DNA of 51,218 nt from the NCBI GenBank assembly GCA_016792685.1, contig JAEULQ010000069.1, positions 1 to 51,218 of the forward strand, written 5' to 3'. The notes under the pieces were generated by a model, which did not search any database, was not told the DNA's origin, and saw nothing but the letters and a program-made list of their open reading frames with translations. The position numbers and the translations under genes were made by a program. The stretch comes from Tabrizicola sp. (GTDB lineage: Bacteria > Pseudomonadota > Alphaproteobacteria > Rhodobacterales > Rhodobacteraceae). This document shows, one piece after another, positions 1 through 51,218 of the stretch. Each line of letters opens with the position of its first letter. Positions within the stretch are counted from its first letter, which is position 1.

Positions 1-2
1 CC

Positions 3-1001
3 GGCAAGGGCGCCGCGCGGGGGCGGGTGGATCATGTGATCGTGCTGGACGGCACCTTCTCGTCACTGCGCGAGGGGGAGGTGTCGAACGCGGGCCTGAC
101 CTACCAGCTTCTGGCCGAGGACGTGCTGCGTGCCGGGCGGACGCTTTACTACGAAGAAGGCATCCAGTGGCAGGGCTGGCGGCGCGGCATGGACGTGATC
201 AACGGCGTCGGGCTGGAAGGCCAGATCCGCCGCGCCTATGGCCATCTGGCCAGCCACTACCGCGAGGGCGACCGGATCTACCTCTTCGGCTATTCCCGCG
301 GCGCCTTCGCCGTGCGCTCGCTGGCCGGGGTGATCGACCGGGTGGGGCTTTTGAAACGGGAACACGCGACGGAACGGGCCGTGCGCCTGGCCTGGCGGCA
401 CTACGAACGAGCGACGGACAGCCTGGCCGCGCAGGCCTTTGTCCGCCGATTCTGCCATGAGGAGGCCCCGATCGAGATGGTCGGAGTATGGGATACGGTG
501 AAGGCGCTGGGGTTGCGGCTTCCGGTCTTCTGGATGCTCACCCCTGACCGGCATGCCTTCCACAACCATCACCTCGGCAGCTCGATCCGGCATGGCTATC
601 ACGCGCTGGCGCTGAACGAGACCCGGCTCGCCTTTGCCCCGGTCCTGTGGGACTGCCCGCCTGGCTGGGAGGGCAATGTCGAACAGGTCTGGTTCCGGGG
701 CGCCCATGGGGATGTCGGCGGCCAGATCGGCGACTTTGCGGCCGCAAGGCCTCTGGCGAACATCCCGCTGGTCTGGATGCTGGAACGGGCCGAGGCGCTG
801 GGGCTGACCCTGCCCGAGGGCTGGCGCGCCCGGTTCCCCTGCGACCCCGCTGCTCCGATGGTCGGCACCTGGCGAAGCTGGGGCAAGGCCTTTCTGCTGC
901 GTCGTCCGCGGACTGTCGGGCGCGACCGGTCCGAGCGCCTGCATCCAAGCGTGCCGAAGACGGCCGCGGGACGTTGGTCCCGGGAATTGCCCGCAGAATA
1001 G
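3..1001 (+). CDS. DUF2235 alpha/beta-hydrolase (Tle1-like catalytic domain), 5' end outside window
   Basis: The protein has the DUF2235 layout: an N-terminal VIVLDGT strand-turn, the nucleophile elbow GYSRGAF near residue 95, a VGVWDTV strand that supplies an acidic residue, and the late AHGDVGG motif with the catalytic His. This domain is shared with the Tle1 group of type VI phospholipase effectors, but many stand-alone bacterial copies are plain cytoplasmic proteins of unknown substrate. No signal peptide or T6SS adaptor domain is visible. The frame is open to the left edge (GKGAARGR precedes a GTG at 27), so the true start probably lies outside the window. The next gene, aguB, follows in the same direction after 63 bases. 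The family call is firm; the substrate is unknown. Confidence 0.8.
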   Translation, partial: GKGAARGRVDHVIVLDGTFSSLREGEVSNAGLTYQLLAEDVLRAGRTLYYEEGIQWQGWRRGMDVINGVGLEGQIRRAYGHLASHYREGDRIYLFGYSRGAFAVRSLAGVIDRVGLLKREHATERAVRLAWRHYERATDSLAAQAFVRRFCHEEAPIEMVGVWDTVKALGLRLPVFWMLTPDRHAFHNHHLGSSIRHGYHALALNETRLAFAPVLWDCPPGWEGNVEQVWFRGAHGDVGGQIGDFAAARPLANIPLVWMLERAEALGLTLPEGWRARFPCDPAAPMVGTWRSWGKAFLLRRPRTVGRDRSERLHPSVPKTAAGRWSRELPAE

Positions 1002-1064
1002 GGGTTCTGCCTTTGCCGATGCCGGGCTAGGTTCGGGCCATTCCGACCAATGCCGAGGCTGTCC

Positions 1065-1937
1065 ATGAGATCCGTCACCGTTGCCGCCACGCAATTTGCC
1101 TGCAGCTGGGATTTGCCGGCCAATGCCGACCGCGCCGAAGCGCTGATCCGGCAGGCGGCCGCAAAGGGCGCGCAGGTCGTGCTGATCCAGGAGCTCTTTG
1201 CCGCCCCCTACTTCTGCATCGAACAGCACCCGCGCTACTTTGACCTGGCCCAGCCCTTTGACGGCAACCCGCTGATCGCCCGGTTTGCCGATCTGGCGCG
1301 GGAACTGGGCGTCGTGCTGCCGGTCAGCTTCTTCGAGCGTGCCGGTCAGGCCTTTTTCAATTCGGTCGCCATGGTCGACGCCGATGGCCGCGTGCTTGGC
1401 CTCTATCGCAAGAGCCATATTCCCCAGGGGCCGGGCTATGAGGAGAAGTACTACTTCTCGCCCGGGGATACGGGATTCCGGGTCTGGAATACGGCCTTTG
1501 GCCGGATCGGTGTGGGAATTTGCTGGGACCAGTGGTTTCCGGAATGCGCAAGGGCGATGGCCTTGGACGGGGCAGAGCTGCTGCTCTATCCGACGGCCAT
1601 CGGGTCGGAGCCCCCAAGTCCGGGCTATGACAGCCAGCCGCATTGGGAAATGGTCATGCGTGGTCACGCGGCGGCCAACATCATGCCGGTGGTCGCCTCG
1701 AACCGGATCGGCACCGAGGTTGCGCCGGACGGCCGCGACGTGACTTTCTATGGCTCCTCTTTCATTTCCGACCACAGCGGACAGGTTGTGGCAAAGGCCG
1801 ACCGGGCAACCGAAGCCGTGCTGGTCCACAGGTTCGATCTCGACGCCATAGCTGGGCTTCGCTCCAGCTGGGGTCTGTTCCGCGACCGCCGTGTCGATCT
1901 TTATGGTGCGGTCCAGACCCTGGACGGACGCGGATGA
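1065..1937 (+). CDS. aguB: N-carbamoylputrescine amidase
   Basis: This nitrilase-superfamily enzyme hydrolyses N-carbamoylputrescine to putrescine, CO2 and ammonia, the last step of the agmatine route to polyamines. The Glu-Lys-Cys triad is visible: E43 in IQELFAAPYF, K116 in LYRKSHIP and C153 in GICWDQWFPE. The last motif, together with the PQGPGYEEKYYF stretch, is characteristic of AguB rather than of general nitrilases. I chose the ATG at 1065 because GAGG lies six bases upstream and the product then begins MRSVTVAATQF as usual for the family; an ATG at 1050 is in frame but lacks a ribosome site. The 290-residue length is normal. No agmatine deiminase is present in the window. The stop codon abuts that of the convergent oxidase gene. 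Confidence 0.88.
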   Translation: MRSVTVAATQFACSWDLPANADRAEALIRQAAAKGAQVVLIQELFAAPYFCIEQHPRYFDLAQPFDGNPLIARFADLARELGVVLPVSFFERAGQAFFNSVAMVDADGRVLGLYRKSHIPQGPGYEEKYYFSPGDTGFRVWNTAFGRIGVGICWDQWFPECARAMALDGAELLLYPTAIGSEPPSPGYDSQPHWEMVMRGHAAANIMPVVASNRIGTEVAPDGRDVTFYGSSFISDHSGQVVAKADRATEAVLVHRFDLDAIAGLRSSWGLFRDRRVDLYGAVQTLDGRG

Positions 1938-2567
1938 TCATGCCGCCTGCAAGTCATCCGCCATCTGGTGGTTGCGGTCGCGGTGGCCGGCCTCGTCGGC
2001 TCTGACCGCAAGCACCACTTCGCGCAGCCGGGCTGTCGGCGCCAGGTGCCAGTAGTCGATCGCGATCTGCGGGGCAGGGACGTTCTCGACCTTGCCGCTG
2101 TCGATCTCGGCCAGGTACTGGGTGTAGCTGACCACGGCCTCCTCCTCGAGGTAGCCCATGATCCGGTGCGCGATGCGGGGGGTGAAAAGGTAGAGCCAGA
2201 AGTAGGCGTTATAGAAGATAGCCTGACCGATCATGATGATCGCACGCTCGAGGCGCGAAGGTTGGGCGACGTGGATGAAGGTCATCAGATGCATGCGTTC
2301 GTTGTCGGCTTCATCCAGAAGCTCGCGGATCCAGCCCTGGTCGTCGCGGATATGGCGCAGCGCCTTCAGATGCTGGAGAAGACCGCCCACCATGCCAGGC
2401 ACGGCGGCGACGGTTTCCAGCACCACCGCGCGGTGGCCGTAGCGCTTGGAGAAGAAGGCATCGGCAAAGACGCGCATGAACTTGACAGTGCGAAAGGCAA
2501 CCCGGTCGCCCCAGGTCACTGGCACATGGTGCAACGTCAGGTCAGCGGGATGAGTGGTGTCTTTCAT
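1938..2567 (-). CDS. aox: Alternative oxidase (cyanide-resistant ubiquinol oxidase)
   Basis: A membrane-associated di-iron quinol oxidase that reduces oxygen to water without pumping protons. The four-helix iron ligands are all visible: [22 protein letters not shown] and RADEAGHRD supply the conserved Glu and His residues, with an interfacial hydrophobic stretch ([19 protein letters not shown]) between them. The 209-residue length suits bacterial AOX, which lacks the plant targeting extension. I placed the start at the ATG at 2567, preceded by CGGAG seven bases away; another in-frame start at 2591 has no clear ribosome site. In alphaproteobacteria this enzyme lets respiration continue when cytochrome oxidases are blocked or the quinone pool is over-reduced. 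It lies downstream of gltA, separated by a terminator, so it is probably transcribed on its own. Confidence 0.93.
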
Positions 2568-2654
2568 GGTGATACTCCGCGGCGAAAGCACCTTTCAGAC
2601 ATGGGGTGCCACGGGCGGATTGCATCAGGCGGCTCCTTCGACGTGACAGCGCAG

Positions 2655-2687
2655 CAAAAAGGCCGCCCTGACGGGGGCGGCCTTTTC
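2655..2687 (-). terminator. Rho-independent terminator of gltA
   Basis: On the minus strand a GC-rich stem (AAGGCCGCC / GGGCGGCCTT) with a short loop is followed by a run of five T residues. It begins 18 bases after the citrate synthase stop codon, which is the classic intrinsic terminator arrangement, and it insulates aox from gltA transcription. Confidence 0.85.
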
Positions 2688-2704
2688 CAATCTGTGTCAA
2701 TGCC

Positions 2705-3994
2705 TTAACGGTGACGCAGGTCGACGTAGTCGCGCTTGGTCGGCCCGATGTAAAGCTGGCGCGGGCGGCCGATCTTCTGGTTCTTCTCGCCAATCATCTC
2801 TTTCCACTGGCTGATCCAGCCCACGGTCCGGCTGATCGCGAAAATGGGCGTGAACATCGACGTCGGGAAGCCCATCGCCTCAAGGATGATGCCCGAATAG
2901 AAGTCGACGTTCGGGTAAAGCTTCTTCGAGATGAAGTACTCATCCTCCAGCGCGATCCGCTCCAGTTCCTTGGCGACCTGGAGCAGCGGGTTGTTCTCGA
3001 TCCCGAGCAGACCCAGCACCTCGTCGGCGCTTTCCTTCATCACCTTCGCGCGCGGGTCGAAGTTCTTGTAGACCCGGTGGCCAAAGCCCATCAGGCGGAA
3101 GCCCGAGTTCTTGTCCTTGGCCTTGGCGATGAATTCCGGGATCCGGTCGACAGTGCCGATTTCCTTCAGCATCTCCAGGCAGGCCTGGTTCGCGCCGCCA
3201 TGCGCCGGACCCCAAAGGCAGGCGATGCCGGCCGCGATGCAGGCGAAGGGGTTCGCGCCCGAGGAACCCGCCAGACGCACGGTCGAGGTCGAGGCGTTCT
3301 GCTCGTGGTCCGCATGCAGCATCATGATCCGATCCATGGCCTTTTCCAGGATCGGGCTGACGACATAGTCCTCGGCCGGGACGGCAAAGCACATGTGCAG
3401 GAAATTGCCCGCATAGCTTAGCGCGTTCTTCGGGTACACGAAGGGCTGGCCGACCGAATATTTGTAGGCCATCGCGGCGATGGTCGGCAGTTTCGCGATC
3501 ATGCGGATCGCGGCGACCTCACGCTGCCAGGGGTCGTTGATGTCGGTCGAGTCGTGGTAGAAGGCGGCCATGGCGCCAACGACACCCACCATCGTGGCCA
3601 TCGGATGCGCGTCACGGCGGAAGCCGCGGAAGAAATAGTGCATCTGTTCATGCACCATCGTGTGCCGGGTCACCCGCTGGGTGAAATCGGCCAGCTGCGC
3701 AGCTGTCGGCAGCTCACCGTAAAGCAGCAGATAGCAGACTTCGAGATGCGTCGATTTCTCGGCCAGCTGTTCGATCGGATAACCGCGATACAGAAGCTCG
3801 CCCAGATCACCGTCGATATAGGTGATCGCGCTCTCGCAGGCCGCGGTTGACGTGAAACCCGGATCGAAAGTGAAGACATCCGCCTCGCCGTAAAGCTTGC
3901 GAATGTCCAGCACATCGGGCCCGAGGGTGGGTTTGTGGACGGGAAGGTCGTAGGTGTTCCCGTTCAACTGCAGCTTGGCGACATTGTCCGACAT
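2705..3994 (-). CDS. gltA: Citrate synthase
   Basis: Condenses oxaloacetate and acetyl-CoA to citrate, the entry step of the TCA cycle. The 429-residue protein is the usual size of the type II, NADH-sensitive hexameric class of Gram-negative bacteria. The active-site His and Asp lie in [32 protein letters not shown] and the late NVDFYSG motif. An N-terminal beta domain (residues 1 to about 50) typical of type II enzymes is present. The start ATG at 3994 gives [12 protein letters not shown]. gltX lies 97 bases upstream on the same strand, an association common in Rhodobacteraceae, and a terminator follows the gene. Confidence 0.97.
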
Positions 3995-4091
3995 GGTTCT
4001 CCCCGGTCATGGCGGTCGCTCCTTAAGCCAGGGGCGGCCAATGGCTATCCTGCACCCCGGCGGGGGCAGCTTCAAGGCCGGGGGGCGCGGG

Positions 4092-5498
4092 TCACAGACT
4101 TGCGTCCTTAAGCCTTGCAACAGTCTCTTCGCGACCGATGACTAGCATCATGTCGTAAACCGAAGGTGTAACAGTCCGACCCGCCAGAGCCGCCCGAAGT
4201 GGGGCTGCAAGCTTGCCGAATCCGATGCCGTTCTCGGCGGCGACCGCGTTCAGGATCGGCTCAAGCGCGTCCTTCGTCCAGCTAGCATTTTGCAACTGCG
4301 GCGTCAATGATTTCAGTATACCACGGGATACCGAATCCAGCGCCTCGGTCGCCTTCTCATCTGGGGCCACCGGCCGCGAGATCAGAAGAAACGATGCCTT
4401 TTCCATGAGTTCCGGGAAAGTCTTCGCAGACTTTTTCAGGAAGGAAAGCGCCAGTTTCATCCGGGCTTCTTGCGCAGGCGTCAGGGCCTCGCGGCCCGCC
4501 GAGGCGAGAAAGGCCTTCAATTCATGCAGCAGTGCGGCATCGTCTGCCATCGCCATGTGATGGCCACAGGTGTTTTCCAGCTTCTTGAAGTCCAGCCGAG
4601 CTGGGCCGCGACCGATTCCCGACAGATCGAACATCTTCATCGCTTCGTCCGAAGTGAAGATCTCGGCGTCGCCATGCGCCCAGCCAAGCCGCGTCAGATA
4701 GTTGCGCATTCCGGCGGCCGGGTAACCCATAGCCTGGTATTCCTCGACCCCCGTCGCACCGTGGCGCTTCGACAGTTTCTTGCCGTCCGGCCCGTGGATC
4801 AGCGGAATATGTGCCCAGACCGGCACCTCCCAGCCCATCGCGTCATAGATCATCTGCTGGCGTGCCGCGTTGACCAGATGGTCGTCGCCCCGGATGACAT
4901 GGGTCACGCCCATGTCATGGTCGTCGACCACCACCGCCAGCATGTAGGTCGGCGTCCCGTCCGAGCGCAGCACGATCAGATCGTCCAGCGTTTCGTTCTT
5001 GATCACGACCTGGCCCTGCACCTTGTCGTCGATCACCGTCTCGCCAATGCGGGGCGCCTTCATCCGAATGGCATAGGGCGCGTCCGGATAGGTCGACGGG
5101 TCGGCATCGCGCCAGGGGCTCTGGAAGACGGCGTAGCTTGCGCCTTCAGCCTCGCGCGCGGCGCGGTATGCGGCGATTTCTTCCTGTGTCGAGAAACACT
5201 TGTAGGCCGTACCTCGCACCAGCATCTGATGCGCGACCTCGGCATGGCGGTCCTTGCGGGCGAACTGGCTGACCACGTCGCCATCCCAGTCGAGGCCCAG
5301 CCAGGTCAGCCCGCGCAGGATCGCCGCGGTCGCCTCAGGTGTCGACCTTTCGCGGTCGGTGTCCTCGATGCGAAGCAGGAACTTGCCGCCGCGGCCCCGG
5401 GCGTACAGCCAGTTGAAGAGCGCCGTCCGCCCGCCGCCGATATGCAGGTATCCCGTGGGCGAAGGCGCAAAGCGGGTGACGACGGGGCGAGCGGACAT
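4092..5498 (-). CDS. gltX: Glutamyl-tRNA synthetase
   Basis: Class I aminoacyl-tRNA synthetase that charges tRNA-Glu, and in organisms with GatCAB also tRNA-Gln. The HIGH-equivalent motif [18 protein letters not shown] is at residues 11 to 28, and the KMSKS-equivalent KLSKRHGA follows the RGDDHLVN segment. The C-terminal helical anticodon-binding part is complete. The reading frame extends about 100 codons upstream, but I start at the ATG at 5498 ([16 protein letters not shown]), which is where all family members begin; this gives 468 residues. It is divergent from comEC across 65 bases and lies upstream of gltA. Confidence 0.95.
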
Positions 5499-5563
5499 GT
5501 TGGCGTTAACCTTTCGGAAACCATGGCAGTCATAGGATTGCCGCGGGTTTAGGCAATCGCGGG

Positions 5564-7678
5564 GTGGGAAACAAGGTGGTGCGGGGACGGGCGATCCTAT
5601 GGCCGCTCGAAGCGCTTGCCGCAGCGCGTGGCACCCTGTTTCCCTGGTTCGCGGTCCTGATCGGCTGCGGCATCGGCATCTGGTTCTCGCTGGCCGAGGA
5701 ACCGAAGATGGGCAGCTACGCCCTTGCCACCCTCGTGCTGGCGTCTGCCGCGGCCCTGGCCTGGCGCGGGCCCGAGCTTGCCCGCCCGCTTGCGCTGGCC
5801 GCATGCGCGCTCACGGCGGGATGGATTGCCTCTGGCCTGCGGGCGCATTCGGTCGCGGCCCCGATGCTGGACTTCCGGTATTATGGCCCGGTCGAAGGCC
5901 GCATCATCGGCATCGACCGCTCGCAGTCGGATGCCTTGCGACTGACGCTCGATACCGTGGTCCTGCGCGAGGTAGCGCCAGAGCGCACACCGCGGAAAGT
6001 GCGGGTTTCGCTGCAAGGCGATCAGGCCTGGCTGAAGCCGGCTCCGGGTCAGACCGTGGTGATGACCGCCTCGCTGGCCGCGCCCGAAGGGCCGGTCGAA
6101 CCCGGTGGCTTCGATTTCCGGCGCATGGCCTTCTTCGACGGTCTGGGCGCGGTCGGCTATACCCGAACGCCGGTCCTGCTGCTTGAGGACGCCCCACCCG
6201 GCGTTCTGCCCATCGACCGGCTGCGAACCTATCTGACCCAGGGCATGCTGGCGCATATGGAGGGTCAGGCCGGAGCCTTTGCCGCCGGCGCAATGACGGG
6301 CGACCGCTCGGCCATCACCGAGGAGACAGTTCAGGCGCTGCGCGATTCGTCCCTTGCGCATCTGCTTGCGATCTCGGGGATGAACATGGCCTTCCTGACC
6401 GCGTTCGTCTTTGCCCTGCTGCGCTATGGGCTCGCCCTGGTTCCCTTCATCGCGCTTCGGTTCAACACCAAGAAGCTGGCCGCGATCGTCAGCCTGGGGG
6501 TCGCCTTCTTCTACCTCCTCTTGTCCGGGGCCAATGTCGCCACCGAACGCGCCTTCATCATGATCGCGGTCTTTCTGGGTGCGGTGCTCCTTGACCGGCG
6601 GGCGCTTACGCTGCGGTCGGTGGCGATTGCGGCGATGATCCTGTTGCTGGTCCGGCCGGAAAGCCTGCTTGAGCCCGGCTTCCAGATGTCCTTTGCCGCG
6701 ACAATTGCGCTGATCGTCGGATTTTCGGCCCTGGACGCAAGTATCTATCGGCAAAAGATCCCGCGCTGGGTCATGCCGGTCTTCACCCTCTTTCTGTCCT
6801 CGCTGATCGGCGGGCTATCGACAGCCCCCTATGCGGCGGCGCATTTCAATCGCTTTGCCGATTATGGACTTTTGGCCAATCTTCTCACCGTGCCGGTGAT
6901 GGGGGCCGTGATCATGCCTGCCGGGGCGGTGGCAGCACTTCTGGCCCCCTTCGGTCTTGCGGCATTACCGCTCTGGGTGATGGAGCAGGGCGCCCGCTGG
7001 ATCCTCTTCGTAGCGCATTGGATCGCGGGGCTTGAGGGGTCGGTGACCGCGATCCCCGCGCCGGGCCCCTGGGTGCTGCCGCTCTTCACCCTGGGATCGA
7101 TCTGGCTGATCCTATGGCGGGGACGGGGGCAGATGGCGGGCGTCGTGCCTGTCGTCGCCGCCCTGTCGCTTTGGGCGCTGGCGGAACGGCCGACGCTGCT
7201 GGTGTCAGGCGATGGCAAGCTTCTGGGCCTGGCCGGACCCGAGGGGCGTGCCCTCTCTGCCGCAAAGGGCGGGGGGTTTGCGGCCGAGAACTGGTTGCAG
7301 AACGATGGCGACCTGACGGCTCAGGACGCAGCGGCCCGGCGCGAGGGGTTTTCGGGGCCGAAGGACGCAAGACGGTTCGACATTGCCGGGCTGCAGGCCG
7401 TGGCCCTTTCCGGCAAGGCAGCCACCGAGAAACTGGATGCCGCCTGCGCCGAGGCCACCCTGGTCATCCTGGCTGCCGAGGCCGAGATCCGGCCCGAGGG
7501 CTGCGGTCTGATCGACGCCAGGATCCTGGCGGCGACAGGTCCGCTGGCGCTTTGGGTCGAAGGCGATACCGTCCGGATCAAGCCGACGCGGGACGCAGGC
7601 CGACTGTGGTCCGCACCCAGGCGGACCGTAACGCTTCCGGATCTGATGGCGGCCAAGCCGCCGCCCGCCGGTCAGTAG
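5564..7678 (+). CDS. comEC: ComEC/Rec2-family competence membrane protein
   Basis: A polytopic inner-membrane protein expected to form the channel that carries single-stranded DNA into the cytoplasm during natural transformation. An N-terminal pair of membrane segments leads into an OB-fold-like DUF4131 region (residues about 100 to 210). The Competence domain then carries the diagnostic [11 protein letters not shown] and [13 protein letters not shown] motifs and about eight further membrane helices. The C-terminal 170 residues are soluble but show no HxHxDH metallo-beta-lactamase motif, so the nuclease-like domain found in many ComEC proteins seems absent. The start is the GTG at 5564; further in-frame GTG codons at 5576 and 5579 are possible. 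The 3' end overlaps convergent lexA by seven bases. Confidence 0.88.
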
Positions 7679-8358
7679 CTGCGGATCAGACCGACAAGGC
7701 GGCCCTGCACCTTCACCAGGTGATCGGGGAAGACACGCGTTTCGTAGGCCGGGTTCGCGGCCTCGAGCGCGATCATGTTGCCACGGCGGCGATAGCGCTT
7801 CAGCGTGGCCTCGTGATCCTCGACCAGAGCGACGACGATATCGCCGTTGTCGGCGGTCGACTGTTCGCGGATCACCACGATGTCGCCATCGTTGATCCCG
7901 GCCTCGATCATGGAATCGCCTTTGACTTCAAGCGCATAGTGCTGACCCTTGCCTGAAAGCATGGAGCCCGGCACAGCAACATGGTGCGACACTTCCGAGA
8001 TTGCCTCGATCGGCACACCGGCGGCGATGCGGCCCATGACCGGCAGCTCCAGCGCATGCACCGTCGAAACCGGAATTGCACCTTTCGGGGGATCGGTCCG
8101 GTCGCCGGCGATGACCCGGGGCGAGAAGCCGGGCTTTTCCATCGCTTCCGGCAACTTGATGATTTCCAGCGCGCGGGCGCGGTGGGCCAGGCGACGGATA
8201 AAGCCCCGCTCTTCCAGGGCCGTGATCAGCCGGTGGATGCCGGATTTGGACCGCAGATCCAGCGCATCCTTCATCTCGTCAAACGAGGGCGGCACGCCGT
8301 CACGATCGGTGCGGGTCTTGATGAAGTCGAGAAGTTCCAACTGCTTGCGTGTCAGCAT
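7672..8358 (-). CDS. lexA: LexA SOS repressor/autoprotease
   Basis: Represses DNA-damage genes and cleaves itself when RecA filaments form. The N-terminal winged helix ([32 protein letters not shown]) is followed by the S24-type latent peptidase. The cleavage site is Ala113-Gly114 ([11 protein letters not shown]), the nucleophile is Ser149 ([10 protein letters not shown]) and the general base is Lys187 (EATLKRY). A 228-residue length with a long linker is typical of alphaproteobacterial LexA, which binds GTTC-N7-GTTC rather than the E. coli box. Such a box sits 33 bases upstream of the start, indicating autoregulation. It is convergent with comEC and lies downstream of moeA, but probably has its own promoter. 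Confidence 0.97.
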
Positions 8359-8390
8359 GCGAGGGCCCCTACACTATTTGTTAACATAAT

Positions 8391-8419
8391 GTTCTGCCCG
8401 TGTTCCCGGTTTGTGTCAA
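8391..8419 (-). promoter_or_regulatory. lexA promoter with alphaproteobacterial SOS box
   Basis: Positions 8391 to 8405 read GTTC-TGCCCGT-GTTC on the plus strand, an exact match to the GTTC-N7-GTTC direct repeat recognised by alphaproteobacterial LexA. On the minus strand a TTGACA hexamer (8419 to 8414) lies 17 bases before CAGAAC (8396 to 8391). The operator therefore covers the spacer and the -10 of the promoter reading into lexA. The -10 is a weak match; the SOS box itself is a firm call. Confidence 0.85.
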
Positions 8420-8436
8420 GAAATTTCGCGCCCGCC

Positions 8437-9606
8437 TCAGATGGGCAGATAGTCGACCGTTGTTCCGGCGCCACGCGGACCGTCCTCGACCGGGCGGATC
8501 AGAAGTGCATCCGCCTGACCCAGGATCGACAGCAGCGCCGAGTCCTGCCGCTCGAAGGGGGTGATGCCGGGAAGGCCCTCGGTCCTGGACAGGCGCGACC
8601 GCATGTAGTGGGCGCGGGGGCCGTTGGCCGGCAGATCGACCGTAAGGCGCGCCAGGAGGGGCTGCGGTGCCGGTTTCGGATCACCCAGCATCGCCCGGAC
8701 CATCGGCAGCAGGAAAAGATGTCCGCAGACGATTGCTGAGACGGGGTTGCCCGGCAGGCCCAGCATCGGCGTTCCGTTCAATCGACCCGCCATCAGCGGT
8801 TTTCCCGGCCGCATTGCGATCTTCCAGAACGATTGGTCAAGCCCGGCCGTGCGGCCGACAAGATCATGGTCCCCGACCGAGGCGCCGCCGATGGTGACGA
8901 TCAGGTCGGCCCCCTCGGCCAGTCCCAGAACGGTGGAAAGTTCGGCCTCATTGTCGCGTGCGATGGGCAGCAGGCGCACTGTGCCGCCTTCGGCTTCGAT
9001 CATGGCCTTGAGAGCAAAACTGTTGGAGGCGATGATCTGGTCGGGACGCGGGTCCTCTCCCGGCATGACCAACTCGTCTCCAGTCGCGATCAGGGCGACA
9101 ACGGGCTTGCGGGTGACCGTGACAGCGGGAATGTTCATCGCGGCCAAGAGCGCCAGATCATTCGGGCGCAGACGGCGGGGCGAGAGGCTGTCTCCCGCCC
9201 GGAAGTCCTGGCCTTGCGGGCGGACATGGGGCCCCGCATCCAACCCGTCGCGCAGCAGGATGCGATCGCCGAGCTTGACCACATCCTCCTGGATGATCAC
9301 GCGCGTCGCCCCCGCAGGCAGCGGCGCGCCGGTAAAGATGCGCACGGCCTGACCCGGGCCGACCTGACCGGCAAAGGCATGGCCCGCGCCCGCCTCGCCG
9401 ATCACGGCAAAGTTGTCATCCGGGCCGGGGTTGCCCTGCACCGCATAGCCATCCATGGCCGAGGCTGCAAAGGGCGGCTGATTGCGGGTGGCCACGGCCG
9501 GGGCGCTCATCCAGCGCCCTGCGGCCTGGGCCAGCGGTGCCGTCTCCGGCCCCAGCGGCGCCGCAAGGGCCAGGCAGCGGGCGAGGGCCTCTTCAACCGA
9601 AATCAT
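8437..9606 (-). CDS. moeA: Molybdopterin molybdotransferase MoeA
   Basis: Inserts molybdate into adenylylated molybdopterin to give active Moco. Visible motifs are the MoeA N-terminal NQPPFAASAMDGYAV, the middle domain with VALIATGDELVMPGE, and the MoaB/Mog-like TIGGASVGDHD with GLPGNPVSA near residue 285. The 389-residue length is standard. Its ATG overlaps the moaC stop as TGATG, so the two are translationally coupled in a Moco segment at the end of the trpGDC operon. Moco is needed by the molybdenum hydroxylase encoded at 37 to 40.7 kb. Confidence 0.95.
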   Translation of the reverse strand: MISVEEALARCLALAAPLGPETAPLAQAAGRWMSAPAVATRNQPPFAASAMDGYAVQGNPGPDDNFAVIGEAGAGHAFAGQVGPGQAVRIFTGAPLPAGATRVIIQEDVVKLGDRILLRDGLDAGPHVRPQGQDFRAGDSLSPRRLRPNDLALLAAMNIPAVTVTRKPVVALIATGDELVMPGEDPRPDQIIASNSFALKAMIEAEGGTVRLLPIARDNEAELSTVLGLAEGADLIVTIGGASVGDHDLVGRTAGLDQSFWKIAMRPGKPLMAGRLNGTPMLGLPGNPVSAIVCGHLFLLPMVRAMLGDPKPAPQPLLARLTVDLPANGPRAHYMRSRLSRTEGLPGITPFERQDSALLSILGQADALLIRPVEDGPRGAGTTVDYLPI

Positions 9607-10097
9607 CAGGTCGCCTCGTAACGGCCGGATTTTCCACCATCTTTCAGGATCAGACGGATACCGTCGATCACCATGGATTTCTCGACCGCCTTGACCATGT
9701 CATAGACCGTCAAGGCTGCGACCGAGACGGCGGTCAGCGCTTCCATCTCGACCCCGGTCTGGCCCGAGGTCTTGACGGTCGCCTCGATCCGCACCCCCGG
9801 CAGCGCCGGATCGGCGGTCAGCTCCAGCGCGACCTTGGTGATCGGCAGCGGATGGCACAGCGGGACAAGGTCCGAAGTCTTCTTCGCCGCCATGATCCCG
9901 GCCAGCCGCGCGACCGCCAGCACATCGCCCTTCTTGGCCCGGCCCTCCGTGATCAAGGCCAGTGTCTCCGCCGTCATCCGCACTGCGCCTACGGCCACTG
10001 CGACCCGGTCGGTCACTGGCTTGTCCGAAACATCGACCATATGGGCCTGGCCCCGGTCGTCGAAGTGCGTCAGTGCGGGCTTTTTGGGTTCGCTCAC
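9606..10097 (-). CDS. moaC: Cyclic pyranopterin monophosphate synthase MoaC
   Basis: Catalyses the second half of cyclic pyranopterin phosphate formation in molybdenum cofactor synthesis. Motifs [33 protein letters not shown] and [21 protein letters not shown] are all diagnostic, with the active-site Lys and Asp in the C-terminal KDGGKSG and MVKAVEK regions. The start is the GTG at 10097, whose GTGA overlaps the trpC stop; the frame is open further upstream but this start gives the normal 163 residues. Confidence 0.95.
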
Positions 10098-10906
10098 AAT
10101 CCATCCTGCGACGTCAGGGGGCGGGCCAGGATCGCGCGGGTTGCCGCGGTCACATCCGCCTGCCGCATCAGGCTTTCGCCGATCAGGAAGCACCGCGCGC
10201 CATAAAGGGCCAGGTCCGCCAGGTCGGCAGGGGTGTAAAGACCGCTTTCGGCGACGATCATCCGATCCTCCGGCACGCGCCGCGCCAGACGGCGCGTCGT
10301 GTCCAGCGTCACTTCGAACGTGTGCAGGTTGCGGTTGTTGATCCCGATCAGCGGCGACTTCAGCCGTGCGGCGCGTTCCAGTTCAGCCTCGTCATGGACT
10401 TCGATCAGCACATCCATGCCAAGCTCGAACGCCGCGGCCTCCAGCTCGGCTGCCTGGTCGTCTTCCAGCGAGGCCATGATCAGCAGGATGCAATCGGCGT
10501 TCAACGCCCGCGACTGGGTGACCTGCCACGGATCATAAAGGAAATCCTTGCGCAGGCAGGGAAGGCTGACCGCGTCATGCGCGGCGACAAGATATTCGTC
10601 CGCCCCCTGGAACGAGGGTGCATCGGTCAGCACCGAAAGACAGGTCGCCCCGCCAGCCTCATAGGCCTTGGCCAGGGCAGGTGGGTCAAAATCGGGGCGG
10701 ATCAGGCCCTTGGAAGGACTGGCCTTCTTGATCTCGGCGATCAGGCCATATCCAGTCAGCGTCGCATCCCGAAGCGCGCGCGCAAATCCGCGCGGAACGG
10801 CGGCGGCCTTTGCGGCGGCTTCCAGCTCGGCCAGCGAGGTGGCGGATTTGGCCTTGGCCACTTCCTCCAGCTTATAGGCCTTGATGCGGTCGAGGATCGT
10901 GCTCAT
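10094..10906 (-). CDS. trpC: Indole-3-glycerol phosphate synthase
   Basis: Closes the indole ring from carboxyphenylaminodeoxyribulose phosphate in tryptophan synthesis. This is a TIM barrel with the N-terminal [17 protein letters not shown] helix, [12 protein letters not shown] (catalytic Lys), [26 protein letters not shown] and [11 protein letters not shown] motifs. At 270 residues it is a stand-alone TrpC without the TrpF fusion seen in enterics. The stop overlaps the moaC start, and trpD lies ten bases upstream, so trpG-trpD-trpC-moaC-moeA behave as one unit. Confidence 0.96.
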
Positions 10907-10916
10907 GCGGTCACTT

Positions 10917-11930
10917 TCAGGCGTGGGTCAGGCGGGCGAGCGCCTCGATCTTGGCGCGGGCGGCACCGGAATCGATCGACTCCCGTGCCAGGTCCACGCC
11001 CTCGCGCAGGGTTGCCGCACGGTCAGCCACCACCAGCGCGGCGGCCGCGTTAAGCAGCACGGCGTCCCGATAGGCACCCGGCGCACCGTCCAGAAGCGCG
11101 CGGAACGCAACGGCGTTCTCGGCCGGCGTGCCGCCCAGGATCGCCTCGAACGGATGGGGCGCAAGGCCCGCATCTTCGGGATGGACAGTGAAGTCGCGGA
11201 CCGCGCCGTTTTCCACTGCCGAGACACTGGTCACGCCACAGATGGTGATCTCGTCTGTACCGTCCGAGCCATGGACCAGCCAGGCCTTCTCCGACCCAAG
11301 AGCCAAAAGGGTTTCCGCCATTGGTCGGATCAGGGCATCCGAAAAGGCCCCGGTCAGCTGCCGCTTGACGCCCGCCGGGTTCGTGAGGGGCCCAAGGATG
11401 TTGAAGATCGTCCGCGTTCCCAGTTCCGCCCGGACCGGCATCACATGGCGGATCGCCGGATGGTGCATCGGCGCCATCATGAAGCCGATGCCAGCCTCGG
11501 CCAGGCAGCGCTCCACCACCTCGGGGCCCACCATGACATTCAGGCCAAGCTCCGTCAGCGCATCTGCCGCGCCGGACTTGGACGACAGGTTCCGGTTGCC
11601 ATGCTTGGCGACCACGACCCCCGCTCCAGCGACGACAAAGGCCGTTGCGGTCGAGATGTTGAGCGTCCCCTTGCCGTCGCCGCCGGTGCCGACGATGTCG
11701 ATCGCGCCCGCCGGGGCCTTCACGGCGTTGCATTTGGACCGCATGACCGAGGCAGCGGCAGCGTATTCGTCGACCGTCTCGCCCCGCGTCCGCAGCGCCA
11801 TCAGGAAGCCGCCCATCTGGGCAGGCGTGCCCTGGCCCTCGAAGAGGGCGTTAAACGCAGCTTCAGCCTCGGCGCGGGACAGCGGGCGGTTGGCGGCGAT
11901 GCCGATCAGGGGCTTCAGGACTTCGCTCAT
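10917..11930 (-). CDS. trpD: Anthranilate phosphoribosyltransferase
   Basis: Transfers phosphoribose from PRPP to anthranilate. The PRPP-binding [17 protein letters not shown] segment, the [15 protein letters not shown] motif and [11 protein letters not shown] are clear. It has 337 residues and is not fused to TrpG. The ATG overlaps the trpG stop codon (ATGA), indicating coupled translation. Confidence 0.96.
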
Positions 11931-12514
11931 GCCGGCACCTTGGCACGGGCCTCGTCGAGGAAGTTCCGCAGCAGTTGGTGGCCGTGTTCCGAAGCGATGC
12001 TCTCGGGATGGAACTGGACGCCCTCGATCAGGTGGTGCCTGTGCCGCAGCCCCATGATCGTGCCGTCTTCCAGCCAGGCGGTGACTTCCAGCTCGGCCGG
12101 AAGGGTGGCGCGGTCGACGACCAGCGAATGGTAACGGGTGGCCTGGAACGGCGAGGGCAGGCCGCGGAAGACGCCTTTGCCTGAGTGATGCATGGTGCCC
12201 ATCTTGCCGTGGACGATCTCATGACAGCGGACGACCTTGCCGCCGAAGGCTTCGCCGATGGTCTGGTGGCCAAGACAGACGCCGAGAAGGGGGATACCGG
12301 CCGTTGCGGCGGCTTTCGTGAGGGGCAGGCAGATCCCGGCGGCTGCCGGATCGCAGGGCCCTGGAGAAAGGACGATCACTTCGGGCTGCATGGCGACGAC
12401 GTCCTGAACTTGCAGCGCGTCGTTGCGCTTGACCACGACATCCGCGCCCAGCTCGCCCAGGTAATGGACGAGGTTGTAGGTAAAGCTGTCGTAGTTGTCG
12501 ATCAGGAGAAGCAT
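11927..12514 (-). CDS. trpG: Anthranilate synthase glutamine amidotransferase subunit
   Basis: Class I glutaminase that passes ammonia to TrpE. The N-terminal [19 protein letters not shown], the nucleophile elbow [15 protein letters not shown] and the C-terminal GVQFHPESI (catalytic His-Glu) are diagnostic. The frame is open upstream, but the ATG at 12514 is where the family begins and gives 195 residues. Its partner trpE lies 13 kb away on the other strand. The 173 bases between this gene and the upstream cupin gene probably hold the promoter; I found no Trp-rich leader peptide there. Confidence 0.95.
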
Positions 12515-12687
12515 GGCGGCGGACCCCGGGGTGGTTCGGGTCGTTATCGCCGATGCAGGGGGCGGTGTAAACCGGGGGCTCAGGGGGACCGCCCGCAGTG
12601 GATCGAATCTGCTGCCCTGAGAAATCAATGGGTTGAGAGAGCACGTTCGTGTGGTCTTAACGAATGTTTCCGTCGATGGGGCTGGTC

Positions 12688-13074
12688 TTACGGCTCTTCG
12701 TGCCGGATCACGTCGTCTTCGCCGAGGTAGCAGCCGGTTTCCACCGCAATCAGGGTCACGGGCAAGCGGCCGGGGTTTTCCAGCCGATGCGGCTGGCCAA
12801 GGGGGATATGGACCGCCTCGCCCTCACAAACCAGCCGTTCGCGGCCACCAAGCGTGACTTGGGCGGTGCCTTCGACCACGACCCAATGTTCAGCCCGGTG
12901 GAGATGCGACTGGAGCGACATCGTGGCGCCAGGAGGAAGCCGCAGGCTGCGGACCCGGAACCGCGCGCCCTCGGCCAGAAGGTCGCGGCCTGCTGGGGCC
13001 GCAAGGGCCGGACCTGTGCGGAAGAAGCCTTGAGCCGGGGCTTCGGCAAAGCCCGAAAATTGCGATCCGTCCAT
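12688..13074 (-). CDS. Cupin-domain protein resembling the isomerase half of type II mannose-6-phosphate isomerase
   Basis: A single small beta-barrel with [34 protein letters not shown] and a C-terminal [12 protein letters not shown], which matches the end of bifunctional mannose-1-phosphate guanylyltransferase/phosphomannose isomerase. The metal-binding His and Glu residues of the cupin are in place. There is no nucleotidyltransferase domain here or nearby, so the role is uncertain: a stand-alone sugar-phosphate isomerase-like cupin, or a general cupin. The start is uncertain between the ATG at 13074 and a GTG at 13095. Confidence 0.7.
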
Positions 13075-13252
13075 GATCTTGTCCCGATCAACCACCCGCT
13101 CAGGGTCGCCGGGAAAGGGTTACCATGGGGTTAACGAACCACAAGTTTTCCAAGGTCTTTCAGCGGCATGACTGCCTTGGTCCCGCCTTGATCGGATCGT
13201 CTCTGTGCAGGTGGCGGGCAGATTGCCCACCCGACACGCGCGCCCGGAAAAG

Positions 13253-14320
13253 TCAGGTCCAGTCGAGAACGACCTTGCCCGAAAGCCCCGACCGCATCGC
13301 CGCGAAACCCTCGGTGAAGGCGTCCACCTTGAAGCGGTGGGTGATGACCTTGCGGATGTCGAGGCCGTTTTCCAGCATGGCGATCATCTTGTACCAGGTC
13401 TCGAAAATCTCACGCCCGTAGACGCCCTTGATGGTGATGGCCTTGAAGACGATGCGGCTCCAGTCGACCGGCGATTTGCCCGGCGGGATGCCCAGCATGG
13501 CGATGCGGCCGCCCATGACCATATGCTCGACCATCTGGTCCAGCGCCTGCTGGCTGCCCGACATCTCCATGCCCACGTCGAAGCCCTGCGCCATCTTGAG
13601 GCTGGGGTAGACCGAGCGGAGGTCGGTCGTGGCCACGTTCACCGGAACCACATCCGCCACCTGCCCGGCCAGATCAAGCCGCGCCTGGTTGATGTCGGTG
13701 ATCACCACATGCCGCGCGCCGACATGCCGGGCGACAGCGGCGGCCATGATGCCGATTGGCCCTGCGCCGGTGATCAGGACGTCCTCGCCGATCAGGTCGA
13801 AGGAAAGCGCTGTATGGACCGCATTGCCCAGCGGATCGAGGATCGCGCCGATCTCATCGTCGATCGCATCGGGCAGGGGGACGACGTTGAAGGCCGGAAG
13901 CCGGAGGTACTGGGCAAAGGCGCCGGGTTCATTGACCCCGATGCCCCGGGTCTCCGGATCCAGGTGGAACTTGCCCGACCGGCTTTGACGGCTGGTCTTG
14001 CCGATCAGATGGCCTTCACCCGAGCAGCGCTGGCCAATGCTCAGCCCCTCGACGTTGCGGCCAAGCTCCACGATCTCGCCCGCGAATTCGTGGCCGGTGA
14101 CGAGCGGGACGGGCACCGTCTTCTGCGCCCAGTCGTCCCAGTTCCAGATATGGATATCGGTGCCGCAGATGCCGGTCTTGTTGATCTTGATCAGAACGTC
14201 ATCGGGGCCGATCTCGGGCACGGGCCGGGTTTCCATCCAGAGGCCAGGCTCGGGCTTCGATTTTGCCAATACTTTCATTTCATTTGCGCCGCTGACCGGC
14301 GCGGGCATTTCATTGATCAT
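13253..14320 (-). CDS. tdh: L-threonine 3-dehydrogenase
   Basis: NAD-dependent medium-chain dehydrogenase that oxidises threonine to 2-amino-3-ketobutyrate, the substrate of Kbl encoded just upstream. The catalytic zinc ligands C52 ([12 protein letters not shown]) and H77-E78 (TGHEFAG) are present, as are the Rossmann motif [15 protein letters not shown] and the late KVVLDW. The structural-zinc lobe (about residues 99 to 122, [17 protein letters not shown]) lacks all four cysteines found in E. coli Tdh. The ATG at 14320 overlaps the kbl stop and has GGGAG seven bases upstream; the usual family start, [12 protein letters not shown], is at 14278, so 14 residues may be an extension. Confidence 0.93.
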
Positions 14321-15510
14321 TTGAGAACTCCCGTGGCTTTCCCGGCCTGAGTGAAGGCCTCTAGCGCGAAGTCGAGGTCGGCGGTGGTCAGCGCCGCGTT
14401 CATCTGGGTGCGGATGCGGGCCTGACCTTTCGGCACGACCGGGAAGAAGAAACCCGCGACATGGACACCGCGCGTGAAAAGGTCGGCGGCCATGGCCTGA
14501 GAGAGTTTCGCATCGCCCAGCATCACGGGCACGATCGGATGTTCTCCGGGCAGAAGCGTGAAGCCCGCCTCGGTCAGGCCCTTGCGCCAGTAGGAGGCAT
14601 TTGCGGAGAGCCGGGCGCGGAGGTCGTCGGCTGCCTCGACGATCTCAAGCGCAGCGAGCGCGGCGCCGACCACGGCCGGGGGCAGGGCGTTCGAAAAGAG
14701 GTAAGGCCGGGCGCGCTGACGGAGGAGGTCGATCACCGGCTGCGGCCCGGCGATATAGCCGCCAAGGGCTCCGCCGAGGGCCTTGCCAAGAGTACCGGTC
14801 AGGATATCGACCTGAACGCCCGCGCGGGCCGGAGTGCCCCGGCCCTGCGGCCCGGTGAAGCCGGTGGCGTGGCAGTCGTCGACCATGACCATCGCGCCAT
14901 ACTGGTCGGCCAACGCCCGGATTTCCGGCAGTTTCGCGTAGTAACCATCCATCGAGAAGACGCCATCGGTCGCGATCAGGATGAAGCGGGCCCCATCTGC
15001 GCGGGCCTGTTTCAGCTGGGCCTCAAGGTCGCTCATGTCGGAATTGGCGTAGCGGTAGCGCTTGGCTTTGCAGAGCCGGATCCCATCGATGATCGAGGCA
15101 TGGTTCAGCGCGTCAGAGATGACAGCGTCTTCGGGGCCGAGCAGCGGTTCGAAAAGCCCGCCGTTCGCGTCGAAGCAGGCGGCGAAGAGGATGCTGTCGT
15201 CGTGGCCAAGGAACTGGGCGAGCCGGGTTTCCAGCTGTCGGTGCAGGTCTTGCGTGCCGCAGATGAAACGGACCGAGGCCATGCCGAAGCCATGGTCATC
15301 CATCGCCGCTTTGGCAGCGGCGATCAGGCGGGAGTCGTCGGCCAGCCCAAGGTAGTTGTTGGCGCAGAGGTTCAGCATCTCGCGCCCGGCCATCTGGACA
15401 TGTGCCCCCTGCGCGCTGGTGATCAGCCGTTCCCGCTTCATCAGGCCATCGGATTCGATACCTGCGAGGGTGTTGGTGATGTGGTCGAGAAAGGCGGCCC
15501 TGTCCGTCAT
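14317..15510 (-). CDS. kbl: 2-amino-3-ketobutyrate coenzyme A ligase (glycine C-acetyltransferase)
   Basis: PLP-dependent alpha-oxoamine synthase that splits 2-amino-3-ketobutyrate with CoA into glycine and acetyl-CoA. Motifs include [37 protein letters not shown] and the PLP lysine K243 in [15 protein letters not shown] start at the ATG at 15510, which has a GGAGGAG site eight bases upstream and gives the normal 397 residues; the frame is open further upstream. The stop overlaps tdh, so threonine is degraded by a coupled two-gene unit. Confidence 0.95.
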
Positions 15511-15535
15511 TGCAGAATCTCCTCCGGCTTGGCGG

Positions 15536-15584
15536 AATTTGGCAGAAGTCGGAATCAGTGTCAACTTGGCGGAAAGGAATCCGC
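15536..15584 (-). promoter_or_regulatory. Putative kbl-tdh promoter and regulator site
   Basis: On the minus strand TTGACA (15564 to 15559) is followed after 17 bases by CAAATT (15541 to 15536), 26 bases before the kbl start. Just upstream of the -35 lies GCGGA-AAGGAA-TCCGC (15569 to 15584), an inverted repeat. The octamer TTGGCGGA occurs both here and across the -10, so these could be sites for the XRE-cupin regulator encoded immediately upstream. This is inferred from sequence alone. Confidence 0.35.
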
Positions 15585-15595
15585 TAAACCGGAAA

Positions 15596-16150
15596 TCAGC
15601 TGTCCTGCACGATCAGGATCGCCCGGGCGGGTTTGCCATCGGCGGCGATCTCATGCGCACGGTCGGCGGGGTAACGCGCGACGTCCCCGGGCGCGAGCGT
15701 GTCGCTCGCATCGCCGGAAGTGACGGTCAGGCGGCCTTCGAGAACGGTGAGGTGTTCGCGGCAGCCCGGGGAATGCGCCTCGGACGTCAGACGGGCGCCG
15801 GGGGCGAAGGCAAGCTCATAGACCTCATGCGCGCCGACGCTTTCGGGGGCCGAGAGGATCCGGATCTTCACGCCGCCCCGGTCGATCACCGGGGTGGCAG
15901 AGGCGCGGGTAACCTCGATGCCGGGGGCAGGGCGACCCTCCAGCAGGCCGGCGAAATCCAGCTGCAGCGCCTGGGTCAGGGCCCAGAGCGTGGCAACCGT
16001 GGGCGAGGATTCGCCGCGTTCAATCTGGCTGACCATCGAGCGGCTGACACCGGAAAGCTTGGCCGCGGCATCAAGGGAAAGCCCGCGTTCCTTGCGGGCG
16101 GCGCGGAGGGAAGCGGCGAGGCGGTCGTGGATGTCGGAACGGTCGGCCAT
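15596..16150 (-). CDS. XRE-family regulator with C-terminal cupin sensor domain
   Basis: Residues 8 to 65 form an HTH_3 domain ([24 protein letters not shown], then [20 protein letters not shown]). A Cupin_2 domain follows ([44 protein letters not shown]). This architecture is used by regulators of amino-acid and polyamine catabolism such as PuuR-like proteins, where the cupin senses a metabolite. It lies 85 bases upstream of kbl on the same strand, so control of threonine breakdown is a reasonable guess. The 184-residue length is normal. Confidence 0.85.
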
Positions 16151-16211
16151 GGCCCATCGTGGCGGTGAAGCGCGGGGGCGTCAATCGGGCAGCTTGGGGT
16201 TAGGGCCTGGG

Positions 16212-17621
16212 TCAGGTGCCGCAGAAGGTGACGTAGCGGCCAAAGCCTGTCGGGGCGGGAAGCATGTAGGGCTCGGCTTCCGTGAAGGGGGCCCGGATCG
16301 CGGCGAGGAGGGAATGAAACTGGGTCATGTCGCCCTCGGTCGCGGCCGAAAGGGCCTCTTCCACCTGGTGATTGCGTGGGATGACGGACGGGTTTGCAGC
16401 GGCGATCCGGACGGCGGCGCCTTCGCCCGCCCGTGCCTGCCAGCGTGGAAGCCAGGCCTCCATCCCGCGGAAGTCATCGAAAAGCGGGCGCAGCGCGGCA
16501 GGATCGGCCAGGCGGCGGAACGTGAGGGTCCAGTCGGCACCGACCATTGTTGAAAGCAGGTCGTCGGCGAGTGTCGCGTCCTCGGCGTCTTCGCCAAGCA
16601 GGCCTAGCTTGTGGCGCATGACCCGTGTCCATTCCGTCCGGTAGCGCGCGGCAATGCCGGTCAGGCGCTCGTTCGCAAGGTCGACGGCACGGTCCGGATC
16701 GGGGTCAAGAAGCGGAATCAGCGTCTCGGCCAGACGGGCCAGGTTCCAGCCTAGGATCAGGGGCTGGTTCTGATAGGCATAGCGGCCCTGATGGTCGATC
16801 GAGGAAAAGACCGTGCCCGGGGCATAGGCCTCCATGAAGGCGCAGGGGCCATAGTCGATCGTCTCGCCCGAGATCGCCATGTTGTCGGTGTTCATCACGC
16901 CATGGATGAAGCCCAGACCCATCCACTGGGCGACAAGCTTTGCCTGGCCCGCAATGACTGCGTCGAGGAAGGCAAGATAGGGCTGCTCCGCCCCGGCCAG
17001 ATCGGGATAGTGGCGCGCGATGGCATAGTCGGCCAGCGCCTTCACATTGGCCTTATCGCCCCTGGCGGCGAAGAACTGGAAGGTGCCGACCCTCAGGTGG
17101 CTTGCCGCCACCCGGGCAAGGACGGCGCCCGGAAGCTTTGTCTCGCGCCAGACCTCTTCACCGGTTGCGACGACGGCAAGGGACCTGGTGGTGGGCACAG
17201 CCATCCCGGCCATGAATTCCGAAATCAGGTATTCCCGCAGCATCGGGCCGACGGCGGCCTTTCCATCGCCGCCTCGGGAAAAAGGCGTCCGGCCGGAACC
17301 CTTCAGCTGAATGTCGAAGCGGCGGCCGTCGGGGGACAGCACCTCGCCCAGCAGATGGGCGCGACCATCACCGAGTTGCGGCGAGAAGCCGCCAAACTGG
17401 TGCCCGGCATAGGCCTGGGCAATCGGTTCGGCCCCGGGGGGCAGGCTTGCCCCCGAGAACCAGTCGCGCGCGTCCGCGTCCGACAGCGCAAGCCCGAGAT
17501 CACCGGCAAGGGAGCGGTTCAGGATCAGAAGTCGGGGCGCAGGGGCAGGGTCCGGCGGCACGCGCAGGTAGGTGCCCGGCAAGTCGCGAGCGTAGGAGTG
17601 GTCGAAGGCGATGGTCATCAT
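16212..17621 (-). CDS. selO: Protein adenylyltransferase SelO (YdiU/UPF0061 family)
   Basis: Pseudokinase-fold enzyme that transfers AMP to protein hydroxyl groups and is linked to redox stress responses. The family signatures are AYAGHQFGGFSPQLGDGRAH, QLKGSGRTPFSR(G)GDGKAAVGP, the metal-binding region IHGVMNTDNMAISGETIDYGP, and a C-terminal GRYVTFCGT. The penultimate-region Cys (C467) occupies the position of the selenocysteine or Cys at the end of family members. At 469 residues it is normal. ATG codons at 17621 and 17618 are adjacent and either may be used. Neighbours give no functional clue. Confidence 0.92.
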   Translation of the reverse strand: MMTIAFDHSYARDLPGTYLRVPPDPAPAPRLLILNRSLAGDLGLALSDADARDWFSGASLPPGAEPIAQAYAGHQFGGFSPQLGDGRAHLLGEVLSPDGRRFDIQLKGSGRTPFSRGGDGKAAVGPMLREYLISEFMAGMAVPTTRSLAVVATGEEVWRETKLPGAVLARVAASHLRVGTFQFFAARGDKANVKALADYAIARHYPDLAGAEQPYLAFLDAVIAGQAKLVAQWMGLGFIHGVMNTDNMAISGETIDYGPCAFMEAYAPGTVFSSIDHQGRYAYQNQPLILGWNLARLAETLIPLLDPDPDRAVDLANERLTGIAARYRTEWTRVMRHKLGLLGEDAEDATLADDLLSTMVGADWTLTFRRLADPAALRPLFDDFRGMEAWLPRWQARAGEGAAVRIAAANPSVIPRNHQVEEALSAATEGDMTQFHSLLAAIRAPFTEAEPYMLPAPTGFGRYVTFCGT

Positions 17622-17689
17622 GAGGTTCCGGGCGCCGTCCGGGGCGCCAGTCAGAAAGATAGGCCGTCAGCCCGCGCGCGCAAGTTTTC

Positions 17690-18361
17690 CTATCTGACGT
17701 TGTGGACCGAGACCAGCCGGTAGGCCGGCACCATGGCCCCCCCGACCCGAGACGGCTCGGTCATCGCGCGCTTCTGGTAGGCAAAGGTCCACATCCCGCC
17801 CCGCCGCACACCGACAACCGTGACATTTGGAAAATCACCGTTCGCGACCAAATAGTTCGCCTTGCGCAACGCGACGCCCGGCGTGCCGATCCCCATCACC
17901 CGGTTCACTTCGGCATCCATGTGCCCTTGGTCGATGGGGCGCCCTTCCTCACGCAGGCCATCGTCGTTGAAAGTGTTGAAGTTGACGTGTGCTACCCGCA
18001 CCGTCCCGCCAGTGCCTGCAGCGAATGTGCAGCCATTCATCGTGTCGGTGATGAAGAAGTCGGCCTTGTCACCGATCACCATGGTCTTGGTCGAATTTGG
18101 CTGCCAGGGCAGGTAATAGCCCAGATGGCCGCCAAGCCCTGCCGGTGCGATCTCCCAGCAGGGCATCGATGCACCGCTCTTGTCCAGGCACTGCACTCCG
18201 GGCTTTGGCCGCAGCGTCAACGGGATGACCTGGGCCGTGCCATCCGGACCAAACGTCGCGGGGTTGCCGCGCGCCTGCATGTTCAAATGTCCCGAGGGCC
18301 AGAGCGCATTCAGCTTAAGAAACGTCTTCGGGTGAACCACAATCTCCGCGATCGACGGCAT
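17690..18361 (-). CDS. Uncharacterised protein with a Cys-His pair in a CNF/BLF1-like deamidase context
   Basis: I do not recognise this 223-residue protein as a named family. It has no signal peptide or membrane segment. The middle contains a beta-rich stretch with NGCTFAAG (C111) followed by VRVAHVNFNTFN (H125). A Cys in an (S/N)GCT turn with a His about 12 to 15 residues later on the next strand is the arrangement of the CNF1, dermonecrotic toxin and BLF1 glutamine deamidases, and loosely of CheD. That resemblance is a hypothesis from motif spacing only. The ATG has AGGGAA about eight bases upstream. It lies 144 bases downstream of tRNA-Pro on the same strand, a typical site for acquired genes. 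No obvious immunity or secretion partner is adjacent. Confidence 0.6.
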   Translation of the reverse strand: MPSIAEIVVHPKTFLKLNALWPSGHLNMQARGNPATFGPDGTAQVIPLTLRPKPGVQCLDKSGASMPCWEIAPAGLGGHLGYYLPWQPNSTKTMVIGDKADFFITDTMNGCTFAAGTGGTVRVAHVNFNTFNDDGLREEGRPIDQGHMDAEVNRVMGIGTPGVALRKANYLVANGDFPNVTVVGVRRGGMWTFAYQKRAMTEPSRVGGAMVPAYRLVSVHNVR

Positions 18362-18505
18362 GGCTAAAGTTCCCTTGAGTATGAGAGCTGAAAAGTCGCA
18401 AATGACCGGTCATGCGACTGCCAAGAAGCGTCGAGCAAGAGACCCAAGCCTGTCAAAGAGAATCGCAGCGGCCCTTGTCGGCTGGCCGTCGAATATGAAG
18501 GAAAG

Positions 18506-18582
18506 TGGTCGGGGCGGAGGGATTCGAACTCTCGACCTACGGTACCCAAAACCGTCGCGCTACCAGACTGCGCTACGCCCCG
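18506..18582 (-). tRNA. tRNA-Pro (anticodon UGG)
   Basis: The minus strand folds as a cloverleaf of 77 bases. The acceptor stem CGGGGCG pairs with CGCCCCG, the T arm contains the standard GTTCGAATCC, and the anticodon loop reads TTTTGGGTA with TGG as anticodon. The C1-G72 pair expected for bacterial tRNA-Pro is present, and the 3' CCA is encoded. Confidence 0.96.
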
Positions 18583-18630
18583 ACTGCTGCTCCCTTAACT
18601 GGAAGCGATGGGAATGAAAAGCCTTGCCGA

Positions 18631-19110
18631 CTATTCGTCGCAGGCCCAGGCCGCTATTGCAGACGGGATCGAAGGGTGACGGAATTCGGCTCCCGGTCCG
18701 ATGCCAAGCTTGTCCGCCAGACCTGCGTTGATCTCCAGCACATAGACCACGCCCTCGCCCCCATCGATGGGGGTCAGATCGCCCGGAACCGCATTGGCAT
18801 GGACCCGGGTGACCGTTCCGGTCGCATCGGCAAAGACCATGTCCAGCGGGATCAGCGTGTTCTTCATCCAGAACTGCGGACGACGCGGGCCTTCGTAGAC
18901 GAAGAGCATGCCGCCCGCCGGATCCAGGCTTTCGCGGAACATCAGGCCCCTGGCACGTTCCGCCCCATCATCCGCCAGTTCGACGGCAAAACTCTCGCGG
19001 CCACCCGGCCAGCGCAAATCCAGACGCTCTGGCGAACACGAGGCCTCGGCCGCAGCCGGCAGGGCTGCCAGCGCCAGACCGACCCGGACCCCGTCGCGCC
19101 AACCGTGCAT
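18631..19110 (-). CDS. DUF192-family exported protein
   Basis: A 159-residue protein with an N-terminal signal peptide (VRVGLALAALPAAAEAS) and a single DUF192 beta-rich domain: GLMFRESLDPAGGMLFVY, FWMKNTLIPLDMVFAD, GVVYVLEINAG. The biochemical role of DUF192 is not established; it occurs as a small secreted domain in many bacteria. The ATG at 19110 overlaps the stop of the cold-shock gene (TGATG), so the two are translationally coupled; this pairing is widespread in alphaproteobacteria. The frame is open upstream but inside the neighbouring gene. Confidence 0.88.
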   Translation of the reverse strand: MHGWRDGVRVGLALAALPAAAEASCSPERLDLRWPGGRESFAVELADDGAERARGLMFRESLDPAGGMLFVYEGPRRPQFWMKNTLIPLDMVFADATGTVTRVHANAVPGDLTPIDGGEGVVYVLEINAGLADKLGIGPGAEFRHPSIPSAIAAWACDE

Positions 19111-19643
19111 CACGCCTTCTCGCGCGAGGCGGTTTCCCAAGACACGACCTGGACGGCCATCCGGCCCCGCTTGCCTTCGATGATGCGCAATGCCACGGCC
19201 TCGCCAGCGGTCAGATCGGCAAAGCCGGACACGCGAAGCACCTCGGCATGCACGAAGACGTCTTCGGACCGACCGAAGACATTGGCAAAGCCAAAGCCCT
19301 TGCCCTTGTCGAACCACTTCACCCGCGCCGGCTCAAGCGCCAGGGCGAGGATGTCCGAACTCATCATCTGCGTGGCGTCTTCGCCAAAAGGAAGAACAAC
19401 GCCCTCTGGCGGATCAATGCGAGTCACTTCGACTGCCTGAACGCCGCGCTGTGTCCGCTGAACGCGGACTTCAATGCCTGCACCATCCGCCACCGAACCC
19501 TGCCCGAAGTTCCGAAGAACATTCGCATGCAGCAGAATATCGGCGTCCGTCTGGTCCGAAACGATGAATCCAAAACCCTTGGAAGGATCAAACCACTTAA
19601 CTCGACCATGCACAACTTGCATGACCTCTTCTTCGTCCGTCAT
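19110..19643 (-). CDS. Cold-shock protein with two CSD domains
   Basis: Two tandem cold-shock domains are visible, each with RNP motifs: VKWFDPSKGFGFIV with DILLHANVL at residues 14 to 45, and VKWFDKGKGFGFAN with DVFVHAEVL at residues about 107 to 140. They are joined by an acidic linker of about 30 residues. The protein binds single-stranded RNA or DNA. Duplicate-CSD proteins are common in alphaproteobacteria, in contrast to the single-domain Csp of enterics. GGGAGAAGG precedes the ATG by seven bases. A promoter-like TTGACA lies about 100 bases upstream, leaving a leader of roughly 70 bases that could mediate temperature control. Confidence 0.93.
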   Translation of the reverse strand: MTDEEEVMQVVHGRVKWFDPSKGFGFIVSDQTDADILLHANVLRNFGQGSVADGAGIEVRVQRTQRGVQAVEVTRIDPPEGVVLPFGEDATQMMSSDILALALEPARVKWFDKGKGFGFANVFGRSEDVFVHAEVLRVSGFADLTAGEAVALRIIEGKRGRMAVQVVSWETASREKA

Positions 19644-19718
19644 GTGCAGAGCCTTCTCCCCAGAACGAGCCCCCGGCCAAACAGATGCGGGAAAATCCGC
19701 GCCGGGTTCAAGGGGTTT

Positions 19719-19748
19719 TCATCACCTGATAGCCGGTTTTTCTGTCAA
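19719..19748 (-). promoter_or_regulatory. Putative promoter of the cold-shock gene
   Basis: On the minus strand a consensus TTGACA (19748 to 19743) is followed after 17 to 18 bases by a weak GTGATGA -10. It lies in the 116-base gap between pdxH and the cold-shock gene and points towards the latter. Confidence 0.35.
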
Positions 19749-19759
19749 GTCTTGGATAT

Positions 19760-20362
19760 TTACGGATTCAATCTTTCGACCTTCCACTCAGACCGGACCG
19801 AGTCCCGGCTCCACCGGAACCGGTCGTGCAGCCGGAAGGCTCCATCGGCCCAGAATTCGATCTCGACAGGGCGAATCCGGATTCCCCCCCAGAACGGGGG
19901 ACGTGGCGGGTTCGTGCCCTTTGTCACGGCAACCTTGGCGGCTTCGGCCATCAGCGCCTCGCGTGACGACAGCGGGCTCGACTGGCGCGAGGCCCAGGCG
20001 CCAAGCCGCGATTTGAGCGACCGGCTGGCGTAATACTCGTCCGCCTTCGGCCCGTCCTCGCGCTCGGTCGTGCCGCGAACGCGGATCTGCCGGCGCAGGG
20101 ATTTCCAGTGCAACACGAAGGCCGCCTTGCCCGAAGCCTCGATCTCCTGCCCCTTGGTCGAGCCATAGTTGGTGTAGAAGACGAAGGCGTCCTCCTCGAT
20201 CTCTTTCAGCAGCACCATCCGGACATTCGGCATGCCCGAAGGATCGACTGTCGCCAAGGCGATGGCGTTCGGATCATTCGGCTCCTGCGCCTCGGCCTCG
20301 GTCATCCAGGCCCGTGCCAGCGCGAATGGGTCGCTGCCAGCGAAGATTCCGCTTCGATCCAT
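19760..20362 (-). CDS. pdxH: Pyridoxamine 5'-phosphate oxidase
   Basis: FMN-dependent oxidase that makes pyridoxal 5'-phosphate from pyridoxamine or pyridoxine phosphate. Motifs include [26 protein letters not shown]-equivalent [19 protein letters not shown], the [12 protein letters not shown] segment, and the C-terminal [10 protein letters not shown] and DRFRW with ERLNP end. At 200 residues it is standard. It is divergent from fabI across 98 bases. Several PLP enzymes (kbl, two aminotransferases) lie nearby, although nothing indicates common control. Confidence 0.96.
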
Positions 20363-20460
20363 CCGGAAACTCCTTGCCCCGGCGAAAGGTGCTGCCTTGA
20401 AGGGAGCCCCCTCTTCGCCTACACGTCGACTTTAACGAAAAGGTGGGCAAGGGGTCAGGA

Positions 20461-21291
20461 ATGTCAACCGGACTGATGCAGGGAAGGCGCGGCCTGATCA
20501 TGGGGCTTGCGAACGACAAGTCCATTGCCTGGGGCATCGCCCAGGCCGTCGCGGCGCAGGGGGCCGAACTGGCGTTCTCCTATCAGGGCGAAGCGCTGAA
20601 GAAACGGGTTGAACCGCTTGCGGAAAGCCTGGGGGTCCCGCGGCTTTTCGAATGCGACGTGTCCAGCGAGGAGAGCATGGATGCGCTTTTCGCCTGGCTC
20701 AAGGAAACCTGGGGCACGCTGGACTTTGTGGTCCATGCCATCGGGTTCTCCGACAAAAACGAACTGCGCGGCCGCTATGTCGACACCTCGCGCCAGAACT
20801 TCCTGATGTCGATGGACATCTCGGTCTATTCCTTCACGGCGATCTGCCAGCGCGCGGCGGTCCTGATGCCTGACGGGGGCAGCCTCCTCACGCTGACCTA
20901 TTACGGTGCGGAAAAGGTCATGCCGCATTACAATGTGATGGGCCTTTGCAAGGCCGCGCTCGAGGCCTCGGTCAAGTATATCGCCGAGGATCTGGGCAAG
21001 GACGGGATCCGGGTCAACGCGATCTCGGCCGGTCCGATCAAGACGCTGGCGGCTTCCGGCATCGGCGACTTCCGCTACATCATGAAGTGGAACGAGTTGA
21101 ACAGCCCGCTCCGCCGCAACGTGACCCAGGAAGAGGTCGGCAAGGCCGCACTTTACCTTCTGTCGGACCTCGGCTCGGGCACCACGGGCGAGAACCTGCA
21201 TGTCGATGCGGGCTATCACGTCGTGGGCATGAAAGCGATCGAGGCGCCGGACATCGACCTTCTGCAAGGCCGCAAAGAGGGTGGTCAGTGA
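20461..21291 (+). CDS. fabI: Enoyl-[acyl-carrier-protein] reductase (NADH)
   Basis: Catalyses the last reduction of each fatty-acid elongation cycle. It is a short-chain dehydrogenase with the FabI-specific GLANDKSIAWGIA nucleotide site, SSEESMDALF, HAIGFSDKNELRG and the catalytic Tyr-x6-Lys in HYNVMGLCKAALEAS. The start is the ATG at 20461 with AAGGGG upstream (276 residues); the frame extends to a GTG at 20443. The stop overlaps the GTG of the next gene, so the LysE exporter is translationally coupled. Confidence 0.95.
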   Translation: MSTGLMQGRRGLIMGLANDKSIAWGIAQAVAAQGAELAFSYQGEALKKRVEPLAESLGVPRLFECDVSSEESMDALFAWLKETWGTLDFVVHAIGFSDKNELRGRYVDTSRQNFLMSMDISVYSFTAICQRAAVLMPDGGSLLTLTYYGAEKVMPHYNVMGLCKAALEASVKYIAEDLGKDGIRVNAISAGPIKTLAASGIGDFRYIMKWNELNSPLRRNVTQEEVGKAALYLLSDLGSGTTGENLHVDAGYHVVGMKAIEAPDIDLLQGRKEGGQ

Positions 21292-21902
21292 GTGTTTCGG
21301 CCTTCATGATCTTTGTGGGGCTCGTCGTCTTCGCGGCGGTCTCGCCCGGGCCGGCGGTTCTCATGTCGGCCCGCACCGGTCTGACCGAGGGGATGCGGAC
21401 CGGCGTCATGCTGGCCATGGGCATCGGGGCCGGAGCGGTCTTCTGGGCTTCGGCAGCAATGTTCGGACTGAACATCCTCTTCGCCGCCGCGCCACCCCTG
21501 CTTTGGGCGCTGAAGATCGGCGGCGCGATCTATCTGCTCTGGATGGGCTGGAAGCTCTGGCAGAGCGCGACCGAGCCCTTTGTCACCACCGACACCCGCG
21601 CCGTGCCGCGGTCCGGCCTTTCGGCCTTTCGCCTTGGCCTTTTCACCCAGCTTGCCAATCCCAAGCCCGCGGTGATGTTCTCGGCCATCTTCCTCGGCAC
21701 TGTGCCGCAGGGCACGCCGCTCTGGACCTACGCGGCTCTTCTCGCGGTGATCTTCACCGCCGAGACGCTTTGGAACACGCTTGTCGCCCGCATCTTCTCG
21801 CTTGAGCGCACGCGGGCCGGATACATCAGCCTCAAGACCTTGATCGACCGCTGCTTCGGCGGGCTGCTCGCGGTTCTGGGCATCAAGATCGCTGCCACTT
21901 GA
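21288..21902 (+). CDS. LysE/RhtB-family amino-acid exporter
   Basis: A 204-residue membrane protein with about six hydrophobic segments. The family signature [21 protein letters not shown] is followed by a glycine-rich helix ([13 protein letters not shown]), a [10 protein letters not shown] helix and [18 protein letters not shown]. It exports amino acids or related metabolites; the substrate cannot be told from sequence. The GTG start overlaps the fabI stop (GTGA), which fixes the start because the frame is open inside fabI. gpt follows 11 bases later. Confidence 0.88.
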
Positions 21903-21913
21903 AGGAGGGGCCC

Positions 21914-22438
21914 ATGTCCGCCGACCGTCTGCCGCATGAAAAGGGATTTCACGTCAGCTGGGACCAGATCCACCGCGACGCGCGCGCGCTCGCCTGGCGG
22001 CTGGACGGCAAGGGCCCGGGCGAGGGCGGTACCTGGAAAGCGGTCGTCGGCATTACCCGTGGCGGTCTTGTCCCCGCGATGATCGTCAGCCGCGAGCTGG
22101 ACATCCGGGTCGTCGACACGATCTCGGTCAAATCCTACCATTCGGGCGGCGGGCAAGCCGATCAGCGCCGCGAGGCGCAGGTCATCAAGGCTCCGAATAC
22201 GGACCTGATGGGCGACGGGTCCGGTGTGCTGATCGTCGATGACCTTGTCGACAGCGGCAAGACGCTGGAGCTGATCCGCAGCCTTTATCCCAAGGCGCAT
22301 TTCGCCTGCGTCTATGCCAAGCCCGAGGGCGAGAAGCAGGCCGACACCTATATCACCAGCGTCAGCCAGGACACCTGGATCTTCTTCCCCTGGGATATGG
22401 CGCTGCAATATGTCCAGCCGATGCGCGGGGCAGACTGA
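21914..22438 (+). CDS. gpt: Xanthine-guanine phosphoribosyltransferase
   Basis: Purine salvage enzyme that joins PRPP to guanine, xanthine or hypoxanthine. It has the type I PRTase fold with [19 protein letters not shown], the PRPP loop [15 protein letters not shown], and a C-terminal [10 protein letters not shown] typical of Gpt. The ATG at 21914 has GGAGGGG six bases upstream; the product is 174 residues. Confidence 0.92.
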
Positions 22439-22512
22439 CCGCGCTTCGTTGCCACGCATGCGCTCCTTGCGGGCGCTGGGCACCACGACGAAAAGCGCAC
22501 GAGGAGTGCTTC

Positions 22513-23691
22513 ATGACCCTGCCGCTGAACCCCGCCTTCGCCGCGACCGAACCGCCACCGGTGATGGAAGCCCGGCGCTGGATCGAGGGCGTCGTCTTCC
22601 CGGCGGATCGCCCTCTGATCAACGTCAGCCAGGCCGCCCCCATCGACAGCCCGCCCCTGGGCCTGCGCCAGGCGCTGGCCGATGCCGCGCTGAACGATCC
22701 GAACGCGCATCTTTACGGCCCGGTCCTCGGCATGCCTGCGCTGCGCGAGGAAATCGCCCGCCAGTGGTCCGCGATCTATGGCGGTGACATCCGCCGCTCC
22801 CAGGTCGCGATCACGCAAGGCTGCAACCAGGCCTTCTGCACCGTGATGGCGACGCTGGCCGGGGCAGGGGACGAGGTGATCCTGACGACGCCCTGGTACT
22901 TCAATCACAAGATGTGGCTCGACATGGCCGGGGTCACGACGGTCCCATTGGAGACCGACGACAGCCTGATCCCTTCGGCCGAAGCAGCGGCGCGGCTCAT
23001 CACTGATCGGACCCGCGCGATCGTTCTGGTCAGCCCCAACAACCCCGGCGGGGTGGAATATCCGGCCGAAACACTAGCGGCTTTCCGCGACCTGGCGCGA
23101 GCCAATGGCATCGCGCTGATCGTTGATGAAACCTACCGCGACTTCGACAGCCGCACCGGCGCGCCGCACCAGCTTTTCGCCGATCCCGACTGGCCGGAAA
23201 CGCTGATCCATCTCTACAGCTTTTCCAAGGCCTACCGGCTGACCGGCCACCGCGTGGGCGCCGTAGTCGCCTCCGAGGCCCGGCTGGCCGAGGTCGAGAA
23301 ATTCCTCGACACCGTGGCGATCTGCCCCAGCCAGCTTGGCCAGATCGGCGCGCTTTGGGGGATGCGGAACCTTGCCCAGTGGCTGGCTGGAGAGCGGGAC
23401 GAAATCCTCGCCCGCCGCAAGGCGATGGTCGAAGGGTTCAAGACCCTGGCAGGCTGGAAGCTCCTCGGCTGCGGCGCCTATTTCGCCTATGTCCAGCATC
23501 CGTTCGACATGCCCTCGGACGTGCTTTGCAAGCGGCTGGTCAGCGAAGCCTCGCTGCTGATGCTTCCCGGAACGATGTTCCAGCCCGAGGGTTCGGAGGC
23601 CGGAAAGCGCCAGATCCGGATCGCCTTTGCCAATGTCGATGCCAAGGGCATTGCCGAAGTGATCCGCAGGCTCGCAGCCTTCCGGCCCTGA
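22513..23691 (+). CDS. Class I/II pyridoxal-phosphate aminotransferase
   Basis: Fold-type I PLP enzyme of 392 residues. The motifs are YGPVLGMPALREEIA, the cofactor-phosphate region GCNQAFCTVMATLA, VSPNNPGG, VDETYRDFD, and the Schiff-base lysine in SFSKAYRLTGHRVG; a conserved Arg lies in KRQIRIAFAN. It belongs to the aspartate/aromatic subgroup but the specific substrate is not readable. GAGGAGTG lies upstream of the ATG. It follows gpt by 74 bases in the same direction. Confidence 0.88.
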   Translation: MTLPLNPAFAATEPPPVMEARRWIEGVVFPADRPLINVSQAAPIDSPPLGLRQALADAALNDPNAHLYGPVLGMPALREEIARQWSAIYGGDIRRSQVAITQGCNQAFCTVMATLAGAGDEVILTTPWYFNHKMWLDMAGVTTVPLETDDSLIPSAEAAARLITDRTRAIVLVSPNNPGGVEYPAETLAAFRDLARANGIALIVDETYRDFDSRTGAPHQLFADPDWPETLIHLYSFSKAYRLTGHRVGAVVASEARLAEVEKFLDTVAICPSQLGQIGALWGMRNLAQWLAGERDEILARRKAMVEGFKTLAGWKLLGCGAYFAYVQHPFDMPSDVLCKRLVSEASLLMLPGTMFQPEGSEAGKRQIRIAFANVDAKGIAEVIRRLAAFRP

Positions 23692-23805
23692 GGCGGCAAG
23701 ACGCGAAACAGCCTGAAACGCTGGCCGGGTCGGCGCGATCTTGGTCTTGCCCGTCCCCGACCTTCCCACTATTCACCATGGCCACAACAACCCAGAGGCA
23801 GACCG

Positions 23806-25677
23806 ATGGCGACGACCGCGAACGAGGAAGCGAAACGCCCCAAGCGCAAGACGCAGGAAGTCGCGGTCTGGCTTCTCATGGGGATGCTGATCCTGGGCCT
23901 TGGCGGTTTTGGCGTGACCAGCTTTTCCGGCGGCGTGACCAGCATCGGCCGGGTCGGTGACACGGACATCAGCACCGAGGAATACGCCCGCGCGCTGCAG
24001 ACCCAGGTGAATGCCTTCTCGCAGCAGTTCGGGCAGCAGATTTCGACGCAGGAAGCGCTGGCCTTCGGGGTCGACAAGCAGGTGATCCAGGACGTCGTGA
24101 CCCGCGCGGCCCTGGACAACGAGGCCCATCGCGTCGGCATTTCAGTGGGCGACGAAGTTGTGGCCAGCCAGATCATGACCATGGACACCTTCAAGGGTGT
24201 TTCGGGCGAGTTCGACCGCGAGGCCTATCGCTTCGCCCTGGACCGGAACAACCTGACCGAGACGGAATTCGAAGGAAACCTGCGGCGGGACATCTCGCGT
24301 GAGCTTTTGCAGGGCGCCATCAGCGGCGGCATTACTGCGCCGAAACCTCTGACCGACACGCTTTACGCCTGGGTGGCAGAACGTCGTGGCTTTTCGCTTC
24401 TGCGTCTGGCCGAGGCGGATCTGACCGCGCCGCTGGCTATGGCCACTGATGCCGAGTTGAAAGCCCATTACGAGGCGAACATCGACCGCTTCACCAAGCC
24501 CGAGGCCAAGCGCATCACTTATGCCGCGCTTCTGCCCGAAGCGATCGCCAAGGATCAGCCGGTCGACGATGCCACGCTCCAGGACATGTATCAGGACCGG
24601 ATCGCGGAATTCGTCATCCCCGAGCGGCGGATCGTCGAGCGTCTGGTCTATCCCGATCAGGCGGCTGCGGACGCGGCCAAGGCAAAGCTCGATGCCGGAT
24701 CGGGCTTTGAAGAGCTGGTCGCCGAGCGCGGCCTGACCCTTGATGCCATCGACCTTGGCGATGTCACCCGCGAAGACCTGGGCGAGGCGGGCGAGCCCGT
24801 CTTCGCTGCCAGCGAAGGTTCTGTCGTCGGTCCGCTGCCGACCGATCTCGGCCCGGCGCTCTTCCGCGTGGTGACGACGCTTGCCGCCGAGGAGACGAGC
24901 TTTGAAGAAGCCCGCGAGACCCTGGCTATCGAAATCCAGACCGACGCCGCCCGGCGTCTGATCGCCGACAAGGTCGAAGAGATCGACGATCTTCTGGCCG
25001 GCGGCGCGACGCTTGAGGATCTGGTCAAGGATGTGGGCCTTGAACTGGCGACGCTAGACTTCGTTCCGGGCCAGCAAGGCGAGGCCGCGATCGAGGGCTA
25101 CCCAGCTTTCCGCGCTGCAGCCGAAGCAGTCCAGCCCGAAGATTTTTCGGAAGCGATCCTTCTGGAAGACGGCGGTGTCGTGGCGCTCCGGCTGGACGAG
25201 ATCGTCCCCGCGGCCCCGATCCCCTTCGACGAGGCGAAGGCCTCTGTTGCCGAAGACTGGCGCCGCGACGCGCTGGCCAAGGCGCTCTCGGCCCGCGCGG
25301 TCGAGATCAAGTCGGCAATCGAAGGTGGGGCAGCCATCGGTGGGTTCGGCATCGTCGATGTCACGCCCGAGATTTCGCGTGACGGTTTTGTCCCGGATGT
25401 GCCCGAAACCCTGCTGCCGGCCGTCTTCAAGATGGCCGAAGGCGACGTCCAGGTGATTGAAGCCGACGGTTTCGTGGGCGTGATCCGGCTAGACCGCATC
25501 CAGCCCGCCGCGACCGAGGGCGAGGACGCCACCGCCCTGCAGGAAGCCCTTTCGGCTCAGGTCCAGCAGGCAATCGCGGCGGATGCCTTCAACGCCTTCA
25601 CCCAGGCCCTGACCGCCGAGGCCGGGATCACGCTGGACCAGGCCGCGATCAATGCCGTTCACACGAGCATGCCCTGA
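23806..25677 (+). CDS. ppiD: Periplasmic membrane-anchored peptidyl-prolyl isomerase (PpiD/SurA-like)
   Basis: A 623-residue single-pass protein. Residues about 20 to 42 form the membrane anchor (VAVWLLMGMLILGLGGFG), and the rest is periplasmic. A SurA_N_3 chaperone region follows (VGDTDISTEEYARALQTQ, FDREAYRFALDRNNLTETEFE). A degenerate parvulin-like domain (KPEAKRITYAALLP, then AAADAAKAKLDAGSGFEELV) comes next, and then a long C-terminal chaperone part. The family assists folding of outer-membrane and secreted proteins. The stop overlaps trpE (TGATG), an unusual but recurrent partner in Rhodobacteraceae. Confidence 0.85.
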   Translation: MATTANEEAKRPKRKTQEVAVWLLMGMLILGLGGFGVTSFSGGVTSIGRVGDTDISTEEYARALQTQVNAFSQQFGQQISTQEALAFGVDKQVIQDVVTRAALDNEAHRVGISVGDEVVASQIMTMDTFKGVSGEFDREAYRFALDRNNLTETEFEGNLRRDISRELLQGAISGGITAPKPLTDTLYAWVAERRGFSLLRLAEADLTAPLAMATDAELKAHYEANIDRFTKPEAKRITYAALLPEAIAKDQPVDDATLQDMYQDRIAEFVIPERRIVERLVYPDQAAADAAKAKLDAGSGFEELVAERGLTLDAIDLGDVTREDLGEAGEPVFAASEGSVVGPLPTDLGPALFRVVTTLAAEETSFEEARETLAIEIQTDAARRLIADKVEEIDDLLAGGATLEDLVKDVGLELATLDFVPGQQGEAAIEGYPAFRAAAEAVQPEDFSEAILLEDGGVVALRLDEIVPAAPIPFDEAKASVAEDWRRDALAKALSARAVEIKSAIEGGAAIGGFGIVDVTPEISRDGFVPDVPETLLPAVFKMAEGDVQVIEADGFVGVIRLDRIQPAATEGEDATALQEALSAQVQQAIAADAFNAFTQALTAEAGITLDQAAINAVHTSMP

Positions 25678-27185
25678 TGCAGCTGCAGCCAGGTTTTGCC
25701 GAATTCGAAGCGGGCTGGAACGTCGGAAAGAACCAGATCGTCTGGGCCCGGCTTGCGGCTGACCTCGACACGCCTGTCAGCCTGATGCTGAAGCTCGGCG
25801 ATGCCCGGGCCGATACGTTCATGCTGGAATCGGTGACCGGGGGCGAGGTCCGGGGCCGCTATTCCATCGTCGGGATGAAGCCCGACCTCGTCTGGCAGTG
25901 CCACGGCGAGAAAAGCCGCATCAACCGCGAGGCCCGCTTCGACCGGCAGTCATTCACCGACCTGTCCGGCCACCCGCTGCAGACCCTGCGCGACCTCCTG
26001 GCCGAATGCCGGATCGAGATGCCCGAAGGCTTGCCCGCCGTTTCCGCCGGGCTTTTCGGCTATCTCGGCTATGACATGATCCGGCTGGTCGAGAACCTGC
26101 CGCAGGTGAACCCCGATCCCCTCGCCCTGCCGGATGCCGAATTGATCCGTCCTTCGGTCATCGCTGTCCTCGATGGGGTCAAGGGCGAAGTGACGGTCGT
26201 GGCCCCCGCCTGGGTCGCCTCGGGCCTTTCCGCCCGTGCGGCCTATGCGCAAGCTGCCGAGCGGGTGATGGACGCGCTCCGCGATCTCGACCGGGCACCT
26301 TCCGCGGCGCGCGATCTGGGCGAGGTCGCCCCGGTCGGTCCGGCACAATCGAACTTCACCCATGACGGCTACAAGGCCGCGGTCGAGAAGGCCAAGGAAT
26401 ACATCCGCGCGGGCGACATCTTCCAGGTCGTGCCCTCGCAGCGCTGGTCGCAGCGCTTCACCTTGCCGCCCTTCGCGCTTTACCGCAGCCTCCGGCGGAC
26501 GAACCCCTCGCCTTTCATGTTCTTCTTCAACTTCGGCGGCTTCCAGGTCATCGGCGCCAGCCCCGAAATCCTCGTCCGCCTTCGCGACGGCGAGGTCACC
26601 ATCCGCCCGATTGCCGGGACCCGGAAACGTGGCTCCACGCCCGAGGAAGACCGCGCGCTCGAGGCCGACCTTCTGGCCGATCCGAAGGAACGGGCCGAAC
26701 ATCTCATGCTCCTCGACCTTGGCCGCAACGACGCGGGCCGGGTGTCGAAAGTCGGCACCGTCCGTCCGACCGAGACCTTCATCATCGAGCGCTACAGCCA
26801 TGTCATGCATATCGTCTCGAACGTGGTAGGCGAACTGGCCGAGGGCGAAGACGCGCTGTCGGCACTGCTGGCGGGGCTTCCGGCCGGAACGGTTTCGGGC
26901 GCGCCGAAGGTCCGGGCGATGGAGATCATCGACGAACTCGAACCCGAAAAGCGCGGCATCTACGGCGGGGGCGTCGGCTATTTCGCCGCCAATGGCGAGA
27001 TGGACTTCTGCATCGCGCTGCGTACGGCGGTCCTGAAGGACGAAACGCTTTATATTCAGGCCGGTGGCGGCGTGGTCTATGACAGCGACCCGGAAGCCGA
27101 GTACCAGGAAACCGTCAACAAATCCAACGCCCTGCGTCGGGCCGCCGAAGATGCGGGCCGCTTCGCCGGTCGCAGCAACGGCTGA
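25677..27185 (+). CDS. trpE: Anthranilate synthase component I
   Basis: Makes anthranilate from chorismate with ammonia supplied by TrpG. The N-terminal domain carries the feedback-inhibition motif MLESVTGGEVRGRYS. The chorismate-binding domain shows IRAGDIFQVVPSQRWS, GASPEILVR, IAGTRKRGSTPEED, DLGRNDAGRVS, LPAGTVSGAPKVRAMEII and QAGGGVVYDSDPEAEYQE. At 502 residues it is complete. The ATG overlaps the ppiD stop, so expression follows ppiD and not the trpGDC genes 13 kb away. Confidence 0.97.
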   Translation: MQLQPGFAEFEAGWNVGKNQIVWARLAADLDTPVSLMLKLGDARADTFMLESVTGGEVRGRYSIVGMKPDLVWQCHGEKSRINREARFDRQSFTDLSGHPLQTLRDLLAECRIEMPEGLPAVSAGLFGYLGYDMIRLVENLPQVNPDPLALPDAELIRPSVIAVLDGVKGEVTVVAPAWVASGLSARAAYAQAAERVMDALRDLDRAPSAARDLGEVAPVGPAQSNFTHDGYKAAVEKAKEYIRAGDIFQVVPSQRWSQRFTLPPFALYRSLRRTNPSPFMFFFNFGGFQVIGASPEILVRLRDGEVTIRPIAGTRKRGSTPEEDRALEADLLADPKERAEHLMLLDLGRNDAGRVSKVGTVRPTETFIIERYSHVMHIVSNVVGELAEGEDALSALLAGLPAGTVSGAPKVRAMEIIDELEPEKRGIYGGGVGYFAANGEMDFCIALRTAVLKDETLYIQAGGGVVYDSDPEAEYQETVNKSNALRRAAEDAGRFAGRSNG

Positions 27186-27194
27186 ACCGGGCGC

Positions 27195-27261
27195 CGATTT
27201 CTTCAAAGAAATCGGATCGGAGCCTTCAAAGGCTCCGGTGCGGAATTTTCGAAAATTCCGC
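27195..27261. repeat. Triple palindrome element, copy 1
   Basis: Three near-perfect palindromes stand in a row in the 104-base gap between convergent trpE and the YibQ gene. They are 27195 to 27214 (arms CGATTTCTT/AAGAAATCG, loop CA), 27218 to 27237 (arms CGGAGCCTT/AAGGCTCCG, loop CA) and 27240 to 27261 (perfect, centre TTTTCGAAAA). The same first and second palindromes recur base for base at 49714 to 49733 and 49691 to 49710. Possible roles are bidirectional transcription end, mRNA stabiliser or mobile REP-like element. Confidence 0.85.
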
Positions 27262-27289
27262 CTCCCAGGACTGCCGCGTGCGCCCTTGC

Positions 27290-29320
27290 TCAGTCGACCT
27301 TCAGCACAGCCGTCAGCGGAGCCAGCGCCACTGTCGCGGCCTTGCCCTCGACGGTCCATTCCAAGAGCGCCGCCGCCATCTCGGCATTGGCTTCGCCCAC
27401 GACGCTGACGCGGCCTTCCTGCCCGGCCTTGAACACCGCCCGGTCAAGCAGCCGCCGCACGGCAACCCGGTCAGCCCCGGCCGAGCCGAGGTCACGGAAG
27501 ACCACGGCCGCTTCCAGGTCGTCACGCCGGGCCACCTGATCGGCGGCGTTGAGTCCTTCGTCCCAGGTCAGAAGGCCACGGCCCTGCGCCTTGACGATCG
27601 GCACCACCGCACTTGCCAGCGCCCGGTTGTTCTGGAACTTCTGTTCCGCCAGGTCCATCACCGCCACGGCTTCGGGCAGGCCCTGTTCCATCGACTGGAA
27701 CGCCACCTCGACATCTGACGGCTGCGCGCCCTCGGCAATGCCGGTGACCAGCATCACCACTTCCTGTCCGGCGCTCCGATAGATCGCCGCCCGTTCCGGT
27801 GTCGCCGGATCCATCGGATCAAGCGCAAAGCTGACCGGGAAGGGCAGGGCGGCAAGTCCGGCCCGATCCAGATCGGCGGCTCCGGTGTCGATCAGCACGA
27901 TGGCCATGGCCGGTTTGGCCTCGGGGTTTTCGAACTTGGCGGCAAAGCGGGCGATGGGCCGTGAATCTTCGACCGCCCCTTCGACGGCGGGCGCCGCTTC
28001 GGGGTCTTCCGCCCGGTCAATGATGATGCCCTCACCCTTTTCGATCAGCCGCGGGGCCGGTTTGAAGGTCGAACCAGCGCCGTCCTCGGTCTCTGTCGCG
28101 ACTTCAGGGGCCGCTTCCTCGGCACTGGGAAGGGCTTCGGGTTTCGTGCCCGGCATGTCGGGGGCGTCCGTCCCCGGCAGTGCATCCGCATCGTCCGGAG
28201 CCTCGTCCAGGGTCTCTGCTGGCATTGGCGTTTCGGCAGGTTCAGCCTCGGCCGCAGGGGCTTCGTCTGCAGGGGCTTCGGCGACCGGGGGTTCCGCCGC
28301 AGGGGCCTCCGCAGCGGGCGTCTCTGCGGGCTGGGCGGCTTCGGCCGGTTCTTCCGCAGGCTGTTCGGTTGCCACAGGTTCTTCTGCTGCCGTGGCCGTT
28401 TCAGCCGGGGCTGGTTCGGGGGCCGTCACCGCAGCGGCATCGGGGCTTGCGGCCTCGGGTGCAGGCTCCGCTGCCGGCTCAGGCTCTGCCGCCGGTGCTT
28501 CGGCCGGTGCGGTTTCGCTGGCCGCCTCCTTGGTCGCGGGTTCCGCCTCGACAGTTGCGACGGGCTCGGTCGGCGCGGCTTCGGCTTCCGACGCCTCGGC
28601 GGGCGCTTCGGAAAGAGCGGGTTCCTCGGCCGCGGCCGCTTCTGTCGTCTCCGATGCCGCAGGTTTGGCCTGATCCTGATCGTCAGCAATCTGTTTGGCC
28701 GGAGGCGACGGCAAAGTCGCCGGCGTGTCAGCCTTCGCGACCGGCGGGCGCGCTGGTTCTGGTTGAGGCTCGGGTACTTCGACTTCGGCCAGTTCCGGGG
28801 CGGCCGCCTCGGCCGCTGCTTCGCCCTCACCCTCCGGCAAGGCCGGGCCGGTTTCGGCCTCGGCGACGTCCGGTTGCGGTTCCGGTTCAGCCGTTGGTTC
28901 GGGTTCGGGCTGAGCTTCAGGTTCCGGGTTTGGCGAAGGCTCGGCCTCGGCCGCAGGCGCCGGTTCCGAACTGGCCGCCGCGCCTGTCTCCGGTTCCGTT
29001 CCGGTTACCGGTTCGGCCGCGGTCTCGTTGCTGGCTTCGGTGGCGTCCGCGGGGGCTTCGTCGACGGTAGGTTCAGCCGCTTCTGGATCGACCGTTGTCT
29101 CTTCGGCCGTTTCTTCAGGCGCATTGCTTGCATCGGCGGGTTCCGAGGCGGCGCCCGCATCTGCCTCTACAGCTTCCGGGGTCGCAATCTTTTCGTCCGC
29201 AGCAGCCACCGGGCGGTTTTCGTTTGCCGGAAGGTTCGGCAAGAAGACCGAACCGACGACCAGCCCCCCGGCCACAAGAACGCCGCCGGACACCATGCCG
29301 AGAATGAACCTGCCGATCAA
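27290..29320 (-). CDS. Divergent polysaccharide deacetylase (YibQ-like) with a long Pro/Ala/Glu linker
   Basis: The 676-residue product starts with a membrane anchor or signal (FILGMVSGGVLVAGGLVVGSVF). About 390 residues of low-complexity acidic Ala/Pro/Glu repeats follow. A C-terminal domain of about 225 residues (IARFAAKFENPEAKPAMAIVLID, LPFPVSFALDPMDPATPERAAIYR, VMLVTGIAEGAQPSDVEVAFQ) matches the divergent polysaccharide deacetylase/YibQ family. The catalytic His/Asp metal motif of true deacetylases is not evident. The linker probably spans the periplasm or peptidoglycan. The linker DNA is repetitive and biased in composition, and it generates long spurious frames on the other strand. Confidence 0.85.
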   Translation of the reverse strand: MIGRFILGMVSGGVLVAGGLVVGSVFLPNLPANENRPVAAADEKIATPEAVEADAGAASEPADASNAPEETAEETTVDPEAAEPTVDEAPADATEASNETAAEPVTGTEPETGAAASSEPAPAAEAEPSPNPEPEAQPEPEPTAEPEPQPDVAEAETGPALPEGEGEAAAEAAAPELAEVEVPEPQPEPARPPVAKADTPATLPSPPAKQIADDQDQAKPAASETTEAAAAEEPALSEAPAEASEAEAAPTEPVATVEAEPATKEAASETAPAEAPAAEPEPAAEPAPEAASPDAAAVTAPEPAPAETATAAEEPVATEQPAEEPAEAAQPAETPAAEAPAAEPPVAEAPADEAPAAEAEPAETPMPAETLDEAPDDADALPGTDAPDMPGTKPEALPSAEEAAPEVATETEDGAGSTFKPAPRLIEKGEGIIIDRAEDPEAAPAVEGAVEDSRPIARFAAKFENPEAKPAMAIVLIDTGAADLDRAGLAALPFPVSFALDPMDPATPERAAIYRSAGQEVVMLVTGIAEGAQPSDVEVAFQSMEQGLPEAVAVMDLAEQKFQNNRALASAVVPIVKAQGRGLLTWDEGLNAADQVARRDDLEAAVVFRDLGSAGADRVAVRRLLDRAVFKAGQEGRVSVVGEANAEMAAALLEWTVEGKAATVALAPLTAVLKVD

Positions 29321-29535
29321 GACTGCCTCCAGCTCTGCACCGTTGCGGTCCGTTCAGGGTATGAGATCGGCGTCACGCCAAGCTGCATCCCCCGGATCTT
29401 CCCCGGCGCCATTCTTCTGACCGGCCCAGTATAGCCTGCGATGTGGCTGGCTTCACCCCTTTTCCGCGCCGCGGTCAACAACTTGCCGCAGCCGTGGCAA
29501 GCCAGCCATCGGCCTCGGTCGATCAGGCAGGAAGG

Positions 29536-29609
29536 TGGAGGCGGGTACCGGAATCGAACCGGTCTTCACGGATTTGCAATCCGCTGCGTAACCTCTCCGC
29601 CAACCCGCC
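29536..29609 (-). tRNA. tRNA-Cys (anticodon GCA)
   Basis: The minus strand folds as a 74-base cloverleaf. The acceptor stem GGCGGGT pairs with ACCCGCC, the T arm has GGTTCGATTCC and the anticodon loop ATTGCAAAT carries GCA. The discriminator is U, as required for tRNA-Cys, and the 3' CCA is encoded. Confidence 0.96.
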
Positions 29610-29753
29610 GCGAGGAGTGCGCTTGGGATAGCTGATGCCGCAGGGGGCTGCAAGGGCCTCATCTTCATTGCGTGCCGCTGGTCCCGTCGCGTCTTGACTT
29701 GGTTTCCCTGCCCGCCGATTGTCCGCCGCAACCGAGGCGCAGGAACGGGCAGC

Positions 29754-30767
29754 GTGCAGAAGATCCTCATCACCGGGAGCGCCGGCTTCATCGGGTTCCA
29801 TCTGGCACGGCGCCTCCTTTCGGCCGGTTATCTCGTCCATGGCTATGACGGGATGACCAGCTACTACGACGTGACGCTCAAGCAGAAACGCCACGCGATG
29901 CTGCTGCAGATGCCGGGCTTTTCCGCGACCGAAGCCATGCTGGAAGATGTCGCCACACTTGACCGCATTGCCGAAGAATTCGCCCCGGATGTCATCGTCC
30001 ATCTCGCCGCCCAGGCCGGGGTGCGCTACAGCCTGACCCATCCCCGATCCTATATCGAGGCGAATTTTACCGGCAGTTTCAATGTGCTGGAGGTCGCAAG
30101 GCGGCTGAAGGTCAAGCATCTCCTGATGGCATCGACCTCATCGGTCTATGGCGCGGGTCCGGCCATGCCCTTCCGCGAGGTCGACCGGACCGACCAGCCG
30201 CTGACCGTCTATGCCGCCACCAAGAAGGCCACCGAAGCGCTTGCGCATTCCTATGCCCATCTCTGGGGCCTGCCGATCACGCTCTTCCGCTTCTTCACGG
30301 TCTACGGCAGCTGGGGGCGACCCGATCTCGCCTATTTCAAGTTCGTCGACGCGATCCTGCACGGCCGCCCGATTGACGTGTACAACCATGGCGAACTTTG
30401 GCGTGACTTCACCGATGTCGAGGATCTGGTCCAGGCCGTCTCGCGACTGATCCCGGTCATCCCGCCGCTGCCCGGCGCGCCCGGCACCCCGGTCGAAGGC
30501 GACAGCCTGAGCCCGGTCGCCCCCTACCGGATCGTCAATGTCGGGAATTCCGAAAAAGTTCACCTGATGGACTTCATCGCCGCCATCGAGGATGTGGTCG
30601 GCCGCAAGGCCATCTGCAACTTCCTGCCGATGCAGCCCGGCGACGTGCCTGCGACCTGGGCCGACTGCACGCTTCTTGAGAGATTGACCGGGTTTCGACC
30701 CCAGACCGACCTGCGCCGCGGTCTGAAAGGATTTGTCGACTGGTACCGCGACTACTATCAGGTGTAA
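29754..30767 (+). CDS. NAD-dependent epimerase, probably UDP-glucuronate 4-epimerase
   Basis: Extended short-chain dehydrogenase of 337 residues. The NAD site ITGSAGFIGFHLARRL, the YDGMTSYYDVTLKQKR segment, the catalytic region STSSVYG with the Tyr-x3-Lys in VYAATKKATE, and LFRFFTVYG are all typical of UDP-glucuronate 4-epimerases that make UDP-galacturonate for surface polysaccharides. The start is the GTG at 29754, since homology begins there at QKILITGS; the frame is open upstream. It lies alone, with tRNA-Cys divergent on one side and an aminotransferase downstream. Confidence 0.85.
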   Translation: MQKILITGSAGFIGFHLARRLLSAGYLVHGYDGMTSYYDVTLKQKRHAMLLQMPGFSATEAMLEDVATLDRIAEEFAPDVIVHLAAQAGVRYSLTHPRSYIEANFTGSFNVLEVARRLKVKHLLMASTSSVYGAGPAMPFREVDRTDQPLTVYAATKKATEALAHSYAHLWGLPITLFRFFTVYGSWGRPDLAYFKFVDAILHGRPIDVYNHGELWRDFTDVEDLVQAVSRLIPVIPPLPGAPGTPVEGDSLSPVAPYRIVNVGNSEKVHLMDFIAAIEDVVGRKAICNFLPMQPGDVPATWADCTLLERLTGFRPQTDLRRGLKGFVDWYRDYYQV

Positions 30768-30859
30768 CATGCTGGCTATAGCGGCGGTCGGCCTCTGGTC
30801 CTAATCAGGGGCCGCTTGATCCGCGATTATGCAGCCGTATCGAATTGAAAGGACTGGCC

Positions 30860-32239
30860 ATGGAAGGCTTCAGCGGAATGAATGACATCGGCGCCGTGGT
30901 CGAGGCAGACCGCGCCCATGTCTGGCACCACCTGTCGCAGCACAAGCAGTACGAAACTGTTGATCCCCGCGTCATCGTGGAAGGCAAGGGGATGCGGGTC
31001 TGGGACGCCAAGGGCAAGGAACACATCGACGCCGTCTCCGGCGGGGTCTGGACCGTCAACGTGGGCTATGGCCGTGAATCCATCGCCAATGCCGTGCGCG
31101 ACCAGCTGATCAAGATGAACTACTTCGCCGGGGCCGCGGGCTCGATCCCCGGCTCGCTATTCGCCAAGAAGCTGATCGAGAAGATGCCGGGCATGTCCCG
31201 CGTCTACTACTCGAACTCGGGGTCCGAGGCGAACGAGAAGGTCTACAAGATGGTGCGCCAGATCGCGCATCGCCACCACGGCGGGAAGAAGTGGAAGATC
31301 CTCTACCGCGACCGCGACTATCACGGCACCACGATTGCCGCCCTCGCCAGCGCCGGCCAGGACCAGCGCGCCATGCAGTACGGGCCCTTCCCGGATGGCT
31401 TCGTCCGCGTCCCGCATTGCCTGGAATACCGCAAGCAGTGGGACGTCGAGAACTACGGCGAGCGCGCCGCTGACGCGATCGAGGAAGTCATCCTCCGCGA
31501 AGGTCCCGATACCGTGGGCTGCCTGATCTTGGAACCGATCACCGCAGGCGGTGGCGTCATCGTGCCGCCCCAGGGCTATTGGGAGCGGGTGCAGGAGATC
31601 TGCAATAAGTACAACATCCTTCTCGCCATCGACGAGGTCGTTTGCGGCGTCGGCCGTACCGGGGTCTGGTTCGGCTACCAGCATTACGGCATCAAGCCCG
31701 ACTTCGTGACCATGGCCAAGGGCGTGGCCTCCGGCTATGCCGCGATCAGCTGCACGGTGACGACCGAGAAAGTCTTTGAAATGTTCAAGGACGACCCGAA
31801 TGACCCGATGAGCTATTTCCGCGACATCTCCACCTTCGGCGGCTGCACCAGCGGCCCGGCGGCGGCCCTGGAGAACATGCGGATCATCGAGGATGAGGGG
31901 CTTCTGGCCAACACGCTGGCCATGGGCGAGCGCTGCCTTGGCAACCTCCAGGCGCTGATGGAGAAGCACAAGGTCATCGGCGACGTCCGCGGCAAGGGCC
32001 TGTTCCTTGGCGCCGAACTGGTGGCCGACCGCGCAACCCGCGAGCCGATGGACGAGAAAAAGGTCGCTGCCGTGGTCGCTGACTGCAATGCCCAAGGCGT
32101 GATCATCGGCATGACCAACCGGTCCATCCCGGGGCTGAACAACACGCTCTGCCTCAGCCCCGCGCTGATCGCGACGCCGGACGATATCGACCAGATCACC
32201 GGGGCGATTGATGGGGCGCTGGGCCGGGTGTTTGGCTGA
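30860..32239 (+). CDS. tpa: Class III aminotransferase, probable taurine:pyruvate aminotransferase
   Basis: PLP-dependent omega-aminotransferase of 459 residues. The motifs VWHHLSQHK, the HIDAVSGGVWTVNVGYGRE stretch, YYSNSGSEANEKVYKMVRQIAH, RDYHGTTIAALASAGQ, LEPITAGGGVIVPP, IDEVVCGVGRTG and the lysine in FVTMAKGVASGY agree with the Tpa group as I remember it, which converts taurine and pyruvate to sulfoacetaldehyde and alanine. No sulfoacetaldehyde acetyltransferase or taurine transporter is beside it, so a related substrate (beta-alanine, hypotaurine) is possible. The ATG at 30860 has GAAAGGA upstream. A clear terminator follows. Confidence 0.78.
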   Translation: MEGFSGMNDIGAVVEADRAHVWHHLSQHKQYETVDPRVIVEGKGMRVWDAKGKEHIDAVSGGVWTVNVGYGRESIANAVRDQLIKMNYFAGAAGSIPGSLFAKKLIEKMPGMSRVYYSNSGSEANEKVYKMVRQIAHRHHGGKKWKILYRDRDYHGTTIAALASAGQDQRAMQYGPFPDGFVRVPHCLEYRKQWDVENYGERAADAIEEVILREGPDTVGCLILEPITAGGGVIVPPQGYWERVQEICNKYNILLAIDEVVCGVGRTGVWFGYQHYGIKPDFVTMAKGVASGYAAISCTVTTEKVFEMFKDDPNDPMSYFRDISTFGGCTSGPAAALENMRIIEDEGLLANTLAMGERCLGNLQALMEKHKVIGDVRGKGLFLGAELVADRATREPMDEKKVAAVVADCNAQGVIIGMTNRSIPGLNNTLCLSPALIATPDDIDQITGAIDGALGRVFG

Positions 32240-32258
32240 CCGCTCCTCCCTTTGGGAT

Positions 32259-32289
32259 CAAAAGGGTGTCCCTATCGGACACCCTTTTG
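32259..32289 (+). terminator. Terminator after the aminotransferase gene
   Basis: A 13-base-pair perfect stem (arms CAAAAGGGTGTCC / GGACACCCTTTTG) with loop CTATC begins 19 bases after the stop codon and runs into TTTTGGTTCTT. The A/T ends make it usable in either direction. Confidence 0.8.
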
Positions 32290-32444
32290 GTTCTTAGGAT
32301 TTCAAAGGGCTTGGCGTGGGCGACAAGGGTTTGGCATGGCCCTGACGGGAGACGCAGAAAAGGGGTAGCGAAGCGCCACAATCGCGGCCACTGTCCATAG
32401 GGTGCGGGTTCGACGGCGATTCAGTTCGAGAGTTTCGGTGTGCG

Positions 32445-32882
32445 ATGCAGTTCAGGATCGGAAACTACGCGTTACAATTCGCCATGCTCTTCGGATCGGC
32501 TTTCCTGATCCTTTTGCCGCTACAGTCAAGCATGCGGATTCTGCAGTGGATGGCGACGGACGGTTGCGGCCAAATGCTCAACAAAGAGACACACCAGGCT
32601 TTCTTCTGGCTGACAATGCTCCTTAGTTTGGCATTGTTGATCGCTGTCGGACTTGAATTTGTCTTTCCCAGGGCGCGAAGGTCAGCTTGGGGCATCGTGG
32701 CTCCGCCCGTGGCTGCCTATTTGCTTGGCGTCTGGGCCGTTTCGCGGCTGAACGTCGATTTCTTAACCTCATGCGACAGTTTCTTCGCTCTGGATATCGC
32801 AGTCGGCTTAAACCTCATCGGCGCCCTGATTGCACTGTGGATTTCCTGGCGGCGGTTCCGCCAAGGCCGAAGTGTTAGCTGA
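32445..32882 (+). CDS. Small membrane protein of unknown function
   Basis: A 145-residue protein with four hydrophobic segments: about residues 8 to 30, 52 to 73, 80 to 100 and 115 to 135. I do not recognise a family. A short loop with Cys (TDGCGQM) follows the first helix and another (FLTSCDSFF) precedes the last; two such loop cysteines could form a disulfide. Base use is visibly less GC-rich than the neighbours, which hints at later acquisition. The reading frame is supported by the helix pattern, not by homology. Confidence 0.55.
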   Translation: MQFRIGNYALQFAMLFGSAFLILLPLQSSMRILQWMATDGCGQMLNKETHQAFFWLTMLLSLALLIAVGLEFVFPRARRSAWGIVAPPVAAYLLGVWAVSRLNVDFLTSCDSFFALDIAVGLNLIGALIALWISWRRFRQGRSVS

Positions 32883-32977
32883 AGGATGGTTTCGGGGGAC
32901 GTAGGGCAGTCCTGTTCAGCGAAAGCCCGTTGCCCGGAATCAAGGCGCTTGCGCTGCCCTCGTGTCTTGCGGGGCGT

Positions 32978-32995
32978 GGTGCGCTGTAGCGCACC
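32978..32995. repeat. REP-like hairpin GGTGCGCTGTAGCGCACC
   Basis: The arms GGTGCGCT and AGCGCACC form an eight-pair stem with loop GT and are followed by CTACG. GGTGCGC/GCGCACC with CTACG or CGTAGG edges is a pattern I associate with dispersed intergenic repeats of Rhodobacteraceae; an inverted GTAGGGC copy lies near 32900. Confidence 0.5.
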
Positions 32996-33035
32996 CTACG
33001 GGGCTGAACCGATTCGCCCGGGATGGTTAACGGCT

Positions 33036-33063
33036 TTCCGTCTCTACGCGCGTAGAGACGGAA
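33036..33063. repeat. 28-base perfect palindrome
   Basis: The two 14-base halves (TTCCGTCTCTACGC and its exact complement) are uninterrupted. It lies about 390 bases upstream of the Fur-family gene and 150 bases after the small membrane-protein gene. It could be a cruciform-type repeat, an operator for a dimeric regulator or a factor-independent terminator lacking a T tract. Confidence 0.7.
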
Positions 33064-33450
33064 GGAAGATGGAAGGAAGACCGAAAGAAGACGTCAAATC
33101 CGGCCTGAAGCCGGACCGTTAAGTCAGCGTTCTCAAGGGCTTGCGTGACATATGGGATTCCGCTGCGGCCCCCCGTGCCCGCCACCTCGTAACCTTTCCG
33201 CAACCGACCCGCGCCGGACCGGACCTGATACGTACCGGTAGCCCGGGCGGCCCTCCCGATCCCGGCCATTCCAGGGCCTGCCAGCCTCGGTGCTTCACCG
33301 ACCGTGTATGGGTGATGACCGGGGGCAGGGGGTTAACGACAGCTTAACGCAAAATCTCAACCCGTTGAAATCGCTAAGTCTGCACGATCTGTCCCGTGTG
33401 GACAGCGGCCATGGTTTGACCCGGGCCGCACCCCCCGCTACCATCCCCCC

Positions 33451-33870
33451 ATGAAACCCGACCCCACCCTCCGCGCGGCCCAGGCTCTCCGGGACACCGG
33501 CGTCCGCGTCACCCGCCAGCGTGAGGCCCTGCTCAAGGTCCTGACCGAGGCCGACGACCACCCCGACGCCGCCGAGCTGCACCGCCGCGCCCGCAGGCTG
33601 GACGACAGCCTGTCGCTGGCCACCGTTTACCGGACCCTCTCGGTCCTCGAACGCGAAGGCGTCGTCCTCCGCCTCGCCCTCGAAAACGGCGGCGCCCGCT
33701 ATGAGGTCGCCGACGCCCCCCATCATGACCACATCGTCGATCTCGACACCGGCCTGATCACCGAGTTCAGGTCAGAAAAGATCGAGCAACTGCAACGGGA
33801 AATTGCCGCCGAGATGGGTTTCGAGATCGTCCATCACCGGATGGAGCTTTATTGCCGAAAGCGGCGCTAG
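33451..33870 (+). CDS. Fur-family metal-responsive regulator
   Basis: A 139-residue protein with the Fur winged helix (VRVTRQREALLKVLTEADDHPDAAEL, SLATVYRTLSVLEREGVV) and dimer domain with metal-site motif HHDHIVDLDTGLITEF and a late HRMELYCRKR. In E. coli Fur the sequence after HHDH contains CxxC; here those positions are not Cys, which is normal for alphaproteobacterial Fur/Mur proteins that respond to manganese or iron. The family is certain; whether it is Mur, Fur or Zur is not. The stop overlaps the convergent oxidoreductase by four bases. Confidence 0.9.
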   Translation: MKPDPTLRAAQALRDTGVRVTRQREALLKVLTEADDHPDAAELHRRARRLDDSLSLATVYRTLSVLEREGVVLRLALENGGARYEVADAPHHDHIVDLDTGLITEFRSEKIEQLQREIAAEMGFEIVHHRMELYCRKRR

Positions 33871-35891
33871 ACCGTCCGTACCAGCCGCAGCGCGTCGTAG
33901 ATCGCCGCGTGGGTGTTGCGCGCCTCTACCGCATCCCCGATCCGGAACAGCTGGAAACCCTCGACCACAGGCTGCGGCGTCCCGGCGATCAGCGCGTCAT
34001 AGTCCACCGCCCCCTTGTTCCCGGAATGCGGTTTCAGATCGAAGTAGATCTCTGCCAGAGGCTGTGTGCCATGATTGACCACCACCTGGTCATAGAGCGC
34101 CGTCTTGTCGAGCTTCATGTAGTCCGAGCCGATCACCGCCTTCAGCTGGTTCCCCGCCTTCTCCACCGCGTCGAGCTTGTAGGTCACCGTAAAGGTCACT
34201 GCCTTGTCCTGCAGGGCCCGCATGTAGGGCACGAGGTTCATCCCCATCACTTCCGGGGCGAAGCTGCGGTCGCGGGTCATCACCTCGACCCTTGCCCCCG
34301 ACTCCGCAATCAATTGCGCGGCCTGCAGCGCCGCATGGTCACCCGCATCATCGTAGATGAGCACGTTCGCCCCCGGTTTCACGTCGCCTGACAGGATATC
34401 CCAGGTCGAGACGACAAGGTCGTTCCCTGCTGCCAGGATGTCCGTCTTTGGCAGCCCGCCCGTTGCGATCACCACGACATCGGGCTTTTCGGCCAGCACA
34501 TCCGCCGCCTCGGCCAAGGTGTTGAAGCGGAACTCCACGCCCTTGGCGGTGCATTGTGCCAGCCGCCAGTCGACGATCCCGATCATCTCGGCCCGCCGTT
34601 TCGATTGCGCAGTCAGGCGGATCTGGCCGCCAGCCTGGCCTGCGGCTTCGAAGACCACGACCGAATGTCCGCGTTCGGCTGCCACCCGGGCAGCCTCCAG
34701 CCCCGCCGGGCCCGCGCCGACGACGACGACTTTCTTCTTGGCGGCGGCCATTTCAATGTCATGCGGCTGCGTCTCTTCGCGCCCGGTCGAGGGGTTGTGG
34801 ATGCAAAGCGCCATGCCCCCCTGGTAGATCCGGTCCAGACAGTAGGTCGCGCCGACACAAGGCCGGATGTCATGCTCACGGCCCTCGACGATCTTGCGCA
34901 CGATATGCGGGTCGGCGATGTGGGCGCGGGTCATCCCCACCATATCCACCTGTCCCGTCGCCACTGCATGTCTGGCGGTCGCGACGTCGGGGATGCGTGC
35001 GGCATGCAATGTCGGCATCCCGACTTCGGCCTTGATCCGGCCCGCGAAATCCAGATGCGGGGCCGAGCGCATGCCCTGGACCGGGATCAGGTCGGTCATG
35101 GCCGGATCGGTATGGATGCGGCTGCGGTTGATGTTCAGATAATCGACCAACCCGCTGTCACGGAACATCTTTCCGATTGCCACGCCCTCTTCGATGTCGA
35201 TCCCGCCGGGCTCCATCTCGTCGACGCCATAGCGCATGCCGATGATGATCTGGTTGCCGATCCGTTTGCGGATGGCGGCCAGGATCTCCATCGTCAGGCG
35301 GGCGCGGTTTTCCAGGCTGCCGCCGTAAGGGGCGTCCAGGGAGTTCGTCAGCGGCGACATGAACTGGTCGAGCAGGTGGCCGTGGCACATGATCTCGATC
35401 CCGTCGAGACCAGCCTCCTTCATCCGCTCTGCGGCCTCCACATAGTCACGAATGATGCGGGCGATGTCCCAGTCCTCGACCGGCTTCGGAAAGGCCCGGT
35501 GCGCGGGCTCGCGATCGGTGGTGGAGGAGACGACCGGCAGCCAGTCGGCCTTGTCCCAGCGCGTGCGTCGGCCAAGATGGCTGAGCTGGATCATGACCGC
35601 CGCTCCGGCCTCGTGGCAGTCGTCGGTCAGCCGCTTCATCCACGGCACGATCTCGTCCTTCCAGACGAGGAGGTTCGAGAAGACCGGCGGGCTGTCACGG
35701 CTGACGCTGGCCGAACCAGCGGTCATCACCATGGCGACCCCGGCCTTGGCGCGTTCCAGATGGTAGAGCCGATAGCGGTCCTTCGGCATGCCGTCGTCGC
35801 CATAGGCGGGTTCATGGCTGGTGGTCATGATCCGGTTGCGAAGCGTCAGGTGCTTGAGCTGGTAGGGTTGCAGCAGGGGATCGTTCGACAT
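33867..35891 (-). CDS. NADH:flavin oxidoreductase, N-methylproline demethylase/trimethylamine dehydrogenase type
   Basis: A 674-residue multidomain flavoprotein. Residues 1 to about 340 are the FMN-binding Old Yellow Enzyme barrel (LTLRNRIMTTSHE, VMIQLSHLGRR, DGIEIMCHGHLLDQFMSP, SPYGGS-like DAPYGGSLENRAR). Cysteines C345, C351 and C363 (RPCVGATYCLDR, ALCIHNP) mark the iron-sulfur segment, with one fewer Cys than in trimethylamine dehydrogenase. A dinucleotide domain follows (VVVVGAGPAGLEAARVAAERG). Proteins of this type demethylate N-methylproline/stachydrine or related amines; which one cannot be read. The ATG at 35891 starts MSNDPLLQPYQ; the frame is open upstream. It is divergent from a TetR gene across a 24-base palindrome. 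Confidence 0.8.
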   Translation of the reverse strand: MSNDPLLQPYQLKHLTLRNRIMTTSHEPAYGDDGMPKDRYRLYHLERAKAGVAMVMTAGSASVSRDSPPVFSNLLVWKDEIVPWMKRLTDDCHEAGAAVMIQLSHLGRRTRWDKADWLPVVSSTTDREPAHRAFPKPVEDWDIARIIRDYVEAAERMKEAGLDGIEIMCHGHLLDQFMSPLTNSLDAPYGGSLENRARLTMEILAAIRKRIGNQIIIGMRYGVDEMEPGGIDIEEGVAIGKMFRDSGLVDYLNINRSRIHTDPAMTDLIPVQGMRSAPHLDFAGRIKAEVGMPTLHAARIPDVATARHAVATGQVDMVGMTRAHIADPHIVRKIVEGREHDIRPCVGATYCLDRIYQGGMALCIHNPSTGREETQPHDIEMAAAKKKVVVVGAGPAGLEAARVAAERGHSVVVFEAAGQAGGQIRLTAQSKRRAEMIGIVDWRLAQCTAKGVEFRFNTLAEAADVLAEKPDVVVIATGGLPKTDILAAGNDLVVSTWDILSGDVKPGANVLIYDDAGDHAALQAAQLIAESGARVEVMTRDRSFAPEVMGMNLVPYMRALQDKAVTFTVTYKLDAVEKAGNQLKAVIGSDYMKLDKTALYDQVVVNHGTQPLAEIYFDLKPHSGNKGAVDYDALIAGTPQPVVEGFQLFRIGDAVEARNTHAAIYDALRLVRTV

Positions 35892-35952
35892 GGGCGGGCC
35901 TTCGGGTTTTGACCATTTCAGACTAGAATCGCGCTCTGGTTCGTGCAACGAA

Positions 35953-35976
35953 AAACTCGACACTCATGTCGAGTTT
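35953..35976. promoter_or_regulatory. Candidate TetR operator between divergent genes
   Basis: Ten-base arms AAACTCGACA and TGTCGAGTTT flank a four-base centre CTCA, a perfect 24-base inverted repeat. It lies 62 bases upstream of the flavin oxidoreductase start and 57 bases upstream of the TetR start, the usual place for an operator controlling both genes. Confidence 0.65.
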
Positions 35977-36033
35977 CTGCCGCCCTGCTGTGACGACTTG
36001 TGCAGGGGCATGGCGGGCGACTAGGCTCGGGTC

Positions 36034-36678
36034 ATGACGATGACCCAGACAGAACGCGGCTGGCGCGGAACACCGGATGTTTGGCTTGATGCCGCCTATG
36101 AGCTTCTGGTCGAAGCCGGGGTCGAGGCAGTCAAGGTGATGCCGCTGGCCGAAAGGCTTGGCCTCTCGCGCACATCGTTCTACTGGCACTTTGCGGACCG
36201 CGAGGCGCTGCTGGCGGGTTTGGTCGAAAGATGGCGGGCCAAGAACACCGGCAGTCTGGTTGCGTGCTGCGAGGCCCCCGCCGCAACCATCGCCGAAGCC
36301 ATGCTCAATCTGATCGACTGCTGGGTGGACCCGGGCCTTTTCGACAGCCGGTTGGAGTTCGCGATGCGGACCTGGTCCTTGACCGACCCTGCTGTCGAGG
36401 CAGCAATGGCCGATGCTGATTCCAGGCGGATTGCGGCCATCACTGCGCTGTTCCGGCGGTTTGGCTATCCGGAAACCGAGGCGGACACCCGGGCGCGGAC
36501 GCTATACCTGACCCAGGTGGGCTATATAGCCTTGCGGTCAAGCGAGAGTTTCGATGTCCGCATGGGGCGGATCCCGGCCTATGTCCTGACCTTTTCCGGG
36601 GTTGCCCCAAGCCCCGCGGAAATCGCCGCCTTTCGCGACCGCCACGCGGTCAGGACAGACGCAGAAGCAGGGACATGA
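36034..36678 (+). CDS. TetR-family transcriptional regulator
   Basis: A 214-residue protein whose N-terminal helix-turn-helix (DVWLDAAYELLVEAGVEAVKV, PLAERLGLSRTSFYWHFADREALLAGLV) is typical of TetR regulators. The C-terminal ligand domain is not family-specific. It is divergent from the flavin oxidoreductase and probably represses it through the palindrome between them. Its 3' end overlaps the convergent MarR gene by 29 bases. Confidence 0.9.
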   Translation: MTMTQTERGWRGTPDVWLDAAYELLVEAGVEAVKVMPLAERLGLSRTSFYWHFADREALLAGLVERWRAKNTGSLVACCEAPAATIAEAMLNLIDCWVDPGLFDSRLEFAMRTWSLTDPAVEAAMADADSRRIAAITALFRRFGYPETEADTRARTLYLTQVGYIALRSSESFDVRMGRIPAYVLTFSGVAPSPAEIAAFRDRHAVRTDAEAGT

Positions 36679-37069
36679 GAAGCCGCGCCTCGTCCTTGGT
36701 CAGCGGCGCAACGGTTTCGGCCGAGACCTGAAGCGCTGTCTTCAGCCTTGCGGCGAAAAGCTGGTTTCCAGCTTCCGTCAGGGTGACGGTCAGGCGCCGC
36801 CGGTCGGAAAGGTCCGCCGTCGTGGCGACATAGCCAAGCTTGGCAAGCCGGTCGACGACCCCCTTGATCGTCGCTGCATCCATGGCTGTCGCCCGGCCGA
36901 GGTGGTTCTGCGACAGGGGGCCGGTTTCGGCCAGACGCGCCATGACGGCAAACTGGGTTGTCGTGACCTCGGGGATTGCGGCGGCAAAGATCGCCAGATG
37001 CCGCTGCGTCACCCGACGCAGGACATAGCCAATCTGGTCATCGAGACGATAGTCGGACGTGTCAGTCAT
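36650..37069 (-). CDS. MarR-family transcriptional regulator
   Basis: A 139-residue winged-helix regulator. Helices around QIGYVLRRVTQRHLAIFAAAI and TQFAVMARLAETGPLSQNHLGRA, and the wing DRRRLTVTLTEAG, are canonical. I use the ATG at 37069 (MTDTSDYRLDDQ). It is divergent from the molybdenum hydroxylase operon, so it is the likely ligand-responsive regulator of that operon, probably sensing the aromatic substrate or a product as MarR proteins do. Confidence 0.9.
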   Translation of the reverse strand: MTDTSDYRLDDQIGYVLRRVTQRHLAIFAAAIPEVTTTQFAVMARLAETGPLSQNHLGRATAMDAATIKGVVDRLAKLGYVATTADLSDRRRLTVTLTEAGNQLFAARLKTALQVSAETVAPLTKDEARLLMSLLLRLS

Positions 37070-37109
37070 GACTCCGCGATACGCGTTGCGTCGGCCGCAT
37101 GCAAGATTG

Positions 37110-37138
37110 TTGACAGAGTCGATTGACGTGCTCAATAT
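37110..37138 (+). promoter_or_regulatory. Promoter of the molybdenum hydroxylase operon with candidate MarR site
   Basis: TTGACA (37110 to 37115), 17 bases, then CAATAT (37133 to 37138) is a strong sigma-70 match. The inverted repeat ATTGA-CGTGC-TCAAT (37122 to 37136) overlaps the spacer and -10 and is a natural place for MarR binding. Transcription would begin near 37145. Confidence 0.6.
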
Positions 37139-37145
37139 CGTTTCT

Positions 37146-37997
37146 ATGCAAATGAAATCGGGGTCTGCCGTGCTGGACTACTCCCGACCGAAATCCCTGG
37201 ACGAGGCGCTGCGGACGCTCGCGGGCGGTGATTGGCGGGTGCTGGCCGGGGGGACCGATCTTTACCCGGTGGCGGGGCCCCGGCTTGCGGGGCCGGTGCT
37301 GGATGTCACGGCGATTCCCGGATTTTCGGGACTGTCCGGCGATCAGGACTTGCGGATCGGGGCCGCGACGACCTGGACCGATATTGCCAATGCGAATTTG
37401 CCGGAGGCGGCGCGGGCCCTGCAACAGGCGGCGCGGCAGATCGGCGGGCGGCAGGTGCAGAACGCCGGGACGATTGGCGGCAATCTTTGCAATGCCTCAC
37501 CTGCCGCAGACGGCGTACCGCCGCTTCTGGCCCTTGGGGCCGAGGTCGAGTTGGTCTCGGCCGCAGGCACGCGGCGGCTTGGATTGCAGGACTTTCTGCT
37601 TGGCCCGCGCCGGACCGCCCTGCGCACAGGCGAAATCCTGGCCGCCATCGTGGTTCCGGGGTCCGGGCTGCGCGGGCGATCGGCTTTCGTGAAACTTGGG
37701 GCGCGGTCGCATCTGGTGATCTCGATCGCGATGGTTGCGGCCCGGCTGGCGGTCGATGGGGATCGGGTAACGGAAGCCGCCATCGCGGTTGGCGCGGCTT
37801 CGCCCGTCGCTGTGCGATTGCCACAGGTCGAAGCCGCCCTGGTGGGAGCCAGGGTTGCCGAGGCTGCACTGCGGGTGACGTCGGCGGATGTGGTGGCCTC
37901 TCTTGCGCCGATCGACGACGTGCGGGCGACGGCTGCCTATCGGCGCGCGGCGGTGGCCGAACTTGTGCGGCGCGCGGTGAGCGAGGCCCTGGCATGA
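37146..37997 (+). CDS. Molybdenum hydroxylase FAD-binding subunit (CoxM/XdhB-like)
   Basis: Carries electrons from the iron-sulfur subunit to the acceptor through FAD. The PCMH-type FAD motifs VLAGGTDLYPVA and QNAGTIGGNLCNASPAADG are present, with the C-terminal CO-dehydrogenase flavoprotein domain (AFVKLGARSHLVISIAMVAARL). The start is uncertain: the ATG at 37146 would be almost leaderless given the promoter position, while a GTG at 37170 with GGGG upstream would give a product starting at VLDYSRPKSLDEAL. The stop overlaps the next gene (ATGA), so both subunits are coupled. Confidence 0.88.
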   Translation: MQMKSGSAVLDYSRPKSLDEALRTLAGGDWRVLAGGTDLYPVAGPRLAGPVLDVTAIPGFSGLSGDQDLRIGAATTWTDIANANLPEAARALQQAARQIGGRQVQNAGTIGGNLCNASPAADGVPPLLALGAEVELVSAAGTRRLGLQDFLLGPRRTALRTGEILAAIVVPGSGLRGRSAFVKLGARSHLVISIAMVAARLAVDGDRVTEAAIAVGAASPVAVRLPQVEAALVGARVAEAALRVTSADVVASLAPIDDVRATAAYRRAAVAELVRRAVSEALA

Positions 37998-40666
37998 TCG
38001 CCTTTTCGCTCAATGGCCGGGAGGTCGAGGTCGAAGCGCCACCTGCCGAGCGGCTGTCGGAAGTCCTGCGCGAGCGGCTTGGCATGGTCGGGACCAAGGT
38101 TGGCTGCGATGCCGGCGATTGCGGGGCCTGCACGGTCCTTCTGGACGGGGCCTCGGTCTGCGCATGTCTGACGCCAGTGGCGCAGGCGGAAGGGCGCAAG
38201 GTCACGACGGTCGAGGGCAACACCCCCACGCTGGCCCGACTTCGCGCCGCGTTTCTGGCCCATGGCGCAGCGCAATGCGGGATCTGTACGCCCGGAATGC
38301 TGATGTCGGCGGCGGAACTTCTGGAGGAGACCCCGAAGCCCACGGCGGATAAGGTCGAGGCTGCGCTTGGCGGGGTTCTGTGCCGTTGCACCGGATATCG
38401 CAGCATCATTGCGGCAGTGGTTTCCGCCGGTCAGGAGGCGCTGGCCCCGACCGTAGCCGATGGGGTCGGCGCTTCGGTGCAAAGGCTTGATGGCGCGGCC
38501 AAAGTGGCGGGGGACAGCTTCGGGGCCGATGCCTGGCCCTCGGGCGCGCTGGTGGTTAAGGCGGTGCGTTCGCCCCATCCCCATGCCGGATTCGAGTTTG
38601 GGGATCTGGATGCCTACCGTGCCCGGCCCGGTGTGGCAGCCGTCTTCACCGCAGCCGATATCCCTGGCCGCAATGCCTTTTCCGTGATCCCGCCCTTTGC
38701 CGACCAGCCCGCGATCGCCGCCTCGCCCGCCCGGTTCCGGGGCGAATGCGTGGCGCTCGTGGCCTTTGACGCCGGGGCGGAGCCCGACCTTGCGGGTTTC
38801 CCGATCACCTGGACGCCCTTGCCTGCCCTTGCCTTACCTGCCGAGGCCGAGGTCGGGGCGCTGCTCCATCCGAACCGCCCCGGCAATCTCTTGATCGAGG
38901 GGCGGGTCATCAAGGGCGATGCCGCCGCCGCGCTCGCCGCCAGCGCCCATGTCGTCGAAGGCGGGATGACCACGGGGTTTGTCGAACACGCCTATATCGA
39001 GCCCGAGGCCGGCGCGGCATGGATGGAGGGCGAGACCCTGGTCATTCGTGCCTGCACCCAGGCACCGGGCATGGACCGCGAGGACACCGCGGCAATCCTG
39101 GGCCTGCCGATGGAGCGAGTGCGCATCATCCCCTCCGCCGTGGGCGGGGGGTTCGGGTCAAAACTCGACATCTCGCTGCAACCCCTGATCGGTCTGGTGA
39201 CGCTGAAGACCGGACGGCCCAGCCGGATGATCTATTCGCGCCACGAAAGCATGACCTCGACCACCAAGCGCCACCCGGCGGAAATGCGGGGGCGCATCGG
39301 CTGCGACGCTTCGGGCCGGATCACCGGGATCGAGTTCGAGGGGCGCTTCAACACCGGGGCCTATTCCAGCTGGGGCCCGACCGTCGCGAACCGGGTGCCG
39401 GTGCATGTCTCGGGGCCGTATTTCACGCCCGCGATTACCGCCAGGGCCCGGGCAATCCACACCCATGGGCCGGTTTCCGGCGCCTTCCGGGGCTTCGGCG
39501 TGCCGCAAGGTGCGCTGTGGCAAGAGACGCTTTATGACCGGCTGGCCGACAAGGCCGGGCTGGACCGGCTGGAGTTCCGGATCCTGAACGCGCTTCGCGA
39601 CGGCGATGCCTCGGCCACGGGGCAGGTCTTGCGGGCCACTGGCATCCATGACTGCCTGACGGCCCTGCGGCCCCACTGGACCCGCGCTTTGGCCGAGGCC
39701 AAAGGCCAGCCAGGCCGCGGGGTCGGTGTCGCCTCCTGCTGGTACGGCTGCGGGAATACCGCGCTGCCGAACCCTTCGACCATCCGCATCGGCCTGTCGC
39801 CGAAGGGAGAGGTCGTGCTGCATCAGGGCGCAACCGACATCGGCCAGGGCTCGAACACCGTCATCGCCCAGATCGCCGCCGAGGCACTGGGCCTGCCACT
39901 TGCCGCCTTCCGACTGATCGGCCCGGATACCGGACTGACTCCCGATGCGGGCAAGACCTCGGCCAGCCGCCAGACCTATGTTTCGGGCCGCGCCGCCAAG
40001 GCTGCGGCCGAGAAGTTGCGGGGCGAGCTTCTGCGTCGGGCGAATGCGGGCGAGGGGGCAACGCTGGCACTGGAAGGGGCGGAACTTGTGGTTCGGGACC
40101 GGGGAACGACCACCCGCATCGACCTCGCCGCCCTGCCGCCCGATGCCCATGGCCATTCCGTTACGACCGAGGCGAGCTATGACCCGCCGACCACAGCCCT
40201 TGATGCGAACGGGCAGGGTGCGCCCTATGCCGTCTACGGCTACGGCGCGCAGATGGTGGAGTTGGAGGTCGACCGGGCACTTGGGACGGTAAAGCTTCTG
40301 AAGATCACCGCCGCGCATGATCTGGGCCGGGCCATCAACCCGATGCTCGCGCGGGGGCAGATCGAGGGCGGGATCGCCCAGGGCATCGGTCTTGCCCTGA
40401 TGGAGGAATACCTGCCGGGCCGGACCGAGAACCTGCACGATTACCTGATCCCGACTTTCGGCGATGTCCCCCCGATCGAAAGCCTGCTGATCGAGGTCCC
40501 CGACCCCGAAGGCCCGTACGGTGCCAAGGGCCTTGGCGAACATGTGCTGATCCCGACCGCCCCCGCGATCCTGAATGCGATCCGCCATGCGACCGGCGCC
40601 GAGATCACCCGGGTCCCGGCCCTGCCGCATCGGGTTCTTGAAGCCCTGGAGGGCCGCGATGACTGA
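37994..40666 (+). CDS. Molybdenum hydroxylase, fused 2Fe-2S and molybdopterin subunits
   Basis: An 890-residue fusion. Residues 1 to 150 bind two [2Fe-2S] clusters: C38, C43, C46, C58 (plant-ferredoxin type) and C95, C98, C130, C132 (CGICTPGM, LCRCTGY). From about 160 the XDH-type Moco domain follows, with VGGGFGSKLD, GAFRGFGVPQGALWQE, TDIGQGSNT and the active-site Glu in KGLGEHVLIPTAPA. The enzyme hydroxylates a carbon next to a ring nitrogen using water. The AFRGFGVPQ loop groups it with purine/nicotinate-type enzymes and not with CO dehydrogenase. It overlaps the next gene by eight bases. The substrate is unknown; context suggests an N-heteroaromatic acid. Confidence 0.88.
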   Translation: MIAFSLNGREVEVEAPPAERLSEVLRERLGMVGTKVGCDAGDCGACTVLLDGASVCACLTPVAQAEGRKVTTVEGNTPTLARLRAAFLAHGAAQCGICTPGMLMSAAELLEETPKPTADKVEAALGGVLCRCTGYRSIIAAVVSAGQEALAPTVADGVGASVQRLDGAAKVAGDSFGADAWPSGALVVKAVRSPHPHAGFEFGDLDAYRARPGVAAVFTAADIPGRNAFSVIPPFADQPAIAASPARFRGECVALVAFDAGAEPDLAGFPITWTPLPALALPAEAEVGALLHPNRPGNLLIEGRVIKGDAAAALAASAHVVEGGMTTGFVEHAYIEPEAGAAWMEGETLVIRACTQAPGMDREDTAAILGLPMERVRIIPSAVGGGFGSKLDISLQPLIGLVTLKTGRPSRMIYSRHESMTSTTKRHPAEMRGRIGCDASGRITGIEFEGRFNTGAYSSWGPTVANRVPVHVSGPYFTPAITARARAIHTHGPVSGAFRGFGVPQGALWQETLYDRLADKAGLDRLEFRILNALRDGDASATGQVLRATGIHDCLTALRPHWTRALAEAKGQPGRGVGVASCWYGCGNTALPNPSTIRIGLSPKGEVVLHQGATDIGQGSNTVIAQIAAEALGLPLAAFRLIGPDTGLTPDAGKTSASRQTYVSGRAAKAAAEKLRGELLRRANAGEGATLALEGAELVVRDRGTTTRIDLAALPPDAHGHSVTTEASYDPPTTALDANGQGAPYAVYGYGAQMVELEVDRALGTVKLLKITAAHDLGRAINPMLARGQIEGGIAQGIGLALMEEYLPGRTENLHDYLIPTFGDVPPIESLLIEVPDPEGPYGAKGLGEHVLIPTAPAILNAIRHATGAEITRVPALPHRVLEALEGRDD

Positions 40667-42095
40667 CGCCCCCGAAAAGATCCGCTGCGATGCCTGCCCG
40701 GTGATGTGCTACATCGCGCCGGGCCAGACCGGGGCCTGCGACCGTTATGCCAATGCCGACGGTCGGATCGTGCGCACCGACCCGGTGGTGATGCTGTCCC
40801 ATGCCGTCGAGGCCGGGGGCCGTGTGGTGCCCTTTGCCGTGCGGGACTGGGACGGTTCACCTGTTCCGGCCGATGCTTTCGTGACCGGGATCGGCTCGGG
40901 CACCACTTACCCGGACTACAAGCCCGCGCCGTTTATCGTGTCCTCTCAAGTGGAGGGCGCGGATATGGTCACGGTGGTGACCGAGGCGATTTTCTCGTAC
41001 TGCGGGGTCAAATTGAAGATCGACACCGACCGCTTCCTTGGCCCGGAAGGCGCAGTCGTCCGGGTCGATGGCGAGCCTGTGGGCCATGTCACGACCGCCG
41101 AATACGGAAGCCAGATGCTGTCCCTTGGCGGGGTCCATCACCTGACCGGGGGCGGCAAGGCCGAGGGGCGGGTGACCTGTGCGGCCATGCTCGCACTTTG
41201 CAATGGCGAGGCGGTCGAGATGGAGATCGAGGGCGGCTCGCGCGTGGTCGTGCAGGCCGGGCAGGCGCCGGTGGTCGATGGGGTGCGGGAACGGCGCATG
41301 CGGGTCGGCTGCGGCTCGGCCACGATCGGGATGTTCGCGGTCCAGTGGAAGGGGCTGGTGGATGAGGTGGTGGTGGTCGACGACCACATCACCGGGGTCG
41401 TGAGTGAGCATCAGGCTGGGAAAGTGATCGGCTGGGAGCCGACGGGGATAAAGATCAAGGGGCACCGCTCGACGCCCGGGCGCTATTTCCGCGTCTCGGA
41501 GCCGGGGCTTGGTTGGGGCGGCACAAAGCTGACCGATCCGCTGGAGATCCTGGGCGAGTGGAACCCGAAGAAAGGTGCGCGGCCGGGACTGCGGCTGTTG
41601 ATGGTGTCCACCACGGGCGAGGAATTTGCCTATTACGTGCTGGACGAGGCGCTGCAGCCGGTGCGGCATGACTTGCCAGACCAGTTGAAGAAAAGCGTCG
41701 AACTCATTGACGAGAATTGCGAACCGTCGCTTTGTACGGTCCTCTTCGTGGGCGGGGCTGGGGGCAGCTTGCGGGCGGGGGTGACGAAGAACCCGGTGCG
41801 GCTGACCCGTTCGGTGCAGGGCGGGGTCACCCGGCTGACCTCGGGCGGGGCGGAGTGCTATATCTGGCCGGGCGGCGGGATCACCTTCATGGTCGATGTC
41901 ACGCGGCTACCGAAAGGGGCTTTCGGCTATGTTCCGACACCCGCATTGGTCGCGCCACTGGAGTTCACCCTGCCGCGCACCGATTATCTGGCGATGGGCG
42001 GGCATGAGGAGATGATCCGCACGCTGGACCAGTCGATGGCCGAGGGCGGGGAATACCCAACGGAAGCGAGGGTCGAGCCATGGCCCGAAGCGTGA
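40659..42095 (+). CDS. 6-hydroxynicotinate reductase-like iron-sulfur protein
   Basis: A 478-residue protein that I match from memory to proteins annotated 6-hydroxynicotinate reductase, which reduce the hydroxylated pyridine ring to a tetrahydro-oxo lactam in clostridial nicotinate fermentation. Cysteines C10, C13, C17 and C27 (RCDACPVMCYIAPGQTGACDRY) form a likely [4Fe-4S] site. The rest is soluble with glycine-rich loops and no other recognisable domain. An IGSGTTYPDYKP stretch resembles the (S/T)GA(S/T) flavinylation motif of ApbE targets, though imperfectly. GGAGG lies six bases before the ATG, which overlaps the hydroxylase gene. Family assignment is fair; the actual substrate is inferred from neighbours. 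Confidence 0.7.
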   Translation: MTDAPEKIRCDACPVMCYIAPGQTGACDRYANADGRIVRTDPVVMLSHAVEAGGRVVPFAVRDWDGSPVPADAFVTGIGSGTTYPDYKPAPFIVSSQVEGADMVTVVTEAIFSYCGVKLKIDTDRFLGPEGAVVRVDGEPVGHVTTAEYGSQMLSLGGVHHLTGGGKAEGRVTCAAMLALCNGEAVEMEIEGGSRVVVQAGQAPVVDGVRERRMRVGCGSATIGMFAVQWKGLVDEVVVVDDHITGVVSEHQAGKVIGWEPTGIKIKGHRSTPGRYFRVSEPGLGWGGTKLTDPLEILGEWNPKKGARPGLRLLMVSTTGEEFAYYVLDEALQPVRHDLPDQLKKSVELIDENCEPSLCTVLFVGGAGGSLRAGVTKNPVRLTRSVQGGVTRLTSGGAECYIWPGGGITFMVDVTRLPKGAFGYVPTPALVAPLEFTLPRTDYLAMGGHEEMIRTLDQSMAEGGEYPTEARVEPWPEA

Positions 42096-42114
42096 CCGGG
42101 GTCCGTGAAATCGC

Positions 42115-42140
42115 GCAGCCGCACGGACGCGCGCGGCTGC
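42115..42140 (+). other. Stem-loop after the reductase gene
   Basis: Arms GCAGCCGC and GCGGCTGC flank a ten-base loop. It lies 20 bases after the reductase stop in a stretch (42096 to 42229) that has an open frame but weak third-position GC bias, which is why I treat the stretch as untranslated. Confidence 0.45.
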
Positions 42141-42229
42141 AAGACCGTGTCTCGCCTCTGGCCTGCGGCCAACCGGCTCGGGGTGCCTTCGGCGGGGATG
42201 TTCCGCGAAAGACGAGTCAGGGGGCGGTT

Positions 42230-43048
42230 GTGGCCCTTCTGCCGGACGGACGGCTGCATCTTCAGCACGGTCCGATCGACATCGTGGCCGAGGCCTTTGG
42301 CGCGCCAGTCGCAGTCCGGGCAGCCTATGCCCGGGCGGCGGGGCGATTTGCGACGGTGCTGGAGGAACTGGTGGCCGAGCTTCCCGCGCTCCGGTCAGAG
42401 GATAGGCCGGTCCAGGGCATCATCGCCCGCCGGATGGCAGCGGCGGTGGCCCCGTTCCGGCCGGCTTTCATTACCCCCATGGCGGCAGTGGCAGGGGCGG
42501 TGGCCGAGGAGGTGCTGGGCGCGCTGACGGGCCCGGGGATTGCCCGGGCCTATGTCAACAACGGCGGGGATATCGCCGTCTGGCTGGGACCGGGGGAGCG
42601 CGTGACCTGTGCTCTGGCCGCGACGGGCGGGATGGACCGTGTTACTGTGCACGAAGTGGATCCGGTGCGGGGGATTGCCACATCGGGCTGGCGGGGACGG
42701 AGCGTTTCTCTGGGGATCGCGGATGCGGTAACGGCTCTGGCCCGGACGGCGGCGATGGCGGATGCGGCGGCGACGATGATCGCCAATGCGGTCGATCTGA
42801 CCCATCCCAATATCGGGCGGCGACCGGCGCGGGAGTTGCAGTGTGACAGTGATCTTGGCGAGCGGCTGGTCACGGTCTCGGTCCCCCGGCTGTCGGCTTC
42901 GGAGCGGGCAGAGGCGCTGGAGGCCGGGCTCCGGGCGGCGGAAGGCTTCCGGGCGCGCGGTTTGATTGAAGGGGCGGCGCTTTTCCTGCAGGGTGAGTTG
43001 CGGGTGTCGGGCGCTTTGGCCCTGGGGCGGGAGGATGCAAGTGACTGA
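42230..43048 (+). CDS. UPF0280 family protein, ApbE-like
   Basis: A 272-residue protein starting VALLPDGRLHLQHGPIDIVAEAFG, which is where UPF0280 homology normally begins. The NNGGDIAVWL and AMADAAATMIANAV segments parallel the GGD and the late ADA(L/A)AT motif of ApbE FAD:protein FMN transferases, so the fold is probably shared. The GTG at 42230 with AGGGGG upstream is my preferred start. An ATG at 42080, overlapping the reductase by 16 bases, would add 50 residues with atypical codon use. Its place beside an iron-sulfur reductase suggests a cofactor-attachment role, which is inference. Confidence 0.78.
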   Translation: MALLPDGRLHLQHGPIDIVAEAFGAPVAVRAAYARAAGRFATVLEELVAELPALRSEDRPVQGIIARRMAAAVAPFRPAFITPMAAVAGAVAEEVLGALTGPGIARAYVNNGGDIAVWLGPGERVTCALAATGGMDRVTVHEVDPVRGIATSGWRGRSVSLGIADAVTALARTAAMADAAATMIANAVDLTHPNIGRRPARELQCDSDLGERLVTVSVPRLSASERAEALEAGLRAAEGFRARGLIEGAALFLQGELRVSGALALGREDASD

Positions 43049-43622
43049 TTTCGCAGTGCGCAAGATCGTGGTTCAGTTGGAAGAGATCCGGCATGAGGGC
43101 GGGCCTTTGGTCACGCCAGCGCCGGTGAGGGGTGCAATCTACGCGATCTGCGCGAACCCTTTCGCCGGCCGTTTCGAGCCGGATCTGCAGCCGGCGATGG
43201 AGGTGCTGAAACCCCTGGCCCTGGAGCTGACCGACCGACTGGTGGCGGCCCTTGGTGGGCGCGAGGGGATCGACGCCTATGGCAAGGGGGCGATCGTCGG
43301 CGAGAATGGCGAAAGCGAACATGGCGCGCTCTGGCATGTCGCAGGCGGCTACGGGATGCGCGACCGGCTGGGCGAGTGCCGGGCCATCGTGCCTTCGGCA
43401 ATGAAGGTCGCGGGCCTGGGGGCGACGCTGGACATACCTCTGGGCCATCTGAACGCGGCCTATGTCCGGTCGCGCTTCGACGTGATCACGGTGGCCTGCG
43501 CCGATGGACCGCGGGCGAATGAGGTCCTTTTCGCGCTGGCCATGGCGCGGGGCGGGCGCGTGCACAGCCGGATGGGCGGACTGGAGATCCATCAGGTCAA
43601 GGGGGAGGACGGGTTGCGGTGA
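43041..43622 (+). CDS. DUF1185 'amino acid synthesis' family protein
   Basis: A 193-residue protein matching the PF06684 (AA_synth, DUF1185) family, whose known structures have a chorismate-mutase-like fold and unknown activity. Visible conserved segments are VQLEEIRHEGG, CANPFAGRFEPDL, YGKGAIVGENGESEHGALWH and LNAAYVRSRFDVITV. I use the GTG at 43041 because GGGAGG lies six bases upstream; an ATG at 43035 is in frame but sits directly against that site. It overlaps both neighbours. Members often sit with amidohydrolases and ABC importers in catabolic clusters, as here. Confidence 0.8.
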   Translation: MTDFAVRKIVVQLEEIRHEGGPLVTPAPVRGAIYAICANPFAGRFEPDLQPAMEVLKPLALELTDRLVAALGGREGIDAYGKGAIVGENGESEHGALWHVAGGYGMRDRLGECRAIVPSAMKVAGLGATLDIPLGHLNAAYVRSRFDVITVACADGPRANEVLFALAMARGGRVHSRMGGLEIHQVKGEDGLR

Positions 43623-45022
43623 ACTTCGGTCAGGGCCCAAAATTCTTCGAAGAATTTTGCCAAGAGTTTTCGAAAATTCTTGGGACCAGCGGGCTGGCCG
43701 TCGTGCTGTTCCCTGGCGTCGCTCTTGCCTGCGCCCTGCCTCCCTCGGTGATCCTGACACTCCCGACCGGCCATTACATCACCGCGGCCGCCCTGACCGT
43801 GGCCCTCACGGCGCTTCTTGGAGCGGCCGCGCACCGGCTGCCAGCCATGGAGGAGCGGCCGCTGGTCCGCCTGCGCGCGATCCCGGTCACGCTGACCTCA
43901 TACCTCGCCTTCATCGCGTTTCTGGGTCTGGTCTTCGTAGGGTTCTTCGGTGAGCGGGACCCGATGCACAACTTGATGACCCTGGTCTTCTGGACAGGAG
44001 TCTGGATTGCCGTGCCGCTCGGCTCGATGCTTCTTGGCAATCTCTGGCGTCCGATCAATCCCTGGACCGGTCCGGTGCGTATCGCGCGGACCTTGCTGCG
44101 CCGCAGCGGTCGTCTGGGGCTTTCGCGGTTCGGCCACTGGCCAGCGGTCGCGGGCTACGCCGGATTTGTCTGGTTCCAGATGGTTTCGCTTTACCCGGAC
44201 GACCCGGCCGTTCTGGCCCGGGTTGCCCTGGGGTATTGGACCCTGATCTTCGTCCTTGCCGTGGCCGAGGGTGAGGACTGGCTGGAAGAGGGCGAATTCC
44301 TGACTGTCCTTTTCGGTCTGATCGCACGGGTCGCGCCGATCTGGGGCGTGGCGCGCCCGGACGGCTTGCAGCTGATGCGCGGCTGGCCCGGGACGCAAGT
44401 GCTCGCCATGCCGCCTCTTGGCCCTTCGGCCGTGGTCTTCGTCAGCCTAGCCCTTGCCGCGCTGACCTTTGATGGGCTGGCCGAGACCTTCTGGTGGCAG
44501 GCGCTGATTGGCGAAAACCCGTTGGAGCCCACTGGGCGCAGCGCAGTCATTTGGCAGAACAGCGCTGGACTTCTGGCCATCTGGGTGCTGACCCTGGGCC
44601 TGATCCTTGCCGCCATTGCGCTTGGTCGCCGGATCGGCGGCGGCTTTGCCACGGGGCCGGTGATGCTTTCGTTCCTTGCCATCGCGGCCGGGTATCACGC
44701 GGCGCATTACCTGGTGATGCTGCTTACCGCCGGGCAATACACGATCGCGGCGCTAAACGACCCGCTCTTTACCGGCGAAAGCTGGTTGGGTCTGCCGCCC
44801 TACTATGTCTCTTTCGGGTTCCTGACCGACCCGCGGGTGATGCCCTTCATCTATGCGGCGCAGTTCATGGCGATCCTCGGCGCACATCTGCTGGCGGTCG
44901 TCCTGGGACTGAAACTTGCGGGGCAGGGTGCGCGGCCGGTGGCGCATCTGCCGATGACGGTCTTGATGGTGGCTTACACGGTGTTGGGTCTCTGGCTGTT
45001 GTCCACGGCCAGAACTGGATGA
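43619..45022 (+). CDS. Polytopic membrane protein of unknown function
   Basis: A 467-residue protein with about ten to eleven hydrophobic helices, for example VILTLPTGHYITAAALTVAL, AIPVTLTSYLAFIAFLGLVF and the last LPMTVLMVAYTVLGLWLLS. It contains paired acidic loops (EGEDWLEEGEF) and many Trp and His residues in loops. I do not recognise a family. The GTG at 43619 overlaps the previous stop (GTGA) and has GGGGGAGG upstream. The first 22 codons run straight through a palindromic repeat element, so either the repeat is translated (FFEEFCQEFSKIL) or translation begins at a downstream GTG (43703). Confidence 0.7.
   Translation: MNFGQGPKFFEEFCQEFSKILGTSGLAVVLFPGVALACALPPSVILTLPTGHYITAAALTVALTALLGAAAHRLPAMEERPLVRLRAIPVTLTSYLAFIAFLGLVFVGFFGERDPMHNLMTLVFWTGVWIAVPLGSMLLGNLWRPINPWTGPVRIARTLLRRSGRLGLSRFGHWPAVAGYAGFVWFQMVSLYPDDPAVLARVALGYWTLIFVLAVAEGEDWLEEGEFLTVLFGLIARVAPIWGVARPDGLQLMRGWPGTQVLAMPPLGPSAVVFVSLALAALTFDGLAETFWWQALIGENPLEPTGRSAVIWQNSAGLLAIWVLTLGLILAAIALGRRIGGGFATGPVMLSFLAIAAGYHAAHYLVMLLTAGQYTIAALNDPLFTGESWLGLPPYYVSFGFLTDPRVMPFIYAAQFMAILGAHLLAVVLGLKLAGQGARPVAHLPMTVLMVAYTVLGLWLLSTARTG
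43638..43683. repeat. Double palindrome element, copy 3, inside a coding start
   Basis: Two abutting palindromes: a perfect 22-base one (43638 to 43659, centre CTTCGAAG) and a 24-base one with a single wobble pair (43660 to 43683, centre TTTTCGAAAA). They resemble the elements at 27195 and 49667 in size and TTCGAA-type centre. The frame stays open through them. Confidence 0.75.
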
Positions 45023-45101
45023 AAAGACTGGACAATTTCGGGGTGCTTACCCCTCGTGACAATCAGGGCCCGGCAAGGGCTGCAACAGTGGAGAGACGGA
45101 C

Positions 45102-46373
45102 ATGACCAATTTCGCTAATCCCACCCGCCGCGGCCTCTTGATGGCCGGAGGCGCGGGCCTTCTGACCGCAGCGCTGCCCGGCTATGTTGGCGCGCAGGCC
45201 GCGCCGATCAAGATCGGTTTCCAGCTGCACCGCACCGGTATCGGGGCCTCTTACGGCCGCTGGTACGAGCGGACGGCCCAGGCCGCGCTGAAGCTGATCA
45301 ACGAGGGCGGCGGGATCAATGGTCGGCCGGTAGAGATCCTGTTCGAGGACGATGCAACCGATCCGAAGCGGGGCTCGGAGGTCGTGGACAAGCTGACCCA
45401 GTCGGATGGCTGCGACGTGGTGATGGGCACGCTTTTCAGCCATGTCGTCATCGGCTCGGCCCCCCGCGCGGGTGAGCTGAAGGTTCCCTACCTCGTCTGC
45501 TCGGAAGGCTACCATGTCGCCAGCGGCATGCTGAACCGCTGGACCCTGCAGCCTGGCATTACCGATGTGCGCAGCCAGATTTCGTCGATGGCGCCCTGGG
45601 TCAGTGGGAACCTCGGCAAGAAGGTCACGATGATCTTCCCGGACTTCGCATTCGGCCATGACCACCGCGATTTCTTTACCGCCGCCATGGCCGCGCAGGG
45701 CGGCGAGGTGATCGCCCAGATCGCCATTCCGCCGACCGAGACCAGCTTTACCCGCTACTTCCCGCAGATCCCGGCCGAGACGGAAGTCCTTTATCACGTC
45801 ATGGTCGGCCCGGCCGTCCTGACCTTCGTGAAGGAGTTGGGCGAGTTCTATGGCTCGGGCGCCAAGCCGCAGATCTTCGGCTTCATCGACAGCCTCGAGG
45901 CCGTGGACACCGCGACCCCGGGTCTGGAGTTTCTGGAAGGCACCCATTTCTGGGAAGCCCACAACCGGGTGAAACCCGCCGATGCAGGCGAGCATGAGGG
46001 TCACTACCGCGAGGCAGTGGGGGTCGACGACAACGGCGCCAGCATCAGCGATGCGGCGGATGTGGCGACCTATTCCCACATGTTCTCGACCTGGGAGACG
46101 CTCTTCGCGATCAAGGCCGGGATGGAGGCCGCAGGCTACGCAGGACCGGCCGACCGGCAGAAGTTCGTCGAGGCGATGGAGGCGATGACCGACCTGCCCT
46201 ACGGGATCGAGCGTCCGCAAGGGGCCAAGGTGTTCAACGGCAAGACCCACCAGGTCTTCGGTACCCAGAACATCAGCCAGGTCCAGGGTGGCAAGCTGGT
46301 CCGTGTCCATTCGACAAAGCTGGAAGACGGTCTCTACCCCGATGCGGTCGACTACACGACGATGTCGTTCTGA
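45102..46373 (+). CDS. ABC transporter substrate-binding protein, branched-chain amino acid/amide type
   Basis: Periplasmic receptor of 423 residues. The N-terminus has a Tat-like signal (TRRGLLMAGGAGLLTAALPGYVGAQA). The Peripla_BP_6 fold follows: IKIGFQLHRTGIGASYG, ALKLINEGGGINGRPVEILFEDDATDPKRGSEVVDKL, VTMIFPDFAFGHDHRDFF. It is first of five transporter genes in order SBP-LivH-LivM-LivG-LivF. The ligand is unknown; receptors of this class bind amino acids, amides, urea or aromatic acids, so the ring compound handled by the cluster is the natural guess. GGAGAG precedes the ATG. Confidence 0.9.
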   Translation: MTNFANPTRRGLLMAGGAGLLTAALPGYVGAQAAPIKIGFQLHRTGIGASYGRWYERTAQAALKLINEGGGINGRPVEILFEDDATDPKRGSEVVDKLTQSDGCDVVMGTLFSHVVIGSAPRAGELKVPYLVCSEGYHVASGMLNRWTLQPGITDVRSQISSMAPWVSGNLGKKVTMIFPDFAFGHDHRDFFTAAMAAQGGEVIAQIAIPPTETSFTRYFPQIPAETEVLYHVMVGPAVLTFVKELGEFYGSGAKPQIFGFIDSLEAVDTATPGLEFLEGTHFWEAHNRVKPADAGEHEGHYREAVGVDDNGASISDAADVATYSHMFSTWETLFAIKAGMEAAGYAGPADRQKFVEAMEAMTDLPYGIERPQGAKVFNGKTHQVFGTQNISQVQGGKLVRVHSTKLEDGLYPDAVDYTTMSF

Positions 46374-46389
46374 CCCTCGCCAGCGCAGA

Positions 46390-46417
46390 TTGCCCACCCT
46401 TTGCGAAGGGTGGGCAA
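46390..46417 (+). other. Strong hairpin between receptor and permease genes
   Basis: A 12-base-pair perfect stem (TTGCCCACCCTT / AAGGGTGGGCAA) with loop TGCG begins 16 bases after the receptor stop. No T tract follows, so it more likely stabilises or processes the receptor mRNA than ends transcription. The 15 bases GCAGATTGCCCACCC at its left side recur at 13218. Confidence 0.7.
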
Positions 46418-46450
46418 ATTGCCCGCGTTTCCCAGCAATCGGAACCCCAA

Positions 46451-47329
46451 ATGGCCTTTGGACCCTTCCTGCTACTTGCCCTGATGGAGGGCCTCGTGAC
46501 CTCGGCTGTCCTTGCTTTGGCGGCGGCGGGGCTTTCGCTGGTCTTCGGGGTCATGCGGGTCGTCAATGTTGCCCATGGGGCATTCTTCATGCTGGGCGCG
46601 GTCCTTGCCTGGGCGGTCGCCACTTTCGTCCCCGGCCCGCCAGCTGTCGCCTTCATTGCGGCGCTGGCCATCGCGCCCCTGGCTGTGGCGGCCCTTGCCG
46701 CTGCCGCCGATGGGCTGATCCTGAAGCGGCTGGACTATGACCCGGAGGCAACCATCGTCGCAACGATCGGCCTGCTCTACATGATCGAGCAGGCTGCGCT
46801 GAGCCTCTATGGCCCGAACGCGAACCCGGTTCAGGCCCCGTTCGAATGGCGCATCCAGCTGCCATGGTTCGGCTATTCCGGCTACAAGCTCTTCGTTGTC
46901 CTTGCGGCCGCGCTCGTGCTCCTTGCCCTCTGGGCCTTCATGACCCGCACGAAGGCGGGCCTGATCATGCGGGCTACACAGGTGGACCGCACGACTGCCC
47001 GCGCTTTCGGGATCAATGTCGACCGCGTCTATATGGGGACCTTTGCCCTCGGCGCTGGGCTCGCCGCACTGGCCGGAGTGCTGATCGTGCCGATCAGCCA
47101 GGCGCATTACCTGATGGGGGGCGATCCACTGCTGCTGTCCTTCATCGTCGTCATCATCGGCGGCCTGGGCAGCCTTCGCGGAACCCTTATCGCGGCCCTG
47201 GTCATCGGCCTGTCCGACGGGGTGATCTCGATGTTCTTCACGCCCACGCTGGCCAAGATCCTTGCCACGCTTCTGGTCGCCATGGTCCTGGTCTTCCGCC
47301 CGCAGGGCCTGTTCGGAGCAAAAGCGTGA
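46451..47329 (+). CDS. ABC transporter permease, LivH type
   Basis: A 292-residue inner-membrane protein with about eight hydrophobic helices. The LivH-type segments LSLVFGVMRVVNVAHGAFFMLGA and ATQVDRTTARAFGINVDRVY are clear, the latter being the EAA loop contacting the ATPases; FIVVIIGGLGSLRGTLIAAL is also diagnostic. It pairs with the next gene to form the channel. The stop overlaps the GTG of the next gene. Confidence 0.93.
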   Translation: MAFGPFLLLALMEGLVTSAVLALAAAGLSLVFGVMRVVNVAHGAFFMLGAVLAWAVATFVPGPPAVAFIAALAIAPLAVAALAAAADGLILKRLDYDPEATIVATIGLLYMIEQAALSLYGPNANPVQAPFEWRIQLPWFGYSGYKLFVVLAAALVLLALWAFMTRTKAGLIMRATQVDRTTARAFGINVDRVYMGTFALGAGLAALAGVLIVPISQAHYLMGGDPLLLSFIVVIIGGLGSLRGTLIAALVIGLSDGVISMFFTPTLAKILATLLVAMVLVFRPQGLFGAKA

Positions 47330-48258
47330 AAGTCTGGCTTCTGCATCTGGTCCTGATCGCGGCGCTTTTTGCCGCGCAGTTCCTGCTGTCGCCCTACCAT
47401 GCGACCAACCTTGCCCGGATCATGGTGCTGGCCGTCTTTGCCATGGGCTACAACCTCGCCTTCGGCTACACCGGCCTTCTCAGCCTTGGCCATGCGCTGC
47501 TGTTCGCCGCGGGAATGTATGCGGCTGGTCTTTCAGCCCAGATTCTGGGACTGACTGCGGGGCCCGCCTTGATCCTTGGCATCCTTGGCGGCGGGCTCCT
47601 GGCGGCGGCGGTCGGCCTTCTGGCGCTGCGCACCGCCGGGGTCAGCTTCATGATCGTGACGCTGATGTTCGCCCAGGCCGGATATCTGACGATCCTCTAT
47701 TTCGGGGCGACCACTGGCGGCGACGAGGGCTTTACCCTTCCTGCCGCGTCACGGAGCATTGCGGGCTTCGACCTTTCAACCGACACGCCCCGCTTTCTTG
47801 CTGCTCTTGCGCTTTTCGGAGCGGGCCTTCTGGCGAGCCTTGCCATTGTCCGCTCTCCTTTCGGCCGGACCATGGTTGCAATCCGGGAAAACGAAGAGCG
47901 GAGCCGGATGCTGGGCTACAATCCCTTTGCCATTAAGCTTGCGGCTTTGGTGATCTCCGGGCTGTACGTAGGCGCCGCGGGGGCGGCTTACGCGCTTCTC
48001 TTCGGCTATGCGGGGGCGAGCTTTGCGACGATCCAGTATTCCATCCTGCCGATGCTTTACGTCCTTCTGGGCGGTGCCGGCACGACACTCGGCCCCTTCC
48101 TTGGCGCGGCCCTGATGTTCGCGCTGATCGAGGCGGCATCCGGCCTCACCTCGGCCTATCTTTTCTTCGTGGGGGCGGCCCTTGTCGCCCTGGTCCTCTT
48201 CGCGCCGAAAGGCATTCTGGGCACGATCCGGGAAAGGTGGGTCAAATGGCTCCCCTGA
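47326..48258 (+). CDS. ABC transporter permease, LivM type
   Basis: A 310-residue permease. MVLAVFAMGYNLAFGYTGLLSLGHALLFAAG is split across helices in the LivM manner, REN-EERSRMLGYNPFAIKLAAL forms the cytoplasmic loop, and MLYVLLGGAGTTLGPFLGAA is the C-terminal conserved segment. The start is the GTG at 47326, whose GTGA overlaps the previous stop. It overlaps the LivG gene by 13 bases. Confidence 0.93.
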   Translation: MKVWLLHLVLIAALFAAQFLLSPYHATNLARIMVLAVFAMGYNLAFGYTGLLSLGHALLFAAGMYAAGLSAQILGLTAGPALILGILGGGLLAAAVGLLALRTAGVSFMIVTLMFAQAGYLTILYFGATTGGDEGFTLPAASRSIAGFDLSTDTPRFLAALALFGAGLLASLAIVRSPFGRTMVAIRENEERSRMLGYNPFAIKLAALVISGLYVGAAGAAYALLFGYAGASFATIQYSILPMLYVLLGGAGTTLGPFLGAALMFALIEAASGLTSAYLFFVGAALVALVLFAPKGILGTIRERWVKWLP

Positions 48259-48950
48259 TCGAGACGCGCGGTCTCACACTCTATTTTGGTGGGCTGAAGG
48301 CAGTGGACGGGGTCGACTTCAGTCTGAACCCCGGTGAAATCCACGCGCTGATTGGCCCGAACGGGGCCGGAAAGACGACCTTTGTCAGCCTGCTTTCCGG
48401 CCGCAGGTTGCCCCAGTCCGGCACGATCCGGCTTGCGGAAGAAGATATAACCCACCTTCCTGCCCATGCCCGGGTTCGCAAAGGCATTGCCTACACGTTC
48501 CAGATCACCTCGATCTTTCCGCGTCTGTCTGTCTTTGACAACGTGGCCCTGGCCGTCCAGTCGCATGGCGCCCGCGACCTCGCGGCGAAGACCCGTGCGG
48601 CCCTGACCCGCGTCGGCCTGCAGGGGCTGGAAGAACAGGAGGCGCAGACCCTGGCCTATGGCCACCAGCGTCTTCTGGAGCTTGCCATGGGACTCGCGCT
48701 CAACCCGCGTCTTCTGATTCTGGACGAGCCAACCCAGGGACTGGCGGCAAGTGAGATCGAGGGGTTCAAAGCGCTGGTCGCCAGCCTTGTGCCGCAGACG
48801 ACCGTGCTGCTGATCGAGCACAACATGGAGGTGGTGATGGATCTTGCCACAAGGATCACTGTGCTGAATTTCGGCCAGATCCTAGCGACCGGCACACCGG
48901 CCGAGATCCGAGCCAACCCGGCCGTGCAGGAGGCTTACCTTGGCGCTTGA
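48246..48950 (+). CDS. ABC transporter ATP-binding protein, LivG type
   Basis: A 234-residue ATPase. Walker A is GPNGAGKTT, Walker B is LLILDEP with the switch His in IEHNMEVVM, and the signature is the LivG-type LAYGHQRLLELAM rather than LSGGQ. I prefer the ATG at 48246 (MAPLIETRGL) to a GTG at 48237. The 3' end overlaps livF by 11 bases. Confidence 0.93.
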   Translation: MAPLIETRGLTLYFGGLKAVDGVDFSLNPGEIHALIGPNGAGKTTFVSLLSGRRLPQSGTIRLAEEDITHLPAHARVRKGIAYTFQITSIFPRLSVFDNVALAVQSHGARDLAAKTRAALTRVGLQGLEEQEAQTLAYGHQRLLELAMGLALNPRLLILDEPTQGLAASEIEGFKALVASLVPQTTVLLIEHNMEVVMDLATRITVLNFGQILATGTPAEIRANPAVQEAYLGA

Positions 48951-49638
48951 GGTGCAGGGCATCACCGCCGGCTACGGGCCGGTCACCGTGCTGAATGGTG
49001 TGAATTTCCGCGCCGAACCCGGCCGGATCACCTGCCTCATGGGCCGCAACGGGGTGGGGAAGTCGACCTTTCTCAAATGCCTGATGGGGCTGCTTCCGGC
49101 CACCGAGGGCACGATCCACCTGAACGGCCTGGCGCTGGAAGGCCTGCCCGCCCACGAAGTCCCGAAGCGCGGCCTGGCCTATGTCCCGCAGGGTCGGCGT
49201 CTCTTCGGGCCGCTGACGGTTGCGGAAAACCTGGCCGTCGGCGGTCTGGTGCAGGGCAATGACGAGAACACGCTGCACCGCGTGCTGACCCTGTTCCCGC
49301 GCCTGCGGGAACGCCTGACCCAGACCGCGCAGACCCTTTCCGGTGGCGAGCAGCAGATGCTGGCCATTGCCCGAGCGCTATGCCTGAACCCGAAGGTCCT
49401 GCTGCTTGATGAGCCGACCGAGGGGCTGCAGCCGTCGATGATCACTTTGATCCAGGAGGCGGTCATGTCGCTGAAAGGGCAAGGCGTCGCTGTCGTGCTG
49501 GTCGAGCAGCGCGTCGACGCGGTGCTGCGGCTGGCAGATCGGGTCTCCTTCATGCTCGCGGGCCGAGTGGAGGAGACGAGGGATGTCAAGGGCTTGGACG
49601 CAAGCGATCCGGTCTTCCGAACCTATGTGGGGGTGTGA
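48940..49638 (+). CDS. ABC transporter ATP-binding protein, LivF type
   Basis: A 232-residue ATPase with Walker A GRNGVGKST, signature LSGGEQQMLAIARAL and Walker B LLLDEPTEGLQPSM. It is the second ATPase of the importer. The start is a TTG at 48940 (TTGGCGCTTGAG), preceded seven bases upstream by GGAGG and overlapping livG; no ATG or GTG is placed sensibly. A palindrome element follows in the 119-base gap before the hydantoinase gene. Confidence 0.92.
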   Translation: MALEVQGITAGYGPVTVLNGVNFRAEPGRITCLMGRNGVGKSTFLKCLMGLLPATEGTIHLNGLALEGLPAHEVPKRGLAYVPQGRRLFGPLTVAENLAVGGLVQGNDENTLHRVLTLFPRLRERLTQTAQTLSGGEQQMLAIARALCLNPKVLLLDEPTEGLQPSMITLIQEAVMSLKGQGVAVVLVEQRVDAVLRLADRVSFMLAGRVEETRDVKGLDASDPVFRTYVGV

Positions 49639-49666
49639 ATGAAGCTTCTCCCGATCCGCAACGCGG

Positions 49667-49733
49667 CCGGAATTTTTGAAAATTCCGGACCGGAGCCTTC
49701 AAAGGCTCCGATGCGATTTCTTCAAAGAAATCG
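49667..49733. repeat. Triple palindrome element, copy 2
   Basis: The palindromes are 49667 to 49688 (arms CCGGAATTTT/AAAATTCCGG, centre TG), 49691 to 49710 and 49714 to 49733. The last two are identical to 27218 to 27237 and 27195 to 27214. Compared with copy 1 the three units stand in opposite order, while the asymmetric CA loops keep the same strand, so this is not a simple inversion. Confidence 0.85.
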
Positions 49734-49757
49734 CGCGCCCATCGGGAGCGCGCGTGT

Positions 49758-51218
49758 ATGACCGGTCTTGTGGCGGGCGTCGATGTGGGCGGTACTTTCA
49801 CCGACCTGGTGATCTTTGATCCCGCGTCCGGGGCTGTGCGGCTGGCCAAGGTGCCGACGACGCTGCCCAATCAGTCGGTGGAGTGCTGAATGCTTTCGCC
49901 GAGGCCGGGGCCGACCTGGCGGCCATTGACCTTATCGTGCACGGCACTACGACCACGACCAATGCGGTGCTGGAACGGCAGCTTTCCAAGTCGGGGCTTA
50001 TTACCACCGAAGGTTTCCGCGACGTGCTGGAGCTTGGCCGCCGCACCCGCCCGCAAGCCTATGGCATGCATGGCCGCTTCACCCCCGTCATTCCGCGCGA
50101 CCTGCGGCTGGAAGTGCCGGAACGGATGGATGCGCGGGGTCGGGTGGTGACGCCTCTGGACGAGGCGTCCCTTCGCACGGCGGTGCTCCGGTTGCGCGAG
50201 GAGGGCTGCGAAAGCCTGGTGATCCATTTCCTTCACGCCTATGCCAACCCAGCCCACGAGCTGCGGGCGGGCGAGATCGCGAAGGAGCTTTGGCCCAATG
50301 ATTACATCACCTTGGGCCACGTTCTTCTTTCGGAATCGCGCGAGTACGAGCGGGGCGTGACCGCGGCCGTGAATGCCTCGGTCCAGCCGCTTCTGGAGCG
50401 CTATGTGGCCCGGCTGGCGGAGGAACTGGCGGCCAAGGGCTATGCCCGCGACCTTCTGGTGATGAACGGAAACGGAGGCATGGTCGCTGCGCGGGACGTG
50501 GCGAAAGAGGCGGTGAAGACAGTGATGTCGGGGCCTGCCTCGGGGGTGATGGCGGCGGTCGCGACGGGCCGCCGGGCCGGTATGGCGAACCTCCTGACCT
50601 ATGACATGGGCGGCACCTCGACCGACGTGGCGATGATCAAGGGCGGGGTCGCGCCGGTCTCGAACGAGATCGAGGTGGAATACGCCATGCCAATCCATGT
50701 GCCGATGGTCGATGTGCGGACGGTGGGTGCTGGCGGCGGCTCGATCGCGCGAATGGATGCAGGCGGCATGCTGCGGGTCGGGCCGGAGAGCGCGGGCTCG
50801 ACACCGGGGCCGGTCTGCTATGGCAGGGGGGGCACGCGGGTCACGATTTCGGACGCAAACCTGATCCTGGGTCGACTGCCCGCCAGCCGTTTCGGCCAGG
50901 CGGCGGAGGCGGCTTTCGCGGCGATGCGGGATCAGATTGCGGAGCCTTTGGGCCTGTCGGTAGAGGCCGCGGCGGAGGCGGTGATCCGGATCGCCAATAC
51001 CCATATGGCGGGGGCGATCCGGATGGTGTCGATCTCGCTTGGGGCCGATCCGCGGGATTTTGCGCTGTTTGCCTTCGGCGGGGCGGGGCCCTTGCATGCG
51101 GTGGCTTTGGCGAAAGAGTTGAATGTTCCCAAGGTCTTGATCCCGGCCCGGCCCGGTATCACCAATGCCTTGGGCTGCGTGGTGGCGGACCTGCGGCATG
51201 ACTTCGTCCGCACCCTGA
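49758..51218 (+). pseudogene. hyuA: Hydantoinase/oxoprolinase subunit A, frameshifted and cut by window end
   Basis: The ATG at 49758 opens MTGLVAGVDVGGTFTDLVIFD and reads to TLPNQSVEC, then stops at 49889. From 49883 the +2-shifted frame continues without a stop to the window end with full family motifs: IDLIVHGTTTTTNAVLER, LLTYDMGGTSTDVAM, VPMVDVRTVGAGGGSIAR, FALFAFGGAGPLHA. One missing G in the stretch AATCAGTCGGTGGAGTG (expected NQSGGVLNAF) explains the shift. These ASKHA-fold subunits use ATP to hydrolyse cyclic amides such as 5-oxoproline or hydantoin. It may be a recent mutation or a sequencing error; the rest of the gene appears under normal constraint. The B subunit would be expected just beyond the window. 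Confidence 0.88.

Follow-up and report, generated by a model that had tools for sequence, protein, structure and literature searches.

According to passages in PMC9304392 and PMC3511419, nicotinate fermentation in Eubacterium barkeri proceeds by molybdenum-dependent hydroxylation, reduction to 1,4,5,6-tetrahydro-6-oxonicotinate (THON) and hydrolytic ring opening, which is also the order of steps that we propose here. E. barkeri differs from our case in being an anaerobe, in its split nicotinate dehydrogenase (3hrd) and in opening the ring with an amidohydrolase, enamidase (2vun). An aerobic reductive route via THON is described in parts of PMC3511419 for Azorhizobium, where it is tied to a cluster with the 6-hydroxynicotinate reductase gene (Hnr) in Bradyrhizobiaceae. 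As in our proposed route, nicotinate is converted to 6-hydroxynicotinate and then to THON in an aerobe (Azorhizobium caulinodans and Bradyrhizobiaceae, same passages). The Bradyrhizobiaceae cluster further resembles our locus in containing Hnr, an ABC transporter and two proteins of unassigned function, which are probably UPF0280 and DUF1185. Since these clusters were found by BLAST with E. barkeri genes and hold genes for the first three steps (same source, in part), they presumably contain enamidase. By contrast, our locus has HyuA and HyuB (HyuAB), and in its genome (88.86% complete) none of the 8 candidates, all of them scored, matches enamidase at E 1e-60. A relevant member of the HyuA/HyuB family is OplAB, which opens the six-membered delta-valerolactam using ATP, according to a passage in PMC11033972.

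Our locus lies at the end of a 51,218-nucleotide stretch of Tabrizicola sp. DNA (the window), which is an entire contig, C52. The operon, all on the + strand, begins with the FAD subunit of a molybdenum hydroxylase, putatively a nicotinate hydroxylase (37146-37997; PF00941, PF03450), and its fused 2Fe-2S/Moco subunit (37994-40666; PF00111, PF01799, PF01315, PF02738, PF20256). These lie directly upstream of an Hnr-like gene (40659-42095), whose orthologs are annotated as 6-hydroxynicotinate reductase. Next come a UPF0280 protein (42080-43048; NF003322, 362 bits with a cut-off of 290), named after an annotated ortholog, and a DUF1185/AA_synth protein (43035-43622; PF06684), which has solved relatives 3byq and 2qtp. 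The following membrane protein (43619-45022) has about 11 hydrophobic segments by hydropathy; neither Pfam nor NCBIfam yields a match for it at E 0.001. A Liv-type importer is encoded by genes for a substrate-binding protein (45102-46373), two permeases (46451-47329 and 47332-48258) and two ABC ATPases (48237-48950 and 48940-49638). All five have annotated orthologs in a related locus, L085; for the substrate-binding protein, that ortholog is annotated as an ABC substrate-binding protein, and NCBIfam matches are weak and below cut-off. The last gene is HyuA (49758-51218; PF05378, PF01968), the ATP-binding subunit of a proposed THON lactamase, which is frameshifted and cut by the contig end.

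Every gene named in a first-pass annotation of this DNA is present. That annotation placed them all in one direction with overlapping ends. This is correct for the direction of the operon genes, but the MarR-family regulator (36650-37135; PF01047) is on the - strand, divergent to the operon; it is retained next to the cluster in many relatives. Gene ends generally do overlap, except at four gaps of 79, 77, 2 and 119 bases. The linkage of the cluster genes, whose lack in related genomes would have spoken against the annotated pathway, recurs across many relatives.

The window's HyuA has a one-base gap relative to 5/5 aligned relatives, and its first frame ends at 49889. Another contig, C9, starts with a HyuA C-terminus (positions 1-543), probably the continuation of this gene, followed by HyuB. 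The ends of C52 and C9 share no exact overlap of 9-200 bases, so we infer their adjacency. The two genes are also adjacent in L085, and a Fuscovulum ytuae plasmid (NZ_CP124537) has the identical gene order with both HyuA and HyuB full-length.

The residues C10, C13, C17 and C27 of Hnr are invariant (46/46 sequences), and we take the protein to be an iron-sulfur flavoprotein. It belongs to no NCBIfam family, no Pfam family reaches its cut-off, and a Foldseek search with its predicted model (pLDDT 76) gives nothing at E 0.001 or below. Among loci with 3.5 kb upstream of Hnr, a match to the Mo subunit occurs in 110/115, although 2 of these 110 (L151 and L155) are 26-27% identical. An Hnr homolog acting on a non-heterocyclic substrate, which the first-pass annotation regarded as evidence against its pathway, was not seen in a non-exhaustive search.

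The start of HyuA carries the ATP-binding motif GVDVGGTFTD, a feature in common with CapAB and OplAB. Like CapAB and OplAB, HyuAB is a two-subunit member of the HyuA/HyuB family, and the best NCBIfam model for the window's HyuA is CapA (390 bits, under its cut-off of 1000). The L085 proteins HyuA and HyuB score 474 and 307 bits against the caprolactamase subunits CapA and CapB (cut-off 1000 each), and 276 and 124 bits against acetophenone carboxylase. Judged by these scores, HyuAB is akin to caprolactamase, but is not caprolactamase itself. It also differs from CapAB and OplAB in its predicted substrate, which is an enamide lactam acid.

We examined which ring-opening enzyme accompanies Hnr. 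In a sample of 289 Alphaproteobacteria chosen independently of Hnr, 44 genomes have Hnr. Of these, 17 have an enamidase ortholog (70-100% identity), 26 have a HyuA ortholog (at least 54% identity and 775 bits), none has both and one has neither (G226, 70% complete). The enamidase query matches the E. barkeri enamidase 2vun (E 7.5e-112). The initial exclusion searches scored the best few candidates per genome, and repeats that scored every candidate agreed with them. In these repeats, the best HyuA in the 17 enamidase genomes, G226 and G082 is 49% identical, and the sole enamidase-like match in the 26 HyuA genomes and G226 is a 41% match in G104.

In total, 103 Hnr-bearing genomes comprise 64 with HyuA only, 32 with enamidase only, five with both and two with neither (Fisher p 5e-19, a statistic that ignores relatedness). 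The enamidase in the five genomes with both is a 60-63% identical paralog in a separate cluster without Hnr; the 67% identity split between this clade and the orthologs was set after the clade was seen. HyuA also occurs in three Hnr-negative genomes (G114, G217 and G127, the last a contig-edge fragment with 65% identity). One Acidisphaera genome (L081) was rejected as a HyuA genome. Its HyuA (54%, 701 bits) occurs in an unrelated setting, and five Hnr-negative genomes (G224, G182, G095, G120 and G011) have a similar HyuA band at 708-741 bits; we therefore recoded L081 as having neither enzyme and recounted the tree. Of the 92 loci with 8 kb on each side, 24 show no HyuA or enamidase nearby, so the linkage of the ring opener is often at the genome level only.

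It is possible that HyuAB acts later or elsewhere, for example on a side product or as a carboxylase that uses ATP, while THON is opened by an unrecognized hydrolase. Acetone and acetophenone carboxylases are indeed among the relatives of HyuA. Moreover, in two Hnr-negative genomes HyuAB of the same subfamily stands beside an unrelated Mo-hydroxylase (26-27% identity). However, both HyuA and HyuB are closer by score to caprolactamase than to carboxylase, enamidase is missing from exactly the HyuA genomes, and the recurrent unexplained neighbor families, judged by eye, include none that is hydrolase-like. We therefore regard a role for HyuAB elsewhere as quite improbable.

The best Hnr tree, which leaves out three of the 103 genomes that have no whole Hnr sequence (G064, G231 and G028), has at least 8 changes between the HyuA and enamidase labels, and supported branches force at least 5. 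The labels are strongly clustered on this tree (8 changes versus a shuffled mean of 26.5), as would be expected if the pattern reflected shared ancestry alone, with two ancient lineages that each keep their gene set and no functional exchange. Tests that take relatedness into account also fall short of 0.05. In the preferred pair test, genomes with neither or both enzymes are counted as found: counting the two genomes with neither, 4.9/6 pairs are opposite and 1.1 show no difference (median p 0.06), and taking the 60-63% clade as enamidase, 5/10 pairs are opposite and 5 show no difference (p 0.06). Earlier pair tests omitted genomes with neither enzyme and treated those with both as HyuA; with L081 still coded as HyuA, there were 9 label changes and 6/6 pairs were opposite. 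Ancestry alone is nonetheless hard to reconcile with the changes forced by supported branches, or with L023, whose Hnr is 82% identical to that of the window, yet which has enamidase and lacks HyuA. We consider this explanation very improbable.

The mutual exclusion of HyuA and enamidase, the switches between them on the Hnr tree and the presence of nicotinamidase beside both types of cluster suggest that HyuAB is probably an ATP-dependent lactamase that stands in for enamidase. Nicotinamidase occurs in 29/123 loci (14 with HyuA, one with enamidase and 14 with neither in view), and the one representative scanned matches NF008623 with 222 bits (cut-off 174). The enamidase-type loci with nicotinamidase include L123 and, outside the class, L190 and L192. 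The window's own cluster has no nicotinamidase. Its presence beside clusters of both opener types points to nicotinate as the substrate. The first-pass annotation had proposed N-heteroaromatic compounds in general, which the linked nicotinamidase in relatives narrows to nicotinate or nicotinamide.

Alternatively, the two types of cluster might exclude each other by substrate, with enamidase-type clusters degrading nicotinate and HyuAB-type clusters another or an N-methylated pyridine acid (picolinate, isonicotinate, homarine or trigonelline). The best single PDB chain for the Moco part is 4-hydroxybenzoyl-CoA reductase (1rm6, 312 bits) rather than nicotinate dehydrogenase, although both split chains of the latter (3hrd) are matched, with 230 and 211 bits. 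In addition, Rieske proteins occur in 9/123 loci and in L212; the nearest match is dicamba O-demethylase (164 bits), and NdmA N-demethylases are among the matches. Some clusters may therefore take methylated compounds. Rieske genes accompany both cluster types, however, as does nicotinamidase. The Hnr sequences of the two types also interleave on the tree, and both types are present within single families (G631 and G674 in f1, G210 and G104 in f104). A homarine or trigonelline pathway was considered on its own account, but no such gene cluster is described among the papers listed, and it was demoted to part of this alternative. Overall, a difference in substrate seems unlikely.

UPF0280 adjoins Hnr in 119/120 loci. 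Its AlphaFold model (pLDDT 94.5) has as its first Foldseek match the uncharacterized DUF375 protein 2o34, its nearest solved protein, followed by the flavin transferase ApbE (5mgy, E 1.2e-4) and its kin, with 12 more chains of the ApbE type at E-values up to 0.001. UPF0280 thus has a predicted fold in common with ApbE (E 1e-4 to 1e-3, probability 0.96-1.00), but TM-scores of 0.3-0.5, rmsd of 8-15 and 9-15% identity make this a remote likeness. From this model, UPF0280 may mature Hnr; it would then differ from ApbE in having a cytosolic reductase as partner. The target motif of ApbE is SGAT-like, with an acceptor threonine. We rejected the GSAT sequence of Hnr (residues 219-222) as a flavinylation site because alanine replaces the threonine in 9/46 sequences, so it is no conserved acceptor; another invariant serine or threonine is a possible acceptor.

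DUF1185 is paired with both ring openers, and our guess is that it may handle formylglutarate. We set aside a role as a partner like TgnF, which stimulates an aldehyde oxidation in trigonelline degradation; this idea had its basis in a single passage in PMC7913881. Recurrent neighbors, inspected by eye, show no clear conserved downstream gene beyond HyuAB or enamidase.

In the proposed pathway, the Liv proteins would import the substrate, and the FAD/2Fe-2S/Moco enzyme would convert nicotinate to 6-hydroxynicotinate. Hnr, probably fed by a ferredoxin-type donor and loaded with flavin by UPF0280, would reduce this to the enamide lactam THON. HyuAB would then use ATP to open THON to 2-(aminomethylene)glutarate, which would yield 2-formylglutarate, on which DUF1185 may act, and ammonia. 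In E. barkeri, the downstream steps differ from these. We infer all of these reactions from the observed gene content, linkage, enamidase exclusion and predicted folds, and consider it likely that the operon serves to import nicotinate and to degrade it by an aerobic reductive route with HyuAB in the place of enamidase. Counting against this reading are the five genomes with both enzymes, the small number of relatedness-aware pairs, HyuA in Hnr-negative genomes, HyuA scores below the NCBIfam cut-offs, the lack of nicotinamidase in the window's own cluster, the frequent absence of either opener near Hnr and the frameshift in the window's HyuA. The first-pass annotation is partly supported: the evidence favors its linked pathway of uptake, hydroxylation, ring reduction and HyuAB opening, and the mutual exclusion favors HyuAB in place of enamidase. 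Its suggestion of a new variant in an aerobe stands for the HyuA-type opener, but not for the aerobic reductive route, which was already reported in the passages of PMC3511419 cited above. The pathway is a known one, and the proposed exchange of the ring opener is the new part. Among the literature matches listed, which mostly lie outside subscription journals, none joins a hydantoinase or HyuA with THON or nicotinate catabolism, and none joins ApbE or UPF0280 with Hnr. A more detailed proposal, which we regard as doubtful in its entirety, is that HyuAB is a THON lactamase often swapped with enamidase, UPF0280 a flavinyl transferase of the ApbE type that works in the cytosol and serves Hnr alone, and DUF1185 the enzyme converting 2-formylglutarate (or the enamine) to glutarate semialdehyde.

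Nicotinate is a common product of NAD breakdown, and the THON route has so far been tied to an enamidase from one anaerobe. Two unrelated enzymes, one cost-free and one ATP-burning, appear to swap at one step across many families, and the exchange of HyuAB and enamidase is a clean test case for non-orthologous replacement. The proposal also names a specific substrate for HyuAB proteins of a subfamily so far labeled only hydantoinase/oxoprolinase, and gives UPF0280 a testable role. If the module of HyuAB, UPF0280 and DUF1185 is real, two unexplained families and a reductase fold without assignment would gain functions together, as parts of a complete second way of opening the ring of vitamin B3 (nicotinate).

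The window spans contig C52 completely; its genome is a 3.58-Mb draft in 136 contigs. From position 37146 to the contig end, the + strand encodes the FAD subunit and fused 2Fe-2S/Moco subunit of a molybdenum hydroxylase, a 6-hydroxynicotinate reductase-like protein (Hnr), UPF0280, DUF1185, a membrane protein, five Liv-type transporter components and HyuA, with overlapping ends in most cases. The first-pass annotation had described these genes as a catabolic cluster running in one direction. That observation is sound and the listed genes are all found, but the single direction holds only from the FAD subunit to HyuA, since the MarR gene is divergent. The HyuA gene starts at 49758, has a one-base gap that breaks the frame relative to all five aligned relatives, and continues past the contig end. 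C9, a contig of the same genome whose adjacency to C52 is inferred, begins with the C-terminal part of HyuA and with HyuB, followed on the opposite strand by an apparent efflux system, as read by eye. A Fuscovulum ytuae plasmid has the identical gene order with full-length HyuA and HyuB.

Upstream of the cluster, an OYE-type oxidoreductase (best PDB match 6qkg 'NCR', 238 bits) and a TetR gene (33867-36678) are conserved in close relatives. We also noticed near-palindromic GAATTTT[C/T]GAAAATTC elements at 27243-27258, 43664-43679 and 49670-49685, giving six strand matches with at most two mismatches, whereas 100 shuffles gave none. One sits where the membrane-protein ORF starts, another between the last ATPase gene and HyuA.

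The genome scan for Hnr kept the best 80 of at least 581 relatives, and the closest of these include records named Rhodobacter and Tabrizicola (90-92% identity). Linkage was counted in a tblastn table over 123 loci, an uneven sample picked by similarity to the window's Hnr or from a class search. The linkage seen at first pass is conserved in these relatives: of 120 loci with 1 kb or more downstream, 119 have UPF0280; where 5 kb or more is available downstream, DUF1185 is present in 94 of 107; and where the upstream stretch reaches 3.5 kb, 110 of 115 have the Mo subunit, two of these 110 at just 26-27% identity. The conserved core is therefore hydroxylase, Hnr and UPF0280, usually with DUF1185. 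A ferredoxin-NADP reductase-like gene is present in 15 of the 123 loci. The clearest exceptions are L081 (Acidisphaera sp. L21) and L205, where Hnr is accompanied by a distant DUF1185 (44%) and HyuA is off-type only, with no UPF0280, no enamidase and no Mo subunit within 10 kb.

Some Hnr clusters have an amidohydrolase in place of HyuAB, the two-subunit hydantoinase/oxoprolinase-type enzyme. Its best solved relative is the E. barkeri enamidase (E 7.5e-112). In a set of 289 Alphaproteobacteria, 44 genomes have Hnr: 17 with enamidase, 26 with a HyuA orthologue, none with both and one, 70% complete, with neither. These searches were limited to the top few candidates per genome; repeats scored every candidate. 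The repeats found no HyuA above 49% identity in the 17 enamidase genomes, G226 or G082, and no enamidase-like match at E 1e-60 in the 26 HyuA genomes or G226, except one of 41% in G104. Among the 245 Hnr-negative genomes, one (G082) has enamidase and two (G114, G217) have HyuA by the same cut-off; G127 has a HyuA fragment at a contig edge (65% identity), and in a further five HyuA scores 708-741 bits.

We added 31 named genomes and 28 new Hnr genomes, the latter from 32 of 398 phylum-drawn genomes with Hnr, four being already counted. Of all 103 Hnr genomes, 64 have HyuA only, 32 enamidase only, five both and two neither (Fisher's test, 5e-19, ignoring relatedness). In all five with both, the second gene is an enamidase paralogue of 60-63% identity in a separate cluster. 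This clade has its own conserved cluster of MarR, enamidase-like, two DUF1185 and ABC genes (L186, L187, L188, L214, L215), with no Hnr within 20 kb.

We built a quick maximum-likelihood tree from 100 Hnr proteins, omitting three of the 103 genomes. On it, the ring-opener label changes at least eight times, and at least five of these changes fall on well-supported branches; shuffled labels give 26.5 changes on average. We then compared pairs with no branch in common and unlike enamidase status, each genome being scored as found. HyuA was opposite in 4.9 of six pairs and showed no difference in 1.1 (median p 0.06); with the 60-63% clade counted as enamidase, five of ten were opposite and five did not differ (p 0.06). 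In neither count did any pair go the same way. Rhodobacter amnigenus, within the window's own well-supported Hnr group, has enamidase and lacks HyuA. This is the pattern expected if enamidase and HyuA do the same job, with few independent events.

Full-length HyuA and HyuB from a relative locus, L085, match caprolactamase subunits (474 and 307 bits) better than acetophenone carboxylase subunits (276 and 124 bits), all below cut-offs. The related enzyme OplAB uses ATP to open delta-valerolactam, a six-membered lactam, according to the excerpt of PMC11033972; the predicted HyuAB substrate, 1,4,5,6-tetrahydro-6-oxonicotinate, is a six-membered enamide lactam. Its opening by HyuAB would yield an enamine, then ammonia and 2-formylglutarate, which passages of PMC9304392 give as the enamidase product in E. 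barkeri. At two loci, L194 and L195, whose genomes have no Hnr match, the same HyuAB subfamily occurs next to an unrelated molybdenum hydroxylase (26-27% identity) and perhaps applies the same lactam-opening logic to another ring.

A nicotinamidase equivalog family gene, often divergent from the hydroxylase, occurs in 29 of 123 loci (assigned from one representative, 222 bits, cut-off 174): 14 with HyuA in view, one with enamidase and 14 with neither in view. It is also found in two enamidase-type clusters outside Alphaproteobacteria. This linkage suggests that the pathway is fed by nicotinamide and nicotinate. Nicotinate dehydrogenase 3hrd is among the relatives of the Moco domain, with hits to both of its split chains (230 and 211 bits); the highest-scoring single chain belongs to 4-hydroxybenzoyl-CoA reductase (312 bits), so sequence by itself is not enough to assign the substrate. 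Clusters with either ring opener can contain a Rieske oxygenase (L086, 17541-18611, and eight other loci; L212), whose closest match is dicamba O-demethylase and whose other matches include NdmA N-demethylases. It may feed in N-methylated pyridine acids such as trigonelline.

Hnr itself (40659-42095) matches no Pfam or NCBIfam family above cut-off and, with a model of middling confidence (pLDDT 76), nothing in Foldseek at E ≤0.001. In E. barkeri, Hnr holds a covalent flavin. The predicted UPF0280 model (pLDDT 94.5) retrieves first an uncharacterised DUF375 structure, followed in Foldseek by the flavin transferases ApbE, FmnB and others; probabilities are good but TM-scores low (0.3-0.5). If the Hnr flavin is covalent, UPF0280 would be its transferase; a search of Hnr for a conserved SGAT-like acceptor found none. 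DUF1185 accompanies both ring openers and the Hnr-free enamidase-like cluster, and therefore probably acts after ring opening; a role on formylglutarate is our guess.

An aerobic reductive nicotinate route with an Hnr cluster, which the window's cluster fits, is known from Azorhizobium and Bradyrhizobiaceae, as described in parts of PMC3511419. The literature matches listed, with subscription journals mostly outside coverage, include no printed account of HyuAB ring opening in such a route. The first-pass annotation had suggested a new HyuA-type variant. The pathway is of an already known kind; what appears new, with good comparative support, is its ring-opening step, in which HyuAB probably replaces enamidase.
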